From Hyphomicrobiales bacterium (GTDB taxonomy: Bacteria; Pseudomonadota; Alphaproteobacteria; Rhizobiales; Rhizobiaceae): a stretch of 64,000 bases of DNA. Below the pieces are notes generated by a model. It was given only the letters and a program-made list of their open reading frames with translations. It did not search any database and had not been told where the DNA came from. This document shows, one piece after another, positions 1 through 64,000 of this stretch. Location of the stretch: positions 83,221 to 147,220 of the forward strand of contig UBXV01000015.1 in NCBI GenBank assembly GCA_900469625.1, in the 5' to 3' direction. Within the stretch, counting starts at the first letter, position 1, and every line of letters starts with the position of its first letter. The position numbers were made by a program, and so were the translations under genes.

Positions 1-3000
1 GGCCAACCAGCGGCAACGTCAGGACCGACTTGCCGCCCGCATCGAGGCGCACCGTTTCGCTCGGACCCGCCTGTTCGACCGTCACCGGGCCGTTGGTGGT
101 CAACTGGACCTGATAGTCGCCCGCAGGTGCATCGGTGTTGGCGATATCCAGCCGGAGTTCGGCCCGGTCTCCCGGCGCCAGGAACCGCGGCAGGCTCGCG
201 GTCACCACGACAGGGTCACGGATGACGACGTCGCGCACCGCATGGCCGACCCCGGACTTCGTCCAGGCGACGCTCATGATACGCGCCGTGCCGTTGAACT
301 GCGGGATATCGAAGCTGACGGTCGCCTTGCCGTCGGCGTCGAGCTTCACCGGGCCCTCGAAGAAGGCGACGAGCTTTTCCGTCGGAGGACTTCCCTGCAG
401 CGCGACCTGGCCGCCATCGCCGCCGGTGCGCAACTTTCCGGTGGCACCCAGCGAGCCGTCGATCAGTCGGCCGTAGAGATCGCGCATTTCGAGGCCCAGC
501 TGACGCTGGCCGAAATACCAGGCGGCCGGATCCGGTGCTTCGTAGCGGGTGAGGTTCAAGATGCCGACGTCGACGGCGGCAACCGTGACATAGGCTTCCT
601 CGTTGGCGCCGGCGCCTGCCACCTGCAGGCTGATGTCGAGCGGCGTGCGCGGCTCGGTCTTTTCGGGTGCTTCAAGCGTGACGGCGAGCTTGCGATCGGC
701 CGGGTCGACGGTCAGCCACTTGATGCCGATGGCGCGCATCGGCATACGGCTTTCCTGCGCCTCGCCCGGTCGGTAGAGCGTTGCGGTCACATACGCGCCA
801 GCACCCCACTCGGCGGTAACGGGCAGATCGACCTCGCCGCCTTCGGCGGCAATCGTCGCGCTCTTCGTCGTCACCAGGTCCTCTGTTCCGACGGTGACCA
901 GCAGTTCGCCGGCGAAACGCGGCGAGACCTTGAGCTTGGCGGTCTCGCCGACGGCGTAGTTTTCCTTGTCGAGCGCGATTTCGAGGCCGTCGGGCGTTTC
1001 GGTCGACGTGGAGGCGACATACCAACCGGCATCGAATTCGACGCTTGACGTCGGACCGTCGAGGGCCGTCGTCTCGACTTCGAGACGGTAGCGGCCCCAG
1101 CCGACGGGCACGGAAATCTCGCCGCCATCGGCGGTCACGTCGAGAGTGCCGTTCGCCACCTGCTTCGTGGTGACGACAGGCTCATACTTCCAGGCGGTTC
1201 CGTCGCGGTACCATTGATAATTGCGCTCGACGCTGATCAGCTTCCAGAGCGCACCCGGCATGGCGGCCTTGCCGCCGTCGGCGTCGACCGCGATCACGCG
1301 GAACTTGCCGACAGAGTTTTCCTGCAGGTCTCCGGAAAATTCCGGCTTTATGCCGATAACAGGGCCTTCCGGCTTCACCGGCAGCGTCAGTGAGCGCTCG
1401 ACCGCACGGCCGCCGGCCTCGCGCATGCGCACGGTGACGTTGGCGTTGATGAGCTGTGTCGTGGATGGGACTTCGGCGAGCGCGACGTCGAAGGTCGACT
1501 TGCCCTCCTCATCGAGCGGCGTCAGGTCTTCGAGCGGCAGGCGCGTGTCCTCGCTCGCCTCTTCATCGGCAAGGCCGAAGACGTATCCCTTGAAGGCAGC
1601 GTTTTCGCGCGTCGGTTTCAGCACGACTTCGCCTTCGAGCTCGAGGCCGGCGGCGGGCGCGCCATAGAGATAACGTCCATCGACTGCGACCTGCACCGGT
1701 TCGCCGATGGCGATTTCCTTCGCTTCGCTCGTCAGATCGAACTCGGTGCGATCCGGCACGAAATCGTCGACGAGAAACTGTTTCTCGCCGATCGGCGAGG
1801 CCTTGGGGTCGGTGTAGATCTGCATCGTCCAGGTGCCGCGCATGGCGTTTTCCTGGACATCGAGATCGAGCGTGTGTCCGCCGAGTTTGCCGCCGTCGCT
1901 GATCATCCGTCGGTATTCGACGCCATCCGGGCGCAGGAACACGAAGGTGAGCGGCAGGTTCTCGATCGCCACGCCGTTGACGTCGCGGGCGAGCGCTGCC
2001 GCATGCACGGTTTCGCCGACGCGGTAGATGCCGCGCTCCGTCCAGGCAAGAATGTCGATTGCGCCGGGGGCGGCGCGGCCGGTGACGCCGCGGTCCGACA
2101 GGTCGAACCCGGCGCGGGTCATGTCGAGGAAGACGAAATCGTCTTCGCCGTTCTTCGCCGTGATCACCGCCGGGGTCAGCGCCGCCGTGCCGCGGATCAG
2201 GCCGGCGGTAAAGGTGGCGCGACCGTCTCCATCCGTCTTTGCCGTGCCGAGGATCTCGTTATTCTTGGCGACGAGCTGCAGCTCGACGCCTTCGATCGGC
2301 TTGGCGGTTGCCAGCGATCGGGCAAAGACATTGAGGCCGTCGGTGCCCGCATAGGTCGACACACCGATGTCGGAGACGACGAACCATTGGGTGGCACGGG
2401 CGTCCCAGTCCTGGCTAAGCGCTGTTTCGGATGCCGCCGTCAACACGTAGACGCCGGCCTTGCGCTTGGGCAGGGCTTCGTCGACCGGGAAGCTGGTGAC
2501 AACCTCCTTGTTCAGCACGCTCTCGATGGCGATCGATCCTTCCCAGACCAGTTCGCCGCTTTCGTCCTGAATGCGCTGGGCGCTGTATCCGTCGATCTGC
2601 GTCAGGAACTGCGAGTTCTGCAGAACCTGCGCCAGGCTGCGATCGCCGATGCGATAGAGCTTGAGCTTGGCGCTATTCGAATTGACGGAGACGATCGGAA
2701 TGCCGCGGCGCGCCGTCGAAGGCAGCACGAAGCTGTCCCCGGTGAAGCGCACGACCTGGCCGCGGTCCTTGACGTAGACTTCTAGCGTGACCGGCGCTTC
2801 CAGCACTTCATCGACCGACGAGGGCAGGCCGGTGCGCAGCGTCAGCTTGTAGCGCTGGCCATGCGACAGGCCCTCGACGCAGATCTGGTCGCCCTTGGCT
2901 TCCACCGCCTTGGCGGCAGCACCGTCGACCGTGACGAAGGATGCATAGTCGGCGCCGCTCTTCAGCAACTGCTCGGAGAACTGCACGCAGGCGCGCGGCG

Positions 3001-3835
3001 AGGCACTGTCGGCGTCGACGGTGTTTTCGATGACGCGGAAACGCTTACGCTCTTTCAGGTCGAGATAGGCCGTTTCGACCGACTTCGATTGGATGAGCTC
3101 GAGACTGGCCTTGTAGGCGTTGAGCGAGCCGCGGAAGTTCTCGGAATTTTCCAGAGCCTTGGCAAGAACGGCCAGCGCATGGGCGCGGCTTTCTGCTGTG
3201 CGTGTCAGCTGGTAGCCGTTGATGGCCGCAAGAGCGGCCTGTGTGGCGACCTCGGTATTGCCGGCGATCCGATTTGCCGTGCGCGCCGTCTCCAGCCACA
3301 GCTCGCTGTCATCGGGGGTGATGGCAAGCGCGCCCTGGAAGGCCTTGAGGGCGCCATCGATCGTGCCCGACGACGCCAGTGCCCGCGCCTGCTCGATCAG
3401 GCCGTTGACGCCGAAGCCCTGCTGGTCATCGGCAATCGCCAGGTTCGCCTTGGCGTCGCGCGCATCCTGCAGGATCTGGTTGGTGAGGAAAGAAAGGCGT
3501 GGCGGCGCGCCGAGATCCGGCTGCGCTGCCTGTGCCTGCACGATCTTGCCGGCGATGGCGCCGGGGAAGTCGTTCAACTGGTTGAAGTCGGACTTGAGGA
3601 AGCACCATTTCACCTTGGGATTGTAGGTGAAGGCGCGGCAGGATTGGTCCGCAATGCAGGCGGTCTTGCATTGGTCGAGGGAGACGTTCTGCTCCGTGCG
3701 CAGATCGAAGCCGAAATAATCCGCATCCTGGGAAATCTCGACCTGACGGCCGATTTCGGCCGAAAAGGCCGGATAACCGGCGGCAAATACAGAAACAAGG
3801 AGAGTGGAAAGGCCGAAAAACGCGCGCACAGACAT
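1..3835 (-). CDS. Alpha-2-macroglobulin family protein with PAN domain (partial, C-terminus outside window)
   Basis: The reading frame starts at the ATG ending at 3835, with GGAGG about six bases upstream, and runs open off the left edge for 1278 codons. Residues 1-25 form a signal peptide ending in AFSA; there is no lipobox cysteine, so a soluble periplasmic form is likely. Residues about 30-95 hold four cysteines (56, 60, 66, 78) in a PAN/Apple-like arrangement. Long beta-rich macroglobulin repeats follow, including a stretch reading YGRLIDGSLGATG, typical of bacterial macroglobulins. In this family such proteins trap proteases and often sit beside penicillin-binding protein 1C. The thioester Cys-x-x-Gln region would lie beyond the window, so I cannot say whether it is present. 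Family assignment is firm, role is inferred. Confidence 0.9.
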   Translation of the reverse strand, partial: MSVRAFFGLSTLLVSVFAAGYPAFSAEIGRQVEISQDADYFGFDLRTEQNVSLDQCKTACIADQSCRAFTYNPKVKWCFLKSDFNQLNDFPGAIAGKIVQAQAAQPDLGAPPRLSFLTNQILQDARDAKANLAIADDQQGFGVNGLIEQARALASSGTIDGALKAFQGALAITPDDSELWLETARTANRIAGNTEVATQAALAAINGYQLTRTAESRAHALAVLAKALENSENFRGSLNAYKASLELIQSKSVETAYLDLKERKRFRVIENTVDADSASPRACVQFSEQLLKSGADYASFVTVDGAAAKAVEAKGDQICVEGLSHGQRYKLTLRTGLPSSVDEVLEAPVTLEVYVKDRGQVVRFTGDSFVLPSTARRGIPIVSVNSNSAKLKLYRIGDRSLAQVLQNSQFLTQIDGYSAQRIQDESGELVWEGSIAIESVLNKEVVTSFPVDEALPKRKAGVYVLTAASETALSQDWDARATQWFVVSDIGVSTYAGTDGLNVFARSLATAKPIEGVELQLVAKNNEILGTAKTDGDGRATFTAGLIRGTAALTPAVITAKNGEDDFVFLDMTRAGFDLSDRGVTGRAAPGAIDILAWTERGIYRVGETVHAAALARDVNGVAIENLPLTFVFLRPDGVEYRRMISDGGKLGGHTLDLDVQENAMRGTWTMQIYTDPKASPIGEKQFLVDDFVPDRTEFDLTSEAKEIAIGEPVQVAVDGRYLYGAPAAGLELEGEVVLKPTRENAAFKGYVFGLADEEASEDTRLPLEDLTPLDEEGKSTFDVALAEVPSTTQLINANVTVRMREAGGRAVERSLTLPVKPEGPVIGIKPEFSGDLQENSVGKFRVIAVDADGGKAAMPGALWKLISVERNYQWYRDGTAWKYEPVVTTKQVANGTLDVTADGGEISVPVGWGRYRLEVETTALDGPTSSVEFDAGWYVASTSTETPDGLEIALDKENYAVGETAKLKVSPRFAGELLVTVGTEDLVTTKSATIAAEGGEVDLPVTAEWGAGAYVTATLYRPGEAQESRMPMRAIGIKWLTVDPADRKLAVTLEAPEKTEPRTPLDISLQVAGAGANEEAYVTVAAVDVGILNLTRYEAPDPAAWYFGQRQLGLEMRDLYGRLIDGSLGATGKLRTGGDGGQVALQGSPPTEKLVAFFEGPVKLDADGKATVSFDIPQFNGTARIMSVAWTKSGVGHAVRDVVIRDPVVVTASLPRFLAPGDRAELRLDIANTDAPAGDYQVQLTTNGPVTVEQAGPSETVRLDAGGKSVLTLPLVG

Positions 3836-3986
3836 CAAGTCCTCCCAACGCAACCGGTCTCGATAGGGCATCACTTTTTCAAGGTTCACGACGCCTTGTC
3901 AACCGCAGACGTCCAAGAGTTGAATGGCGATCAGCATGGAAGTGAACAATGCGTTTCGTCGCAGCCGATGGTCTGCGAAGAGGCGG

Positions 3987-4652
3987 TCAGCCCCGCTGGT
4001 CCCTGAGGAAAACCACGAGCGAGCGGCCGGCATCAAGGATGTGATCCCGTGTCAACAGGGAGGCGAGATCGGCATTGCCTCTGACGCAGGCGTCGAGGAT
4101 CGCTTCATGCTCGCGGGCTGCACGCTTCATGCCATCGGTCAGCGTCAGCTGGGCCCGCAAATAGCGGTCGATACGGTCGAGCGAGGCGCGCACGATCTGC
4201 AGATAGTAAGGACGCCGAGCCGCTTCATAGAGGCCGTAGTGGAAATTGCGGTTTGTCTCACCCCATTTGGACGAATCGGATTCCTTGCCGAATTCGTCGC
4301 AATGCCTGCGGGCAAGGTCGAGTGTCTTTCGATCCAGATTGGGAACCGCAAGCCGGATGACCTCGGCCTCGATAAGCGCGCGAAACTCGAAGATTTCCTC
4401 GATCTCCTCGATCGAGAGACCGGCGACCACGGCGCCCTTGTAGCGCTGCGTGGTGATCAAGCCATGCTGTTCCAGCCGCGACAACGCCTCGCGCACGGGG
4501 ATGCGGCTGGTGTTGAACATCTGCGCGATCTGGTCCTGCCGCAGGTTCTCGCCTTCCGCGAGCGCACCCTCGATGATCGCCTTGCGCAATGCCTCATAGA
4601 CGATATCGGCTGCGGAAGCGGCCTGCCTGACATCAACGGCATCAAGTTTCAT
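3987..4652 (-). CDS. GntR-family regulator, FCD subfamily
   Basis: The 221-residue protein has an N-terminal winged helix-turn-helix (about residues 14-80; SRIPVREAL is the recognition-helix signature) and an all-helical FCD ligand domain (about 90-215) with conserved histidines in FHYGLYEA and REHEAIL that normally hold a metal near the effector site. FCD regulators usually sense carboxylic or amino acids. It is transcribed away from the racemase-family gene at 4937, and the 284-base gap holds a 16-base perfect palindrome. A nearly identical palindrome lies before the importer at 6820, so it probably controls both. No good Shine-Dalgarno precedes the ATG at 4652. Confidence 0.9.
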
Positions 4653-4787
4653 CGCGTGCAGTTCCCGGTGTTTTTGTCTCTGGCGGAGGCGGTTCGGCGC
4701 CTGCCGTCTCTTCGGTCATAGGTCTATTCCTGCGGTCGGGCAACAGATGCGGAAGCCCTCGAAAGATTTTCGCATATTTCAGATTGT

Positions 4788-4803
4788 ATATTGGATCCAA
4801 TAT
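4788..4803. promoter_or_regulatory. Perfect palindrome, candidate GntR/FCD operator (copy 1)
   Basis: ATATTGGATCCAATAT is a perfect 16-base palindrome between the divergent GntR gene and the racemase-family gene. Its core ATTGGATCCAAT equals the operator I recall for the FCD-type repressor VanR of Caulobacter. Fifteen of 16 bases recur at 6746-6761. The regulator at 3987-4652 is the natural candidate to bind here; binding is inferred. Confidence 0.7.
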
Positions 4804-4936
4804 TTCTATGACTGTCATCACGTCGAAAGCCGTCGTGTCGTTCGGTTACGAAAACGCGCTCGTCAGACCGTGTCGACGGACTAGATTTCAAGCAGGGCAT
4901 GTGGACGCAAACCGCATGCATCGCATGGAGGCGAAA

Positions 4937-5968
4937 ATGCGCAGCAGCAAGGTCATTCATATCGTTTCATGTCATGCGGAGGGTGAGGTCGGCGACGTCA
5001 TCGTCGGCGGCGTGGCGCCGCCGCCGGGCAAGACGCTCTGGGAGCAGCGGCGTTTCATCGCCGAGGATCAGGCCCTTCGCAATTTCGTGCTCAACGAGCC
5101 ACGCGGCGGCGTCTTCCGCCATATCAACCTGCTGGTGCCGCCGAAGGACCCGCGCGCGACCATGGGCTTCATCATCATGGAACCGGAGGACACGCCGCCG
5201 ATGTCCGGTTCCAACTCGATCTGCGTTTCGACCGTGCTGCTCGACAGCGGCATCGTGCCGATGCAGGAGCCGGAAACCAGAATGGTGCTGGAGGCGCCAG
5301 GTGGCCTCGTCGATGTCGTCGCCACCTGCCGCAACGGCAAGGCCGAGCGCATCACCGTCACCAACGTTCCGTCCTTTGCCGGCAAGCTCGACGCCAAGAT
5401 CGAGGTGGAGGGCCTCGGCACGCTGACCGTCGACACGGCCTATGGCGGCGACAGCTTCGTCATCACGGATGCGCGCACGCTCGGTTTTTCCGTGACGCCG
5501 GACGAGGCCCGCGAACTGGCCGAGACCGGCATCAAGATCACCCGCGCGGCCAACGAGCAGCTCGGCTTCTCCCATCCCGAAAACCCGGAATGGGCGCATA
5601 TCTCGTTCTGCCAGCTGACTTTACCGATCGAAGAGCGCGACGGCGTCCTGCATGGCCGCAACACAGTGGTGATCCAGCCGGCCAAGCTCGACCGCTCGCC
5701 GACCGGCACCGGCTGCTCGGCGCGCATGGCAGTGCTGCACGCGCGCGGGCAGATGAAGGTGGGGCAGCGTTTCGTCGGCCACTCGATCATCGATTCGACC
5801 TTTGATTGCCGCATCGTCGGCGAAACGACGGTCGGCGGGCAGCCGGCCATCATCCCCGAAATCTCCGGCCGCGCCTGGGTCACCGGCACGCACCAGGTGA
5901 TGCTCGATCCCGCCGATCCGTGGCCGTCAGGTTACAGGCTCGCCGACACCTGGCCGCGCAAGCAATAG
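4937..5968 (+). CDS. Proline racemase superfamily protein (hydroxyproline epimerase/dehydratase-like) with Ser/Thr catalytic pair
   Basis: The 343-residue cytoplasmic enzyme matches the length and fold signature of proline racemase, 4-hydroxyproline 2-epimerase and trans-3-hydroxyproline dehydratase. The ATG at 4937 has GGAGG five bases upstream; a longer in-frame extension from 4784 overlaps the operator and is rejected. The first catalytic position, normally the Cys of MCGH, reads PMSGSNS with Ser90; the second, normally PCGTGTSA, reads SPTGTGCSA with Thr256. A Thr at the second site is known in trans-3-hydroxyproline dehydratases, so a dehydratase or another hydroxyproline reaction is more likely than racemisation. 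Neighbouring importer and Xaa-Pro aminopeptidase genes fit a role with proline-type imino acids. Exact substrate is unknown. Confidence 0.85.
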
Positions 5969-5978
5969 GCCCAGCAGG

Positions 5979-6599
5979 CTACACTTCAGCGATGATGCGC
6001 GTGGTGCCGACCCAGAGTTCACGGGCCGGCCCCGCGCCAATGTTGCGGGCGCGGTGCGGCAGCGACGAGGGAAAATGCAGGGTGTCGCCGGCCTTCAATA
6101 CATATTCCTTGCCGTCGATCTCGTAGAGCATTTCGCCCTCGATGAGATACAGAAAATCCTCGCCTTCGTGGCTTGTGAGTTCAGAGGCGTAACCGGCCGG
6201 CATATGGGTAATGCAGCCGTTGAGCTTCGCACCGGGGAAGCCGCGTTCGAGCAACTCGTAGACCCGCTCTTTCGTCTCGACATTGTAGCCGCGACGTTCA
6301 CCCGCATGCGACACCATGGAATGTGCGTGCTGCGGCGGCTGCGACAGGAAGGTGTCCACGCTGGTGCCGAGCGCATTGGCGACATTGTAGAGTGAGATCA
6401 GCGACGGTGTGGAAATGCCGCGCTCGATCTGGCTGATGAAGCCTTCCGTCAGCCCCGCTTCGCGCGCCACCTGCTTCATCGTCTTGCCGATTTCCTTGCG
6501 GCGGGCCCGGAGCATCTGGCCGATCGTTGCGGCTTGGGGCATGTCGGTGAGGGGGGCGCCGGCGTCTGCCGCTGGCGCCTCGTCGGTATCGAGAGGCAT
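5979..6599 (-). CDS. XRE-family regulator with C-terminal cupin domain
   Basis: This 206-residue protein has an XRE helix-turn-helix at about residues 25-82 (VAREAGLTEGFISQIERG) and a small cupin barrel at about 125-200 (HEGEDFLYLIEGEM and LPHRARNIG). Such proteins usually sense a small nitrogen compound or peptide-derived ligand through the cupin and control the adjacent transporter or catabolic genes. Its stop lies 10 bases past the end of the convergent racemase-family gene, and it is divergent from the importer operon starting at 6820. The shared gap contains a 7+7 inverted repeat that is a plausible operator. A second XRE-cupin protein at 24736 sits beside the second peptide importer. 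Confidence 0.88.
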   Translation of the reverse strand: MPLDTDEAPAADAGAPLTDMPQAATIGQMLRARRKEIGKTMKQVAREAGLTEGFISQIERGISTPSLISLYNVANALGTSVDTFLSQPPQHAHSMVSHAGERRGYNVETKERVYELLERGFPGAKLNGCITHMPAGYASELTSHEGEDFLYLIEGEMLYEIDGKEYVLKAGDTLHFPSSLPHRARNIGAGPARELWVGTTRIIAEV

Positions 6600-6634
6600 G
6601 GTTTTCTTTCCGCTTGACTCGCGTCTGTTGTTGT

Positions 6635-6653
6635 ACTTTAGTCCAGCTAAAGT
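6635..6653. promoter_or_regulatory. Inverted repeat, candidate XRE-cupin operator
   Basis: ACTTTAG-TCCAG-CTAAAGT is a perfect 7-base inverted repeat with a five-base spacer. It lies 36 bases upstream of the XRE-cupin start codon and between that gene and the importer operon. The position fits autoregulation or shared control; binding by the 5979-6599 product is inferred. Confidence 0.5.
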
Positions 6654-6745
6654 CGGCTATGCAAGCCCCGCTGTTGGCCGGCTCATGAAGGGGAACAACA
6701 AGAATGCCTTCGCATCAATCCGGACGCAAAGAAAAATATTCGGAA

Positions 6746-6761
6746 AAATTGGATCCAATAT
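6746..6761. promoter_or_regulatory. Candidate GntR/FCD operator (copy 2)
   Basis: AAATTGGATCCAATAT contains the perfect 12-base palindrome ATTGGATCCAAT (6748-6759) and matches the 4788-4803 site in 15 of 16 bases. It lies about 60 bases before the binding-protein start at 6820, a position consistent with repression of the importer and aminopeptidase operon. Confidence 0.68.
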
Positions 6762-6819
6762 CCAAATGATGCAAGGCGTGGCCCGCCGATGGCCGGTCGA
6801 TCAACAGGAGGAGTGAGAG

Positions 6820-8397
6820 ATGAAACGTTTGTTGCCGATCTTACTGGGTGCCGCACTCGGGCTGGCTGCAGCCACGTCGGCGCTTGCCATCGAGCGTGGC
6901 GGGGCAATGACCTTTGCGCGCTACGACGATTCCACGGTCATCGACCCGGTTTATGCCGACCGCAATCCGGATCTCTGGATGGTGACCGGTCTCTATGAGA
7001 CGCTGCTGCGCAATGGCCCTGACGGCGCCGTGGTGCCGGGGTTGGCCGAAGGCTATGACGTCGCGGCAGACGGTCTCTCCATAAGGCTCAAGCTGCGCGA
7101 CGGTTTGAGATTCTCCGACGGGTCGGCCCTGACCGGTGCCGATGTGGTGTTCTCGCTCGACCGGGCCCGCAACCCCGAGCTCGGCCCCTGGGCCGGCCTG
7201 CTCGGCGCGGTCGACAAGGTTTCGGCCGACGGCAACCAGGTGACGCTGACGCTCAAGAACCCGGATCCGACCATCGTCTCGATCCTTGCCACCTTCAACA
7301 CCGGTATCATGCCCAAGGCAGCCTTCGAAAAAGCGGCCGGCGCCAACGACCAGGAGAAGGCTCGCGCCTTCTTCGAGGCAGGCCCGGTCACCTCGGGTCC
7401 CTTCACGATGAAGAGCCGCGTGCAGGGCTCGAGCATGACCTTCGATCGCAATCCCAACTACTGGCGCCCTGGCTCGGACGGCAAGCCGTTGCCCTATCTC
7501 GACCAGGTCGATTTCGTCATCATCCCCGACGATGCCACCCGTATTCTCAAGCTCCAGGCCGGCGAAGTCGATGCGGCGGAGTTCATCCCCTTCGCCCGCG
7601 TCGGCGAGCTCAGTGCTGATCCCGCGCTGAAGATGGAACTGTTTCCCTCGACCCGCATCGTCTATGCGCCGATCAACACGCGCGAGACACGCAAGGACGG
7701 TTCCAAGAACCCGCTCGCCGACGTCAAGGTGCGCCAGGCACTGAATTATGCCACCGACAAGAGCGTGCTGATCAAGCTCGTCACCTTCGACACCGGCAAG
7801 CCGATGACGTCGCTGATGTCGGCGGCGACCCAGCTTCACTATGGCCCGGAGCCGCTCTACGCCTACAATCCGGAAAAGGCCAAGCAACTGCTCGACGAGG
7901 CCGGCCTTTCCGGCGGCTTCGATGTGACCCTCACGACGCTTGCGGGCAGCGCCGACGACGCGACCCTGTTCACCGCCCTTCAGCAGATGTGGTCGCCGCT
8001 TGGCGTCAACCTCAAGGTCGAGCAGGTCGACAACCCGACCCGCGGCGAGAAAAACCGTTCTGGCGACTTCGACATCCACAGCTATGGCTGGGCAAACGAC
8101 GTCAATGACCCGGCGCAGGTCACCGGCTGGCTCGGCTATTACAAACAGCGCCAGGCCGTCGGCACCGGCTGGAACAATGCCGAGTTCAACACTCTGTTCG
8201 AAGCGTCCAACGTCGAGGTCGATCCGGCAAAGCGCAAGGACGAATACAAGAAGATGCAGGAGATCTACGCCGAGGGTGCGCCGCTGCTCTTCCTGTTCGA
8301 AACGCCTTTTGCCGTCGCCGTGTCGAAGTCGGTCGAGGGCTATGTGCAGACGCCGCTCGGCGCGAACGATTTCTCCGAGGCCTGGCGGGCGAAGTGA
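6820..8397 (+). CDS. Peptide/nickel-type ABC transporter substrate-binding protein (family 5)
   Basis: The 525-residue protein has a signal peptide (about residues 1-23, ending ALA) and the solute-binding family 5 architecture, including a GLAEGYDVA-like N-lobe start and KLRDGLRFSDGSALTGADVVFSL. Family members deliver dipeptides or oligopeptides to the membrane complex. A strong AGGAGGAG ribosome site precedes the ATG. It is the first gene of a complete importer (8463-12295) followed by an Xaa-Pro aminopeptidase, which suggests proline-containing peptides as cargo; that substrate is inferred from context. The upstream gap carries both candidate operators. Confidence 0.92.
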   Translation: MKRLLPILLGAALGLAAATSALAIERGGAMTFARYDDSTVIDPVYADRNPDLWMVTGLYETLLRNGPDGAVVPGLAEGYDVAADGLSIRLKLRDGLRFSDGSALTGADVVFSLDRARNPELGPWAGLLGAVDKVSADGNQVTLTLKNPDPTIVSILATFNTGIMPKAAFEKAAGANDQEKARAFFEAGPVTSGPFTMKSRVQGSSMTFDRNPNYWRPGSDGKPLPYLDQVDFVIIPDDATRILKLQAGEVDAAEFIPFARVGELSADPALKMELFPSTRIVYAPINTRETRKDGSKNPLADVKVRQALNYATDKSVLIKLVTFDTGKPMTSLMSAATQLHYGPEPLYAYNPEKAKQLLDEAGLSGGFDVTLTTLAGSADDATLFTALQQMWSPLGVNLKVEQVDNPTRGEKNRSGDFDIHSYGWANDVNDPAQVTGWLGYYKQRQAVGTGWNNAEFNTLFEASNVEVDPAKRKDEYKKMQEIYAEGAPLLFLFETPFAVAVSKSVEGYVQTPLGANDFSEAWRAK

Positions 8398-8414
8398 CGC
8401 CTGCCTGAATTCTG

Positions 8415-8444
8415 GATGTCGGGCGGCGAACACCGTCCGACATC
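8415..8444 (+). other. Strong hairpin between binding-protein and permease genes
   Basis: GATGTCGGGCGG and CCGTCCGACATC pair over 12 positions (one G-U) around a six-base loop. No uridine run follows, so it is more likely an mRNA-stabilising or processing structure that raises binding-protein levels than a full terminator. Confidence 0.55.
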
Positions 8445-8462
8445 GTTCACAAGGTTCAATCG

Positions 8463-9404
8463 ATGCCCTCGTTATCCTACCTTTTCGCGCGGCTGCTGCA
8501 GATCATCCCAACCTTTCTCCTGGTGATGGTCTTCATCTTCCTGCTGGTCCGGCTTCTGCCCGGTGATCCGGCGATCGCCATGGCGGAGGCCAAGGCGACT
8601 GACGCGCAGCTCGAACAGATCCGCCACAATCTCGGTCTCGATCAGCCGCTGCCGATCCAGTTTCTGGTCTTCGTCAAGAACACGCTCACCGGCGATCTCG
8701 GCCGTTCGATCATGCTGAAGGCGCCGGTCACCGAGATCATCCTCGCGCGGCTGCCGACAACCATCTTTCTCGGCCTCTATTCGGTGCTGTTGGCGATCTG
8801 CCTTGCCGGACCACTTGCGTTCCTTGCGGCTTCGCGGGTCAATCGTCCCGTTGACGTCGCCATCCGCAGCGTCTTCCAGGTCGGCCTGTCGATGCCGGTA
8901 TTCTATATCGGGCTTTTGCTGCTGACGGTGCTGGCAGCCCAGCTGCGCTGGTTTCCGGTCGGCGGCTACGGCAAGACCTTTCTGGACAATCTGCATCATC
9001 TGATGCTGCCGGCGCTCAGCGTCGCGCTCTATACCTCGGCCATCATCCTGCGCAATCTCAGGGCCTCGCTGATCGAGGTGCTCGATGCCGACTACGTGCA
9101 GTTCGCACGCGCCAAGGGGCTCTCGCGGCGCATTGTCATGACGCGGCATGTGCTGCGCAACGCGCTCGTTTCGACCGTCACGCTGCTCGGCCTTTCGATC
9201 GGCAACCTGATGAGCGGAACGCTGGTCACCGAGACCGTCTTTGCCGTCCCCGGCGTCGGCCGGCTGATGCTGGAGGCGATCTTCGCGCGCGATTACCCGC
9301 TGATCCAGGGGCTGACGCTCACCTTCGCCGTTCTGGTTTCCGTCGTCTTCCTCATGACGGACATCGTACAATCCTGGCTCGATCCGAGGCTTCGCCAATC
9401 ATGA
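8463..9404 (+). CDS. Peptide ABC transporter permease (DppB-like)
   Basis: The 313-residue inner-membrane protein has the expected first membrane helix (LLQIIPTFLLVMVFIFLLVRL), the extracellular GDPAIAMAE motif of DppB/OppB proteins and six predicted membrane spans. The cytoplasmic coupling loop (ADYVQFARAKGLSRR) is the EAA motif that docks on the ATPase. Its stop overlaps the next start in ATGA at 9401-9404, indicating translational coupling to the partner permease. Confidence 0.93.
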   Translation: MPSLSYLFARLLQIIPTFLLVMVFIFLLVRLLPGDPAIAMAEAKATDAQLEQIRHNLGLDQPLPIQFLVFVKNTLTGDLGRSIMLKAPVTEIILARLPTTIFLGLYSVLLAICLAGPLAFLAASRVNRPVDVAIRSVFQVGLSMPVFYIGLLLLTVLAAQLRWFPVGGYGKTFLDNLHHLMLPALSVALYTSAIILRNLRASLIEVLDADYVQFARAKGLSRRIVMTRHVLRNALVSTVTLLGLSIGNLMSGTLVTETVFAVPGVGRLMLEAIFARDYPLIQGLTLTFAVLVSVVFLMTDIVQSWLDPRLRQS

Positions 9405-10270
9405 GCATGGTCTTGCAATCTCCCGTGCGAAAGATGGGTCGCGTCAGCGCCTTCCTTGGCCGCGCCTTCTCGCGACCGTCCTTCGTCATCGGTTTCGCCA
9501 TCCTCGCGCTGTCGATCGCACTGGCGCTGTTTCCGCAGTTTCTCGCGCCCTATGATCCACTCGCCTTCGATCTCGGCGCCATCCAGCAGGGGCCGAGCCT
9601 AGCGCATCCCTTCGGCACCGACAATTTCGGCAGGGACGTGCTGTCGCGCGTCATCTGGGCCTATCGCGTCGATATGCAGATGGCCTTCTTCGCGACGATC
9701 TTCGCGCTCGTGATCGGCGTCACGGTCGGCGCCTTCGTCGGCTATTACGGCGGCATCGCCGATACCATCTTCGGCCGCTGTGTCGACGCCATCATTACTT
9801 TTCCCTTCCTCGTGCTGGTGATCGCCATCGTCGCGGTGCTCGGGCCCGGCCTCGTCAACATGTATGTGGCGATCACGGCGGTGAACTGGGTCTACTACGC
9901 CCGCCTCACACGGGCGGAAATCATGGCACAGAAGGCCAACGACTATGCAGCCGCCGGCCGCGTGCTCGGCTATTCCGATCGGCGCATTATCTTCCGGCAT
10001 CTGCTTCCAAACGCGACCTCTCCGATCATTGTCTACTGGATGACCGACATGGCGCTCGCCATCCTGCTTGGTTCGTCGCTCGGCTATCTCGGCCTCGGTG
10101 CCCAGCCGCCGGCCGCCGAATGGGGCGTGCTGATCGCCGAGGGCCGCAACTTCCTGCTGACGGCGTGGTGGATGAGCCTGATGCCGGGCATCGCCATCGT
10201 GCTCACCGGCCTCGGCTTCAGCCTTGTCGGCGATGCGCTTGCCGACCTGCTCCGACCGAAAGGCCGCTGA
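9401..10270 (+). CDS. Peptide ABC transporter permease (DppC-like)
   Basis: The 289-residue partner permease carries an N-terminal helix followed by LAPYDPLAFDLGA and HPFGTDNFGRDVLSR, which are hallmarks of DppC/OppC proteins. The coupling loop NDYAAAGRVLGYSDRR lies near residue 190. It forms the membrane channel with the 8463 product. The ATPase gene starts one base after its stop codon. Confidence 0.93.
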   Translation: MSMVLQSPVRKMGRVSAFLGRAFSRPSFVIGFAILALSIALALFPQFLAPYDPLAFDLGAIQQGPSLAHPFGTDNFGRDVLSRVIWAYRVDMQMAFFATIFALVIGVTVGAFVGYYGGIADTIFGRCVDAIITFPFLVLVIAIVAVLGPGLVNMYVAITAVNWVYYARLTRAEIMAQKANDYAAAGRVLGYSDRRIIFRHLLPNATSPIIVYWMTDMALAILLGSSLGYLGLGAQPPAAEWGVLIAEGRNFLLTAWWMSLMPGIAIVLTGLGFSLVGDALADLLRPKGR

Positions 10271-10271
10271 C

Positions 10272-11285
10272 ATGAACGAGATCGAGAAGGAAACGGTCCT
10301 GGACGTCAGGCGACTGCGCACCGAATTCGGTCTTGCCGAACGTCCTCTGGTCGCCGTCGACGACGTGTCGTTTCAGGTGAAGGCAGGCGAGATCCTCGGC
10401 CTTGTGGGTGAATCCGGCTCGGGCAAGAGTATCACGCTGCGTTCGATCCTCGGGATCGTGCGGCCACGTGGCCGTGTGCATGGCGAAATTCTCTGGAAGG
10501 GCAGGGATCTCGTGCCGCTTGGCGAGGCGGCGCTCCGACGGGTGCGCGGGCGCGAGATCGCAATGATCTTCCAGGAGCCGATGTCATCGCTGAACCCGCT
10601 TTTGACGGTCGGTTTGCAGATCTCCGAAAACCTGGCCGCCCACACCGATCTCGATGCAAAAGCGAGGAAGGCCCGCGCGATCGAGCTCATGGATATGGTC
10701 GGCATTCCCGCCGCCCGGGACCGCCTCAGCGACTATCCGCACGAGTTTTCCGGCGGCATGCGCCAGCGGGTGATGATTGCCATCGCCCTTGCCTCCAACC
10801 CGAAGCTGTTGCTTGCCGATGAACCGACGACGGCCCTCGACGTCACCATCCAGGACCAGATCCTGCGGCTCATCCAGGCGCTCAGCCGTGATCTCGGCAT
10901 GGCCGTGATCCTTGTCACCCATGACATGGGTGTGGTGGCCGGGACCTGTGACCGGGTCGCTGTCATGTATGGCGGCCGGCTCTGCGAGACGGGGCCGACG
11001 GCCGATGTGATCGGCGACGCCCGACATCCCTATTCGCTCGGTCTTCTGCGCTCAATCCCGCGCAATGTCGCGCCGCGAACGCCGCTCTACTCCATCCCCG
11101 GCGCACCGCCGTCCCTGGACGCGCTGCCGGCGGGCTGTGCCTTCACGGCCCGCTGTCCCGTGGCTGGGCCCGAATGCCGCGACGTCCGTCCCAGGCTCGA
11201 CAGCACCGGGCCGCAGCGCCAGGTCGCCTGCCATCACCGCGAGCAAGCGCTCGTTCACTTCAGCGCGCAGGAGGCGGCGCAATGA
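10272..11285 (+). CDS. Peptide ABC transporter ATP-binding protein (DppD-like)
   Basis: The 337-residue ATPase has Walker A GESGSGKS (about residue 50), signature FSGGMRQR, Walker [13 protein letters not shown] and the H-loop VTHDMG. The C-terminus contains the oligopeptide-transporter extension with cysteines ([15 protein letters not shown]) that binds an iron-sulfur cluster in related DppD proteins. The ATG at 10272 follows the previous stop directly; a longer frame from 10224 overlaps the permease and is not needed. It ends in an ATGA overlap with the second ATPase. Confidence 0.92.
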
Positions 11286-12295
11286 TCGCTCCATCACCAC
11301 TGGCGGCCTCGCCACTGCTTTCGATCCACGATCTCGTCATGCGCTTCGAGAAGCCGCGTTCGCTGTCCGACACACTGGCAGGCCGACCGCGCCAGGTCGT
11401 CTCGGCCCTGAACGGCGTCGACCTCGATGTGATGCCGGCCGAGACGCTCGGGATTGTCGGCGAGTCCGGTTGCGGCAAGTCGACGCTCGCGCGCTGCATC
11501 GCCGGCCTCAACCGGCCGACATCGGGCGACATCCGCTTCAAGGGCGAAAGCGTCATCGACCTCAGGGGCGCAAGACGGCGCGACTACAACAAGCGGGTCC
11601 AGATGATGTTCCAGGATCCCTACACCTCGCTCAATCCGCGCATGACGGTGCGCGACACGTTGCGGGAAGCGATCACGGTCCATCGCATGCGCGAGGGGGG
11701 CGGCATCGATCGGCGCGTCGACGAGTTGCTCGACCTGGTGCGGCTGCCCGATGGCGCTGCCGACAAGTATCCGCACGAATTCTCAGGCGGACAGCGTCAG
11801 CGCATCGGCATTGCGCGGGCACTTTCGCTGGAGCCGACCTGCCTTGTTGCCGATGAGCTGGTGTCGGCGCTCGACGTCTCCGTTCAGGCGCAGGTGGTCA
11901 ATCTGCTCTTGGAGCTGCAGGATGATCTGGGCCTGACGGTGCTTTTCGTAGCGCATGATCTGAGGCTCGTGCGGCATGTCTCGCACCGCGTGGCGGTGAT
12001 CTATCTCGGCGCCATCGTCGAGATCGGCCCTTCGGAGACGCTGTTTGCAAGGCCCATGCACCCCTATTCGCAGGCGCTGCTTGCGGCAGCCCCGTCGCTC
12101 GACCCGACAAGCCGGCGCCGGGCGCCGGCACTCTCCGGCGAGTTGCCGAGCCCGCTCGACATCCCGCCCGGCTGTCCGTTCCACGTCCGTTGCCCGCACG
12201 CCACCGCGCTTTGCCGACGGGAAAAGCCGACGTTGCGGCCGGTTGGCCACGGCATGACCGCCTGTCACTTCGCCGAGACGATCGGCGGCGCGTAA
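11282..12295 (+). CDS. Peptide ABC transporter ATP-binding protein (DppF-like)
   Basis: The 337-residue second ATPase shows Walker A GESGCGKS, signature FSGGQRQR, Walker B and H-loop VAHDLR, plus a C-terminal GCPFHVRCPHATALC cysteine cluster. The Walker B aspartate is followed by ELVSALD rather than EPTSALD, which is a modest variation at the usual proline position. It starts inside the stop of the first ATPase (ATGA at 11282-11285), completing a five-component importer. Confidence 0.9.
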   Translation: MIAPSPLAASPLLSIHDLVMRFEKPRSLSDTLAGRPRQVVSALNGVDLDVMPAETLGIVGESGCGKSTLARCIAGLNRPTSGDIRFKGESVIDLRGARRRDYNKRVQMMFQDPYTSLNPRMTVRDTLREAITVHRMREGGGIDRRVDELLDLVRLPDGAADKYPHEFSGGQRQRIGIARALSLEPTCLVADELVSALDVSVQAQVVNLLLELQDDLGLTVLFVAHDLRLVRHVSHRVAVIYLGAIVEIGPSETLFARPMHPYSQALLAAAPSLDPTSRRRAPALSGELPSPLDIPPGCPFHVRCPHATALCRREKPTLRPVGHGMTACHFAETIGGA

Positions 12296-12323
12296 AAACC
12301 ACTATCCAACAGGGAATGACCAC

Positions 12324-14126
12324 ATGACATCGAATGACAGGCCGGATATGGCGCGCCGGCTCGCGGCCCTGCGCCGCACACTCGAGGAACGGGGGCTCGA
12401 CGGCTACGTCGTCCCGCGCTTCGACGAGCATCAGGGCGAATATTGCGCCCCGCACGACAACAGGCTCGCCTTCATCACCGGCTTCACCGGCTCGGCGGGC
12501 GTCGCGGTCGTCATGCGCGACCGTGCCGCCATCTTCGTCGACGGCCGCTATCAGGTGCAGGTTCGCCAGGAAATCGATGTCGACAGTTTCTCCATCGAGC
12601 ATTTCTACGATGCGCCCTTGAAGGATTGGCTGCGCAAGAATCTGCGCAAAGGTGAACGCGTCGGCTTCAATTCCATGCTGCTGCCATCGACATGGGATTC
12701 CGACTGCGGCCAATCGGTTGTTGCAGCCGGCGCCCAATGGATTGCCGTGACCGATGATCTCGTCGATGCGATCTGGTCGGAGCAACCCGACAAGCCGCTC
12801 GGCACTGTGATCGCGTTGTCGCGCGACTATGCCGGAGAAAGCGTTGCCGCCAAGAAGCGCCGTCTTGGCCAGATGTTGGCGGACCACGGCGCCGATGTGC
12901 TGATCGAAGCCCAGCCAGACAACATTGCCTGGTTCCTGAACGTTCGCGGCCGTGACATCGCGTTCAATCCGATGCCGCAATCCTTCATGATCGCGGACCG
13001 GGAAGGCCGGGTCGAATGGCTGGTCGACCACCGAAAGCTGCCCAACGACCTCCAGGATTTCGAGCTCGAAGGGGTCGATATCACCGAGCCGGATCTGCTG
13101 CTCGACCGGGTCCGTAGCGCGACGGCCGGCCGGGTGGCCCTCGTCGATCCCGGTTTCGCGCCTTCGGCGGTCGCGCATGCGACGCGGGAAGCCGGTGGCA
13201 CCGTCCGGCTTCTGCGCAGCCCGATCACCCTTGCCAAGATGCTGAAGAACCCGGTCGAACTTTCCGGCTTTCGCGATTGCCATCGTCACGACGGTGCCGC
13301 ATGGATCAGGTTCTTTGCGTGGCTGGAAGCCAATGCAGCTGCGCGGGAAGAGCAGGGGCGGCCGGTGACGGAGCTGGAGGCAGAGGATCGTATCCTTGCC
13401 TTCCGGCAGATGGAGGCGACCTTCGTCGAGCCGAGCTTCCGCACGATCTCGGCCTCTGCCGGCAACGCCGCCATGTGCCACTATGCGGCGAGCGCCAAAA
13501 GCGACGCGCCGATCACGTCGCGCGGTGTCTATCTGCTCGATTCCGGCGGGCAATATTTCACCGGCACGACGGATGCGACCCGCACGACGGCGATTGGCGC
13601 GATCAGCGACGAGATCCGCCGCGCTTATACGGCTGTGCTCAAGGGGCTGATCTCGATGGTCTCGCTGAAGTTCCCGAAGGGAACCTACGGCCATCAACTT
13701 GACGCTTTTGCACGACGGCCGCTCTGGGACCTGGGCCTCGATTACGATCACGGCACCGGCCATGGCGTCGGCCATTTCCTGTCGGTGCACGAGCAACCGC
13801 AGCGTTTCGACCGGCGCGTCAACGAGATCGAACTGCGCCCAGGCATGGTGACGACCATCGAGCCCGGCTACTACAAGGCAGGCGAATACGGCATCCGCAT
13901 CGAGAACCAGGTGGAGGTGATCGACGACGGCGACGGCTTCATGAGCTTCCGCAGCCTGACGCTGGTGCCGATCGATCTGCGGCTCGCAGACCTCGCCTTG
14001 TTGAGCCAGGCCGAGCGGCAGTGGATCGACGCCTATCACTGGCGCATAACCAGCACCATGGCAGGCCTGTTCGAGCCGGAGACGACGGCCTGGCTTGCTG
14101 CGCGGACTGCGCCGATCGGCGACTGA
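12324..14126 (+). CDS. Xaa-Pro aminopeptidase (M24B)
   Basis: At 600 residues this is the long, three-domain form of aminopeptidase P, with two creatinase-type N-terminal domains and a C-terminal pita-bread domain. The five metal ligands are visible: two aspartates in YLLDSGGQY and TTDATRT, a histidine in GTGHGVGHFL and glutamates in TTIEPGYY and GIRIENQVE. It removes the first residue from peptides whose second residue is proline. It lies 28 bases after the importer genes and is likely co-transcribed, which is the main reason to suggest that the importer takes up proline-containing peptides. There is no signal peptide, so it acts in the cytoplasm. Confidence 0.93.
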   Translation: MTSNDRPDMARRLAALRRTLEERGLDGYVVPRFDEHQGEYCAPHDNRLAFITGFTGSAGVAVVMRDRAAIFVDGRYQVQVRQEIDVDSFSIEHFYDAPLKDWLRKNLRKGERVGFNSMLLPSTWDSDCGQSVVAAGAQWIAVTDDLVDAIWSEQPDKPLGTVIALSRDYAGESVAAKKRRLGQMLADHGADVLIEAQPDNIAWFLNVRGRDIAFNPMPQSFMIADREGRVEWLVDHRKLPNDLQDFELEGVDITEPDLLLDRVRSATAGRVALVDPGFAPSAVAHATREAGGTVRLLRSPITLAKMLKNPVELSGFRDCHRHDGAAWIRFFAWLEANAAAREEQGRPVTELEAEDRILAFRQMEATFVEPSFRTISASAGNAAMCHYAASAKSDAPITSRGVYLLDSGGQYFTGTTDATRTTAIGAISDEIRRAYTAVLKGLISMVSLKFPKGTYGHQLDAFARRPLWDLGLDYDHGTGHGVGHFLSVHEQPQRFDRRVNEIELRPGMVTTIEPGYYKAGEYGIRIENQVEVIDDGDGFMSFRSLTLVPIDLRLADLALLSQAERQWIDAYHWRITSTMAGLFEPETTAWLAARTAPIGD

Positions 14127-14131
14127 TCGTG

Positions 14132-14168
14132 GGCTTCGGCGGCGTGCGATGGGCGCGCCGCCGAAGCC
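14132..14168 (+). terminator. Hairpin after the aminopeptidase gene
   Basis: GGCTTCGGCGGCG pairs perfectly with CGCCGCCGAAGCC over 13 bases around an 11-base loop, five bases after the stop codon. No uridine tract follows, so termination may be weak or Rho-assisted. Confidence 0.5.
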
Positions 14169-14241
14169 GCCATGCTCTAAGGTAGCGCCCCTGAAAGGTT
14201 TCTGCCGGGGCATGTGATATTTCTTGCCGGATGGGCTCAAA

Positions 14242-14259
14242 TTGTGATAATTGTCACAA
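14242..14259. promoter_or_regulatory. Near-palindrome upstream of the DeoR gene, candidate operator
   Basis: TTGTGATAATTGTCACAA matches its own reverse complement at 16 of 18 positions. It lies 61 bases before the DeoR-family start and contains the alternative TTG start at 14251, which argues against that start. Autoregulation by the DeoR protein is the likely use; a CRP-like factor is an alternative because TGTGA/TCACA half-sites are present. Confidence 0.5.
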
Positions 14260-14319
14260 ATACTGTTCGAGCCGCCTGCCGTAACGCAGGGGCTCGAACG
14301 AGCCACCCACGGAACGATC

Positions 14320-15051
14320 ATGGCCAGCCGCAAGACAGCCCGCATCCTTCAGCTCGCAGACGCCCTCTCCGGTCGGCGCGTTCTCCATCTGCGCGATGCC
14401 GCAGCGCTGCTCGGCGTGTCAGAGATGACCGTTCGTCGCGATGTTGCCGACAATCCCGGCCAATTCGCCTTTCTCGGTGGCCACATCGTGCCATCTGGCG
14501 AGGTCGATGGCGACATGCCCTACGAGCTGGCACGGGAGGCCGACAGTCATGCGGCGGCCAAGCGCGAGGCCTGCCTGCACGCGGTACGGCATATCCGCCC
14601 CGACGAGACGATCTTTATCGATTGTGGCACGACGCTCGAGTATCTCGTCGATCTCATACCCGAAAAATATGTAATGACTGCAGTCTGTTACTCGCTGAAT
14701 GTGGCGGACCGGCTGACGCGGAAACCCAATGTCCGCATTGTCATGCTCGGTGGTGTCTATCATCCGGCCTCGGCTTCGTTCTCGGGCAATTCTGGCCTGG
14801 AAACCCTTGATTCCCTCGGGATCAATGTTGCCTTTCTTTCGGCCGCGGGCGTGGATCCGGTGCGCGGTGCGACATGTGTGCATTTTCACGAGGTTCCGGT
14901 GAAGCAGAAGGTGATCTCGCTCGCCCGCGAAAGCCATCTCGTCATTGACCGCAGCAAGATCGGTAAGCTGAAGCCGGCGTTTTTCGCGCCCGCAAGTGTG
15001 TTCAAGTCTGTGATTACCGAGGACGGCGATACGCGCATTCCTATGAACTGA
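14320..15051 (+). CDS. DeoR-family transcriptional regulator
   Basis: From the ATG at 14320 (GGAA five bases upstream) the protein has 243 residues. The helix-turn-helix at about residues 20-45 reads LLGVSEMTVRRDV, the DeoR signature, and the C-terminal sugar-phosphate sensor domain shows FIDCGTTLEYL and VVMLGGVYH-like motifs. Members respond to a phosphorylated sugar. Its gene precedes a deoxyribose-type catabolic cluster in the same direction, so deoxyribose 5-phosphate is a reasonable effector guess. Confidence 0.88.
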   Translation: MASRKTARILQLADALSGRRVLHLRDAAALLGVSEMTVRRDVADNPGQFAFLGGHIVPSGEVDGDMPYELAREADSHAAAKREACLHAVRHIRPDETIFIDCGTTLEYLVDLIPEKYVMTAVCYSLNVADRLTRKPNVRIVMLGGVYHPASASFSGNSGLETLDSLGINVAFLSAAGVDPVRGATCVHFHEVPVKQKVISLARESHLVIDRSKIGKLKPAFFAPASVFKSVITEDGDTRIPMN

Positions 15052-15231
15052 TCTGACGATTGCGATTGCGTTCGATTTCGAAGAGCAACGCCTCCGTCGC
15101 TTGACATCGTCAACAAGTGGTGGAATGCTAACAAAAATACGATAGAAATATAACAAAACGAGAATCGCCGCCGCCGCGGAACTATCCCGTGTTATCGTGC
15201 GGCGATGTCAGGGCGTTCGAGGAGCAATCGC

Positions 15232-16245
15232 TTGGAAGACCTTGCAGTGAAGACTGTTGCCGCGAAAACCGCAGTCCATTCGGCCTCCGGCCACAACTGG
15301 CCGCGCAACGATGGCATGGATCTCGATCTCGGCTGGGTCGTCGATCAGCGCGTCAACCTGTCGGCTGCAGAACGGCGCGTTTCGACGCTGCCGGGCCGCC
15401 GCACCGTGAAGAAGGATGCGCAGGCCGCCTGGCTGTTGAAGGCCGTGACCTGCATCGACCTGACGACGCTCAACGGCGACGACACGACCGAGCGCGTCAA
15501 GCGGCTTTGTGCCAAGGCACGCCAGCCGGTGCGCCAGGACATTCTCGATGCGCTCGGCATGGGCAATCGGGATATCACCACAGGCGCCGTCTGCGTCTAT
15601 CACCGTTTCGTCTCCACCGCCGTCGAGGCCCTCGACGGCTCCGGCATTCCGGTTGCAGCCGTCTCCACCGGCTTTCCCGCCGGCCTCATCCCGCACGACG
15701 TCAAGCTGCGCGAGATCGAGGCTTCGGTTGCCGATGGCGCCAGGGAAATCGATATCGTCATCACCCGCGAGCATGTGCTGACCGGGAACTGGCAGGCGCT
15801 TTATGACGAGATGCGCGATTTCCGCGCAGCCTGCGGCGATGCGCATGTCAAGGCGATCCTGGCGACCGGTGACCTGAAGACGCTGCGCAACGTTGCCCGC
15901 GCTTCGCTCGTCTGCATGATGGCCGGCGCCGATTTCATCAAGACCTCCACCGGCAAGGAAGGCGTCAACGCCACGCTGCTGGTGACGCTGGTGATGCTGC
16001 GCATGATCCGCGCCTATCAGGAACGCACCGGCATCAAGGTCGGCTACAAGCCGGCCGGCGGCATTTCTGCCGCCAAGGACATCCTGAACTACCAGTTCCT
16101 GATGAAGGACGAACTCGGGCGCGAGTGGCTGGAGCCTGATCTGTTCCGCATCGGCGCCTCGAGCCTGCTCGGCGATATCGAACGCCAACTCGAGCATCAC
16201 GTGACCGGCGCCTACTCGGCCCTCAACCGACACCCGATTGGATGA
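15232..16245 (+). CDS. deoC: Deoxyribose-phosphate aldolase
   Basis: This class I aldolase splits 2-deoxy-D-ribose 5-phosphate into glyceraldehyde 3-phosphate and acetaldehyde. The Schiff-base lysine lies in DFIKTSTGKEG and a second conserved lysine in VGYKPAGGI; AVCVYHRFV and VSTGFPAG also match DeoC. I chose the TTG at 15232 because GGAG lies seven bases upstream; an ATG at 15205 without a ribosome site and a GTG at 15247 are alternatives in the same frame. The product from 15232 has 337 residues. The stop overlaps the next gene in ATGA. Confidence 0.93.
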   Translation: MEDLAVKTVAAKTAVHSASGHNWPRNDGMDLDLGWVVDQRVNLSAAERRVSTLPGRRTVKKDAQAAWLLKAVTCIDLTTLNGDDTTERVKRLCAKARQPVRQDILDALGMGNRDITTGAVCVYHRFVSTAVEALDGSGIPVAAVSTGFPAGLIPHDVKLREIEASVADGAREIDIVITREHVLTGNWQALYDEMRDFRAACGDAHVKAILATGDLKTLRNVARASLVCMMAGADFIKTSTGKEGVNATLLVTLVMLRMIRAYQERTGIKVGYKPAGGISAAKDILNYQFLMKDELGREWLEPDLFRIGASSLLGDIERQLEHHVTGAYSALNRHPIG

Positions 16246-18635
16246 TCCCGATGACAGTCGCAAGGTATTTTGACGAAATGTCCTATGGTCCCGCACCGGA
16301 AGCAGACACCGAAGCCCGCCAGTGGCTGGCGCGGCACAAGGGGCAGTTCGGCCACTTCATCAACGGGGCTTTCGTGGCACCGTCCTCCGGCAAGACCTTC
16401 GAGAGCCATGAGCCCGCCACCGGAGCTCTGCTGGCAAAGATCGCGCTTGGCAACGCCAAGGACGTGGACGATGCCGTCGCCGCTGCCCGCAAGGCGCAAG
16501 GCCCCTGGGCTAAGCTGCCAGGTCACGCCCGTGCGCGCCACCTCTATGCCCTTGCCCGGATGATCCAGCGCCATGCGCGGCTGATCGCAGTGGTCGAAGC
16601 GATCGACAATGGCAAGCCGGTCCGCGAAACCCGCGATATCGACGTACCGCTTGCGGCCCGTCACTTCTACCACCACGCCGGCTGGGCGCAGCTGCAGGAG
16701 ACCGAGTTTGCCGATCAGGTGCCGGTGGGCGTCGTCGGCCAGGTCATTCCGTGGAATTTCCCGTTCCTGATGCTCGCCTGGAAGGTCGCACCGGCCTTGG
16801 CGCTCGGCAACACCGTCATCCTGAAACCGGCCGAGTTCACGCCGCTGACGGCACTGCTCTTTGCCGAGCTTGCGTCCGCAGCCGGCCTGCCTGCAGGCGT
16901 GCTCAACGTCGTGACCGGTGAGGGCGAAACCGGTGCGCTGATCGTCGAGCATGCCGATATCGACAAGATCGCCTTTACCGGATCGACCGAAGTCGGGCGC
17001 CTGATCCGCGAAAAGACGGCCGGCACCGGCAAGTCGCTGACGCTCGAGCTCGGCGGCAAGTCGCCTTTCATCGTTTTTGATGACGCTGATATCGATGGCG
17101 CGGTCGAGGGTGTCGTCGATGCGATCTGGTTCAATCAGGGGCAGGTTTGCTGCGCCGGTTCGCGGCTCCTCGTGCAGGAAGGCGTGGCGCCGCTCTTCTA
17201 CGAGCGCCTGACGCGGCGCATGCAGAGCTTGCGTGTCGGCCATCCGCTAGACAAGGCAATCGACATGGCGGCGATCGTCGCGCCGGTGCAATTACAGCGC
17301 ATCGAGAGCCTGGTCGCCAAGGGTGTCGCTGAAGGCGCCAAGCTCCACCAGCCGAAGATCGAGCTGCCCAAGGGCGGTAGCTTCTATCCGCCGACCTTGC
17401 TTACCAATGTGCAACCGACGTCTGTGGTGGCGACCGAGGAGATCTTCGGTCCCGTCGCCGTGTCGATGACCTTCCGCACCCCGGATGAGGCGATCCAGCT
17501 CGCCAACCACTCGCGCTATGGTCTGGCCGCAAGTGTCTGGAGCGAGACGATCGGCCTGGCGCTCAACGTTGCAGCCAAGCTCGCCGCCGGCGTCGTCTGG
17601 GTCAATGCGACCAATCTCTTCGATGCGGCGGCCGGTTTCGGCGGCAAGCGCGAATCCGGTTTCGGCCGCGAGGGCGGTCGCGAAGGCTGCTACGAATATC
17701 TGAAGCCCAAGGCCTGGGTGGGGCGCAAGCTGCGCGCAGCTGCGGCCGAACCGACGTTGAAGCCGGTTTCCGGCGATTTCGCCGCGCCGTCGCTCGATCG
17801 CACGGCCAAGCTGTTCATCGGCGGCAAGCAGGCGCGGCCTGACGGCAACTATTCGCGCGCCGTTCTTTCGCCGAAAGGCAAGGTCCTCGGCGAGGTCGGC
17901 GAGGGCAACCGCAAGGATATCCGCAACGCCGTGGTCGCCGCGCATGCCGCATCCGGCTGGGCATCGGCGACATCGCACAATCGCGCACAGATCCTCTACT
18001 ACATCGCCGAGAACCTCAGTGGCCGCGCCGATGAATTCGCGGGCCGCATCGCCGCGATGACCGGTGCATCGGCCGCCAATGCGAAGGCAGAGGTCGAGGC
18101 ATCGATCTCCAGGCTCTTCAGCTACGGCGCCTGGGCCGACAAGTACGAGGGTGTGGTTCACCAGCCGCCGCTGCGGGGCGTGGCGCTCGCCATGCCCGAA
18201 GCGATCGGCGTTGTCGGCGTCGTCTGCCCGACGGAGGCGCCGCTGCTCGGCTTCATCAGCCTTGTGGCGCCGCTGATCGCCACCGGCAACCGCGTCGTCG
18301 CGGTCCCGAGCGAACAGCACCCGCTGGCTGCGACCGATTTCTATTCGATCCTGGAAACGTCGGATGTGCCGGCGGGGGTCGTCAACATCGTCACCGGTTC
18401 GGCGATGGAGCTGGCAAAGACGCTGGCAAGCCATAACGACGTCGACGCGCTCTGGGCCTTCGGTACGCCGGAGCTGTCGACGCTGGTTGAGAAGCTTTCG
18501 GCCGGAAACCTGAAGCGGACCTTCGTCGATTATGGCAAGGCGACCGACTGGTTCGATCGGTCGGCAGCCGAAGGGCAGGCCTATCTGCGCCGCGCCACCG
18601 ACGTCAAGAACATCTGGATCCCCTACGGCGAGTAG
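16242..18635 (+). CDS. Two-domain aldehyde dehydrogenase
   Basis: The 797-residue protein contains a full aldehyde dehydrogenase domain (about residues 35-490) with PWNFPFLM, the glutamate motif LELGGKSP and catalytic Cys303 in GQVCCAG. A second, shorter domain (about 515-797) resembles the N-terminal part of the same fold but shows no catalytic cysteine motif, so it is probably structural. Placed directly after deoC with a four-base overlap, it most likely oxidises the acetaldehyde released by the aldolase. That substrate is inferred from context. A second ATG at 16251 could also be used. Confidence 0.88.
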   Translation: MIPMTVARYFDEMSYGPAPEADTEARQWLARHKGQFGHFINGAFVAPSSGKTFESHEPATGALLAKIALGNAKDVDDAVAAARKAQGPWAKLPGHARARHLYALARMIQRHARLIAVVEAIDNGKPVRETRDIDVPLAARHFYHHAGWAQLQETEFADQVPVGVVGQVIPWNFPFLMLAWKVAPALALGNTVILKPAEFTPLTALLFAELASAAGLPAGVLNVVTGEGETGALIVEHADIDKIAFTGSTEVGRLIREKTAGTGKSLTLELGGKSPFIVFDDADIDGAVEGVVDAIWFNQGQVCCAGSRLLVQEGVAPLFYERLTRRMQSLRVGHPLDKAIDMAAIVAPVQLQRIESLVAKGVAEGAKLHQPKIELPKGGSFYPPTLLTNVQPTSVVATEEIFGPVAVSMTFRTPDEAIQLANHSRYGLAASVWSETIGLALNVAAKLAAGVVWVNATNLFDAAAGFGGKRESGFGREGGREGCYEYLKPKAWVGRKLRAAAAEPTLKPVSGDFAAPSLDRTAKLFIGGKQARPDGNYSRAVLSPKGKVLGEVGEGNRKDIRNAVVAAHAASGWASATSHNRAQILYYIAENLSGRADEFAGRIAAMTGASAANAKAEVEASISRLFSYGAWADKYEGVVHQPPLRGVALAMPEAIGVVGVVCPTEAPLLGFISLVAPLIATGNRVVAVPSEQHPLAATDFYSILETSDVPAGVVNIVTGSAMELAKTLASHNDVDALWAFGTPELSTLVEKLSAGNLKRTFVDYGKATDWFDRSAAEGQAYLRRATDVKNIWIPYGE

Positions 18636-18643
18636 GGAAACGC

Positions 18644-18735
18644 CATCCCGGAGGCGGGGGAGCCGGCACCGGGATGCGACTGTCTGCGCAGTCGCAGCGA
18701 AGGATTGGGAGTGCGTGATGCCGGCCCGGCATCAC
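18644..18735. repeat. Cluster of inverted repeats between aldehyde dehydrogenase and mutarotase genes
   Basis: Three overlapping or adjacent inverted repeats fill this gap: CATCCCGG/CCGGGATG (18644-18651 with 18669-18676), TGCGACTG/CAGTCGCA (18675-18682 with 18689-18696) and GTGATGCCG/CGGCATCAC with a three-base loop (18715-18735). No uridine run follows. It may be a RIME/REP-like palindromic element or an mRNA processing region. Confidence 0.5.
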
Positions 18736-18788
18736 GGGGTTGCGCGCCACTCGGGAGCATGCGAGCCGGCGCCAGGAGGAGGATTGCC

Positions 18789-19244
18789 ATGCTGAAAAAT
18801 CTCGACCCGGCGCTCAATGCCGATGTGCTGCACGCGCTGCGCTCCATGGGGCACGGCGATACGCTGGTCATTTCCGATACCAATTTTCCGTCGGATGCGA
18901 TCGCCCGGCAGACCACGCTCGGCAAGCTCCTGCACATCGACAACGTCTCTGCGGCCCGCGCCGTGAAGGCGATCCTGTCGGTGCTGCCACTCGACACGCC
19001 GTTGCAACCCTCGGCGGGTCGCATGGAAATCATGGGCGCGCCATCGGAGATCGCCGAGGTGCAGCGTGAGGTCCAGACGGAAATCGACCGTGCCGAGGGC
19101 AAGCCCGCACCGATGTACGGCATCGAACTCTTCGCCTTCTACGAGGAAGCAAAGAAGGCCTATTGCGTCATCACTACAGGCGAGACGCGCTTTTACGGCT
19201 GCTTCCTGTTCACCAAGGGCGTGATCCCGCCTGACGGGGCCTGA
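18789..19244 (+). CDS. RbsD/FucU-family sugar mutarotase
   Basis: The 151-residue protein matches RbsD/FucU in size and motifs: an early GHGDTLVISDTNFP with the catalytic-site histidine, and a C-terminal tyrosine-containing FYGCFLF segment. These decameric enzymes interconvert anomers or pyranose/furanose forms of sugars such as ribose and fucose. AGGAGGAGG precedes the ATG. In this operon it would prepare deoxyribose or ribose for the kinase downstream. Which sugar is used cannot be told from sequence alone. Confidence 0.88.
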   Translation: MLKNLDPALNADVLHALRSMGHGDTLVISDTNFPSDAIARQTTLGKLLHIDNVSAARAVKAILSVLPLDTPLQPSAGRMEIMGAPSEIAEVQREVQTEIDRAEGKPAPMYGIELFAFYEEAKKAYCVITTGETRFYGCFLFTKGVIPPDGA

Positions 19245-19366
19245 CTGACGTTGCGTCAGCCTGTGCACAATCCGCTTCGGCATATCGTCATAACATCTTG
19301 AAGTCGTGAACTTTGAACTGGATCTACGCTCGCCCACTCGCGGCGGCGTGATCGCTGGAGGCAGGA

Positions 19367-20299
19367 ATGAAGGTTGGTGTATCGATCCTCGGGATCTTCG
19401 TGGCGGATACGGCCTATCTGGCGCGACGCATGCCGGTTGTCGGCGAGACGATCACTGGCAGTGGTTTCTCGGTCGGGCCGGGCGGCAAGGGCTCGAACCA
19501 GGCGGTTGCCGCTGCGCGCGCCGGCAGCCCGGTGTCGTTCATATCGAAGATCGGCCGCGACACCTTCGGCGACATGGCGCTTCGCACCTATGCCGAGGCG
19601 GGCGTGACGCCAAAGATCGTCCAGATGGACGATCTGCCGACGGGTGCCGCCTTCATCTATGTCAACGACCAGAACGGCGAAAACGCCATCATCGTATATC
19701 CCGGTGCTGCCGGTTCGATCGGCATCGACGACGTCGAGGCGGCACGGGAGACGATCGAGCAATCGCGCATCTTCGTCACCCAGCTCGAGCAGCCGGCAGC
19801 TGCCGCGCAGCGCGCGTTGGAGATTGCCCGTGCGGCCGGCGTCACCACGGTGTTCAACCCGGCGCCGGCAGAACCGTTCCCGGACGCGATCTATCCGCTG
19901 TGCGATTACATCGTGCCGAACGAGACCGAGGCGGCGGCGCTGGCCGGGTTTGAGCTTGCCACCGTCGACGATGCGCGGCGGGCCGGAGACGCGCTACTGA
20001 AAAAGGGCGCTCGCACCGCCTTGATTACGCTCGGCGCAAGGGGCGTACTCCTGCACAATGCCAGCCAGTCGGTCGTCATTCCGGCCATGGCAAGCGGCCC
20101 CGTCATCGATACGACTGGAGCGGGCGATGCCTTCGTCGGCGGGTTCTCCGCGGCACTGGCGCAGGGTCTGGCGCCGGTCGAGGCGGCGCGTTTCGGCTGC
20201 GCCACTGCTGGGATCTCCGTCACCCGCCGCGGTACGGCACCGGCGATGCCGACGCGTGCCGAGATCGAGGTGCTGCTTGCACAGGGAGCGGCCGCCTGA
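19367..20299 (+). CDS. PfkB-family sugar kinase (ribokinase/deoxyribokinase-like)
   Basis: The 310-residue protein shows the two PfkB signatures: GGKGSNQAVAAARAG near residue 42 and the anion-hole motif DTTGAGDAFVGG near residue 250, whose aspartate is the catalytic base. It resembles RbsK. Because the neighbours are a mutarotase, deoC and an acetaldehyde-type dehydrogenase, deoxyribokinase activity is a good possibility; ribokinase is the conservative call. The 122-base gap before it holds a short CTGACG/CGTCAG hairpin at 19245-19259. Confidence 0.9.
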   Translation: MKVGVSILGIFVADTAYLARRMPVVGETITGSGFSVGPGGKGSNQAVAAARAGSPVSFISKIGRDTFGDMALRTYAEAGVTPKIVQMDDLPTGAAFIYVNDQNGENAIIVYPGAAGSIGIDDVEAARETIEQSRIFVTQLEQPAAAAQRALEIARAAGVTTVFNPAPAEPFPDAIYPLCDYIVPNETEAAALAGFELATVDDARRAGDALLKKGARTALITLGARGVLLHNASQSVVIPAMASGPVIDTTGAGDAFVGGFSAALAQGLAPVEAARFGCATAGISVTRRGTAPAMPTRAEIEVLLAQGAAA

Positions 20300-20360
20300 T
20301 CGAGGGCCGCATGTCTGGAGGGGCTGTCCCGGCGCGTTGTTGGCCGTCGAAAACGTCGCT

Positions 20361-20376
20361 CGCCCGAAGACGGGCG
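20361..20376 (+). other. Short GC-rich hairpin downstream of the sugar kinase
   Basis: CGCCCG-AAGA-CGGGCG forms a six-base stem with a tetraloop about 60 bases after the kinase stop. It lacks a uridine run and is a weak terminator candidate for the + strand operon. Confidence 0.3.
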
Positions 20377-20488
20377 GATGCCTGCGCCTGACTCCGGCAA
20401 AAGGTTCAACGGCCGGGGGAGAATGGAAGCCGGGGCTTTGCGTCTTGGCGGCTCCGTCCGGCCGGTCGCGATTGGTCCGGTCGGAAAT

Positions 20489-20514
20489 GGCCGAGGGCGT
20501 TTGCGCCCCCGGCC
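20489..20514 (-). terminator. Hairpin downstream of the GAF gene
   Basis: GGCCG-A-GGGCG and CGCCC-C-CGGCC pair with one internal mismatch around a TTTG loop, nine bases past the GAF gene stop on the minus strand. Only a short T stretch (ATTTCC) follows, so termination strength is uncertain. Confidence 0.45.
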
Positions 20515-20522
20515 GTCATCGA

Positions 20523-21032
20523 TCAGGCCTTGGCCGCGTGGGCGGCGGCCAGGAAAGCCAGCTTGGCCGGCAGTTCAAGATGCTTGGAGAGTGCTACGCG
20601 CTCAGGCGTGTAATGATGCTCGACGTCGAGGCAGTTGACGGTTCCGAGCAGCACGCCGCCGACGACCACGGGGATGTTGACGACCGAACCACAGCCGAGC
20701 GCCCAGATGGTCTCATGGTCGCCGAAAACCTTGGAGATGTCGACGATGGTGTTGGCCACGAACGTCTTGTGTTCCTTGTGCACGATGTCGAACCAGCTGT
20801 CGTAGCGGATCGGCTTGGTGCCGGAGGTCGGGTATTCCTCAGGATGCGAGGTATAGGCGCGGCGGGCGACTTCGTTGACCATGTCGACGGTCATCGTCGT
20901 GAAGAGCTTGGCGCCGATCACCTGGCGGCAAAGCGTCTGAAGCGCGCCCAAGATGGCGTCCGCGTCGGTTTCCCTTGCAATCGCCGCATCGAATTCAGCC
21001 AACGCGGCAGCGATCTGTTCACTGTTCATCAT
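20523..21032 (-). CDS. GAF domain-containing protein
   Basis: The 169-residue protein is essentially one GAF domain: an N-terminal helix, then the strand pattern ending in SVVNIPVVVGGVLLGTVNCLDVEHHYT, which is typical of small-molecule-sensing GAF folds. No output domain is attached. Two start codons are adjacent (21032 and 21029); the second gives better spacing from AAGGA. It begins 18 bases after the last ABC ATPase gene, so it is probably the final gene of that importer operon and may sense or modulate the imported compound. It is not clearly a free methionine sulfoxide reductase, since the cysteine positions do not line up. Confidence 0.8.
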   Translation of the reverse strand: MMNSEQIAAALAEFDAAIARETDADAILGALQTLCRQVIGAKLFTTMTVDMVNEVARRAYTSHPEEYPTSGTKPIRYDSWFDIVHKEHKTFVANTIVDISKVFGDHETIWALGCGSVVNIPVVVGGVLLGTVNCLDVEHHYTPERVALSKHLELPAKLAFLAAAHAAKA

Positions 21033-21050
21033 ATGTCCTTGGAATGTTGA

Positions 21051-21791
21051 TTAATTCGCGTGCGCTGCGCTGATCTGCATCAGTTCGCGCGAATAGGGAT
21101 CCTTGAGGTCGCCGCGCTTGAGGTCGGCCACATCGGCCACCTCGACGATGCGGCCCTGGCGCATCACCGCCAGGCGGTCGCAAAGGAAGGAGACGACCGG
21201 AAGGTTGTGCGTGACCATCAGGAATGTCAGGTTCTGCTCCTGCCGCAAACGCTTCAACAGGTTCAGGATTTCAGCCTGCACCGACACGTCGAGCGCCGAG
21301 GTCGGTTCGTCGAGCAGCAGCACCTTCGGCTTCAGCATCAGCGCACGGGCAATCGCCACGCGCTGGCGCTGGCCGCCGGAGAGCTGGTGCGGAAAGCGGA
21401 AACGGAACTTCCGGTCGAGGCCGACAGAGGACATCACCTCTTCGATGCGGGCGCTGCGATCGCCGATGCCGTGGATCGTCAGGGCTTCGCCGAGCGTCGC
21501 ATCGACGGTCTTGCGCGGATGCAGCGAGCCATAGGGATCCTGGAAGACCATCTGGCACTGGCGGGAGAAGGCGCGGTCGATGCCGTGGCTTCGCGGCTTG
21601 CCGAAGACGTTGATTTCTCCGCTCCACTCAGGCGCAAGGCCGGCGATCGCCTTCAATACGGTGGACTTGCCCGAGCCGCTTTCGCCGACCAGCGCAAAGC
21701 TCTCGCCATCGGCGATCTCGAGATTGACGTCGTGCGTGATGTGCGCTTCGCCGTAGAAGATGTCGAGGTTTTTCAGGGAAAGCGCCGTCAT
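21051..21791 (-). CDS. Peptide ABC transporter ATP-binding protein (second ATPase)
   Basis: The 246-residue ATPase shows Walker A GESGSGKS, signature LSGGQRQR, Walker [12 protein letters not shown] and H-loop VTHNLP. I start it at the ATG at 21791, which overlaps the preceding gene's stop in ATGA; the longer frame from 21917 would run through that gene. It lacks the long C-terminal extension of DppF, so it is a short form. It pairs with the ATPase at 21788-22621. Confidence 0.9.
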   Translation of the reverse strand: MTALSLKNLDIFYGEAHITHDVNLEIADGESFALVGESGSGKSTVLKAIAGLAPEWSGEINVFGKPRSHGIDRAFSRQCQMVFQDPYGSLHPRKTVDATLGEALTIHGIGDRSARIEEVMSSVGLDRKFRFRFPHQLSGGQRQRVAIARALMLKPKVLLLDEPTSALDVSVQAEILNLLKRLRQEQNLTFLMVTHNLPVVSFLCDRLAVMRQGRIVEVADVADLKRGDLKDPYSRELMQISAAHAN

Positions 21792-22621
21792 TTCTTTGCC
21801 CATGCGCTGCGGTCGAGCACGGGAAGCTCGGTCCGGGTTTCGTCGAGACGCGGGATCGATGCGATGAGGCCGCGGGTATAGGGGTGCTTGGCGTTCATCA
21901 GTTCGCCCGCCTGGCACTCTTCCACCACTTCGCCGGTGTTCATAACCAGGATACGGTCGCAGTAGCTGGAGACAAGATTGAGGTCGTGGCTGATGAAGAT
22001 CAGGCCCATGCCCTTGCGCTTGACCAGTTCGTCGATGATGTCGAGGACCTGGGCCTGCACCGAGACGTCGAGGGCTGAGGTCGGCTCGTCGGCGATCAGA
22101 AGGTCGGGTTCGGGGATCAGCATCATCGCGATCATCACGCGCTGGCCCATGCCGCCGGAAACTTCGTGCGGATAGAGCTTGGCGACCCGTTCCGGATCGG
22201 CGATGCGAACCGATTCCAGCATGGTCAGCACGCGGTTGTTCACCTCGCGACGCGGCAGGCGCTGATGCGTCAGAAGCGCCTCGGCGATCTGTTCGCCGAT
22301 GGTCATCACCGGGTTCAGCGAGAACTTCGGGTCCTGCATCACCATGGAAATGCGGGCGCCACGGATCGGGCGCATCTGGCGCTCGGAGCGCGTCAGCAGA
22401 TCGATGCCGTCGAAGGTCAGCTTGTCGGCCGTCACCTTGCCCGGCGCACGCACCAGTTTCAGGATCGAGCGGCCGGTCATCGACTTGCCAGAACCGCTTT
22501 CACCGACGATGCCCAGGCGTTCGCGGCCGAGGGTGAACGAGAGGCCGCGAACGACCTCAAGATCGCCGCGCGGTGTCGGGAAGGTGACGCGCAGGTTTTC
22601 GATTTCGAGAAGCGGCTTCAT
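21788..22621 (-). CDS. Peptide ABC transporter ATP-binding protein (first ATPase)
   Basis: The 277-residue ATPase contains Walker A GESGSGKS (about residue 39), signature VSGGMGQR, Walker [13 protein letters not shown] and H-loop ISHDLN. It is DppD-like but ends soon after the IPRLDETR segment without the cysteine-rich extension seen in the first importer. The start overlaps the permease stop by one base (TGATG), indicating coupling. Confidence 0.9.
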   Translation of the reverse strand: MKPLLEIENLRVTFPTPRGDLEVVRGLSFTLGRERLGIVGESGSGKSMTGRSILKLVRAPGKVTADKLTFDGIDLLTRSERQMRPIRGARISMVMQDPKFSLNPVMTIGEQIAEALLTHQRLPRREVNNRVLTMLESVRIADPERVAKLYPHEVSGGMGQRVMIAMMLIPEPDLLIADEPTSALDVSVQAQVLDIIDELVKRKGMGLIFISHDLNLVSSYCDRILVMNTGEVVEECQAGELMNAKHPYTRGLIASIPRLDETRTELPVLDRSAWAKK

Positions 22622-23526
22622 CAGCGTTGCTCCCCGCTCTTCGGATCGAGCACGTCGCGCAGGCCGTCACCGAGGAAGCAGAATCCGAGGCTGACGAGAA
22701 TGATCGCGAAACCCGGCATCGTCGCCACCCACCATTGGTCGAGAATGAAGGAGCGGCCGCGCGAGATCATTGCGCCCCACTCGGGAAGCGGCGGCTGGGC
22801 GCCAAGGCCGATGAAGCCGAGGCCGGCGGCCGTCAGGATGATGCCGGCCATGTCGAGCGTGACGCGCACGATCATCGAGGAGGTGCAGAGCGGCAGCACG
22901 TGACCGAGATTGACCCGAAGGCTCGACGCGCCGAGCAGGCGGACCGCCGAGATGAACTCCGAGTTCTTGAAGGTCATCGTCTCGGCGCGGGCGACGCGGG
23001 CGTAGCCGGGCCAGGATGTAATGGCGATAGCGATGATCGCGTTCTCGATGCCCGGTCCAAGCGCTGCGACGAAGGCAAGCGCCAGGATGAGCTTGGGCAG
23101 CGACAGGAAAATGTCGGTGATGCCCATGAGAATGCGGTCGACCCAGCCACCGAAGTAGCCGGCAGCAACGCCGATCACCAGACCGGCAGGTGCGGCGAGT
23201 ACGGCGACCAGCGTGACGATTGCCAGCGTGATGCGTGCGCCGTAGACGACGCGCGACCAGATATCGCGGCCGAGTTCGTCGGTTCCCATCCAGTGTGCGG
23301 CACTCGGCGGCAGCAGGCGTTCGCCTAGCGACTGGCGCAACGGGTCATGCGTGGCAATCCAGGGTGCGAAAAGGGCAGTCAATACGAGCACCAGGATGAT
23401 GATCGCGCCGACCACGGCGAGCGGATTGTGCATCAGCGCGCCGAAGATCCGGTAGATGCGGCCGAGGCGCGCTTGCATCGGCGAGGCGGGGCTGTCGTCG
23501 ATCAGCCAGTCGCGAAGTGTTGTCAT
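22621..23526 (-). CDS. Peptide ABC transporter permease (DppC-like)
   Basis: The 301-residue membrane protein has the DppC pattern: an N-terminal helix, FAPWIATHDPLRQSLGERL, HWMGTDELGRDIWSR and the coupling loop SEFISAVRLLGASSLR. Six membrane spans are predicted from hydrophobicity. It is the partner of the 23539-24615 permease, with a 12-base gap between them. Confidence 0.92.
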   Translation of the reverse strand: MTTLRDWLIDDSPASPMQARLGRIYRIFGALMHNPLAVVGAIIILVLVLTALFAPWIATHDPLRQSLGERLLPPSAAHWMGTDELGRDIWSRVVYGARITLAIVTLVAVLAAPAGLVIGVAAGYFGGWVDRILMGITDIFLSLPKLILALAFVAALGPGIENAIIAIAITSWPGYARVARAETMTFKNSEFISAVRLLGASSLRVNLGHVLPLCTSSMIVRVTLDMAGIILTAAGLGFIGLGAQPPLPEWGAMISRGRSFILDQWWVATMPGFAIILVSLGFCFLGDGLRDVLDPKSGEQR

Positions 23527-23538
23527 GTCCGCTTCTCC

Positions 23539-24615
23539 CTAGCGCGCACGTGGATCGAGCACGCGATAGAGCACGTCCGATATCTTGTTGATGCCGATGA
23601 AGACCGCGCCGATCACCAGGGTCGAACCGAGGACGGCCGCCATGTCGGCGTTGAGCAGGGCGACGGTCAGGTAATTGCCGATGCCCGGCCACGAAAAGAT
23701 CGTCTCGATCATCACGGAGCCTTCGAGCAGGCCGGCATAGGAAAGACCGATGACAGTGATCAGCGGCACGCGGATCGGGCGGAAGGCATGGCGCCATATG
23801 ACCAGCCGCTCCGGCACGCCCTTGACGCGCGCGGTGGTCACATATTCCTGGCTCAGCTGGTCGAGCATGAAGGAGCGTGTCATGCGGGCGATATAGGCAA
23901 GCGAGAAAAAGCCGAGGCAGGACGCCGGCAGGATCAGGTGCCAGACCGCGTTGCGGAAGATCTCCCAGTCGCCGGCAATGATGCTGTCGACGAGGATAAG
24001 CCCTGTGATCGGGCTGACGACACCGTCATAGAAGATATCCACACGGCCTGGGCCACCAACCCATTTCAGCTTGGCATAGAAGACCGCAAGGCCGACGAGG
24101 CCGAGCCAGAAGGCCGGAACGGAGTAGCCGAGCAAGCCGATCACGCGGATGGCTTGGTCGAGCCAGGAGCCGCGGCGGCTCGCGGCGATCACGCCGAGCG
24201 GCACGCCGATGAGAACGCCGAGAATGATGCCGAGCGTCGCCATCTCCAGCGTTGCCGGGAAGACGCGGGCGAGGTCCTCGATCACCGGTTTGCCTGTGGA
24301 CACGGCCGTACCGAAGTTGCCTGTCACCACGTCGCCGACATAGCTGACGAATTGGGCGGCGAGCGGACGATCAAGACCCATTTCCTCGCGGACGCGCTCA
24401 TAGACGGCGACGGGCGCCCGGTCGCCGACAACGGCGAGCACCGGGTCGATCGGCACGATGCGGCCGATGAAGAAGGTGATTGCAAGCAGGCCGATGAAGG
24501 TCACGCAGAGCGTGACGAGAAAGCCCAGAGCTGAGAAAAGGCGCCGTCTGCCTGGGCTTTGCGCCCCGGCGCGGCGCGTCGGCGCGGGCGCTGTAGTCGA
24601 ATTGTTGTTTGCCAC
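23539..24615 (-). CDS. Peptide ABC transporter permease (DppB-like)
   Basis: This DppB-type permease begins with a polar, proline- and arginine-rich cytoplasmic leader of about 35 residues before the first membrane helix, then shows GRIVPIDPVLAVVGDRA and the coupling loop QEYVTTARVKGVPER. I prefer the GTG at 24615 (358 residues); a TTG at 24666 would add 17 residues. It is the first gene of the minus-strand part of the importer, divergent from the regulator and binding protein at 24736-27022. Confidence 0.88.
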   Translation of the reverse strand: MANNNSTTAPAPTRRAGAQSPGRRRLFSALGFLVTLCVTFIGLLAITFFIGRIVPIDPVLAVVGDRAPVAVYERVREEMGLDRPLAAQFVSYVGDVVTGNFGTAVSTGKPVIEDLARVFPATLEMATLGIILGVLIGVPLGVIAASRRGSWLDQAIRVIGLLGYSVPAFWLGLVGLAVFYAKLKWVGGPGRVDIFYDGVVSPITGLILVDSIIAGDWEIFRNAVWHLILPASCLGFFSLAYIARMTRSFMLDQLSQEYVTTARVKGVPERLVIWRHAFRPIRVPLITVIGLSYAGLLEGSVMIETIFSWPGIGNYLTVALLNADMAAVLGSTLVIGAVFIGINKISDVLYRVLDPRAR

Positions 24616-24735
24616 GTGGCGATTCCATCCCTCGTTCGCTTGGCTTCGCGGCTGTCGATAGCGCAAGAATTCGCTTGGAGTATATAAATAAGTTTGCTTA
24701 AATCAAAAAAATTTTACTGGGTAGGAGAATCCATC

Positions 24736-25422
24736 GTGACCGTGCCATCTGAGGATGCAGACACCGCATCCGGCCGATCTGCGGGCGCAGGTCAGCCGCG
24801 GATCGGCGCGCTCATTCGTGCGCGGCGGCGGCAGATGCATATGACGTTGCAGGCGCTGAGCGATGCGGCCGGCGTCTCGGTCGGCTATCTCAGCCAGATC
24901 GAACGCGACCTCGCCATGCCCTCGCTCGGCACGCTCGCCCAGATCGCCCAGGGGCTGAACGCCGAGCTCAATCACTTCATCCTGGCGCCGGCGATCGATA
25001 CCGGCCTGTCGCGCGCCAGCGAACGCATGGTCTTTTCCGTCGGTGGATCGCCGGTCGCATACGAGCGCATCGGCGCCGATTTTGCCGGCAACCAGCTGTC
25101 GAGCTTCGTCATCACCATTCCAGCCGGACATCGCTCCGAAGTGTTCAGCCACGAAGGCGAGGAACTGGTCTACGTGCTCGAGGGCGAAATCCTGTTCGGC
25201 CTCGACGATGACGAGACGACACTTACACCCGGCGACGGCCTGCATTTTCGCGGCATCCAGCCCCATTACTGGTGGAACAGGACGGATGCACCCGTACGGC
25301 TGATCTGGACCGGCACCCTGCCGCTGTTCCGCTCGCGCACAACCTTGCCCAACGAGACCGGCGCGCCTCAGGCAGTCCCCAAGCCGGCGACGACAACAAA
25401 AACCAAACCTCATCGAAAATAG
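24736..25422 (+). CDS. XRE-family regulator with C-terminal cupin domain
   Basis: The GTG at 24736 has AGGAG eight bases upstream and gives a 228-residue protein; an upstream TTG at 24694 lacks such support. An XRE helix-turn-helix (about residues 20-75, SDAAGVSVGYLSQIERD) is followed by a cupin (about 125-200, HEGEELVYVLEGEI). The binding-protein gene begins seven bases after its stop, so regulator and binding protein share a transcript, while permeases and ATPases are divergent. Its control of both arms of the importer is inferred. Confidence 0.88.
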   Translation: MTVPSEDADTASGRSAGAGQPRIGALIRARRRQMHMTLQALSDAAGVSVGYLSQIERDLAMPSLGTLAQIAQGLNAELNHFILAPAIDTGLSRASERMVFSVGGSPVAYERIGADFAGNQLSSFVITIPAGHRSEVFSHEGEELVYVLEGEILFGLDDDETTLTPGDGLHFRGIQPHYWWNRTDAPVRLIWTGTLPLFRSRTTLPNETGAPQAVPKPATTTKTKPHRK

Positions 25423-25429
25423 GAGAGCA

Positions 25430-27022
25430 ATGATGAGAATGTTCACGGCCGCGGTTTTCGCGGCGTCCCTGATGCTGAGCGTATCGCCGGCAGCCCTGGC
25501 GGAAACCCCTGCCGAAGTGCTGGTGGTTGCCCAGAATATCGACGATATCGTCAGCATCGACCCGGCCGAAGCCTATGAGTTTTCGTCCGGCGAATACGTG
25601 ACGCAGACCTATGACCGCCTGGTACAGTACGATGCGCCCGACGTTCTGAAGCTTGCGCCCGGTCTTGCCAGCGAATGGACCGCCGACGATGCGGCAAAGA
25701 CGATCACCTTCACCCTGCGTGACGGCGTCACCTTCTCGTCCGGAAACCCGCTGCGCGGCGAAGACGTCGTCTATTCGTTCAAGCGCGTCGTTGTGCTCAA
25801 CAAGGCGCCCGCCTTCATCCTGACGCAGCTCGGCTGGACGCCCGAAAACATCGACAAGATGGTGACTGCCGACGGCAACAAGGTCACGATCAAGTATGAA
25901 GGCGACTTCTCGTCCGCCTTCGTTCTCAACGTGCTCGCCGCCCGTCCGGCCTCGGTCGTCGACGCGGAAGCCGTCAAGGCGAACGAAGCAGACGGCGACT
26001 ACGGAAATGCATGGCTGAAGGCGAACTCGGCCGGTTCTGGCCCCTTCGTGCTGAAGGCCTTCCGCGCCGGCGAACTTCTGAACCTGCAGGCCAACCCGAA
26101 CTACTTCGGTGGCGCTCCGGCCATCAAGGGCGTGATCATCCGTCACGTCGCAGAAGCGGCAACACAGCAGCTGATGCTTGAAACCGGCGACGTCGACATG
26201 GCGAAGAACCTGACGCCGGACCAGATGGCAAGCGTTTCGGCCAAGGGCGGCATGAAGGTTGAGTCCTATCCGCAGGCAGCCGTTCACTTCCTGTCGTTCA
26301 ACCAGAAGGCCGCAGCCCTGCAGCCGCCGGCCGTCTGGGAAGCCGCGCGCTACCTCGTCAACTACAAGGGCATGACCGACAGTTTCCTGAAGGGGCAGAT
26401 GGACGTCCACCAGGCCTTCTGGCCTAAGGGCTTCCCGGGCTCGCTCGACGAGACGCCGTACACCTACGACGTCGAAAAGGCGAAGAAGATCCTCGCAGAC
26501 GCCGGTATCAAGACGCCGATCAAGGTGACGCTCGACGTCATCAACTCGACGCCGTTCACCGACATGGCTCAGTCGCTGCAGGCTTCGTTTGCCGAAGCCG
26601 GCATCACCTTCGACATCATCCCGGGCACCGGCAGCCAGGTCATCACCAAGTATCGTGCTCGTACCCACGAAGCCATGCTGCTCTACTGGGGCCCCGACTT
26701 CATGGACCCGCATTCGAACGCCAAGGCGTTTGCCTATAACGAGGACAATGCGGACGACAAGTACCAGTCGACGACCACGTGGCGTAACGGCTGGGCCGTT
26801 CCGGCCGAGCTCAACGAAGAAACGAAGGCTGCGCTGAAGGAAGCCGATCCGGCCAAGCGTTCGGCGCTCTACGTCGATCTGCAGCGCAAGGTGCAGGAAA
26901 AGTCGCCGATCGTGATCATGTTCCAGGCCGCGACCCAGGTTGCGATGAAGGACAAGGTCGAAGGCTACGTCAACGGCGCCACTTCGGACTTCGTCTTCTA
27001 CCGCCTCGTGAAGAAGAACTGA
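25430..27022 (+). CDS. ABC transporter substrate-binding protein (family 5)
   Basis: The 530-residue protein has a signal peptide (about residues 1-24, ending ALA) and the family 5 fold, with APGLASEWTADDAAK and TLRDGVTFSSGNPL-type motifs. It should deliver a peptide or similar solute to the permeases encoded divergently at 22621-24615. Two adjacent ATG codons (25430 and 25433) follow AGGAG; either may be used. Its tie to the divergent transporter genes is by proximity only. Confidence 0.9.
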   Translation: MMRMFTAAVFAASLMLSVSPAALAETPAEVLVVAQNIDDIVSIDPAEAYEFSSGEYVTQTYDRLVQYDAPDVLKLAPGLASEWTADDAAKTITFTLRDGVTFSSGNPLRGEDVVYSFKRVVVLNKAPAFILTQLGWTPENIDKMVTADGNKVTIKYEGDFSSAFVLNVLAARPASVVDAEAVKANEADGDYGNAWLKANSAGSGPFVLKAFRAGELLNLQANPNYFGGAPAIKGVIIRHVAEAATQQLMLETGDVDMAKNLTPDQMASVSAKGGMKVESYPQAAVHFLSFNQKAAALQPPAVWEAARYLVNYKGMTDSFLKGQMDVHQAFWPKGFPGSLDETPYTYDVEKAKKILADAGIKTPIKVTLDVINSTPFTDMAQSLQASFAEAGITFDIIPGTGSQVITKYRARTHEAMLLYWGPDFMDPHSNAKAFAYNEDNADDKYQSTTTWRNGWAVPAELNEETKAALKEADPAKRSALYVDLQRKVQEKSPIVIMFQAATQVAMKDKVEGYVNGATSDFVFYRLVKKN

Positions 27023-27026
27023 TTTC

Positions 27027-27060
27027 TCCGCGCTCACTTGCGCTGGCGACTGAGCGCGGA
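27027..27060 (+). other. Hairpin just after the binding-protein stop (first of two)
   Basis: TCCGCGCTCA pairs perfectly with TGAGCGCGGA over 10 bases around a 14-base loop, four bases after the stop. No uridine run follows. It may stabilise the binding-protein mRNA or help termination. Confidence 0.5.
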
Positions 27061-27068
27061 CATATCAG

Positions 27069-27096
27069 CACCGTGGGCCACAGGTGGCCCGCGGTG
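27069..27096 (+). other. Second hairpin after the binding-protein gene
   Basis: CACCG-T-GGGCCA and TGGCCC-G-CGGTG pair over 12 positions (one T-G) with a CAGG loop. Standing eight bases after the first hairpin, it makes a tandem structure between the binding-protein and OsmC genes. Confidence 0.5.
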
Positions 27097-27163
27097 TCGC
27101 AGACGATAGGGTTCATCCAAGTGACTGAGCCCGAAACCGCGCATATTGGAGAAGGCGAGTAAA

Positions 27164-27592
27164 ATGGCAGACGTGAAGGTAAGGACGCGAGAAACGGGTG
27201 CCACGGCCGTGGTCGGCAAAACCGGTTTCCCGCACGTGACGTCGGTCACAGGCGGCGAACTCGATATCGTTACCGCGCCGTCTCAAGCCGGTTATGGGCC
27301 GCTCGATCTGCTCTACGCTTCGCTTGCCAGTTGCCTCGTCCTCAGCGCGCGCATTGCCGCGAGCCGTTTCGGCGTGCTCGACCGGCTGATCGAAGTCAGC
27401 GCCAAGGTCACGGGCGAGAAGGCGCATGACGAACCGTCGCGCATCGCCAAATTCGATATCCTTTTCGACATCAAGGGCGACTTCGACGACGCGACCCGGC
27501 ACGCGATTGCCGAGGCGGCCGAAAACGAAATCTGCACCGTCAGCAATACCCTGCGCGGCAACCCGGAATTCGTGACCCGATACGCCGACTGA
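27164..27592 (+). CDS. OsmC/Ohr-family protein
   Basis: The 142-residue protein has the OsmC fold with the two redox cysteines expected for hydroperoxide reduction, one in SLASCLVLSARI and one in ENEICTVSNTL. Such proteins reduce organic hydroperoxides in the cytoplasm using lipoylated partners. A GGAGAAGG ribosome site precedes the ATG. It follows the binding-protein gene after a 141-base gap with two hairpins, so it is probably an independent transcript. Overlap with the OsmC subgroup of unknown substrate is possible. Confidence 0.87.
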   Translation: MADVKVRTRETGATAVVGKTGFPHVTSVTGGELDIVTAPSQAGYGPLDLLYASLASCLVLSARIAASRFGVLDRLIEVSAKVTGEKAHDEPSRIAKFDILFDIKGDFDDATRHAIAEAAENEICTVSNTLRGNPEFVTRYAD

Positions 27593-27637
27593 CACCCGCC
27601 GTGCGGGCGGCCCGACTGGCTCGGGCCACCGACCGCG

Positions 27638-28159
27638 TCAATCGATGAACGGCGCCAACTCCGGATCGAATTCGACTTCGACCACATTGTTGAACAGTGC
27701 GGTTGCAACCATGATCCCGGCAAATGCCACCAGGTTGACGAGAGCCGCGTTGTCGTAGCGCGCCTTCAGCCCATCCCAGATTTCCGCCGGAACGGCGTTG
27801 GAATTGGCGACGATCGCCCGGCCGAAGTCGATCAGCCGCTGTTCGTCGGCGGTCGGCACGACCGCATGGAAGTCGACGCCGGAATTGGCGAAAGCACGGC
27901 GGAAGAAGCCCATCGCGATCGGCGACTGCATGGCTTCCGAAATCGCGTGCGACAAAAGCCAGACGGCCCGGTCGTCGAGAGCCGGCCGCAACTCTTCCCT
28001 CAGCGTGAACCACTCGGCATAGATCCGGTGCGCAACCGGCGAATGCAACAGCGTGCGCTTCATGTTGGTCATCCGACCACGCACGCGCACCTCCTCGTCA
28101 TGGGCGTCACGGATGGTCTGCGATGCGGTATCGTAGTCGATCTGGGGAATGTGGCTCAC
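27638..28159 (-). CDS. Carboxymuconolactone decarboxylase-like (AhpD-fold) protein without cysteines
   Basis: The 173-residue helical protein follows the AhpD/CMD-like pattern (LREELRPALDDR, then LLSHAISEAMQSP and the C-terminal helix LVNLVAFAGIMVATALFNN). The whole sequence contains no cysteine, so it lacks the CxxC redox pair of AhpD and cannot act as a classical peroxidase adaptor. It converges on the OsmC gene with 45 bases between stops. Function is unknown; a decarboxylase-like or ligand-binding role is possible. Confidence 0.7.
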   Translation of the reverse strand: MSHIPQIDYDTASQTIRDAHDEEVRVRGRMTNMKRTLLHSPVAHRIYAEWFTLREELRPALDDRAVWLLSHAISEAMQSPIAMGFFRRAFANSGVDFHAVVPTADEQRLIDFGRAIVANSNAVPAEIWDGLKARYDNAALVNLVAFAGIMVATALFNNVVEVEFDPELAPFID

Positions 28160-28206
28160 GGTCTTGCCTGTCTGGCGCGGTCTGGGCGCGCGCTTGCGGG
28201 TGGGAA

Positions 28207-28632
28207 CTAAACGGTGCTGAGCAGAATGCTCGTCTCGCTGTTGGATACGCCTTCTACGTCGCGCACCTCGCGCAGGATCCGATCGAAATCGCTGAGGCTG
28301 TTGGCGCGGATTTCGGCAACCAGATCCCAGCCGCCATTGGTCGTATGCAGGGCGTAAAGCTCGGGCAACCCGCGCAGATACTTGATGACCTTGGTAGTGT
28401 TGCGGCCGCTGACCTCGATCATCATGATCGCCCGGATGGCGCGATCGTCGTAATCCTGTCGCACGCGCAGCGTGAAGCCGAGCACGGCGCCGCTTTCCAG
28501 CAGCCGGTCGATGCGTGTCTGTACCGTCGCCCTCGAAATGCCCAGCACCGTTGCGATCTTGGAGTAGGGCGCGCGGCCGTCTTCTCGCAGGAGCGAAATC
28601 AGCTGGTGATCGAGGTCATCGAAGATATGCAT
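28207..28632 (-). CDS. Lrp/AsnC-family regulator
   Basis: The 141-residue protein has an N-terminal helix-turn-helix (about residues 5-50, PYSKIATVLGISRATVQTRI) and a RAM effector domain (about 65-140). Lrp proteins of this size sense amino acids and control the adjacent catabolic genes. It is divergent from ornithine cyclodeaminase, which suggests ornithine, arginine or a related amino acid as effector. The gap holds three TTGAGCAA-like half-sites. Confidence 0.92.
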   Translation of the reverse strand: MHIFDDLDHQLISLLREDGRAPYSKIATVLGISRATVQTRIDRLLESGAVLGFTLRVRQDYDDRAIRAIMMIEVSGRNTTKVIKYLRGLPELYALHTTNGGWDLVAEIRANSLSDFDRILREVRDVEGVSNSETSILLSTV

Positions 28633-28650
28633 GAATTCTGTATAACACGA

Positions 28651-28689
28651 TTGTGCAATTTGCTCAATAATAGTTTTCTTTTTGAGCAG
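28651..28689. promoter_or_regulatory. Three TTGAGCAA-like half-sites, candidate Lrp-type operator
   Basis: TTGTGCAA (28651-28658), TTGCTCAA (28660-28667, opposite orientation) and TTGAGCA (28682-28688) lie in an AT-rich stretch between the divergent Lrp-family and ocd genes. Repeated, phased half-sites are typical for Lrp/AsnC regulators. Binding is inferred. Confidence 0.5.
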
Positions 28690-28759
28690 GTTTAAAATTT
28701 CAACTCGCTTCTTGCATGCCTACGCTGACTTCATCAAATTTCGCGATGGAGTTGGAATC

Positions 28760-29806
28760 GTGGTTCAGTATGTCGGTGTCGGCAACGTAATCGAGCTGGT
28801 CAAATCGACCGGCATTGAAACGTTCCTGTTGGGTCTTGCGGAATATATCGAAGACGATTTCCGCAGGTGGAACGCGTTCGAGAAAACCCCGCGGCTTGCG
28901 AGCCATTCGAAGATGGGGGTCATCGAACTGATGCCGACGTCGGATGGCGAGCACTACGGCTTCAAATACGTCAACGGCCACCCGACGAACCCGAACGTCG
29001 GCCTGCAAACGGTGACAGCGTTTGGCGTTCTGTCGGATGTCAGCACGGGCTATCCCTGCCTTGTATCCGAGATGACGATCATGACCGGCCTGCGCACGGC
29101 GGCAACCTCGGCGCTGGCCGCCAAGTATCTTGCCCGTCCCGACGCTCGTTCGATGGCGATCATCGGCCTCGGTGCGCAGTCCGAATTCCAGGCCCTTGCA
29201 TTCCGGGCGCTGCTCGGCATCAAGCGCCTGCAGGTCTTCGACATCGACGGCGAAGCAGCGGACAAGTTCCTGAAGAACCTCGCCGACATGGATTTCGAGA
29301 TCGTCGTCGCCAAGACCGCCGAAGAGGCTGTTGCCGGAGCCGATATCATTACGACTGTGACGGCCGACAAGCGCAATGCGACGATCCTTTCCGACAACAT
29401 GGTCGGCGCCGGCGTGCACATCAACGCTGTCGGTGGCGATTGCCCCGGCAAGACCGAGCTGCAGGGCGATATCCTGCGCCGCGCCGACGTTTTCGTCGAA
29501 TATCCGGAGCAGACCCGCATCGAAGGTGAGATCCAGCAGATGGCGCCGGATTTCCCGGTCACCGAGCTCTGGCAGGTGATCACCGGGGATGCCGAAGGCC
29601 GCCGCAGCAACGCTCAGATCACCATCTTCGATTCCGTTGGCTTTGCCACGGAGGATTTTTCGGCGCTGCGCTTCCTGCGCGACAAGATCCAGGGCACCGC
29701 TTTCTACACCGAGCTCGACCTGACGACGCAGCCGGAGCACCCGCGTGATCTCTACGGTCTGTTCCGGCAGCAGCCGACGGCCCCTGCCGAGCGGAGCGCT
29801 GCGTAA
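28760..29806 (+). CDS. ocd: Ornithine cyclodeaminase
   Basis: The 348-residue enzyme converts L-ornithine to L-proline and ammonia using an internally recycled NAD. The Rossmann motif appears as IIGLGAQSEFQALAF, and ELMPTSDGEHYGFKYVNGHP and AVGGDCPGKTE match Agrobacterium-type cyclodeaminases. I chose the GTG at 28760 because GGAG lies eight bases upstream and the known N-terminus begins just before the YVGVGNVIELV segment; upstream in-frame codons lack a ribosome site. It begins the operon divergent from the Lrp-type regulator and ends one base before the next ATG. Confidence 0.93.
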   Translation: MVQYVGVGNVIELVKSTGIETFLLGLAEYIEDDFRRWNAFEKTPRLASHSKMGVIELMPTSDGEHYGFKYVNGHPTNPNVGLQTVTAFGVLSDVSTGYPCLVSEMTIMTGLRTAATSALAAKYLARPDARSMAIIGLGAQSEFQALAFRALLGIKRLQVFDIDGEAADKFLKNLADMDFEIVVAKTAEEAVAGADIITTVTADKRNATILSDNMVGAGVHINAVGGDCPGKTELQGDILRRADVFVEYPEQTRIEGEIQQMAPDFPVTELWQVITGDAEGRRSNAQITIFDSVGFATEDFSALRFLRDKIQGTAFYTELDLTTQPEHPRDLYGLFRQQPTAPAERSAA

Positions 29807-29807
29807 C

Positions 29808-30779
29808 ATGAAGAGACTGTCCGTACAGGCGCCGAAGGGCGTCGTGATGATCCGTCCGCACCATTTCGGCCCGAACCCGATGACGGCCAAGGACAACGCC
29901 TTCCAGTCGACCGACGAGGCGCGCAAGCCCTCGGCGATCGCGACGGCCGCCTTCGAGGAAGTGACGCGCATGGCCGATGGCCTGTCGGCCGCCGGTGTCG
30001 CCGTTCACATGTTCGAGGACGAAACGGTTACGCGTCCGGACTCGGTGTTTCCGAACAATTGGTTCTCCACCCATTCGGGCGGCCATGTGGCGATCTATCC
30101 TATGTATTCGGAAAGCCGCCAGAGCGAACGCCGCGCCGACATCGTCGAGATGCTGAAGTCAGAGTACCGCGTCCAGGACGTGATCGATTATTCCGGCCTT
30201 GAAAAGGACGGCGTCTATCTCGAAGGCACCGGCGCCATGGTGCTCGACCATATCGGTCGCGTCGCCTATGCCGCGCGCTCGAACCGCACCAACGAAGTGG
30301 CGCTGGAGCGCTTCTGCACCCACTTCAATTTCGAGCCGATGGTGTTCGGCGCAGTCGACCGCAATGGCAATTCGATCTACCATACCAATGTGCTGATGTG
30401 CATCGGCACGGATTTCGCGCTGATCGGCACCAGCATGATCCCCGATGTCGCGCGTCGGCAGGAAATCTGCGCGCGACTGGAGGAAACGGGCCGTCAGGTC
30501 ATCGACCTCACGATCGATCAGATCGAGAATTTCGCCGGTAACGCGATCGAACTCGATGGCGCCGACGGGCGGGTGGTCGCGATGTCGGCGCGCGCGCTCG
30601 CATCGCTGCGTGCGGACCAGATCAAGGCGCTCGAGGCTTCGGCCCGCGTGCTCGCCTTCGACGTGCCGACCATCGAACTTGCCGGCGGCTCCGTGCGCTG
30701 CATGCTCGCGGGCGTTCATTTGTCGCGTAGAGAACCGGCCGGTACGCAAAAGCTTTACGCCGTCCCATCCGATCGATAG
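29808..30779 (+). CDS. ctlX: CtlX-type citrulline/arginine hydrolase (amidinotransferase fold)
   Basis: The 323-residue protein belongs to the amidinotransferase/arginine-deiminase superfamily. His192 (SIYHTNVLM) and Cys298 (GGSVRCMLAG) fit the catalytic His and Cys, and LEGTGAMVLDH supplies the acidic residue. CtlX proteins are linked to citrulline breakdown. Placed between ocd and a dimethylarginine hydrolase gene, conversion of citrulline to ornithine is the step needed to connect them. Substrate is inferred from family and context. Confidence 0.87.
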   Translation: MKRLSVQAPKGVVMIRPHHFGPNPMTAKDNAFQSTDEARKPSAIATAAFEEVTRMADGLSAAGVAVHMFEDETVTRPDSVFPNNWFSTHSGGHVAIYPMYSESRQSERRADIVEMLKSEYRVQDVIDYSGLEKDGVYLEGTGAMVLDHIGRVAYAARSNRTNEVALERFCTHFNFEPMVFGAVDRNGNSIYHTNVLMCIGTDFALIGTSMIPDVARRQEICARLEETGRQVIDLTIDQIENFAGNAIELDGADGRVVAMSARALASLRADQIKALEASARVLAFDVPTIELAGGSVRCMLAGVHLSRREPAGTQKLYAVPSDR

Positions 30780-30810
30780 AAGCACCTCATCCAAGCCAAA
30801 GGTACTACAA

Positions 30811-31614
30811 ATGTCGCAAGCACGCCCCGTCTACAATTTCAACAACATCATCGTGCGTACCCCCTCGACCACCGTCGTCAACGGCCTGCGTGCCGATGAT
30901 CGTGGCAATCCGACCTATGAGGGCGTGAAGGCCGAGCACGATACCTACATCGCTGCGATGAAGGATGCGGGCGTCAAGGTCACCGTTCTTCCGGCGCTCG
31001 AAGCCTTCCCGGATTCGATCTTCGTCGAAGATCCGGCGCTGGTCTTCACCGAAGGCGCGATCCTGCTGCGTCCGGGTGCGGCCACGCGCGTCAAGGAGAC
31101 GATCGAGATCGAGCCGACGCTTCGTGCGATGTTCGAGACCGTTCTCGATCTGCCGGGCACCGGCCTTGCCGACGGCGGCGACGTGCTGACGACCCGCGAA
31201 AGCGTGATGATCGGCCTTTCGGCCCGTACCGACAAGGTCGGCGCCGAAGCGCTGCAGGCCTGCCTCGACAAGCTCGGCCGCAAGAGCGAGATCGTCTCCA
31301 CCCCTGAAGGCGTGCTGCATTTCAAGACCGATTGCTCGCTTCTCGACGAAGAGACCGTGCTGTCGACTGCGCGCCTTGCGAAGTCCGGCGTGTTCGACCG
31401 CTTCAAGCAGGTCATCATTCCCGAGGGCGAAGAGCCGGCGGCCAATGCACTGCGCGTCAACGACGTCGTCATGGTCGGCTCGGACTTCCCGCGCACCATC
31501 GAGATGCTCGACAAGCTCGGCTACAAGGTCGTGCCGATGAAGACCACTGAAATCGGCAAGATCGACGCGGGCCTGTCCTGCATGTCGCTGCGCTGGTTCA
31601 GCAACACGCTCTGA
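30811..31614 (+). CDS. ddaH: Dimethylarginine dimethylaminohydrolase
   Basis: The 267-residue enzyme has the DDAH arrangement: EDPALVFTEGAIL, ADGGDVL, catalytic His170 in GVLHFKTDCSLL and catalytic Cys257 in GLSCMSLRW. It hydrolyses methylated arginines to citrulline and methylamines in the cytoplasm. The start follows AAGG by eight bases. With the upstream ctlX and ocd genes it forms a plausible route from methylarginine to proline. Confidence 0.92.
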   Translation: MSQARPVYNFNNIIVRTPSTTVVNGLRADDRGNPTYEGVKAEHDTYIAAMKDAGVKVTVLPALEAFPDSIFVEDPALVFTEGAILLRPGAATRVKETIEIEPTLRAMFETVLDLPGTGLADGGDVLTTRESVMIGLSARTDKVGAEALQACLDKLGRKSEIVSTPEGVLHFKTDCSLLDEETVLSTARLAKSGVFDRFKQVIIPEGEEPAANALRVNDVVMVGSDFPRTIEMLDKLGYKVVPMKTTEIGKIDAGLSCMSLRWFSNTL

Positions 31615-31643
31615 TCCAGATACACATTCGCGGAGGAATTATC

Positions 31644-32444
31644 ATGAGAACGTTGAAGTCGGCCCTGTTTGCAGGGATCGCCCTTTCGATGGCGGCAAGC
31701 GCTGCTTTCGCCGAGGACACCCTGCGCCTGGGCATGACGCCCGAGCCCTACATGCCGTTCACGCAGGTCAATGCCGGCGGCGAATGGGAAGGCCTCGAGG
31801 CCGACCTTTCCCGCGCGCTCTGCGAGAAGATGGCGGTCAAGTGCGACATCAACCAGATGGCATGGGATGGTCTCATCCCGTCGCTGAAGGAAAACAAGGT
31901 CGATTTCATCATCGGTGCGTTCTCGATCACCGATGAGCGGCGCAAGGTCGTCGACTTCTCGACGCCTTACTACACCGAAGGCACGTCCTTCGTCGGCGCC
32001 AAGTCCGACACCAGCGAGATCAAGACGGTCGACGCTGCCGACGGCACCGGCCAGATCATCGATCCGGCGAGTGTCGAGGGCAAGATCATCGGCGTGCAGA
32101 CCTCGAGCGTGCAGTCCGCCTACGTCGCCAAGTACCTGCCGGGCGCTGAAGCCAAGAGCTACGACACCGCCGACAACTCGGTGGCCGACCTCGTCGCCGG
32201 CCGCGTTGACTACGTCCTGATCCCCGACCTCTATATCCAGACGTTCCTGAAGTCGCCTGACGGCGCCGACTACGAAGTCAAGGTCGAGGTTCCGAAGAAC
32301 GCCGTTCTCGGCGAAGGTGTGGCCTATGCCGTGCGCAAGGGTGACGCTGCGACGCTCGAGAAGGTCAATGCCGGTCTTGCCGCCCTCGAAAAGGACGGAC
32401 AGGTCAAGACCCTCGTCGACAAGTGGATCTTCGGCCAGAAGTAA
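31644..32444 (+). CDS. Polar amino-acid ABC transporter binding protein (family 3)
   Basis: The 266-residue protein has a signal peptide (about residues 1-23, ending AFA) and the family 3 pattern LRLGMTPEPYMPFTQVN, GLEADLSRAL and DFIIGAFSITDERRK. Members bind arginine, ornithine, histidine or related basic amino acids. GGAGG precedes the ATG. Neighbouring enzymes point to arginine, methylarginine, citrulline or ornithine as cargo. Confidence 0.92.
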   Translation: MRTLKSALFAGIALSMAASAAFAEDTLRLGMTPEPYMPFTQVNAGGEWEGLEADLSRALCEKMAVKCDINQMAWDGLIPSLKENKVDFIIGAFSITDERRKVVDFSTPYYTEGTSFVGAKSDTSEIKTVDAADGTGQIIDPASVEGKIIGVQTSSVQSAYVAKYLPGAEAKSYDTADNSVADLVAGRVDYVLIPDLYIQTFLKSPDGADYEVKVEVPKNAVLGEGVAYAVRKGDAATLEKVNAGLAALEKDGQVKTLVDKWIFGQK

Positions 32445-32564
32445 CTGATCTTACCGGGGGCGTCGGGCCTGGTCCCTTCGCCCTCGTTTGCCGAACGGAC
32501 CGTAGCGTCCGGGCATCATCGCAGCCCTTGGCTGACGACACCAATCGGGAACAGGTAGCGACGG

Positions 32565-33278
32565 ATGGAGAATTACTGGCAATTGCTTGCCTGGGGCGGC
32601 GAAGGCTGGGGCGACGATTTCGCCTGGGGCCTGGTGATGACGCTGCAGGTCTCCGTGGTCGCCTATGCGGTTGCGATCGTCTTCGGGCTATTGGGCGCTG
32701 CAGGAAAGCTTTCTAAGCACCGCTTGCCGCGGCTGATCGCCGATATCTACACCACCGTCGTGCGCTCGCTTCCCGAGCTGCTGGTCATCCTTCTTCTCTA
32801 TTTCTCGGTGGCAAGCGGCGCCGAGCGGCTGCTGAAGCATTTCGGCCTTGTCGCCGAGACCTTCCAGTTCAGCTCCTTCTGGGCCGCCATCATCGCGCTC
32901 GCCTTCGTCTCCGGCGCCTTCATGACGGAAGTGCTGCGCTCGGCCTTTCTTGCGGTTCCGCCTGGCCAGATCGAGGCCGCCGTCTCGATCGGCATGCGAC
33001 CGCGCAAGGTCTTCACCCGCATCGTGCTGCCGCAGATGATGCGCCATGCGGTGCCGGGCATGGGTAATCTCTGGCTGTCGATCACCAAGGAAAGCGCCAT
33101 CATCAGCGTGCTCGGCTCGTTCAGCGAGTTGCTCTACACCGGCTACCGCGCCGCCGCCGGCACCAAGCAGTACATCTTCTTCTACGGGCTGACGGCCGTC
33201 TTGTTCCTGATGATCACGCTCGTTTCCGTTCTGGTGATCGCCCAGATCGAACGGCGCCTGAACCGGGGGCATCATTGA
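32565..33278 (+). CDS. Amino-acid ABC transporter permease (HisQ-like)
   Basis: The 237-residue membrane protein has about five spans and the family coupling loop (GQIEAAVSIGMRPRKVFTRI). It forms a heterodimer with the next permease. Its stop overlaps the next start by one base (TGATG). The 120-base gap after the binding protein contains only weak GC-rich inverted repeats. Confidence 0.92.
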   Translation: MENYWQLLAWGGEGWGDDFAWGLVMTLQVSVVAYAVAIVFGLLGAAGKLSKHRLPRLIADIYTTVVRSLPELLVILLLYFSVASGAERLLKHFGLVAETFQFSSFWAAIIALAFVSGAFMTEVLRSAFLAVPPGQIEAAVSIGMRPRKVFTRIVLPQMMRHAVPGMGNLWLSITKESAIISVLGSFSELLYTGYRAAAGTKQYIFFYGLTAVLFLMITLVSVLVIAQIERRLNRGHH

Positions 33279-33979
33279 TGGAAACGATCACCAACGTCAT
33301 CGGCTTCCTGCCGGCGCTGATCAAGGCGACGCCGCTCACGCTGCTCCTGACGGCCGTTGCCGGTATTTTCGGCCTGGTCATCGGCACGCTTGTCGCGCTC
33401 GCCCGGCTTTCGACCCGGCGCATGCTTTCGATGCCGGCTTATGTCTTCACCTTTGCGTTTCGCGGCACGCCGCTGCTCGTGCAGATCTACCTTGTCTATT
33501 ACGGTCTCGGACAGGTGCTGCCGGGAACCTGGGTTCGCCACAGCTTCCTGTGGCCCTATCTTCGCGACGGTCTCTGGTACGCGATCTTCGCGCTCAGCCT
33601 CAACCAGGCGGCCTATAATGCAGAAGTCATCCGTGGCGCGATCAAGGCGATCCCGCGCGGGCAGATCGAGGCGGCCAAATCGATCGGCATGCGCTCGTCG
33701 ATGATCCTTCGGCGCATCACGCTGCCGCAGGCGCTGCGCTCCTGCCTGCCGGTTCTGACGGGCGATCTGATCATCCTTTTGAAGACGACGTCGCTCGCCT
33801 CGACGATCACCATCCTCGAGGTGATGGGCACGGCGCGCATGCTGCAGCGCCAGTCGCTGTTGATCTTCGAACCGCTGATTGCGGCCGGCATCATCTATTT
33901 CACCGTCGTCTTCATCCTGACGCGGGTCATGAACGTCGTCGAGAAGCGGCTGACCCGCTACCGCACGGCGAAGGCATAA
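33278..33979 (+). CDS. Amino-acid ABC transporter permease (HisM-like)
   Basis: The 233-residue partner permease contains FRGTPLLVQIYLVYYGL and the coupling loop GQIEAAKSIGMRSSMILRRI, both typical of HisM. The ATG at 33278 overlaps the previous stop, so the two permeases are translationally coupled. Confidence 0.92.
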   Translation: METITNVIGFLPALIKATPLTLLLTAVAGIFGLVIGTLVALARLSTRRMLSMPAYVFTFAFRGTPLLVQIYLVYYGLGQVLPGTWVRHSFLWPYLRDGLWYAIFALSLNQAAYNAEVIRGAIKAIPRGQIEAAKSIGMRSSMILRRITLPQALRSCLPVLTGDLIILLKTTSLASTITILEVMGTARMLQRQSLLIFEPLIAAGIIYFTVVFILTRVMNVVEKRLTRYRTAKA

Positions 33980-34015
33980 GCACAAGGCGCAGCTTGCGCC
34001 ACAGGAGGAACGACG

Positions 34016-34780
34016 ATGGTCGCAACCGCGCTGTCCGTGAACAACATCCACAAGAGCTTCGGTTCGGTCGAGGTGCTGAAGGGCGTTTCGTTTGAAGCGA
34101 AATCCGGCGACGTCATCTCGCTGATCGGCAGCAGTGGCTCGGGCAAGAGCACGCTTCTGCGCTGCATCAACTATCTGGAGACGCCGGACGAGGGCGAGAT
34201 CACGGTGTCGGGCGAAGTGATCCGGACGGTGAAGGGCAAGGACGGCAAGCTCGTGGCCGCCGACAAGCGCCAGCTCGAACATATCCGCACCCGCCTCGGC
34301 ATGGTGTTCCAGAGCTTCAATCTCTGGTCCCACAAGACCATTCTCGAAAACATCATCGAAGGGCCGATGCATGTGCTCGGCATGACGCGCAAGGACGCCA
34401 TCGGCGAAGCCGAAGTGCTGATGGAGAAGGTCGGCATCACGCCGAAACGCGACCACTACCCTAACCAGCTCTCCGGCGGCCAGCAGCAGCGCGCGGCGAT
34501 CGCACGCGCCCTGGCGATGAAACCCGATGTCATGCTCTTCGACGAGCCGACCTCGGCGCTCGACCCGGAACTCGTCAACGAGGTGCTGCTGGTGATCAAG
34601 AAGCTGGCGGAGGAGGGGCGCACCATGGTGATGGTGACGCACGAAATGTCGCTGGCGCGCGACATCTCCAGCGAAGTCATCTTCCTGCACAAGGGGCTCG
34701 TCGAGGAACGCGGCGCCCCGTCGCAGGTGATGCGTGACCCGAAATCGGCGCGCCTGCGCCAGTTCCTGCAGATGGCCTGA
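34016..34780 (+). CDS. Amino-acid ABC transporter ATP-binding protein (HisP-like)
   Basis: The 254-residue ATPase shows Walker [11 protein letters not shown]-loop [13 protein letters not shown], signature LSGGQQQR, Walker [13 protein letters not shown] and H-loop VTHEMS, a HisP-type set. It powers the two permeases above. Confidence 0.94.
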
Positions 34781-34790
34781 GGAGAGACCT

Positions 34791-35942
34791 ATGCGCGACG
34801 CGACCCTGTCTGAGTTCCTGCCCGAACTCGTCAATATCCGCCACAGGTTGCACGAAATGCCGGAAATCGGCCTCTCCGAGGTCAAGACCTCCGAATTCGT
34901 CGCTGGCCTGCTGCAGTCCTGGGGCTTCGAAGTGACACGCGGCCTTGCAACGACCGGCATCGTCGCAACGCTGAAGCGCGGAAACAGCAATCGCTCGATC
35001 GGCTTTCGCGCCGACATGGATGCACTGCCGATGCAGGAAGAGACCGGGCTTGCCTATGAGAGCAAACATCCAGGCGCCATGCATGCCTGCGGCCATGACG
35101 GGCATACGAGCATGCTGCTCGGTGCTGCCTGGGCGCTGTCACAAGACGCAAGCTTCAACGGCACGGTCCATCTGATCTTCCAGCCGGCCGAGGAAAACTT
35201 CGGCGGCGGCAAGCTGATGATCGAGGACGGACTGTTCGAGCGCTTTCCCTGTGAGCGTGTCTTTGCGCTTCACAATTGGCCGGGCCTGCCGGCCGGCACC
35301 TTCTCGACGCGCGCCGGTGCCATGGCCGCCTCGATCGATGTGCTGACGCTGACGATCAAGGGCAAGGGCGGCCATGGGGCGCAGCCGGAGCTGACGGTGG
35401 ATCCCGTCGTTGTCGGCTCGAGCATCGTCATGGCGCTGCAGACGCTGGTGTCGCGCAACGTCTCGCCGCACCAGCCCTCAGTTGTCACCGTCGGCTCTTT
35501 CCAGTCGGGCTCTGCATCGAACATCATTCCCGATACGGCGGTGCTCGAGATCAGCATGCGGGCCACCGATCCCGTGGTGCGCAAGCAATTACAGGAGCGC
35601 GTCGAGCAGATCGCCCGCTTCCAGGCGCAGAGCTTCAATGCCGATGTCGCCTTCGGCTGGCAGGTCGGATATCCCGCGACGATCAACGACGCGGATTCGG
35701 TCGAGCACGCGCGTGCCGTGATTGCCGAAAAATTCGGCGAAGGTTCGTTCGTCGAACTTGCGGAACCGCTGATGGGCAGCGAGGACTTTTCCTTCCTCCT
35801 GGAAAAGGTTCCGGGCGCCTATGTCTTGATCGGCAACGGAGATTCGAGCGGATTGCACACGACGCGCTACGACTTCAACGACGACATCCTGGAGCGCGGC
35901 GCGATGTATTTCTACCATCTCGCGCGCTCCGCGCTGGTGTAA
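34791..35942 (+). CDS. M20-family amidohydrolase (N-acyl amino acid hydrolase-like)
   Basis: The 383-residue enzyme has the M20D signature: HACGHDGHTSMLLGAA with metal ligands, the catalytic PAEENFGGGKLMI, and a C-terminal GSEDFSFLLEK. It removes acyl groups from N-acyl amino acids or hydrolyses related amides in the cytoplasm. GGAG precedes the ATG and the gene follows the ATPase by ten bases, so it is the last gene of the operon. In this setting it may free arginine, citrulline or ornithine from acylated forms. Confidence 0.9.
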   Translation: MRDATLSEFLPELVNIRHRLHEMPEIGLSEVKTSEFVAGLLQSWGFEVTRGLATTGIVATLKRGNSNRSIGFRADMDALPMQEETGLAYESKHPGAMHACGHDGHTSMLLGAAWALSQDASFNGTVHLIFQPAEENFGGGKLMIEDGLFERFPCERVFALHNWPGLPAGTFSTRAGAMAASIDVLTLTIKGKGGHGAQPELTVDPVVVGSSIVMALQTLVSRNVSPHQPSVVTVGSFQSGSASNIIPDTAVLEISMRATDPVVRKQLQERVEQIARFQAQSFNADVAFGWQVGYPATINDADSVEHARAVIAEKFGEGSFVELAEPLMGSEDFSFLLEKVPGAYVLIGNGDSSGLHTTRYDFNDDILERGAMYFYHLARSALV

Positions 35943-35954
35943 GCCGAGGTATGG

Positions 35955-35972
35955 CGACCGGTATTCCGGTCG
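35955..35972. terminator. Hairpin between convergent genes
   Basis: CGACCGG-TATT-CCGGTCG is a perfect seven-base stem in the 30-base gap between the amidohydrolase stop and the oxidoreductase stop. It lacks a uridine run; it may serve as a weak bidirectional terminator. Confidence 0.4.
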
Positions 35973-37349
35973 TCAGCCCACCCGCTTGAGATCGCCGAAA
36001 ACCGTCGGGATCAATTCCGACACCGTCGGGTGAATATGCACCGCATGCGTGATCGTGGTGTAGGGCTTTCTTGCGTACATGACGTCGAGAATGCTCTGCA
36101 CCGCCTCATCGCCGCCCGTGCCTAAGATCGATGCGCCCAGGATCTCCTGGCTGTCGGCATCGACGACTACCTTCATGAACCCCTCGGTCTCGCCTTTTTC
36201 GACCGCCCGGCCGACACGGGTCATCGGCCGTGTTCCCACGGCAATGTTTCTCCCCGTTTTGCGCGCCTCCGTCTCGCTCATGCCGGCGCGCCCGAGCGGC
36301 GGGTCGATGTAGAGCGCATAGGTCGAAATGCGATCGGTGACCTTTCGGGGCTCGCCGTCGAGCAGGTTGGCGGCGACGATCTCGAAGTCGTTATAGGCGG
36401 TGTGGGTGAAGGCGCCGCGGCCGTTGCAGTCGCCCATGGCGAAGATATGCGGCACGTTCGTGCGCAAGGCGTCGTCGACCTCGACATAACCGCGTGCGTC
36501 GGTCTTCACGCCCGCCTTGTCGAGGCCAAGATCGTCGGTGTTCGGCCGGCGTCCGGTTGCGAGCAGCAGATGCGAGCCGATGATCTCCGGCGCGCCGGAG
36601 GTGCAGTCGACGCCGGCTGCGACGTCGTCGCCGTGTCTGGCAAAGCGGATACATTCGGCATTGAGCCGAAATTGAACGCCTTCTTTCGCGAGGATCGCAA
36701 GGACTGCGTCCGACACGTCGGCGTCCTCGCGCCCGATCAGTCTCGAGCCCTTCTCGATCACCGTCACCTCTGAGCCGAAACGCCGGAACATCTGCGCGAA
36801 CTCAAGCCCGATATAGCTGCCGCCGACGATGATCAGGTGCCGAGGAAGGACGGCAAGGTCCATCATCGAGACATTGGTGAGGAAAGGTACGTCGTCGACG
36901 CCGGGAAAATCCGGCGTTGCCGCACGGCCCCCGGTATTGAGAAAAATCTGATCGGCCGTGAAGATATCCTCGCCCACCCGGACGGTGTGCGGGTCCTCGA
37001 AGCGGGCGTGGCCCTCGATCACCGTGCAGTTTTCCATGCCCTTGAGCCAGTTCTCGACGCCCGAGCGGGCGTCGGTTCTGACCTTTTCCTTGCGCGCCAT
37101 GACACGGGCAAAATCCACGGAAACCGGGCCCGTCGCCACGCCGAAATCGGCGCCGCGGCGGGCCATGTGAGCGGCATAGGCGCTGGCGACCATCGCCTTT
37201 GTCGGCATGCAGCCGGTGTTGACGCAGGTGCCGCCAAAGAGCTTGCGCTCGATCATAGCCACGGATTTGCCGGCAGCACTCAAGCGGCCAGCGAGTGATG
37301 GTCCCGCCTGTCCGGCGCCGATGATGATGGCGTCGAAGCGTTTGCTCAT
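35973..37349 (-). CDS. FAD-dependent pyridine nucleotide-disulfide oxidoreductase
   Basis: The 458-residue flavoprotein has an FAD Rossmann motif (IIGAGQAGPSLAGRL), the redox motif GGTCVNTGCMPTKAM, a second NAD(P)-binding motif (GGSYIGLEFAQMF), the second FAD motif (FAMGDCNGRGAF) and a dimerisation domain with the HPTVSE-type histidine. It resembles dihydrolipoamide dehydrogenase and mercuric reductase but lacks an N-terminal metal-binding domain. The ATG at 37349 overlaps the upstream gene's stop in ATGA. Substrate is unknown. Confidence 0.88.
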   Translation of the reverse strand: MSKRFDAIIIGAGQAGPSLAGRLSAAGKSVAMIERKLFGGTCVNTGCMPTKAMVASAYAAHMARRGADFGVATGPVSVDFARVMARKEKVRTDARSGVENWLKGMENCTVIEGHARFEDPHTVRVGEDIFTADQIFLNTGGRAATPDFPGVDDVPFLTNVSMMDLAVLPRHLIIVGGSYIGLEFAQMFRRFGSEVTVIEKGSRLIGREDADVSDAVLAILAKEGVQFRLNAECIRFARHGDDVAAGVDCTSGAPEIIGSHLLLATGRRPNTDDLGLDKAGVKTDARGYVEVDDALRTNVPHIFAMGDCNGRGAFTHTAYNDFEIVAANLLDGEPRKVTDRISTYALYIDPPLGRAGMSETEARKTGRNIAVGTRPMTRVGRAVEKGETEGFMKVVVDADSQEILGASILGTGGDEAVQSILDVMYARKPYTTITHAVHIHPTVSELIPTVFGDLKRVG

Positions 37350-37813
37350 GACACCGAGGACACCACCCAAAGCGCGAGCAGGACGGCAACGACGTCTTCC
37401 AGCAAGGCGATCGGCAGATCCTTGCCACCTGTTGCTGCGACCAGCCGCTTGCGCGCCTCGTAGCCGCCAAGCGTACCGATAACGGCGCCGATGATGCCGG
37501 CAATCAGGCCGCCGATCAGCGATCCGCCGGCCGTGCCGATGACCGCGCCGCTGAAACCCCCGCTGACGATACGCGCGCCGAACTGTTGCGGCACCTTGCG
37601 GCTTGGCGTGCCCGGCAACTGGTCGGTCACGAATTCGACAAGGGCCAGCAGCCCGAAGATGTAAGGCGTGAAGCGGAAAGCCAGGAAGGTAGCCCAGGTG
37701 CCGTTAAGCTGCAGCCAGCCCGCAGCGGCGGCAATGCTGACGGCGGCGGGTGCGGTCATGGCGCGAAGGCCGGCGACCACGCCGATGAGAAGCGCGAGAA
37801 TATAGATCGACAT
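37346..37813 (-). CDS. DUF4126-like membrane protein
   Basis: The 155-residue protein has four hydrophobic stretches, including the glycine-rich IIGTAGGSLIGGLIAGIIGAV-like segment (about residues 95-120), and begins with a membrane helix containing AGLRAMTAP, a pattern of DUF4126 proteins. I start it at 37813 because GGGGAC precedes that ATG; 37828 is an alternative. It is translationally coupled to the downstream flavoprotein. Function is unknown. Confidence 0.78.
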   Translation of the reverse strand: MSIYILALLIGVVAGLRAMTAPAAVSIAAAAGWLQLNGTWATFLAFRFTPYIFGLLALVEFVTDQLPGTPSRKVPQQFGARIVSGGFSGAVIGTAGGSLIGGLIAGIIGAVIGTLGGYEARKRLVAATGGKDLPIALLEDVVAVLLALWVVSSVS

Positions 37814-38147
37814 CAAGTCCCCGAACATTCGCCGGGCGAACCCTTGCCGCCAGCCCCCAGGCGGTTCGGATCGAGCGGCATCGCAACCAAGAGTGAAAGC
37901 GCAGTGTCTGGCGGGCCACGATCAAAGTGACCGACAACGCCGTAGATTGCAACGGCCAATCGGATGCGGCGCCACACGTTAGTCTATGCTTTCAGTAGGT
38001 TTACTTAATGTTGGAATATTTCGTCCGCTACACTCTCCATGAGCAACCCTATTTTTCGTCTGGGACTGACATATATGGAATGGCTTGCCCGGACGGCGGG
38101 ATTGTTCCGTGATCAAACTGCCGGACTGAATTTCGAGGGAGAATTCC
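37814..38147. other. 334-base intergenic region with divergent promoters
   Basis: No open frame here has a ribosome site or family resemblance. The right third is AT-richer (around 37990-38040) and probably holds the promoter of the betaine binding-protein gene. I see no palindrome longer than five bases per arm and no terminator. Confidence 0.5.
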
Positions 38148-39059
38148 ATGCGCCTGACCAAACTGCTTATCGGTACAGCCTTTGCCTTCACGCTCACGGC
38201 AGCCGCCGCCAGCGCCGACGTCGTCGTCTCCTCCAAGATCGATACGGAAGGCGGCGTGCTCGGCAACATCATCCTGGCCGTGCTGAATGCCAATAACATC
38301 AAGACCGTAGACCGGGTGCAGCTCGGCGCGACCCCTGTCGTGCGCAAGGCGATCACCGCCGGCGAGATCGATATCTATCCGGAATATACCGGCAATGCCG
38401 CCTTCTTCTTCGAAAAGGCCGACGATCCCGCCTGGAAGGATGCGACCAAGGCCTATGAGGCGGCAAAGAAGCTCGATTACGACGCGAACAAGATCGTCTG
38501 GCTGACGCCGTCGCCCGCCAACAACACCTGGGCGATCGGCCTGCGCAAGGATGTGGCCGAAGCCAACAAGCTGGCCACACTTTCCGATTTCGGCAAGTAC
38601 GTTGCCGGCGGCGGCAACATCGTGCTGGCGGCCTCGTCCGAATTCGTAAACTCCGCCGCGGCTCTTCCCGCATTCCAGACGACCTATGCCTTCACGCTGA
38701 AGCCGGAACAACTGATCACGCTTTCGGGTGGCGATACGGCAGCGACGATCGCTGCGGCCGCCAACCAGACCAATGGCGCCAATGCCGCCATGGTCTATGG
38801 AACCGATGGTGGCATCGCGCCTTCCGGGCTCGTGGTGCTGGAAGACGACAAATCGGTGCAGCCGGTCTACCAGCCGGCTCCGATCATCCGCGAAGCGGTG
38901 CTGAAGGAGAACCCTCAGATCGAGACCCTGCTGAAGCCGGTGTTCGAGAAACTCGACCTGGTAACCCTGCAGGAACTGAACGGCCGCGTGCAGGTGGGTG
39001 GCGAGCCGGCAAAGGCGGTCGCCGAGGACTTCCTGAAGAAAAACGGCTTCCTGAAATAG
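38148..39059 (+). CDS. osmF: Glycine betaine/choline-type ABC binding protein (OsmF/YehZ-like)
   Basis: The 303-residue protein has a signal peptide (about residues 1-23) and resembles E. coli OsmF (YehZ) along its length: SKIDTEGGVLGNIIL, VQLGATPVVRKAI, DIYPEYTGNAAFFF and WLTPSPANNTWAI. The family binds quaternary ammonium compounds; E. coli YehZ has low betaine affinity. GGGAG precedes the ATG. The gene order binding protein, permease, ATPase, permease is the same as yehZYXW. Confidence 0.92.
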   Translation: MRLTKLLIGTAFAFTLTAAAASADVVVSSKIDTEGGVLGNIILAVLNANNIKTVDRVQLGATPVVRKAITAGEIDIYPEYTGNAAFFFEKADDPAWKDATKAYEAAKKLDYDANKIVWLTPSPANNTWAIGLRKDVAEANKLATLSDFGKYVAGGGNIVLAASSEFVNSAAALPAFQTTYAFTLKPEQLITLSGGDTAATIAAAANQTNGANAAMVYGTDGGIAPSGLVVLEDDKSVQPVYQPAPIIREAVLKENPQIETLLKPVFEKLDLVTLQELNGRVQVGGEPAKAVAEDFLKKNGFLK

Positions 39060-39076
39060 GTTGACGCAAAAGCGCG

Positions 39077-39116
39077 ACGCTGGTCGGATGCAGCCATCCG
39101 GCCAGCGTTTTCTTTT
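39077..39116 (+). terminator. Rho-independent terminator between osmF-like gene and its permease
   Basis: ACGCTGGTCGGATG and CATCCGGCCAGCGT pair over 14 positions (one T-G) with a CAGC loop, followed by TTTTCTTTT. It should end most transcripts after the binding-protein gene, giving more binding protein than permease. Confidence 0.8.
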
Positions 39117-39176
39117 CTGGGTGTGGAACGACAAGGGTCCGTCAAGCGGGATCCGGGTGGGGAAAAAAGGGATCTG

Positions 39177-40343
39177 ATGCAGCTGCGGGTGGACAAGCTC
39201 GGCGTAATCACTGCCGCACTGACGGCCTATGGCGCCTTTCTTGCGCCATTCGCGACCTTCCGGGCCAACCGCATCGTTGCGGGCGAAGGCCGATCGATCA
39301 GCGAGGCGCTGCCGCCGACATGGGCGGCTCTCGTTCTCCTCGTCGTCATTGTCGCCATCATCCTCGCCATTCTAAAAACGCCGGGCGTTCTGCGCCTCGC
39401 CATTGCCCTGTGCGCGCTGGCCGTGCTTGCGCTTGCGATCGGTGCTGCAGCCGGCCAGCTGACGCCGCCCGAAAATACCTATGCCCGGGTCTCGCCCGCC
39501 TCCGGCTTCTGGCTCCTGCTGTTCGCGCTGGCTCTCCTGGCCGCCGACGCCCTGACGCGGCTCAGGCCGTCGCCGCTGGTGCGCGTTGCCATTCTTTCCG
39601 CGGTGCTCGGCTTTATTGCCGTGGTGCTGATATCAGGCGCCTGGGACGGCCTCTCGCTTCTCAAGGAATATGCGAGCCGCGCCGATACATTCTGGGCCGA
39701 GGCCGGCAAGCATGTGATGCTGGCATTGGGGTCGCTTGCCGCCGCCACGGCTGTCGGCATTCCGCTCGGTGTTCTCTGCCATCGCGTCCCGCGCCTGCGT
39801 GACGGCCTGCTCGGCGCGTTGAATGCGATCCAGACGATCCCGTCGATCGCGCTCTTCGGCATCCTGATCGCACCGCTCGGCTGGATCGCGCTTCATGTCC
39901 CCGGCGCTGCCGCCATCGGCATTCGCGGTATCGGCACGGCGCCGGCCTTCGTCGCCCTCTTCCTCTATTCGCTTCTGCCGATCGTCGCCAACACCGTGGT
40001 CGGGCTTGCCGGCGTGCCGAGGGAGGCCAACGAGGCGGCGCGTGGCATCGGCATGACCGACTTCCAGCGCCTTGCCGGCATCGAGTTTCCGCTGGCCTTC
40101 CCTGTCATTCTCACCGGCATTCGCATCGTGCTCGTCCAGAACATCGGGCTTGCCACCATCGCGGCATTGATCGGCGGTGGCGGCTTCGGCGTCTTCGTTT
40201 TCCAGGGCGTCGGGCAGACGGCGATGGACCTGGTGCTGCTCGGCGCGGTTCCGACCGTGCTTCTGGCGTTCACTGCGGCCATTGTCCTCGACGCCGTGAT
40301 CGAGACGGCCACACCATACCACAATCGGGTGCAAAGCGCATGA
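39177..40343 (+). CDS. yehY: Betaine-type ABC permease with extended N-terminus (YehY-like)
   Basis: The 388-residue membrane protein has about four extra N-terminal spans (residues 10-165) before the usual ProW-type permease domain with TIPSIALFGILIAPLG and the coupling loop REANEAARGIGMTDFQRL. This two-part layout and the length match E. coli YehY. AAGGG lies five bases before the ATG at 39177. The stop overlaps the ATPase start in ATGA. Confidence 0.9.
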   Translation: MQLRVDKLGVITAALTAYGAFLAPFATFRANRIVAGEGRSISEALPPTWAALVLLVVIVAIILAILKTPGVLRLAIALCALAVLALAIGAAAGQLTPPENTYARVSPASGFWLLLFALALLAADALTRLRPSPLVRVAILSAVLGFIAVVLISGAWDGLSLLKEYASRADTFWAEAGKHVMLALGSLAAATAVGIPLGVLCHRVPRLRDGLLGALNAIQTIPSIALFGILIAPLGWIALHVPGAAAIGIRGIGTAPAFVALFLYSLLPIVANTVVGLAGVPREANEAARGIGMTDFQRLAGIEFPLAFPVILTGIRIVLVQNIGLATIAALIGGGGFGVFVFQGVGQTAMDLVLLGAVPTVLLAFTAAIVLDAVIETATPYHNRVQSA

Positions 40344-41278
40344 TCGAGATCGAAGGCATCACCAAGCGCTATGGCGAAACCACCGTCGTCAAGGATGTCA
40401 GCCTGACGATCGCGCCGCGCACGGTCACGGTGATCGTCGGTACCTCCGGTTCCGGCAAGACGACCTTGCTCCGGATGATCAATCGTCTGGTCGAGCCGAC
40501 ATCGGGCACGATCCGCCTCGATGGTGAGGACAATCGCACGCTGCCGGGCTTCGAGCTGCGCCGCCGCATCGGCTATGCCATCCAGGGGCATGGCCTGTTT
40601 CCACACCGCACCGTCGCGCAGAACATTGCCACCGTGCCGACGCTGCTCGGCTGGGATCGGGCCCGCATCGACGCGAAGGTCGCGGAGTTGCTGACGCTCT
40701 TCCAGCTCGACCCGGCGGCGTTCGGGCCGCGCTATCCGCACGAACTCTCCGGCGGACAGCAGCAGCGCGTCGGCGTCGCCCGCGCGCTGGCGGCCGAACC
40801 CAAGGTGCTGTTGATGGACGAGCCCTTTGGTGCGCTCGACCCGATCATTCGCGCCAAGGCGCAGGACGATCTCCTGGCGATCCAGAAGCATTTCGAGACG
40901 ACCATCGTCCTCGTCACCCATGATATGGAGGAGGCCTTTCACCTCGCCGACCGGATCGCCGTCATGGATAAGGGCGAGGTGGTGCAGTACGCGACGCCGG
41001 CCGAGATGCTCGTCAAGCCCGCGACACCCTTCGTCGAGAGCCTGATCGGCGCGGGCGAACGACCGTTCCGTCTGTTGGCCATCGAAACCGTCGCCGACGC
41101 CGTCGAGCCCGGGGCGGCGGAAGGCGAGGCGATATCGAGCACGGCCAGCCAGCGCGAAGCCTTGTCGGCGTTGCTCTGGTCAGGACGCAAGGCGCTTCCC
41201 GTCATCGGCCCCGATGGTGCCGTCATCGGTAAGGTCAGTCTGGAAGGACTGGCGCAGCGCGCCGCGGGGCCTGCCTGA
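40340..41278 (+). CDS. yehX: Betaine-type ABC ATP-binding protein (YehX-like)
   Basis: The 312-residue ATPase shows Walker A GTSGSGKTT, signature LSGGQQQR, Walker B VLLMDEPFGALD and H-loop VTHDMEEA, typical of the OpuA/ProV group. The last 80 residues form a short, CBS-like tail (ALLWSGRKALPVIGPDGAVIG). It overlaps the second permease by one base. Confidence 0.92.
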   Translation: MIEIEGITKRYGETTVVKDVSLTIAPRTVTVIVGTSGSGKTTLLRMINRLVEPTSGTIRLDGEDNRTLPGFELRRRIGYAIQGHGLFPHRTVAQNIATVPTLLGWDRARIDAKVAELLTLFQLDPAAFGPRYPHELSGGQQQRVGVARALAAEPKVLLMDEPFGALDPIIRAKAQDDLLAIQKHFETTIVLVTHDMEEAFHLADRIAVMDKGEVVQYATPAEMLVKPATPFVESLIGAGERPFRLLAIETVADAVEPGAAEGEAISSTASQREALSALLWSGRKALPVIGPDGAVIGKVSLEGLAQRAAGPA

Positions 41279-42015
41279 TGCTGCGTCTTCCCAATCTCAT
41301 TCGGCTGCTGGCCTTTGCAGTTCTGATCGCGTTTCTGACGCAGCCGCAATGGTTCGAGCCATTGTTGCGGCCTCTGGTGCAGCAGAATGCGCCGGCGATC
41401 TACAATCAGGGCAGCCTTTTGCAGCTGACATTGCTGCATCTGCGTACCGTTGCGATCGCAACGGCGGGCGCGACCGTCGTCGCGCTGGCGCTGGCGATCC
41501 TGGTGACACGGCCGTCGGGGGCGGAGTTCCTGCCGCTTTCGCGCAGCCTGGTGAATATCGGCCAGACCTTTCCGCCGGTCGCCGTGCTTGCGCTTGCTGT
41601 CCCGATCTTCGGTTTCGGTGAAAAGCCTACGCTGATCGCGCTTTTCCTCTATGGCCTGCTGCCGATCTTCGAGAACGCGCTGACGGGGCTGACGACCTTG
41701 CCGCCGGCGATCATGGAAGCGGCAAGGGGCACGGGCATGACCGGTCGTCAGCGGCTGATGAAGGTCGAGCTGCCGCTGGCGATGCCGGTCATCCTTGCCG
41801 GCATCCGGCTGTCCGTCGTCATCAGCCTGGCGACGGCGACGATCGGCTCGACCGTGGCGGCAAGGACGCTCGGTGAGGTGATCATCGCCGGACTGCAATC
41901 GAACAATCTTGCCTTTGTCGTGCAAGGCGGCCTCATCGTCGCCGTGCTTGCCGTGCTCATTCATGACGGTTTGCAGGCGGCCGAAAGACGTCTTGGTTCG
42001 CGAGTGGGGCGCTAG
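41278..42015 (+). CDS. yehW: Betaine-type ABC permease (YehW-like)
   Basis: The 245-residue permease has about six spans and the coupling loop PAIMEAARGTGMTGRQRLMK. Its size and position as last gene agree with YehW. After the stop, ACGCCGC/GCGGCGT (42021-42027 with 42045-42051) can form a loose stem, but no clear terminator is present. Confidence 0.91.
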   Translation: MLRLPNLIRLLAFAVLIAFLTQPQWFEPLLRPLVQQNAPAIYNQGSLLQLTLLHLRTVAIATAGATVVALALAILVTRPSGAEFLPLSRSLVNIGQTFPPVAVLALAVPIFGFGEKPTLIALFLYGLLPIFENALTGLTTLPPAIMEAARGTGMTGRQRLMKVELPLAMPVILAGIRLSVVISLATATIGSTVAARTLGEVIIAGLQSNNLAFVVQGGLIVAVLAVLIHDGLQAAERRLGSRVGR

Positions 42016-42079
42016 AGCAGACGCCGCCGGCGGGCGCGGGCGCTGCGGCGTTTGGCGCCTTTTCGTGTTAAGATAAAAC

Positions 42080-42901
42080 GTGCTTTACCGCGGCGCCAAA
42101 AGTCCTGTCGTCAGGGATATGGGCGGGTTCAAGATCCGCCTCAATATGCCTGGATGGCTGCTGCCCAGACCCCGGGACCACGGCTATGGTCCGCTGGCAA
42201 TGGTGGTCGAGTCCATGCTTGCACCCGGCAGGCTGATCGCCATGCACGAGCATCGCAACGATGAAATCCTCTCCTGGGTACCGCACGGGGTCATGCGTCA
42301 CGATGATAGGGCAGGCGGGCGACTGGTGACGGACGGGGCGCACCTGATGGTGATGAATGCGGGACGCAGCTTCTGGCACTCGGAGGAGACACTGCCGAAC
42401 GATCCGCCGCTCAGGATGCTGCAAATCCTGGTTCGTCCGCACACAGCCGACCTCCCGTCCCATATCCAGCACGGTCCCATTGCAGCCGCACCCGACAATA
42501 GATGGCGGCATCTTGTCGGGGAGGAGGGCGGTGCTGCGCCGTTCTTCGTGCGCAACGCAATCGATATCTTCGACATCAGGCTCGAGGCGGGTGTGAGTGC
42601 CACCTTCCCGCAGGGGCCCGGGCGGCACCTCTATTTCTACGTTTTCTCCGGTGCGATAGAGGTCGCGGATGTCGGATTTTCGGAGGCGGATCAGGGCTTG
42701 TTTCCCTCGGACGGGCCACTTGCGCTTCGCGCCTCCGGCAGTTCGGTGGTCGTCGCATTCCTGATTGAGCCCGATGCGCCTTGCGCGCGGCAGGGGACCT
42801 TGGGCGACCATCGGAAGATACCGGCCCCCTTCCTCGCCCGACCCCTTTTGCAGCTTTTGCGCTGGCGCAATCGCCTCGTCGAACGACCGACAACCAATTA
42901 G
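42080..42901 (+). CDS. Pirin-family-like cupin protein
   Basis: The 273-residue protein has a bicupin pattern; the N-terminal half shows MHEHRNDEILSWVPHG and HSEETLPND, the usual metal-ligand histidine and glutamate positions of pirins. Family members are iron-binding, sometimes quercetinase-like or transcription co-factors. The start is a GTG at 42080 with only a weak ribosome site, so the N-terminus is uncertain. It lies 64 bases past the betaine importer and may be separate from it. Function is unknown. Confidence 0.75.
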   Translation: MLYRGAKSPVVRDMGGFKIRLNMPGWLLPRPRDHGYGPLAMVVESMLAPGRLIAMHEHRNDEILSWVPHGVMRHDDRAGGRLVTDGAHLMVMNAGRSFWHSEETLPNDPPLRMLQILVRPHTADLPSHIQHGPIAAAPDNRWRHLVGEEGGAAPFFVRNAIDIFDIRLEAGVSATFPQGPGRHLYFYVFSGAIEVADVGFSEADQGLFPSDGPLALRASGSSVVVAFLIEPDAPCARQGTLGDHRKIPAPFLARPLLQLLRWRNRLVERPTTN

Positions 42902-43020
42902 AAACCACTCACGCAACGTGCAGTGGTCTGGACCGATTTCCCCTTGTCGGAGAGTTGTGAGGAAGGCGCCATCTTTGGTTGCCGATGGAAAGCCTGCAAT
43001 TTCGGCATTTGCCTCCATTA

Positions 43021-43035
43021 TGAAAATGAATTTCA
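43021..43035. promoter_or_regulatory. Inverted repeat TGAAA-N5-TTTCA upstream of the sugar importer operon
   Basis: TGAAAATGAATTTCA has five-base arms around a five-base spacer and lies about 100 bases before the Gfo/Idh/MocA start. A related TGAAA-N4-TTTCA repeat occurs at 50678-50691 in the other half of the locus. It is a tentative operator for the RpiR-type regulator at 51191. Confidence 0.35.
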
Positions 43036-43133
43036 CAATTTTACAAAATGCGCGGATATAGGTTGACGACCTGAAAAAACTGCACCAGTCTGCGAAAATA
43101 AATTACGCCATAAGGCAAGGGAACAGTGCGAGC

Positions 43134-44291
43134 ATGAAAGTCGGGATAATCGGACTCGGATTCCGTCTCGGATATCTGGGCTACGTTTTCAAAGCCATGG
43201 ACGAGAACTTCGAGATCGCGGGATACGTCGATCCGGCGCCTGCCGGGCTGCCGGGCCTGATCGAGAAGGGAATTTCCGCCGGCACGGCCTATGCGACGCC
43301 GCAAGAGCTGATCGCCAATGAAAAGCTCGACCTCCTGATGATCGGTTCGCCGAACCATTTGCATCTCGATCACATCCGCATCGGGCTGGAGGCCGGCCTC
43401 AAGGTCTTCAGCGAAAAGCCGATCGTGACGACCGTTCAGGAGAGCCTCGAGCTTGCGGGACTGATGGCGAAATTCGGGCATGAGCGGCTGATGGTCGGCC
43501 TTGTCCTGCGCTATGCGCCGATGTACCGCGATCTGCGCGCGGCCCTTGCCGAGGGCAAGCTCGGCCAGGTGGTCTCGATCGAGGCCTCCGAACATATCGA
43601 GCCTTATCACGGCGCCTTCTTCATGCGCGACTGGCGCCGCTACGAGCGCTATTCCGGTAGTTTCATGCTGGAAAAATGCTGCCACGACCTAGATCTTTAC
43701 AACGGCGTCATCGGTGCAAGGCCGGAACGGGTGGCGAGCTTCGGCGGCCGCAAGAGCTTCATTCCGGCCAACGACCCGGCGCGCGAAGGCATCAACGACC
43801 TCGAGCTGTTCCATCGCAAGCCGAGCGGCTGGATGGGCTCCGACAAGGTGTTCGACAGCGACGGCGACATCATCGATTACCAGGTCGCGATCGTCGAATA
43901 TGCCAATGGCGTCGGCATGAACTTCCACACCAATCTCAATGTCCCGGACCAGTTCCGCCGGTTCTGCATCATGGGATCGCGCGGCATGGCCGAAGGCGAC
44001 TTCATCCGCGGCTATTTCGACGTGCACGAGATGCTGACCGGCAAGAAGGTGATCGAGAACAAATACGCCGCCACCGAACTGTCGCAGCATTATGGTGCCG
44101 ACGAGCAGATGGCGACTGATATCATCGGCCACGTCCGCGACGGCCGGCCGCTGCCGGTTTCGACGATCGATGCGCTCGAAGCCGGCATCCTCGCCTTGTC
44201 GATGGACGAGGCCCGCCGCAAGCGAAGCGTGATCGATCTCAGGCCCATCTGGGATCGCTTCGACGAAGCCCTGCATTCACGCGCGGCATGA
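43134..44291 (+). CDS. Gfo/Idh/MocA-family oxidoreductase
   Basis: The 385-residue enzyme has an N-terminal NAD(P)-binding fold (VGIIGLGFRLGYLG) and the family motif SEKPIVTT with the conserved lysine near residue 98, then a C-terminal substrate domain (about 125-385). Members oxidise or reduce sugars and inositols. It is the first gene of an operon with a carbohydrate ABC importer (44303-48528), so it probably acts on the imported sugar. Specific substrate unknown. Confidence 0.9.
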   Translation: MKVGIIGLGFRLGYLGYVFKAMDENFEIAGYVDPAPAGLPGLIEKGISAGTAYATPQELIANEKLDLLMIGSPNHLHLDHIRIGLEAGLKVFSEKPIVTTVQESLELAGLMAKFGHERLMVGLVLRYAPMYRDLRAALAEGKLGQVVSIEASEHIEPYHGAFFMRDWRRYERYSGSFMLEKCCHDLDLYNGVIGARPERVASFGGRKSFIPANDPAREGINDLELFHRKPSGWMGSDKVFDSDGDIIDYQVAIVEYANGVGMNFHTNLNVPDQFRRFCIMGSRGMAEGDFIRGYFDVHEMLTGKKVIENKYAATELSQHYGADEQMATDIIGHVRDGRPLPVSTIDALEAGILALSMDEARRKRSVIDLRPIWDRFDEALHSRAA

Positions 44292-44302
44292 GGGGAAGCG
44301 GG

Positions 44303-45187
44303 ATGAGTGTTCAACGCAGCACGATCATCTTCGCCTGGATCCTGCTCTTGCCCGCCGTGCTCTATGTCACGGTCATCGTCGCCTATCCGCTCGTCGACAC
44401 CTTCATCCTGTCGTTCACGGACGCCTCGCTGAAGAAGACGACGAACTGGGTCGGCTGGGTCAATTACGACAAGATCTTCAATGAGACCTTCGCCGAGGTC
44501 ATCTTCCGCACCTTCGTGTGGACCTTCTTCTCGGTCTCGATCAAGATGATCATCGGCGTCTTCGGCGCGACGATGCTGAATGCGGCCGTGCCCGGCCGCG
44601 CACTCTTCCGGTTGCTCACCATGCCGCCATGGATCGTGCCGATGGCCATCGGCATCTTCATGTGGGGCTGGATGTATAACGGCCAGTTCGGCATGATTTC
44701 CGGCGTGCTGCAGAACTGGGGGCTGATCGACGGACCGATCGCCTTCCTCGCCCGCGGCTCCACCGCCTTCTGGGCAACGATCGTCACGGACGTGTGGATC
44801 GGCGTGCCGCTGGTCACGCTCTATATGCTGGCGGCGATGCAGGCGATCCCGCAGGACCTCTATGAGGCTGCCTGGACGGACGGGGCAGGGCGGTTCTACC
44901 GTTTCCGCCGGATCACGCTGCCGCTGCTGGTGCCGTCGCTGATCACCATGTCGATGCTGTCGCTGATCGCGACCTTCAACTCCTTCGATATCATCTGGAT
45001 CCTCACCCAAGGTGGCCCGAACGGCGAAACCACCACGATGATCATCGACACCTATCGCACCGCCATCGGCTCGAAGAAGTACGGGGAGGGTGCGGCCCGT
45101 GCCGTGCTGATCTGCATCTTCTTGTCGATCTTCTGCTTTGCCTATTTCCGGGTCACCAGCCGTCTGTCCGCGGGGGAACAGAAATGA
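44303..45187 (+). CDS. Carbohydrate ABC transporter permease (MalF/UgpA-like)
   Basis: The 294-residue membrane protein has six spans and the coupling loop QDLYEAAWTDGAGRFYRF, a signature of MalF-type permeases. I prefer the ATG at 44303, six bases after AGGGGA; an in-frame ATG at 44288 overlaps the previous stop. It overlaps the second permease by four bases. Confidence 0.92.
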   Translation: MSVQRSTIIFAWILLLPAVLYVTVIVAYPLVDTFILSFTDASLKKTTNWVGWVNYDKIFNETFAEVIFRTFVWTFFSVSIKMIIGVFGATMLNAAVPGRALFRLLTMPPWIVPMAIGIFMWGWMYNGQFGMISGVLQNWGLIDGPIAFLARGSTAFWATIVTDVWIGVPLVTLYMLAAMQAIPQDLYEAAWTDGAGRFYRFRRITLPLLVPSLITMSMLSLIATFNSFDIIWILTQGGPNGETTTMIIDTYRTAIGSKKYGEGAARAVLICIFLSIFCFAYFRVTSRLSAGEQK

Positions 45188-46041
45188 GCCAGCCTGCCAT
45201 GATCAACCGCTATCGCTGGTACGAACTCGTTGCCATCTATGCCGGCATCTTCGTATTCCTGGCCTTCATTCTGGCGCCGTTCGTCGAAGGCTTCATCGTA
45301 TCGCTGAAGCCGCTCAGCCTGCTTTTCTCGTCGCCCTACAAGTTCTGGCCCGAGAACGGTTCGTTTGCGGCCTACTACACCATGTGGGAAAGCGTGCCGG
45401 GCTTTGCCCGATACATCTTCAACTCCTTCTTCATCTCGACGATCGTCACGGCCATCGTTCTGATCCTGGTCATTCCCGCCGCCTACGCCTTTGCCCGTTT
45501 CAACTTTCGCGGCAGCGGGCTGCTGCTCGGGGCCTTCCTCGCGGTCAACATGTTTTCCGGTGCCGTCCTGCTGATCCCGCTCTTCCGGTTGATGCGCAGC
45601 TTCGGCGTGCTCAACACCTATCTCGCCATGATCATGCCGGGGGTCGCCTTCCTGATCCCGTCGGCGATCTGGCTGCTGCGCACCTACATGATGCGCATCC
45701 CGCGCGAGCTGGACGAGGCGGCCTTCGTCGACGGTGCGAGCCATTTCTATACGCTCCGCCGCGTGATCCTGCCGATCGCCATGCCGGGCATCACGGTGGT
45801 GGCGATCACAACCTTCATCGGCGCCTATGCCCAGCAGTTCATCTACGCACTGACCTTCAACTCCAAGACCGAATACATGCCGCTGCCGGTTGGGCTGTTT
45901 GCCTATTTCGGCCGCCAGGAGGTCATCTGGAACGAGCTCATGGCGGCGAGCTTTGTCGGCATCGCCCCGGCGGTCGTCGTGATCTTTCTCCTACAACGGT
46001 ATCTCGTCAGCGGGCTGACCGCGGGCGCGGTGAAACAATAA
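45184..46041 (+). CDS. Carbohydrate ABC transporter permease (MalG/UgpE-like)
   Basis: The 285-residue partner permease has six spans and the coupling loop RELDEAAFVDGASHFYTL of the MalG group. ATGA overlap with the preceding permease indicates coupling. It forms the channel for the sugar bound by the 46078 product. Confidence 0.92.
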   Translation: MSQPAMINRYRWYELVAIYAGIFVFLAFILAPFVEGFIVSLKPLSLLFSSPYKFWPENGSFAAYYTMWESVPGFARYIFNSFFISTIVTAIVLILVIPAAYAFARFNFRGSGLLLGAFLAVNMFSGAVLLIPLFRLMRSFGVLNTYLAMIMPGVAFLIPSAIWLLRTYMMRIPRELDEAAFVDGASHFYTLRRVILPIAMPGITVVAITTFIGAYAQQFIYALTFNSKTEYMPLPVGLFAYFGRQEVIWNELMAASFVGIAPAVVVIFLLQRYLVSGLTAGAVKQ

Positions 46042-46077
46042 GACCAACCAACCACCAGAGAACGGGAGCATAAAAAG

Positions 46078-47307
46078 GTGTCAATTCAATTCAAGACAGG
46101 GGTATTCGCACTCGCCCTGCTCGGCTCGACCACGCTCGGCGGCATCGCCGCCCAGGCCGCCGACCAGGAGATCAGCTGGATCTACTGCGGCGACACCATG
46201 GACGCGGTGCATGCCAAGTACATCAAGCAGTGGGAAGAAAAGAACCCGGGCTGGAAGGTCACGCCGGAAGTTGTCGGCTGGGCTCAGTGCCAGGACAAGG
46301 CGACGACGCTCGCGGCCGCCGGCACGCCGGTCGCCATGGCCTATGTCGGCTCGCGCACACTGAAGGAGTTCGCCCAGAACGACCTGATCGTGCCCGTGCC
46401 GATGACGGACGAGGAGAAGAAGACCTACTACCCAAACATCGTCGACACGGTGACCTTCGACGGCAACCAGTGGGGCCTTCCCGTCGCCTTCTCGACCAAG
46501 GCGCTCTACTGGAACAAGGACCTGTTCAAGCAGGCTGGCCTTGATCCCGAGAAGCCGCCGAAGACCTGGGCCGAAGAGATCGAGTTTGCCAAGGCGATCA
46601 AGGAAAAGACCGGCCTTGCCGGCTATGGTCTCCCGGCCAAGACCTTCGACAACACGATGCACCAGTTCATGCATTGGGTTTACACCAACAACGGCAAGGT
46701 GATCGACGGCGACAAGATCGTCATCGACAGCCCGGAAGTTCTGGCCGCACTCCAGGCCTACAAGGATATCACGCCGTACTCCGTCGAAGGTGCGACCGCC
46801 TACGAACAGAACGAGATGCGCGCCATCTTCCTCGATGGCAAGGTCGGCATGCTGCAGTCGGGCTCAGGTGCCGCCGTGCGCCTGAAGGATACCAAGGTCA
46901 ACTGGGGCGTCGCGCCGCTGCCGCTCGGCCCGTCGGCCAAGGGTGAGGGCACGCTGCTGATCACCGACAGCCTGGCGGTCTTCAAGGGTTCCGGCGTCGA
47001 GGAAAAGGCGATCGAATTTGCCAAGTTCATCACCTCGCCCGGTCCGCAAGGTGAGTATGAGCTGCAGGGCGCTGCCGGCCTGACGCCATTGCGGCCGTCG
47101 CCGATGGTCGATGAGTTCGTCAAGAAGGATCCCTATTGGAAGCCGTTCATCGACGGCATCGCCTTTGGTGGTCCCGAGCCGCTCTTCACCGACTACAAGG
47201 GCTTCCAGAACGTCATCATCGCCATGGTCCAGTCGGTCGTGACCGGCCAGGCCGAGCCGGCCGACGCCTTGAAGAAGGCAGCTGGCGAACTCGAAGAGTA
47301 CAAGTAA
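46078..47307 (+). CDS. Carbohydrate ABC transporter binding protein (family 1)
   Basis: The 409-residue protein starts with GTG at 46078 and has a signal peptide (about residues 1-28, ending AQAA). It shows the family 1 pattern, including WGLPVAFSTKALYWNKDLFKQAG and GKVGMLQSGSGA. Such proteins bind mono- or oligosaccharides in the periplasm. It stands after the permeases and before the ATPase. Confidence 0.9.
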   Translation: MSIQFKTGVFALALLGSTTLGGIAAQAADQEISWIYCGDTMDAVHAKYIKQWEEKNPGWKVTPEVVGWAQCQDKATTLAAAGTPVAMAYVGSRTLKEFAQNDLIVPVPMTDEEKKTYYPNIVDTVTFDGNQWGLPVAFSTKALYWNKDLFKQAGLDPEKPPKTWAEEIEFAKAIKEKTGLAGYGLPAKTFDNTMHQFMHWVYTNNGKVIDGDKIVIDSPEVLAALQAYKDITPYSVEGATAYEQNEMRAIFLDGKVGMLQSGSGAAVRLKDTKVNWGVAPLPLGPSAKGEGTLLITDSLAVFKGSGVEEKAIEFAKFITSPGPQGEYELQGAAGLTPLRPSPMVDEFVKKDPYWKPFIDGIAFGGPEPLFTDYKGFQNVIIAMVQSVVTGQAEPADALKKAAGELEEYK

Positions 47308-47394
47308 GATCATCGGGCCGCCGACCTCCAGTTCGCGGCCCTGACCAATCCGCTATGAACGGGCCGCTTGCAGCCGGCGGCCGGAGACAGTTTC

Positions 47395-48528
<1,134 letters not shown>

Positions 48529-48547
48529 GCAGACCGCCTACGCAATC

Positions 48548-48581
48548 GGCCGCAGTCCATGGCTTGGACGGCGGCCTTTTT
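48548..48581 (+). terminator. Rho-independent terminator after the sugar importer operon
   Basis: GGCCGC-A-GTCCA and TGGAC-G-GCGGCC pair with one mismatch around TGGCT, followed directly by TTTTT. It lies 19 bases after the ATPase stop. Confidence 0.8.
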
Positions 48582-48666
48582 CATAAGCAATGGCGTCGGT
48601 TGTTTTGGTGCCGCCTGACCGGCGGCTGCCGACCTCGGGCGCTCGGCCGGGTAAGTGCGCGGCGGC

Positions 48667-50142
48667 TCAGGCCGCGCCCTTCTTAAGGCCATGCGGGTCG
48701 GCAACCCTGGGCCAGATATTGGCCGTTGCGCGCCGATAGGCGGTTTTCGCGGGATTGTTCGGGTAGGGCGTGCCGGCCGAACAATAGAGGATCTCGGCCG
48801 CGATCTTCGAGAACGAGGCGTAGAAGTGGTTGGTCGACTTGATGACCAGAATATGTTTCGTCCGCGGGTCGACGCCCATCACCGAGAAGAGGCTGGGATC
48901 GAAGCTCTGCGCCCGCGTCGAATTGAGGATGATGTCGATGCCGCGGTAGGAAATGAGTGCTGAATCGCCGAAAGGCGCGAAACTCTCGCCGAACCGCATC
49001 TCCGCATCGCGCACCAGCTTGATAACCTTGACGACGCCGTCGACCGGGTTGCCGGTACCGGGTGCCGACTTGGCGCCGAAGCGCAGCGGAATTTCCGCGC
49101 CTTCGCCGGCGGCCATGCAGATCTGGACAGCCATCGGGTCCCAGATCGTGCCGACGGCGGCGTTGGTTGCGCCGCGCGCCAGCAGTTCTTCGAGCAGGAC
49201 TGTCGCGTCGCCCGCCGTACCTCCTCCTGGATTGTCCCAGACATCGGCAATCACGACCGGGCCCTTGGTAGCCGCGAGCGCCTGGGTGACGGCCTGCTTC
49301 TCGTCGATCTGCGGCATGATGAAGGTGCCGCGGTGCGAAAAGAGCTCGAGCCCCAGTTCTCGCGCCAGCGCTGCCCCCTTCTCAGGCTTGCCGTTCGTCA
49401 CGGCCAGCACCTTCGTTCCCATTTCGGGGACGTCGCCGGCCATGAAACCGTGCACCACAGACAGCGACAGGATATCGGAATCGTCCGCCTCGATCCGCAT
49501 CAGCTTGTCGACGAACGAGCGCATCGGCTCGCGCGACGTCGGGTAGACGTCGATCATGCGGCAGTCGAAGATGGACATGACAGGATTGACGCGGCCTTCC
49601 AGCGCGTCGATGGCGATGCGCCAGAGGTCCTCGGCGCGGTCGACGAAATCGGTGTGCGGGAATTCCTTGAAATAGACGAAGAAGTTGGACGCCGAAGCAC
49701 GCTTGCCGGTCAAGTGGCTGTGCGGATCGAGTTCGGCACAGACCAGAACATCGGGGCCGACAATCTCGCGGATCCGGGTCAGAAGGTCGCCTTCGGGATC
49801 CTCGTAGCCATCGGCGACCATGGCGCCGTGAAGGCCCATGACGACGGCATCAACAGGCAGTGCTGCGCGCAGCTGGCCGAGGATTTCGTCACGCAGACCT
49901 TCATAGGTCTGTCGGTTGACGAGCCCGGCCGGATCCGCCCAGGTGGCGGTGCCCTCGATCAGCGTCCAGCCCTTTTCCGCAGCTATGCGGCGGCCGACCG
50001 TGATCGGCGCCGTACAGAGGGTCGGGGTCTCCGGATGCTCGCCCGGCGGCGCATAGAGCGATGCCTCGAAGGCCCGGCGGTCTATGCAGATAGGAGAGAA
50101 CGTGTTGGTTTCCGTCGCAAGCGCCGCTGTGAAAATCCGCAA
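48667..50142 (-). CDS. M81-family metallopeptidase (MlrC-like), copy 1
   Basis: The 491-residue protein has the M81/MlrC layout: an N-terminal catalytic domain (MRIFTAALATETNTFSP, MGLHGAMVADGYEDPEGD, and the DPHSHLTG metal segment) and a C-terminal domain with DVWDNPGGGTAGD. MlrC degrades linearised microcystin in Sphingomonas; most relatives have unknown substrates. It is the second gene of a minus-strand pair with the NTF2-like gene and faces the sugar importer's terminator. It differs from copy 2 at the metal segment (DPHSH versus DLHGN). Confidence 0.87.
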   Translation of the reverse strand: MRIFTAALATETNTFSPICIDRRAFEASLYAPPGEHPETPTLCTAPITVGRRIAAEKGWTLIEGTATWADPAGLVNRQTYEGLRDEILGQLRAALPVDAVVMGLHGAMVADGYEDPEGDLLTRIREIVGPDVLVCAELDPHSHLTGKRASASNFFVYFKEFPHTDFVDRAEDLWRIAIDALEGRVNPVMSIFDCRMIDVYPTSREPMRSFVDKLMRIEADDSDILSLSVVHGFMAGDVPEMGTKVLAVTNGKPEKGAALARELGLELFSHRGTFIMPQIDEKQAVTQALAATKGPVVIADVWDNPGGGTAGDATVLLEELLARGATNAAVGTIWDPMAVQICMAAGEGAEIPLRFGAKSAPGTGNPVDGVVKVIKLVRDAEMRFGESFAPFGDSALISYRGIDIILNSTRAQSFDPSLFSVMGVDPRTKHILVIKSTNHFYASFSKIAAEILYCSAGTPYPNNPAKTAYRRATANIWPRVADPHGLKKGAA

Positions 50143-50170
50143 TGCCGTTGCCTTTCAAGTCGTCGCCTGT

Positions 50171-50662
50171 TTAAGCCGCGCCCATCGGGTTCGGCAGGTA
50201 GCCGGTGAAGCCGGAAATCTTCCAGCGTCCTTCGTGCAGGCGGCAGTAATAGAGGGTCTGCCATTGCATGACGTCGAAACTGCCGTCGGACTTCTTCAAG
50301 CCGCCATCGAACTTCTTGCGGACCAGGGCGAAATCGCCGTTGATTTCGATGTCCTCGAGCGTCGTGGTGGTGAAGATCGCCGTGCGCGTGTCCTCGGCAA
50401 AGGAAAGGCCCGCGAAGTCGTTCGCCTGTCGCAGCCATTCGTCGCGATAGGCTGCGAGCGACGGGAAGGTCAGGCGCCAGTTGTCGGGATTGGTCTCGCG
50501 GCGCCCGTCGATGCCGATGAATCCGTCTTCGACGAAATCGCCCGCAACCATCGACCAGTCGGCTGCCAGGAAGGCGTCGATGTCGCGCGGCACCAGCATC
50601 TCCCAGATGGCATGACGCGCAGCGTCGGAAGAGGGAAACGGATTGAGGAAGGGATCCCGCAT
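50171..50662 (-). CDS. NTF2-like (SnoaL-type) protein
   Basis: The 163-residue protein fits the NTF2-like cone fold: helices around FLAADWSMVAGDFVEDGFIG, then strands ending in WQTLYYCRLHEGRWKISGFTGY. Such proteins may be small enzymes or binding proteins. I start at 50662, preceded by AGGGCG; an upstream ATG at 50692 lies inside an inverted repeat. It is likely co-transcribed with the M81 gene 28 bases downstream. Function unknown. Confidence 0.75.
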   Translation of the reverse strand: MRDPFLNPFPSSDAARHAIWEMLVPRDIDAFLAADWSMVAGDFVEDGFIGIDGRRETNPDNWRLTFPSLAAYRDEWLRQANDFAGLSFAEDTRTAIFTTTTLEDIEINGDFALVRKKFDGGLKKSDGSFDVMQWQTLYYCRLHEGRWKISGFTGYLPNPMGAA

Positions 50663-50677
50663 GTTTTCGCCCTGGAT

Positions 50678-50691
50678 TGAAATTCTTTTCA
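50678..50691. promoter_or_regulatory. Inverted repeat TGAAA-N4-TTTCA in divergent promoter region
   Basis: TGAAATTCTTTTCA has five-base arms around four bases and lies just upstream of the NTF2-like start, in the gap shared with the RidA operon. It resembles 43021-43035, though the spacer differs by one base. Tentative RpiR operator. Confidence 0.35.
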
Positions 50692-50775
50692 TGAATGGTG
50701 TTTTTCGCTGGTCAAATTCGGCTTTATATGGTCACTTGTCAACGATCAAAGAAAATAATTTGCACGAAGGCACAC

Positions 50776-51165
50776 ATGACCATCAAGCGTTATGGCACCG
50801 AGCAAGTCGGTGCTGGCGGTAAGCCATTACCTTTTGCGCGCGCCGTCGAGGCAGACGGCTGGCTGCATGTTTCCGGGCAGGTCGCCATGGAAAAGGGCGA
50901 GATCATCGAAGGCGGAATCATCCCGCAGACGCACAAGACGATCGCCAATCTTCTGGCCATTCTGGAAGAGGCCGGATACGGTCCGGAGCACGTGGTGCGT
51001 TGTGGCGTCTGGCTCGACGACCCGCGCGATTTCTGGACTTTCAACAAGATCTATCAGGAATATTTCGGTGCGCATCCACCGGCTAGGGCCTGCGTCCAGT
51101 CGTCGATGATGGTCGATTGCAAGGTCGAGATCGACTGCATCGCCTACAAGCCGAAGGAAAGCTGA
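50776..51165 (+). CDS. RidA-family enamine/imine deaminase
   Basis: The 129-residue protein shows the RidA pattern: PFARAVEADGWLHVSGQ, HVVRCGVWLDD and a C-terminal RACVQSSMMVDCKVEIDCIA with the active-site arginine. RidA proteins hydrolyse reactive enamines and imines formed by PLP enzymes or amino-sugar metabolism. AAGG lies five bases before the ATG. It heads the + strand operon with the RpiR regulator, SDR, GH20 and M81 genes. Confidence 0.9.
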   Translation: MTIKRYGTEQVGAGGKPLPFARAVEADGWLHVSGQVAMEKGEIIEGGIIPQTHKTIANLLAILEEAGYGPEHVVRCGVWLDDPRDFWTFNKIYQEYFGAHPPARACVQSSMMVDCKVEIDCIAYKPKES

Positions 51166-51190
51166 GAGACCTTAAGGACATCAGCTGCCG

Positions 51191-52054
51191 ATGGATATTT
51201 TCGCGACACTTCAGGAAGAAAAGGGCCGGCTCTCGCAATCGGAGAACCGGATCGCCGATATTCTGCTGAACGACTTCGAGTTCGCGGTGAATGCGTCGAT
51301 CATCGAGCTGGCTGGCAAGGCCGATGTCTCTCCGCCGACGGTCACGCGTTTCTGTCGCCGGCTCGGCTGCGAAAGTTTCTCCGATTTCAAGGTGCAACTG
51401 GCGCGCACCGCCTATATCGGCATGCGCTACCTGAAGCCGGAACCGAAGAGCCGCGAAACGGGCGATGTCGCCCAGGACATCATCACCAAGGCGCAGAACG
51501 CGTTGTTCCTGCTGCATCGCTCGCTCGATCACGCGGCGATCGAGCAGGCCGTCGAGCGTATCGCCTCCGCCGACATGATCTATGCCTTCGGGTCGGGCGG
51601 CAACTCCTCGATGATCGCCAGCGAGCTGCAGAACCGGCTCTTCCGTTATGGCCTGCGCGTGACCGCCAGTTCCGACCACAGCATGCAGTTGATGATGGCG
51701 GCTGCCGCGCGTCCGAGCGATGTGCTGATCGGTTCGTCGTTCTCCGGCCGCAACGCTGAACTCGTGCGAGCCTTTACGCTGGCGCGCGAGCTCAAGGTTC
51801 CGACGATCGCGCTTACCCAGAGCAACAGCCCTGTCGCGGCCGCCGCAACGATCACTGTTCCGGTCGATCTGCCCGAGGGCAACAACATCTACCGTCCCAC
51901 CTCCACCCGCGTCGCCTATCTGGCGCTGCTCGACATCCTCGCAAGCCTCGTCGCCTACCGGGTCCAGCCGCAGGCGACAGTTACACTTCGGCGCATCAAA
52001 CAGCAGCTGGTGACCCACCGCGACGGTGACGACCGCCAGCTGATGGGAGACTGA
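51191..52054 (+). CDS. RpiR/MurR-family regulator (HTH + SIS)
   Basis: The 287-residue protein has an RpiR-type helix-turn-helix (about residues 1-75, ADVSPPTVTRFCRRLG) and a SIS sugar-phosphate-binding domain (about 110-250, FGSGGNSSMIASELQNRL and GSSFSGRNAELV). Such regulators sense phosphosugars such as MurNAc-6-P or GlcNAc-6-P. It is the likely controller of the whole 43134-57555 locus. Effector unknown. Confidence 0.92.
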   Translation: MDIFATLQEEKGRLSQSENRIADILLNDFEFAVNASIIELAGKADVSPPTVTRFCRRLGCESFSDFKVQLARTAYIGMRYLKPEPKSRETGDVAQDIITKAQNALFLLHRSLDHAAIEQAVERIASADMIYAFGSGGNSSMIASELQNRLFRYGLRVTASSDHSMQLMMAAAARPSDVLIGSSFSGRNAELVRAFTLARELKVPTIALTQSNSPVAAAATITVPVDLPEGNNIYRPTSTRVAYLALLDILASLVAYRVQPQATVTLRRIKQQLVTHRDGDDRQLMGD

Positions 52055-52075
52055 TGTGCCGCGAAAGGTTTTCGC

Positions 52076-52852
52076 ATGACGCACTCTGTCGCCATCGTCA
52101 CCGGTGCAGCCGGCGATATCGGCCGCGCCATCGCCCGGCGCCTCGGTGACGACCACGATGTCGTGCTGCTTGCCGATATCGACAGCGAGGCCGCGGACAA
52201 GGCGGCACGCGAGATTGGAGACAGCACACGCTTCGTACCGATTGCTTGCGATGTCACGGATGCGAAAAGTGTCGCCGAGCTTGCAGCAGCCGCTGCTGCG
52301 CGCGGGGTCGTGCGCACGCTGGTCAACAACGCTGGCGCTGCGCGCGCCGTAAGCCTGCATGAGACGACGCCGGAAATCTGGCGTGCTGACAATGCGCTGA
52401 ACCTCGAAGCGGCGTTCCTGTGCTTTCGCGCCGTCGAAGACATGCTGAAGGAGAGCCGGGGCTCGGTGGTCAACATCGCCTCGGTCAACGGCATGAATGT
52501 CTTCGGCCATCCCGCCTACAGCGTCGCCAAGGCCGGCCTGCTGCATCTGACGCGACTGATCGCGGTGGAATACGGCAAATTCGGCATCCGCTCCAATGCC
52601 GTCGCTCCGGGCACGGTAAGGACGCAGGCATGGGAGGCGCGTGCCGCGGTCAATCCGCAAGTCTTCGAAGAGGCGCGCCGCTGGTATCCGCTTCAGCGCA
52701 TCGTCAATCCCGACGACGTCGCCAATGCCGTCCATTTTCTCGCGGGCTCGATGGCTGCAGCCATCTCCGGCGTCTGCCTTCCGGTCGATTGCGGATTGAC
52801 GGCCGGCCAGGCGGAACTGGCGCGCACCTTCTCGCAATCAAGCCACTACTGA
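52076..52852 (+). CDS. Short-chain dehydrogenase/reductase
   Basis: The 258-residue enzyme has the NAD(P) motif VTGAAGDIGRAIA, LVNNAGAAR, and catalytic Ser-Tyr-Lys in NIASVNGMNVFGHPAYSVAKAG. The C-terminus ends with SGVCLPVDCGLTAG, typical of classical SDRs. It follows the regulator by 21 bases and may oxidise a sugar or alcohol from the imported compound. Confidence 0.92.
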   Translation: MTHSVAIVTGAAGDIGRAIARRLGDDHDVVLLADIDSEAADKAAREIGDSTRFVPIACDVTDAKSVAELAAAAAARGVVRTLVNNAGAARAVSLHETTPEIWRADNALNLEAAFLCFRAVEDMLKESRGSVVNIASVNGMNVFGHPAYSVAKAGLLHLTRLIAVEYGKFGIRSNAVAPGTVRTQAWEARAAVNPQVFEEARRWYPLQRIVNPDDVANAVHFLAGSMAAAISGVCLPVDCGLTAGQAELARTFSQSSHY

Positions 52853-52877
52853 CCTTAAGACTTCTCGGAGGAAGATC

Positions 52878-54797
52878 ATGGCGCCGGTTCACTATCGTCT
52901 CGAAGCGTCCTGGCAGCCCGACGGCGGCGCGTTCGGCCGGTTCACTTTCACGCTGTTCAATTTTTCGGATGCGCCGCTCTCGGGGTTCAGGCTTGCCTAT
53001 ACCTCGCTAACCCGCGTCATCGTGCCGGAAGCCTGCGACAACGCAACGTTCCTGCGTCGCAACGCCAACTTCCACGAATTCGCGCCGCCGGTGGGGTTGA
53101 CGCTTGCCCCCGGCGAAAGCTGGGCGTTTGCGGTGAGCGGCCTGCACCGCAATGCGAAGCATTGCACGGACGGTGCGAAATCGGCCTATCTGACGCTGGC
53201 AAGCGGCGCGCATGTCCCAGTTGCCGTGTCCGACCTGCTTCTCGAAAATGCGGTCAGCGAGCCGCCGCCCCGGCGCCTGCCCGAAGGCAAGCTCGACGTG
53301 CCGTTTTCGATCCAGCCATGGCCGGCGCAGGTCGATGTCGCGGCCGACGACGGTTTTCCCGTCGTCCTCTACCCGGCGGCCGGTGCGGCGCCCGACGATA
53401 TCGCGGCGATCGGCGGCGTGCTGGCGCTGTTTCACCGGCTGTTTTCTGATGGCCACGCACCCTTCAGTCTGATTGCGACCGACCAGGGGCGAGCGATCGT
53501 CTTTGCAAAGAATGCGGCACTGGCGCCTGAAGCCTACGAACTCGCCTTTTCGACGGGTGAGATCGGCCTTTCCTATGGCGGTCCGGCTGGCCGGCAATAT
53601 GCGCTGACGACGCTCGCGCAACTGCTGAATGGCGCCCGTACCCATCCGGACAAATTCCGCTTTCCGGCGCAGGGCAAGATCGGCGACGCGCCGCGCTACG
53701 GCTGGCGGGGCTGCCATCTCGACGTCTCCAGGCAATTCTACCCCACATCCGACGTCTCGCGCCTTATCGACATCCTCGCCTGGTTCAAGCTCAACATCTT
53801 CCATTGGCATCTGACGGATGACGAGGCCTGGCGGCTCGAGATCAAGGCCTATCCGACCTTGACGACGCTCGGCGTCCTGCGCGGGCCGGATGAGCCGCTG
53901 CTGCCGCAACTCGGCAACGGTGCGGCGCCGGTCGGCGGCTTCTACAGTCAGGACGAGGTGAGGGCCTTGGTCGCTCAAGGCGCAGCGCTCCATGTGGAGA
54001 TCGTGCCCGAGATCGATATTCCCGGCCACAGCACCGCGACCCTTGTTGCCCTGCCTGATCTGACCGATGGGCAGGAGGCACCGGAGAGCTACCACTCTGT
54101 TCAGGGCTACCCGAACAACGCGCTCAATCCCGCGATCGACTTCACCTACGAATTCCTCGAAAAGGTGCTCGACGAAATCGTCGAACTGTTCCCGAGCCAG
54201 TACATCCATATCGGTGGCGACGAGGTTGCCAACGGCTCGTGGCTTGCCTCGCCGCTGGCGAAGAAGCTGATGGAGAAAGAGGGGCTCTCCGGCACGTTTG
54301 CGCTGCAGTCTTTCTTCCTGGGCAAGGTCAAGCGGATGTTGACGGCGCGCGGGCGCAAGCTTGCGGGCTGGAACGAGGTTGCCCATGGCGGCGGAGTTTC
54401 GACCGAAGGCACGCTGCTGATGGCCTGGGAGCGGCCCGAGGTCGGTATCGAGCTGGCGCGCGAAGGCTATGACGTGGTGATGACCCCCGGCCAGGCCTAT
54501 TATCTCGACATGGCGCAGGCCTATGCCTGGCAGGAACCGGGCGCAAGCTGGGCCGGCACGGCAACGCCGGCGCATACCTATGGCTATGAGGCAGAGGGAG
54601 CGTTTCCCGAGGATTTGAAGCCGCGCATGAAGGGCGTCCAGGCCTGCATCTGGTCGGAGCATTTCCTGTCGCGCGGCTATTTCAACCATCTCGTCTTCCC
54701 CAGGCTGTGTGCCATCGCCGAGGCCGCATGGACCCCGAAATCCGCCAAGGACTGGCAGCGCTTTGCGGCGATCGCCCCCTTGAGCCCCGAGTTGTGA
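52878..54797 (+). CDS. GH20 beta-N-acetylhexosaminidase, cytoplasmic
   Basis: The 639-residue protein has an N-terminal beta domain (about 1-120, resembling the carbohydrate-binding domain of chitobiases), a middle zincin-like domain (about 130-260) and a GH20 barrel (about 270-620). The catalytic Asp448-Glu449 pair lies in IHIGGDEVANG. No signal peptide is seen, so it acts on imported oligosaccharides rather than outside. It removes terminal GlcNAc or GalNAc. GGAGG precedes the ATG. Its stop lies 11 bases before the second M81 gene. Confidence 0.93.
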   Translation: MAPVHYRLEASWQPDGGAFGRFTFTLFNFSDAPLSGFRLAYTSLTRVIVPEACDNATFLRRNANFHEFAPPVGLTLAPGESWAFAVSGLHRNAKHCTDGAKSAYLTLASGAHVPVAVSDLLLENAVSEPPPRRLPEGKLDVPFSIQPWPAQVDVAADDGFPVVLYPAAGAAPDDIAAIGGVLALFHRLFSDGHAPFSLIATDQGRAIVFAKNAALAPEAYELAFSTGEIGLSYGGPAGRQYALTTLAQLLNGARTHPDKFRFPAQGKIGDAPRYGWRGCHLDVSRQFYPTSDVSRLIDILAWFKLNIFHWHLTDDEAWRLEIKAYPTLTTLGVLRGPDEPLLPQLGNGAAPVGGFYSQDEVRALVAQGAALHVEIVPEIDIPGHSTATLVALPDLTDGQEAPESYHSVQGYPNNALNPAIDFTYEFLEKVLDEIVELFPSQYIHIGGDEVANGSWLASPLAKKLMEKEGLSGTFALQSFFLGKVKRMLTARGRKLAGWNEVAHGGGVSTEGTLLMAWERPEVGIELAREGYDVVMTPGQAYYLDMAQAYAWQEPGASWAGTATPAHTYGYEAEGAFPEDLKPRMKGVQACIWSEHFLSRGYFNHLVFPRLCAIAEAAWTPKSAKDWQRFAAIAPLSPEL

Positions 54798-54808
54798 CAG
54801 GAGCTTTC

Positions 54809-56251
54809 ATGCGCATTGCCGTCGGCGGTATCCACACGGAATGCAGCACCTATTCGCCGGTGCTGATGGCAGCTGAGGATTTCCGTGTCCTGCGCGGCCC
54901 CGATCTGCTTCAGGCTGAATATTTCGATTTCCTTGACGCCGAAGGCATCGAGCATTTGCCGCTGCTGCACGCTCGGGCCGTGCCCGGCGGCCCGGTCTCG
55001 CGGCCGACCTATGATGCATTCAAGGCCGAGTTTATCGAGCGCCTGGAGCAGGCGCTGCCGATCGACGGGCTTTATCTTGCGATGCACGGCGCAATCAAAG
55101 TCGACGGCATGCAGGATGCCGAGGGCGACTGGATCGCAGCTGCAAGAGGTGTCGTTGGACCGGATTGCCCGATCGCCACCAGCTACGACCTGCATGGCAA
55201 TGTCAGCCAGCGCATCATCGACCAGATCGACATCTTCGCCGGCTATCGCACGGCGCCGCACATCGACACGCGCGAAACGATGATCCGCGCCTGGACCATG
55301 CTCGTTTCATCGCTGCGCGGCGGCACCCGGCCAGGCGTCGCCTGGGCGAAGATCCCGGTCCTTTTGCCGGGAGAGTGCACGTCGACCGAGGATGAGCCGG
55401 CAAGGAGTCTCTACCTGCAGCTATCCGATGTCGATGGACGGCCGGGCGTGCTCGATGCCAACCTGATGGTCGGCTATGTCTGGGCGGATGAGCCGCGCGC
55501 CACGGCCTGCGCCGTGATTACCGCAACCGACCGGGCTGCAGCGACGCATGCGGCCGCCGACATCGCGGTGGGATATTGGGCGGAACGCCGCAATTTCCGG
55601 TTTGGTCCGGTGACGGGCGGGCTCGATGCCATGCTCGATATCGCCGAGAAGGCGACGACATCGCCGATCATTCTCGCCGATTCCGGCGACAACCCCACCG
55701 GCGGCGGCGTCGGGGATCGCGCCGACGTGCTGAAGGCGCTGTTGGCGCGCGGCTGGCGCGGCGCGCTCATCGCGGGCATCGCCGATCGCCCGGCGGTTGA
55801 GGCCTGCTTCGCCGCCGGCGTCGGCGAAACACTGATGCTGAAGATCGGCGGCAGCCTCGATCCGGCAAGCCCGGTTGCCGAGATGCTCGTCGACGTCGTG
55901 CGGCTTGATGATCCCGGTCAGGAAAAGGAGCGTCAGGCGGTGGTGCGCGCGGGCGCGATCGATGTCGTGCTTTCGGCGCGGCGTCGGCCCTATCACAACA
56001 TCGAGGATTTTCGTCGACTGCGCCTCGACCCGCAGTCGGTCCGGCTGCTGGTGGTCAAATCCGGTTATCTTTCACCGGAACTTGCGCCGATCGCCAATCC
56101 CAACCTGATGGCTTTGACCGACGGCGTCGTCAACCAGGACATTGCCGGTCTTGCCAGCCTCCACCGCCAGCGCCCGGTCTTTCCCTTCGATCAGGAATTC
56201 GAATACACGCCGGAGGTGAAATTCTCGGCGCGCTGGCCGGAATCGGTGTAA
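54809..56251 (+). CDS. M81-family metallopeptidase (MlrC-like), copy 2
   Basis: The 480-residue protein has the M81 N-terminal domain (RIAVGGIHTECSTYSP, AMHGAIKVDGMQDAEGDW, YDLHGNVSQRI and YRTAPHIDT with metal-ligand histidines) and MlrC C-terminal domain (ADSGDNPTGGGVGDRAD). ACAGGAGC precedes the ATG. Being in one operon with a hexosaminidase suggests a peptide or amide part in the substrate. It is a diverged paralogue of copy 1 in the same locus. Confidence 0.88.
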   Translation: MRIAVGGIHTECSTYSPVLMAAEDFRVLRGPDLLQAEYFDFLDAEGIEHLPLLHARAVPGGPVSRPTYDAFKAEFIERLEQALPIDGLYLAMHGAIKVDGMQDAEGDWIAAARGVVGPDCPIATSYDLHGNVSQRIIDQIDIFAGYRTAPHIDTRETMIRAWTMLVSSLRGGTRPGVAWAKIPVLLPGECTSTEDEPARSLYLQLSDVDGRPGVLDANLMVGYVWADEPRATACAVITATDRAAATHAAADIAVGYWAERRNFRFGPVTGGLDAMLDIAEKATTSPIILADSGDNPTGGGVGDRADVLKALLARGWRGALIAGIADRPAVEACFAAGVGETLMLKIGGSLDPASPVAEMLVDVVRLDDPGQEKERQAVVRAGAIDVVLSARRRPYHNIEDFRRLRLDPQSVRLLVVKSGYLSPELAPIANPNLMALTDGVVNQDIAGLASLHRQRPVFPFDQEFEYTPEVKFSARWPESV

Positions 56252-56337
56252 GCCATCTCACGCAATAAATCGTCGGCGGGTGCCGCCGACGCCAAACTCC
56301 CCTTTTGACATCGCCTCCTTCGCGGACGTGCATCATC

Positions 56338-57555
56338 ATGACATCAACGCTTCTCAGCGCCATGCGCAACCCGGCCATGCGGGTCAGCATGGTGGCAATC
56401 TTCCTGTTCGGCTTTGCGGGCGCTGCGACCTCGCCCTATCAGTCGGTCGTCGGCATCAACGAACTGGGCCTCAGCGACGCCGTCTACTCGCTGCTGATCC
56501 TCCTCGCTTCGACCGTCAACGTCATTGTCAGTGTCTCGATCGGCATTCTGGCGGATCGGGTCGGTAATTACCGGCTGCTGATGTCGACAGCGATCCTGTT
56601 CGGCGTCATCGGTTACGGCGTCGTCTACGTGCTGCCGTACCAGACGAGCTTCGTCATCAGCGTCCTGGTGTTCATGCCGATCTACGGTGCGCTCTACACG
56701 CTGCTCTTTGCCAATGTGCGCAGCATCGCCCGCCGCATGAGCGGGCATGACGCGGCCTCGCTGACGACGGGCGCGCGCGCGGCGATATCGGTGTCCTGGG
56801 TTCTCGTGCCAGGCCTTGTGGGCTTCGCGCTGGCGGGCGGCGAAAGCATGCTGCCGGCCTATCTGCTCGCCTGCCTTGGTTGTCTTGCAAATCTGCTGAT
56901 CGTCTATTTTCGCTTGCCCAACGAAGGTGGGGCCGACGCATCGCTCGGCGGCCGGCTTTCCTACTGGACGTCGTTTCGCGAGATCCTGGCGCCGGGCATT
57001 TTCCTCAGGGTCATTGCCGTTGCGACCATCACGTCGACGCTGCACGTCAACGCCGCGGTGCTGCCCTTGATCATGACCGACGAGATCGGCGGCAGCGTCA
57101 CGGATATCGGCATCATCGTCGGTATCGTCGCCTTCCTCGAAGTCGTCTTCATCTTCGTCTGGGCGCGCATCCAGTCGAGCCTGGTTCCGTTCAAGGCGCT
57201 GGCGCTGGGGACGGCCATCTACATCGGATACATGGTGCTGCTCGGCTTTTCGACGGCCACCTGGCAGATCTACGCCCTGACTTTGATCAGCGCTTTTGGT
57301 GCGGCAGCGTTGATCACCATCCCGATCAGCTATCTTCAGGAACTGATCGCGGATCGGCCGGGCCTGGGTAGCTCGTTGCTCGCAGTCAACCTGTTCTTAA
57401 GTGGCGGGCTTTGCGCCGGGCTTTTTGCTCTTGGCACGCGGATCAGCGACTATTCCGGAACGGCGCTGCTCGGCGGTGTCGGGGGATTTGCCGGCCTGGT
57501 GCTGCTGCTGGTGCTTGACGGAGATAGAAAGGGCGGCCGTATCGTCGGCCGCTGA
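56338..57555 (+). CDS. MFS transporter (SetA-like sugar efflux group)
   Basis: The 405-residue membrane protein has about 12 spans and the MFS motif ILADRVGNYR between helices 2 and 3. It resembles SetA-type sugar transporters in size and loop pattern. I start at 56338; in-frame ATG 56305 lacks support. It follows the M81 gene by 86 bases and may import or export a sugar or peptide product of this locus. Direction cannot be read from sequence. Confidence 0.85.
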   Translation: MTSTLLSAMRNPAMRVSMVAIFLFGFAGAATSPYQSVVGINELGLSDAVYSLLILLASTVNVIVSVSIGILADRVGNYRLLMSTAILFGVIGYGVVYVLPYQTSFVISVLVFMPIYGALYTLLFANVRSIARRMSGHDAASLTTGARAAISVSWVLVPGLVGFALAGGESMLPAYLLACLGCLANLLIVYFRLPNEGGADASLGGRLSYWTSFREILAPGIFLRVIAVATITSTLHVNAAVLPLIMTDEIGGSVTDIGIIVGIVAFLEVVFIFVWARIQSSLVPFKALALGTAIYIGYMVLLGFSTATWQIYALTLISAFGAAALITIPISYLQELIADRPGLGSSLLAVNLFLSGGLCAGLFALGTRISDYSGTALLGGVGGFAGLVLLLVLDGDRKGGRIVGR

Positions 57556-57560
57556 CCGGT

Positions 57561-58253
57561 TCACTCAAAGGGCTCGTCGACGTACTTGCACGTCACTGTC
57601 ATCAGATTGTCTGCAAGGCATTTCTTCTTCTGATCGACGAGGATCATGATCCGCGAGATGAAGCGCGAGAAATCGGCTTTGCTGGAGCTGAAGGTGGTGA
57701 TCCCGAATGCGTGCGCCTGGGCCTGCGCCACGCAGGTCGCCAGCTCCAGATCGGGGACATCGCTGTTGGCGACGACGACAGCCCTGTCGAACCGTCCATC
57801 TGCGGTGTAGTTCACCGCAGAAGCACAATTTCCGGCGCCGGTTGCGGCGGTATCGTTCAGCAGCCTCGTGTAGTAGGGGTCGAAATTGAAACTATCAATT
57901 TTTCCGTGGTCGATCTGACCACTACGGATCGCGCCGTCTCGGAAAATCACCCCAATCGTGTTCTGGCCGAGGCCCGGTTGCGTCCTGACTTCAATTCCTG
58001 CGGCAAGGGCGAGCATTTGAACTGTTGACAGGACCACATCCCGCTTCTTGGTTTCGCCCTGGCTCATTCCCACGCCGAGATATTCGGGCAAGGCCGTGAA
58101 CTGCCGCTCACCGTTGCGAACGGGGCCGAGGAAACTTGTGTTTTGCGCTTGCGATGGCGAAGCGACAAGGACGCTCGCGAGCAGCCCTGCGGTAAGGGCG
58201 AAGTGCCTAATAGTTCTTCTCTTGCTTTCACCCTCAGACATAAATTTTCTCAT
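57561..58253 (-). CDS. Exported hypothetical protein (possibly DUF2927-like)
   Basis: The 230-residue protein has a signal peptide (about residues 15-36, ending SQAQ), a GVIFRDGAIRSG segment, and a cysteine-bearing NCASAVNYTADGRFDRAVVV stretch followed by a helix and SRIMILVD. The arrangement faintly resembles DUF2927 proteins, but I cannot confirm this. An ATG at 58241 is an alternative start. It converges on the MFS gene with five bases between stops. Function unknown. Confidence 0.65.
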   Translation of the reverse strand: MRKFMSEGESKRRTIRHFALTAGLLASVLVASPSQAQNTSFLGPVRNGERQFTALPEYLGVGMSQGETKKRDVVLSTVQMLALAAGIEVRTQPGLGQNTIGVIFRDGAIRSGQIDHGKIDSFNFDPYYTRLLNDTAATGAGNCASAVNYTADGRFDRAVVVANSDVPDLELATCVAQAQAHAFGITTFSSSKADFSRFISRIMILVDQKKKCLADNLMTVTCKYVDEPFE

Positions 58254-58411
58254 GAAAAATCGGCGTTAGCGTCCGAAGAAAAGAGAACTCCGCAATGCGG
58301 CCGGCAATGCGACATTTTCTCTTCCTGTGTCGTATTGCCACTAACAGTTGCTGGTTTTCAAGGCAAGGAAGACCGTCGACATCCACCTTCGCGCATGTCC
58401 GTTCAAAAGCG

Positions 58412-58437
58412 ATTGGGGCGCCTTTCGGCGCCCCAAT
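58412..58437 (-). terminator. Rho-independent-like terminator of the hut operon
   Basis: ATTGGGGCGCC-TTTC-GGCGCCCCAAT is a perfect 11-base stem seven bases past the hutU stop on the minus strand, followed by CGCTTTTGAA. The T run is short but the stem is strong. Confidence 0.7.
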
Positions 58438-58444
58438 GAAAATC

Positions 58445-60120
<1,676 letters not shown>

Positions 60121-60124
<4 letters not shown>

Positions 60125-60939
60125 GCCTCGCTCCCTGTCAGCGTTTTAAGGTCGAATGCGGTGGTCTCGATGCGTTGAAGAATGGCCCGAAGCGGTACAC
60201 GCAGGCGTTCTGCCTTGCTGGCGTCAAGGCTAAAAGGTGGCTCTTCGGCAGCAAGGTGGGTCGATTGTGCCAGTTCCATCTGGATGGCGTGCACGCCGGT
60301 TTCCGGTCGGCCGTAATGGCGCGTCGTCCAGCCGCCCTTGAAGCGGCCGTTGAGAATGCTGGTGTAACCCTCTGCCGAAGCGGCAATATCGACGGCGGCC
60401 TTTTCGATTTCGGGCGCGCAGGTGCGGCCCATATCCGTGCCGATGTTCAGGTCCGGCAGCTTGCCATCGAACAGGAACGGGATATGCGAGCGGATCGAAT
60501 GGCAATCATAGACGATGGCAATGCCGTGGATCGCCTTCACCCTGTTGATCTCGGCCAGAAATGCGGCGTGATATGGCGCGTGGAACTGGCGCAACCGCTC
60601 GGCAGTGTCGGCCTCCGTCGGCGCCTCGCCATCCTTCCAGATCGGCAAACCGTCGAAATCGGTTTCAGGGATCAGGCCGGTGGTGTTCTGCCCGGGATAG
60701 AGGCTGACGTTCTCCGGGTCGCGATTGGCGTCGATGACATAGCGGTGGAAGGTGGCGCGCACGACGGTAACGTCAGTCAACAGGCCTTCGTAGAGCTTGT
60801 GGATGTGCCAGTCGGTATCGGCCAGCAGGCGGCCGGTGTCGTTGAGCCGATCCCAGATCGCGGCCGGCACGTCCGTGCCGGTGTGCGGAAAGCCCAGGAT
60901 GACCGGCGAGGTGCCCCGGCGGACTTCGAAGACGCTCAT
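60121..60939 (-). CDS. hutG: N-formylglutamate deformylase
   Basis: The 272-residue protein is the deformylase-type HutG (N-formylglutamate amidohydrolase family), with [49 protein letters not shown] and [16 protein letters not shown]. It releases formate and glutamate from N-formylglutamate. This type needs HutF (formiminoglutamate deiminase), which is not in the window. It starts one base before the hutH stop ends. Confidence 0.95.
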
Positions 60940-60940
60940 C

Positions 60941-62476
60941 TCAGGCTCCGAGTTTGGGCAGAATGCCGGCGGAAATTGCGGCGTTCAGCGTACCGGAGGC
61001 CACCAGTTCGCCGGCGGCCTGCAGGTCGTCCGCCAGGTAGCGGTCTTCCTCGATCGTGGCGGAGACGGCGCGCAGGGATGCTGCCGCCTTCTGCAACTCG
61101 GGGCTTGTGGCCAGCGGCGCGCGGAATTCGACGCCCTGCACGGCCGTCAGCGCTTCGATGCCGATGATCGAGAACAGATTGTCGGTCATCTGCAGCAGGC
61201 GGCGGGCGCCATGGCAGGCCATCGATACGTGGTCTTCCTGATTGGCCGAGGTCGGCGTCGAGTCGACAGAGGCCGGGTGCGACAGCTGCTTGTTTTCCGA
61301 CATCAGCGCGGCCGACGTCACTTCCGCGATCATCAGGCCGGAGTTGAGGCCGGGCTTCTTGGCGAGGAAGGCGGGCAGGCCATAGGACAGAGCCGGGTCG
61401 ACAAGAAGGGCGATGCGCCGCTGCGAGATCGCTCCGATCTCGCAGACCGCAAGGGCGATCTGGTCGGCGGCAAAGGCGACCGGTTCCGCATGGAAGTTGC
61501 CGCCGGAGACGACGGAGTTGTCAGAAAGCACCAGCGGGTTGTCGGTGACCGCATTGGCCTCGATTTCGAGCACGCGCGCAACCGAGCGCAACAGGTCGAG
61601 GCAGGCGCCGTCGACCTGCGGCTGGCAGCGGATGCAATAGGGATCCTGCACCCGTTCGTCGCCCTCGATGTGGCTCTCGCGAATGGCCGAGCCGGAAAGA
61701 AGCGCGCGAAGGGCGGCCGCCGTATCGATCTGGCCCTGATGGCCGCGCAGCGTGTGGATGTCGGGATGGAAGGGGGCGGAGGAGCCCATGGCCGCATCGG
61801 TCGACATCGCGCCGGTAATGAGTGCCGCCTGGGCGGCGCGGTGGGCACGGAAGAGGCCGGCGAGCGCCAGTGCGGTGGAGGTCTGCGTGCCGTTGATCAA
61901 CGCCAGGCCTTCCTTGGCCGCCAGCACGACCGGGGTCAGCCCGGCCTTGGCGAGTGCCTCGGCGCCGGACATCCGTGCGCCTGCGAAGAATGCCTCGCCG
62001 TGTCCCATCATGACGGCCGCCATGTGTGCGAGCGGCGCGAGGTCGCCGGATGCGCCGACCGAGCCCTTTTCCGGGATGACCGGGATGACGCCCTTGTCGA
62101 GCATCGCCTCGATCAGGCGCACGAGTTCGAGCCGCACGCCGGAGGCGCCGCGCCCGAGCGAGACGAGCTTCAGCGACAGGATCAGGCGGACAATGTTTTC
62201 AGCGAGCGGCAGTCCGACGCCGCAGCAATGCGACAGGATCAGGTTGCGCTGGAGGGTGGCGACATCGGCGCTGTCGATCTTGATCGAGGCCAGTTTGCCG
62301 AAGCCGGTGTTGATGCCGTAGACAGGCGCGTTGCCGGCGACGATCTCGGCGATACGCTTTGCCGCCTTCTCGATGCCGGCATCGAAGGAGGGATCGAGGC
62401 GGGCCGGCTCACCGGTCCAGTAGATGGTCTCGAGATCCTGAAGCGGAACAGAGCCCGGATGCAGCGTGATGGTCAT
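60941..62476 (-). CDS. hutH: Histidine ammonia-lyase
   Basis: The 511-residue enzyme removes ammonia from histidine to give urocanate. The electrophilic MIO group forms from Ala142-Ser143-Gly144 in [23 protein letters not shown] at about residue 53 and [14 protein letters not shown] match the family. The ATG at 62476 overlaps the hutI stop in ATGA; a longer frame from 62662 runs through hutI and is rejected. Confidence 0.97.
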
Positions 62477-63717
62477 GGACCGGTCCTTTCGCCCCTGAAG
62501 ATGTGGGAATGAAGTGGGTTGAAGCCGATGCGGTAGACGAGTTCGGCCGGGTCTTCGATGTTCCAGAGTGCCAGATCGGCGGACTTGCCGATTTCGATCG
62601 TGCCGGTCTCTGCGAGCAGCCCGAGCGCGCGTGCTGCCTCGCGGGTGACGCCGCCAAGGCATTCGGCAACCGTCAGCCGGAAGAAGGTCGCCGACATGTT
62701 CATGGTGAGGAGCAGCGACGTCAGCGGCGAGGTGCCGGGATTGCAGTCGGTCGCGATCGCAACATGTGCGCCGGCGGCGCGCAGCGCCTCGACCGGCGGC
62801 AACTGCTTTTCGCGAAGCGCGTAGAAGGCGCCCGGCAGCAGCACGGCAACGGTGCCCGATCTTGCCAAGGCGTCCGCGCCCTCGGCATCCAGATATTCGA
62901 GATGGTCGGCGGACAACGCGCCATAGGCGGCGGCGAGCTTGGCGCCACCGAGATTGGAAAGCTGTTCGGCGTGAAGCTTCACTGGAAGCCCGAGAGACTT
63001 GGCGCGATCGAAGACGCGGGCGATCTCGGCGGTCGAAAAGGCGATGCCCTCGCAGAAGCCGTCGACGGCATCGACCAGCCCCTCGGCGTGAGCGGCATCA
63101 AGACCCGGGAGCACAACTTCGGAAATGTAGTCGTCGTTGCGGCCCTTGTAGTCGGCGGGGGTGGCGTGGGCTGCCAGATAGCTGGTGACGATGCGGACGG
63201 CACGCTTTTCGCCGAGCTTGCGCGCGGCACGCAGCATGTTGAGTTCGGCCTCGATATTGAGGCCGTAGCCGGACTTGATTTCGACGGTCGAAACGCCTTC
63301 GGCAAGCAGGGTGTCAAGCCGAGGCAGCGCGCTTTCGACCAGCGCATCGACCGTAAGGGCGTTGGTTGCCTTGACCGAGGAGACGATGCCGCCGCCGGCG
63401 CGGGCGATTTCCTCGTAGGATGCGCCTTCAAGCCGCATCTGGAATTCGCGGGCGCGGTTGCCACCATGGACGATGTGCGTGTGGCAGTCGATGAAGGCTG
63501 GCGTCATCACCCGTCCGCCGCAATCGGTGCCTTCCAGCGTGCGGGCGAGATCGGAGGGAAGGTTGCTTTCGGCGCCGGCAAAGGCGATGCGTCCATCGAC
63601 GACGGCGACTGCCGCCTTTTCGACCAGGCCGAGATTGTCCTCACCGGCGCGCAGGGTCATCAGGCGCAGGTTGCGCCAGATGCCGGACGCCGTTGCGGTG
63701 GTCGAAAATTGACTCAT
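62473..63717 (-). CDS. hutI: Imidazolonepropionase
   Basis: The 414-residue amidohydrolase opens imidazolonepropionate to formiminoglutamate. Metal ligands are visible in [18 protein letters not shown] and [16 protein letters not shown] lies about eight bases before the ATG at 63717; the track-length extension to 63789 has no ribosome site and covers the operator. It is the first gene of the hut operon here. Confidence 0.96.
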
Positions 63718-63743
63718 CAGCCGATCCCCCTCTCGTTGATTTA

Positions 63744-63755
63744 ATGTATATACAT
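63744..63755. promoter_or_regulatory. HutC-like operator palindrome
   Basis: ATGTATATACAT is a perfect 12-base palindrome 27 bases before the hutI start. Its core TGTATATACA matches the operator I recall for the HutC repressor (TTGTATATACAA-like). Urocanate-responsive repression is inferred; no hutC gene is in the window. Confidence 0.65.
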
Positions 63756-63853
63756 AATAATGGCCGCCACAAGAGGAAAATTGGCGCAAAGCCGGAAAAG
63801 GGAAGGGGCGGCGCGGCGTGTCGTGGCCTATTGTGTTGCCGCGGACGCAAAAA

Positions 63854-63875
63854 CCCCGGAGCGGGCGCTCCGGGG
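63854..63875 (-). terminator. Rho-independent terminator of the gene at the right edge
   Basis: CCCCGGAGC-GGGC-GCTCCGGGG is a perfect nine-base stem; on the minus strand it is followed by TTTTTGCG. It lies 33 bases past the stop of the partial minus-strand gene. Confidence 0.85.
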
Positions 63876-63908
63876 TCTCTGGTAAATGCCATTTGAGAAG
63901 CGAGGCCG

Positions 63909-64000
63909 TCAGGCCGGAGAGCGAACCGTCATGCGCGATTGCTCCACGAGATCGACGAAGTGACGACCGGCAATTTCCAGGCGGCCGCTGTTGTCGATAA
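63909..64000 (-). CDS. C-terminus of an unidentified protein (partial)
   Basis: A minus-strand frame open from the right edge ends at the TGA at 63909-63911 and encodes about 30 residues including [17 protein letters not shown]. It is followed by a proper terminator, so it is probably a real gene end. I do not recognise the protein; position suggests, but does not show, a hut-related gene such as hutC or hutF. Confidence 0.55.

What the first reader, a model, noticed from the sequence alone, without database searches (positions are those of the whole stretch)
4788..6761. Shared VanR-like palindrome links a racemase-family gene and a peptide importer into one putative regulon
ATATTGGATCCAATAT (4788-4803) and AAATTGGATCCAATAT (6746-6761) differ at one base, and each precedes a catabolic start codon. 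An FCD-type GntR gene lies beside the first. The core equals the operator recalled for Caulobacter VanR, also an FCD regulator, with a similar recognition helix (SRMPVR versus SRIPVR). The regulon would join the enzyme at 4937, the importer 6820-12295 and the Xaa-Pro aminopeptidase, suggesting a proline- or hydroxyproline-peptide scavenging system (for example from collagen-like material).
Basis: partly seen in the sequence, partly recalled or inferred. Interest (0 to 1): 0.72.

Follow-up and report, generated by a model that had tools for sequence, protein, structure and literature searches.

The report
Hydroxyproline-enzyme and peptide-importer regulon
A soil bacterium carries the same conserved DNA switch in front of a hydroxyproline-degrading enzyme and in front of a peptide importer paired with a proline-peptide-cutting enzyme, which suggests that one regulator turns both on when proline-rich peptides are food.

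Summary
The two palindromes are real, exact at the core (ATTGGATCCAAT, 4790-4801 and 6748-6759), and the only two copies in the 6.54 Mb genome (no one-mismatch copies; 0.09-0.33 expected). They are conserved.

The neighbouring GntR regulator very probably owns them. With this GntR present, the enzyme's site is kept where importer and second regulator are missing from the locus (16 of 16 loci); it is absent from the 5 of 5 loci without this GntR. The importer's site occurs in 26 of 26 checkable upstream regions from genomes with the GntR (5 of them two bases off) and 0 of 7 without it. In another family (G492) importer and GntR are 0.8 Mb apart, yet importer and a 4-hydroxyproline operon share one altered core.

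[quoted passage not shown] The regulator is not the Sinorhizobium HypR (31% identity; a separate HypR-like gene exists here); VanR identity is unsupported.

Binding, inducer and peptides carried remain inferred. A new variant of known hydroxyproline regulons.

The parts
3987..4652 (-). FCD-type GntR regulator, proposed owner of both operators; recognition segment SRIPVR
   Evidence: PF07729 and PF00392; co-occurrence with the sites
4783..4801 (-). Operator 1: core palindrome 4790-4801 plus a third half-site at 4783-4789; minus-strand reading ATTGGATCCAATATACAAT
   Evidence: site before 38 of 43 distinct dehydratase genes (>=84% identity); third half-site in 38 of those 38
4937..5968 (+). [quoted passage not shown]
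   Evidence: NF047722 658.5 bits, cut-off 550; PF05544; motif positions; PDB 4k7g, deposited as '3-hydroxyproline dehydratse', among the closest solved chains
5979..6599 (-). XRE-cupin regulator (HTH_3 plus Cupin_2; PuuR/PsdR-like), proposed second regulator of the importer
   Evidence: a relative lies in 28 of 29 distinct importer loci with enough sequence
6635..6653 (.). Candidate operator of the XRE-cupin regulator, ACTTTAG-N5-CTAAAGT
   Evidence: both arms exact in all 25 Rhizobiaceae/Phyllobacteriaceae importer upstreams that carry the GntR site; present (two exact, one with one mismatch) in 3 of 4 same-family upstreams that lack GntR
6748..6765 (+). Operator 2: core palindrome 6748-6759 plus a third half-site, ATTGGATCCAATATCCAA
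   Evidence: best conserved 18-bp stretch in an alignment of 18 importer upstream regions; in register in 27 of 36 distinct importer upstreams
6820..8397 (+). Peptide ABC importer, solute-binding protein (SBP_bac_5)
8463..9404 (+). Importer permease 1
9401..10270 (+). Importer permease 2
10272..11285 (+). Importer ATPase 1 (with oligo_HPY)
11282..12295 (+). Importer ATPase 2 (with oligo_HPY)
12324..14126 (+). Xaa-Pro aminopeptidase-like M24 peptidase, last gene of the importer cluster
   Evidence: PF00557, PF16188, PF16189; a relative follows the importer in 29 of 29 distinct importer loci

Best explanation
The GntR protein (3987-4652) is a local repressor-type regulator of hydroxyproline and proline-peptide use. 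[quoted passage not shown] A hydroxyproline-derived ligand releases it, so that the cell makes the importer, the peptidase that frees residues N-terminal to proline or hydroxyproline, and the dehydratase together. The product, pyrroline-2-carboxylate, would be reduced to proline by an enzyme of the separate 4-hydroxyproline cluster. The importer has a second lock: the XRE-cupin regulator (5979-6599) at its own box, probably sensing the peptide. Shown by sequence: the sites, their conservation, their association with this GntR, the enzyme family, the importer-peptidase linkage. Inferred: binding, repression rather than activation, the ligand, the peptides carried, the second lock.
For: Uniqueness and conservation: 14 of 16 same-genus genomes hold a pair of exact cores about 2 kb apart at this locus; the other two have one exact core and one with a single mismatch. 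Enzyme side: site before 38 of 43 distinct dehydratase genes; GntR (>=75%) lies in the same locus in 37 of those 38 and 27 kb away in the 38th; the 5 without a site have no such GntR in their 21 kb. In 16 of 16 loci that have this GntR but no importer or XRE-cupin gene, the site is kept (14 exact, 2 with one mismatch). Where GntR has been displaced (L033, L035, L125, L126) the site stays with the dehydratase. Importer side: site in 26 of 26 checkable upstream regions from genomes with GntR, 0 of 7 from genomes searched without a close GntR. Independent lineage: in G492 (another family) the importer carries ATTGGATACAAT, while the 64%-identical GntR is 0.8 Mb away near an operon of SBP, DHDPS, aldehyde dehydrogenase, DAO and 4-hydroxyproline epimerase that has two copies of the same altered core before it. 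Devosia/Pelagibacterium GntR genes (51-54%) have that same altered core. Gemmobacter has a 54% GntR divergent from an Xaa-Pro peptidase and an only distantly related peptide importer, with a one-mismatch site between. Roseibium and Pannonibacter GntRs (L177 56%, L178 53%) with exact sites face clusters of 4-hydroxyproline genes.
Against: No binding or expression data. No sigma-70-like promoter was found in either intergenic region, so the repression geometry is open. The importer module also lives without a close GntR in 7 searched genomes, so its basic job does not depend on this control. In five Aminobacter-type upstreams the importer core is damaged (ATTGGATAAAAT); in one of these genomes (G415) the dehydratase is gone from the locus and GntR has no site of its own. 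In G492 GntR has no site directly upstream either, and two of its five exact sites are unexplained. Phaeobacter has enzyme, importer, XRE gene and peptidase together with a different GntR (33%) and no site. The reductase step is only a family match in another cluster. Most of the compared genomes are of one family, hence not independent; the independent importer cases are G492 and, with its chromosome unseen, Maritalea.
Confidence: 0.78

Rival explanations
1. The XRE-cupin regulator (5979-6599), not GntR, owns both palindromes and controls enzyme and importer.
For: It is encoded between the two sites and diverges from the importer; XRE-cupin proteins bind palindromes near their own gene (PMC7901475 passages).
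Against: The enzyme's site is kept in 16 of 16 loci that have the GntR but no XRE-cupin relative in the locus (the rest of those genomes was not searched for it). Same-family importers with an XRE-cupin gene but no close GntR lack the site in register (G227, G288, G459, G048). A different conserved box next to the XRE-cupin gene is its likelier target.
Confidence: 0.05
2. Only the enzyme site is a working GntR operator; the importer site is kept through linkage and does nothing.
For: The two genes are neighbours in this family, and the Aminobacter-type importer core has decayed to two mismatches.
Against: The site is the best conserved 18-bp window in an alignment of 18 importer upstream regions (0.963; 171 other windows have mean 0.758, maximum 0.935). 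Maritalea and G492 keep it 41 and 47 nt before the importer gene with no GntR or dehydratase beside it.
Confidence: 0.1
3. The regulator is a VanR-type sensor of vanillate or another aromatic acid that has been wired to these genes.
For: Same core as in vanillate-induced Caulobacter constructs; Caulobacter VanR is an FCD protein (recalled, not fetched).
Against: Relatives at 51-64% sit beside 4-hydroxyproline or proline-peptide genes in several lineages. The core is shared by GntR proteins of differing neighbourhoods, so it does not tell the ligand.
Confidence: 0.04
4. The importer is a general di/oligopeptide importer governed by XRE-cupin in the manner of PsdR; GntR adds only minor modulation.
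For: PsdR, also XRE-cupin, represses dppA3 and mdpA, for uptake and cleavage of small peptides, and mdpA is induced by X-Pro dipeptides (PMC7901475 passages). The importer module exists without a close GntR.
Against: The GntR site is as conserved as the XRE-cupin box (0.96 each) and follows GntR presence.
Confidence: 0.25

Closest known systems
HypR regulon of hydroxyproline use (Sinorhizobium meliloti and other Proteobacteria; PMC5343134 passages)
   Same: A GntR-family regulator controls hydroxyproline catabolism and transport, and secreted collagenases are mentioned in that section; G492 shows a relative of the window GntR near the same kind of 4-hydroxyproline operon.
   Different: The window GntR is 31% identical over 161 residues to the GntR beside the S. 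meliloti hyp cluster, and this genome has a separate 79% relative of that one next to its own hyp cluster. The targets here are a 3-hydroxyproline dehydratase and a peptide importer.
VanR of Caulobacter (vanillate repressor)
   Same: Core ATTGGATCCAAT (in vanillate-induced constructs, PMC6538847 passage).
   Different: Different gene neighbourhood; operator here has a third half-site; direct protein comparison not made.
Atu1419 of Agrobacterium fabrum, tetrameric VanR-type repressor (PMC7797058 passages)
   Same: FCD-GntR repressor binding short palindromes; PDB 6z74 is among the matches of the window protein (that 6z74 is Atu1419 is recalled).
   Different: Operator ATGTATACAT; hydroxycinnamic-acid genes; whether the window protein is a tetramer is unknown.
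PsdR with dppA3 and mdpA in Pseudomonas aeruginosa (PMC7901475 passages)
   Same: XRE-cupin regulator of genes for small-peptide uptake and cleavage, with an X-Pro dipeptide response.
   Different: No GntR layer in the passages seen; the peptidase is a different gene (MdpA); orthology not tested.
Proline racemase superfamily cluster 3 t3HypDs (eLife 03275, PMC4113996 passages)
   Same: Ser90 in a cluster 3 enzyme and Thr in place of the second Cys in t3HypDs; dehydration of trans-3-hydroxy-L-proline. Transport systems and transcriptional regulators are mentioned as genome neighbours of this cluster in general.
   Different: The words GntR and dipeptide do not occur in its main text; no operator or regulon is described in the passages seen.

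Membership tests
FCD (FadR-type) GntR regulators | N-terminal GntR winged HTH plus C-terminal FCD domain | tested here: met
   PF00392 60.3 bits, PF07729 87.2 bits, both over cut-off
FCD (FadR-type) GntR regulators | Palindromic operator, sometimes with an extra half-site 7-12 nt from the centre | tested here: inconclusive
   Candidate core palindrome and third half-site found by sequence; extra half-sites reported in PMC4494728 (passages); binding not tested
HypR of Sinorhizobium meliloti | Orthology to the GntR beside the hyp cluster | tested here: not met
   31% over 161 aa; separate 79% relative in this genome; that the S. meliloti gene is HypR is inferred from its position
HypR of Sinorhizobium meliloti | Control of hydroxyproline catabolic genes | tested here: inconclusive
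   Sites before hydroxyproline genes in this genome and relatives, no expression data
VanR (vanillate) | Gene beside vanAB and response to vanillate | not tested
   Neighbour here is the dehydratase; vanAB was not searched for in the genome; ligand not testable
VanR (vanillate) | Operator core ATTGGATCCAAT | tested here: met
   not diagnostic, since GntR proteins 38-41% identical share it
[quoted passage not shown]
   658.5 bits against 550
[quoted passage not shown] Ser90 in cluster 3 | tested here: met
   S90; DRSPTGTG at 252-259 against PMC4113996 passages
XRE-cupin regulators (PsdR/PuuR type) | HTH_3 plus Cupin_2 | tested here: met
   PuuR equivalog cut-off not reached (61.5 of 211 bits)
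XRE-cupin regulators (PsdR/PuuR type) | Binds a palindrome beside its own gene | not testable with these tools
   Candidate box only

The most novel reading that the evidence does not exclude
This GntR defines a second, HypR-independent class of hydroxyproline regulator spread over several alphaproteobacterial families. Its 19-bp three-half-site operator has been placed more than once in front of Xaa-Pro-peptide importers, making a dedicated hydroxyproline-peptide scavenging circuit under double control by free ligand (GntR) and peptide (XRE-cupin). The protein may act as a tetramer that bridges the two operators 2 kb apart, as proposed for looping by Atu1419.
Probability: 0.4. Interest if true: 0.6.

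Novelty: new variant of a known kind. Interest (0 to 1): 0.45.

Why it matters
It gives a testable regulator, operator and target set for trans-3-hydroxyproline use, and ties it to a peptide importer whose ligand is unknown. It suggests that soil bacteria may take hydroxyproline from plant or animal proteins as peptides and not only as the free amino acid. It also indicates that an operator core well known from synthetic biology (VanR) occurs beside several different GntR regulators, which matters when operators are used to guess regulators.

Tried and rejected
Ornithine cyclodeaminase-family gene in the window (28682-29806) as the pyrroline-2-carboxylate reductase: rejected, it is an ornithine cyclodeaminase over cut-off in an arginine/citrulline cluster. 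The next PF02423 hit is ectoine EutC; two weaker hits were not followed. A PF02615 gene at C55:46155-47129, inside the hyp cluster, remains the candidate reductase; a second PF02615 gene (C69) was not followed.

Other exact cores in relatives (L117-L122) have no GntR of this kind beside them and lack the third half-site; taken as chance or other regulators. Two further exact ATTGGATACAAT places in G492 (L216 between an EAL gene and a decarboxylase; L217 before an aminotransferase fusion) lack the third half-site and were not assigned.

Phaeobacter (L175, 1 opened of 57 Phaeobacter records) has enzyme, importer, XRE gene and peptidase together, but its GntR is 33% identical and no site precedes the importer: a different regulator, told as evidence against.

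Importers of 48-52% identity (L144-L151, 8 genomes) were left out of the importer table (threshold 60%); none has a close GntR or a site with at most one mismatch in its 4.6-kb locus.

The pattern control of the genome search (pattern read backwards) contains CTAG and is probably biased low in such genomes (recalled), so I relied on Markov expectations.

Five of the 48 enzyme upstream rows (L002, L127, L132, L134, L138) are artefacts of cut genes and were dropped, leaving 43. Two of the 31 importer rows (L109, L110) repeat L031 and L029, leaving 29. The alignment used 18 of the 36 importer upstreams, chosen by me among those with the site. The GntR tree has long branches and open forks and is not used as an argument. 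In one search some of the S. meliloti frames used were on the wrong strand; the GntR comparison was redone with the right frame.

Literature searches for a published regulator of trans-3-hydroxyproline genes or a hydroxyproline-peptide importer of this kind; none seen in these listings. Most subscription papers are not in the library, so this is not proof of absence.
Full report
OBSERVATION. The 12-bp core is exact in both, and the genome (G000, 6.54 Mb, window at C20:83221-147220) has no third place with 0 or 1 mismatch; Markov models give 0.09-0.33 exact copies per genome by chance. With two mismatches allowed nothing would be remarkable in the window.

THE ELEMENT IS LONGER. Read in the same sense, the two sites are ATTGGATCCAATATACAAT (minus strand, 4801-4783) and ATTGGATCCAATATCCAAA (plus, 6748-6766), 17 of 19 equal. 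The extra part is a third half-site (NTNCAA) next to the core. It is present on the upstream side in 38 of 38 distinct enzyme sites (after dropping five artefact rows), on the gene-facing side in 26 of 27 importer sites, on one side in 12 of 16 sites of distant GntR relatives or their presumed targets, and in 1 of 12 control sites (4 beside 38-41% GntRs, 6 with no such GntR beside them, 2 unassigned in G492). Extra half-sites 7-12 nt from the centre are reported for GntR regulators (PMC4494728, passages).

GENES. 3987-4652 is an FCD GntR; [quoted passage not shown] Ser90, Thr256); 5979-6599 an XRE-cupin regulator; 6820-12295 a peptide ABC importer; 12324-14126 an Xaa-Pro aminopeptidase-like M24 enzyme. 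The genome has only two proline-racemase-family genes at E <= 0.001, this one and one in the separate hyp cluster on C55.

WHO OWNS THE SITES. (a) Same genus: 16 of 16 genomes have an exact core; 14 have a pair of exact cores about 2 kb apart at this locus. G013 and G015 have one exact core and one with a single mismatch. Outside the genus 9 of 135 genomes have any exact core. (b) Enzyme: of 43 distinct upstream regions of dehydratases at least 84% identical, 38 have the site (32 exact, 5 with one mismatch, 1 with two). GntR at least 75% identical is in the same locus in 37 and 27 kb away in one (G014). The other 5 (L038, L044, L056, L057, L070) have neither site nor such a GntR in their 21 kb (Fisher p = 1e-6, not corrected for relatedness; the rest of those genomes was not searched). 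(c) In 16 loci with this GntR the importer and XRE-cupin gene are absent; 16 of 16 keep the site, 14 exact and 2 with one mismatch. (d) Importer: of 36 distinct upstream regions (SBP at least 60% identical), 27 have the site in register (17 exact, 5 with one mismatch, 5 Aminobacter-type with two) and 9 do not (one of the 9, G048, has a two-mismatch match out of register). GntR (64% or more) is present in the genome of 26 of those 27 (G005 matched to its plasmid record by coordinates); the 27th, Maritalea, is known only from a plasmid. Of the 9, seven genomes were searched and have no close GntR: G227, G288, G459, G048 (none at 1e-40; G459 is only 61% complete), G716, G739 (best 32%), G987 (none at 1e-20, no positive control in that call). 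Two (Phaeobacter L175, Roseibium aggregatum L223) are plasmids whose chromosomes were not searched.

INDEPENDENT CASES. Maritalea (L180): importer and XRE gene with ATTGGATACAAT before the importer, no GntR or dehydratase beside it. G492: the importer carries ATTGGATACAAT; GntR (64%) is 0.8 Mb away, near an operon of SBP_bac_3, transporter parts, DHDPS, aldehyde dehydrogenase, DAO and 4-hydroxyproline epimerase (NF010578, 589.7 of 376 bits) with two ATTGGATACAAT cores before it. G492 has 5 exact ATTGGATACAAT places in all; two of the five are unassigned, and GntR has none directly upstream of itself. Devosia and Pelagibacterium GntRs have the same altered core. Gemmobacter: 54% GntR, site with one mismatch, then an Xaa-Pro peptidase and a distant peptide importer (SBP 27% identical). 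Roseibium L177 and Pannonibacter L178: 56% and 53% GntR, exact site, clusters of 4-hydroxyproline genes. In all, 12 of 12 examined loci with 48-56% GntR have the site with at most one mismatch upstream of GntR; one of them (L112) had been found through the site, and only 4 of the plasmid hits below 60% were opened.

SECOND REGULATOR. A box ACTTTAG-N5-CTAAAGT (6635-6653) lies 35 nt from the XRE-cupin start. Its arms are exact in all 25 Rhizobiaceae/Phyllobacteriaceae upstreams that carry the GntR site, and it is present, with at most one mismatch, in 3 of 4 same-family upstreams that lack GntR. In an alignment of 18 chosen importer upstreams the GntR element and this box each score 0.96 in conservation; the other 171 windows have mean 0.758 and maximum 0.935. 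PsdR, an XRE-cupin repressor of dipeptide uptake and cleavage, is the nearest described parallel (PMC7901475, passages).

MODULE. The aminopeptidase follows the importer in 29 of 29 distinct importer loci with enough sequence (31 rows, two of them repeats). So the transported peptides are probably X-Pro or X-Hyp, by inference.

PATHWAY. Dehydration of trans-3-hydroxy-L-proline leads to pyrroline-2-carboxylate, which a reductase takes on (PMC4113996, passages; reduction to proline is established knowledge). The reductase candidate is a PF02615 gene inside the C55 hyp cluster, which has its own GntR 79% identical to the one beside the S. meliloti hyp cluster. No site with up to two mismatches was found in either fetched stretch of that cluster. 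Calling that gene HypR rests on its position and on PMC5343134, not on a test.

CONCLUSION. A real, conserved GntR regulon, as far as comparison can show, joining a 3-hydroxyproline dehydratase to an X-Pro peptide importer and peptidase, with a second regulator on the importer. Binding, direction of control and ligands are inferred.

Noticed in passing
window 6635-6653: Inverted repeat ACTTTAG-N5-CTAAAGT, conserved before importers with and without the GntR; likely operator of the XRE-cupin regulator.
   Followed up: yes
window 28682-32444: Ornithine cyclodeaminase and citrulline hydrolase CtlX (both over cut-off), then a dimethylargininase-like protein and a Lys/Arg/Orn-type binding protein (both below cut-off): an arginine/citrulline utilisation cluster.
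   Followed up: partly
L113-L116: GntR proteins only 38-41% identical to the window protein (two confirmed as FCD) sit beside the same exact 12-bp core, two of them next to an aminotransferase or a BenE transporter gene.
   Followed up: partly
L168 (G415): The dehydratase is gone from the locus, but GntR, XRE-cupin gene, importer and the altered importer site remain.
   Followed up: no
L216, L217 (G492): Two further exact ATTGGATACAAT sites, one between a decarboxylase and an EAL gene, one before an APH-M23-aminotransferase fusion gene; unexplained.
   Followed up: partly
L224: A Klebsiella plasmid carries a 45% relative of the G492 solute-binding protein with permeases, ATPases, a GntR gene, a creatininase-family gene and an isoaspartyl peptidase, between transposases.
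   Followed up: no
window 25430-27022: A second binding protein of the peptide/nickel type (NCBIfam matches below cut-off) lies in the same window.
   Followed up: no
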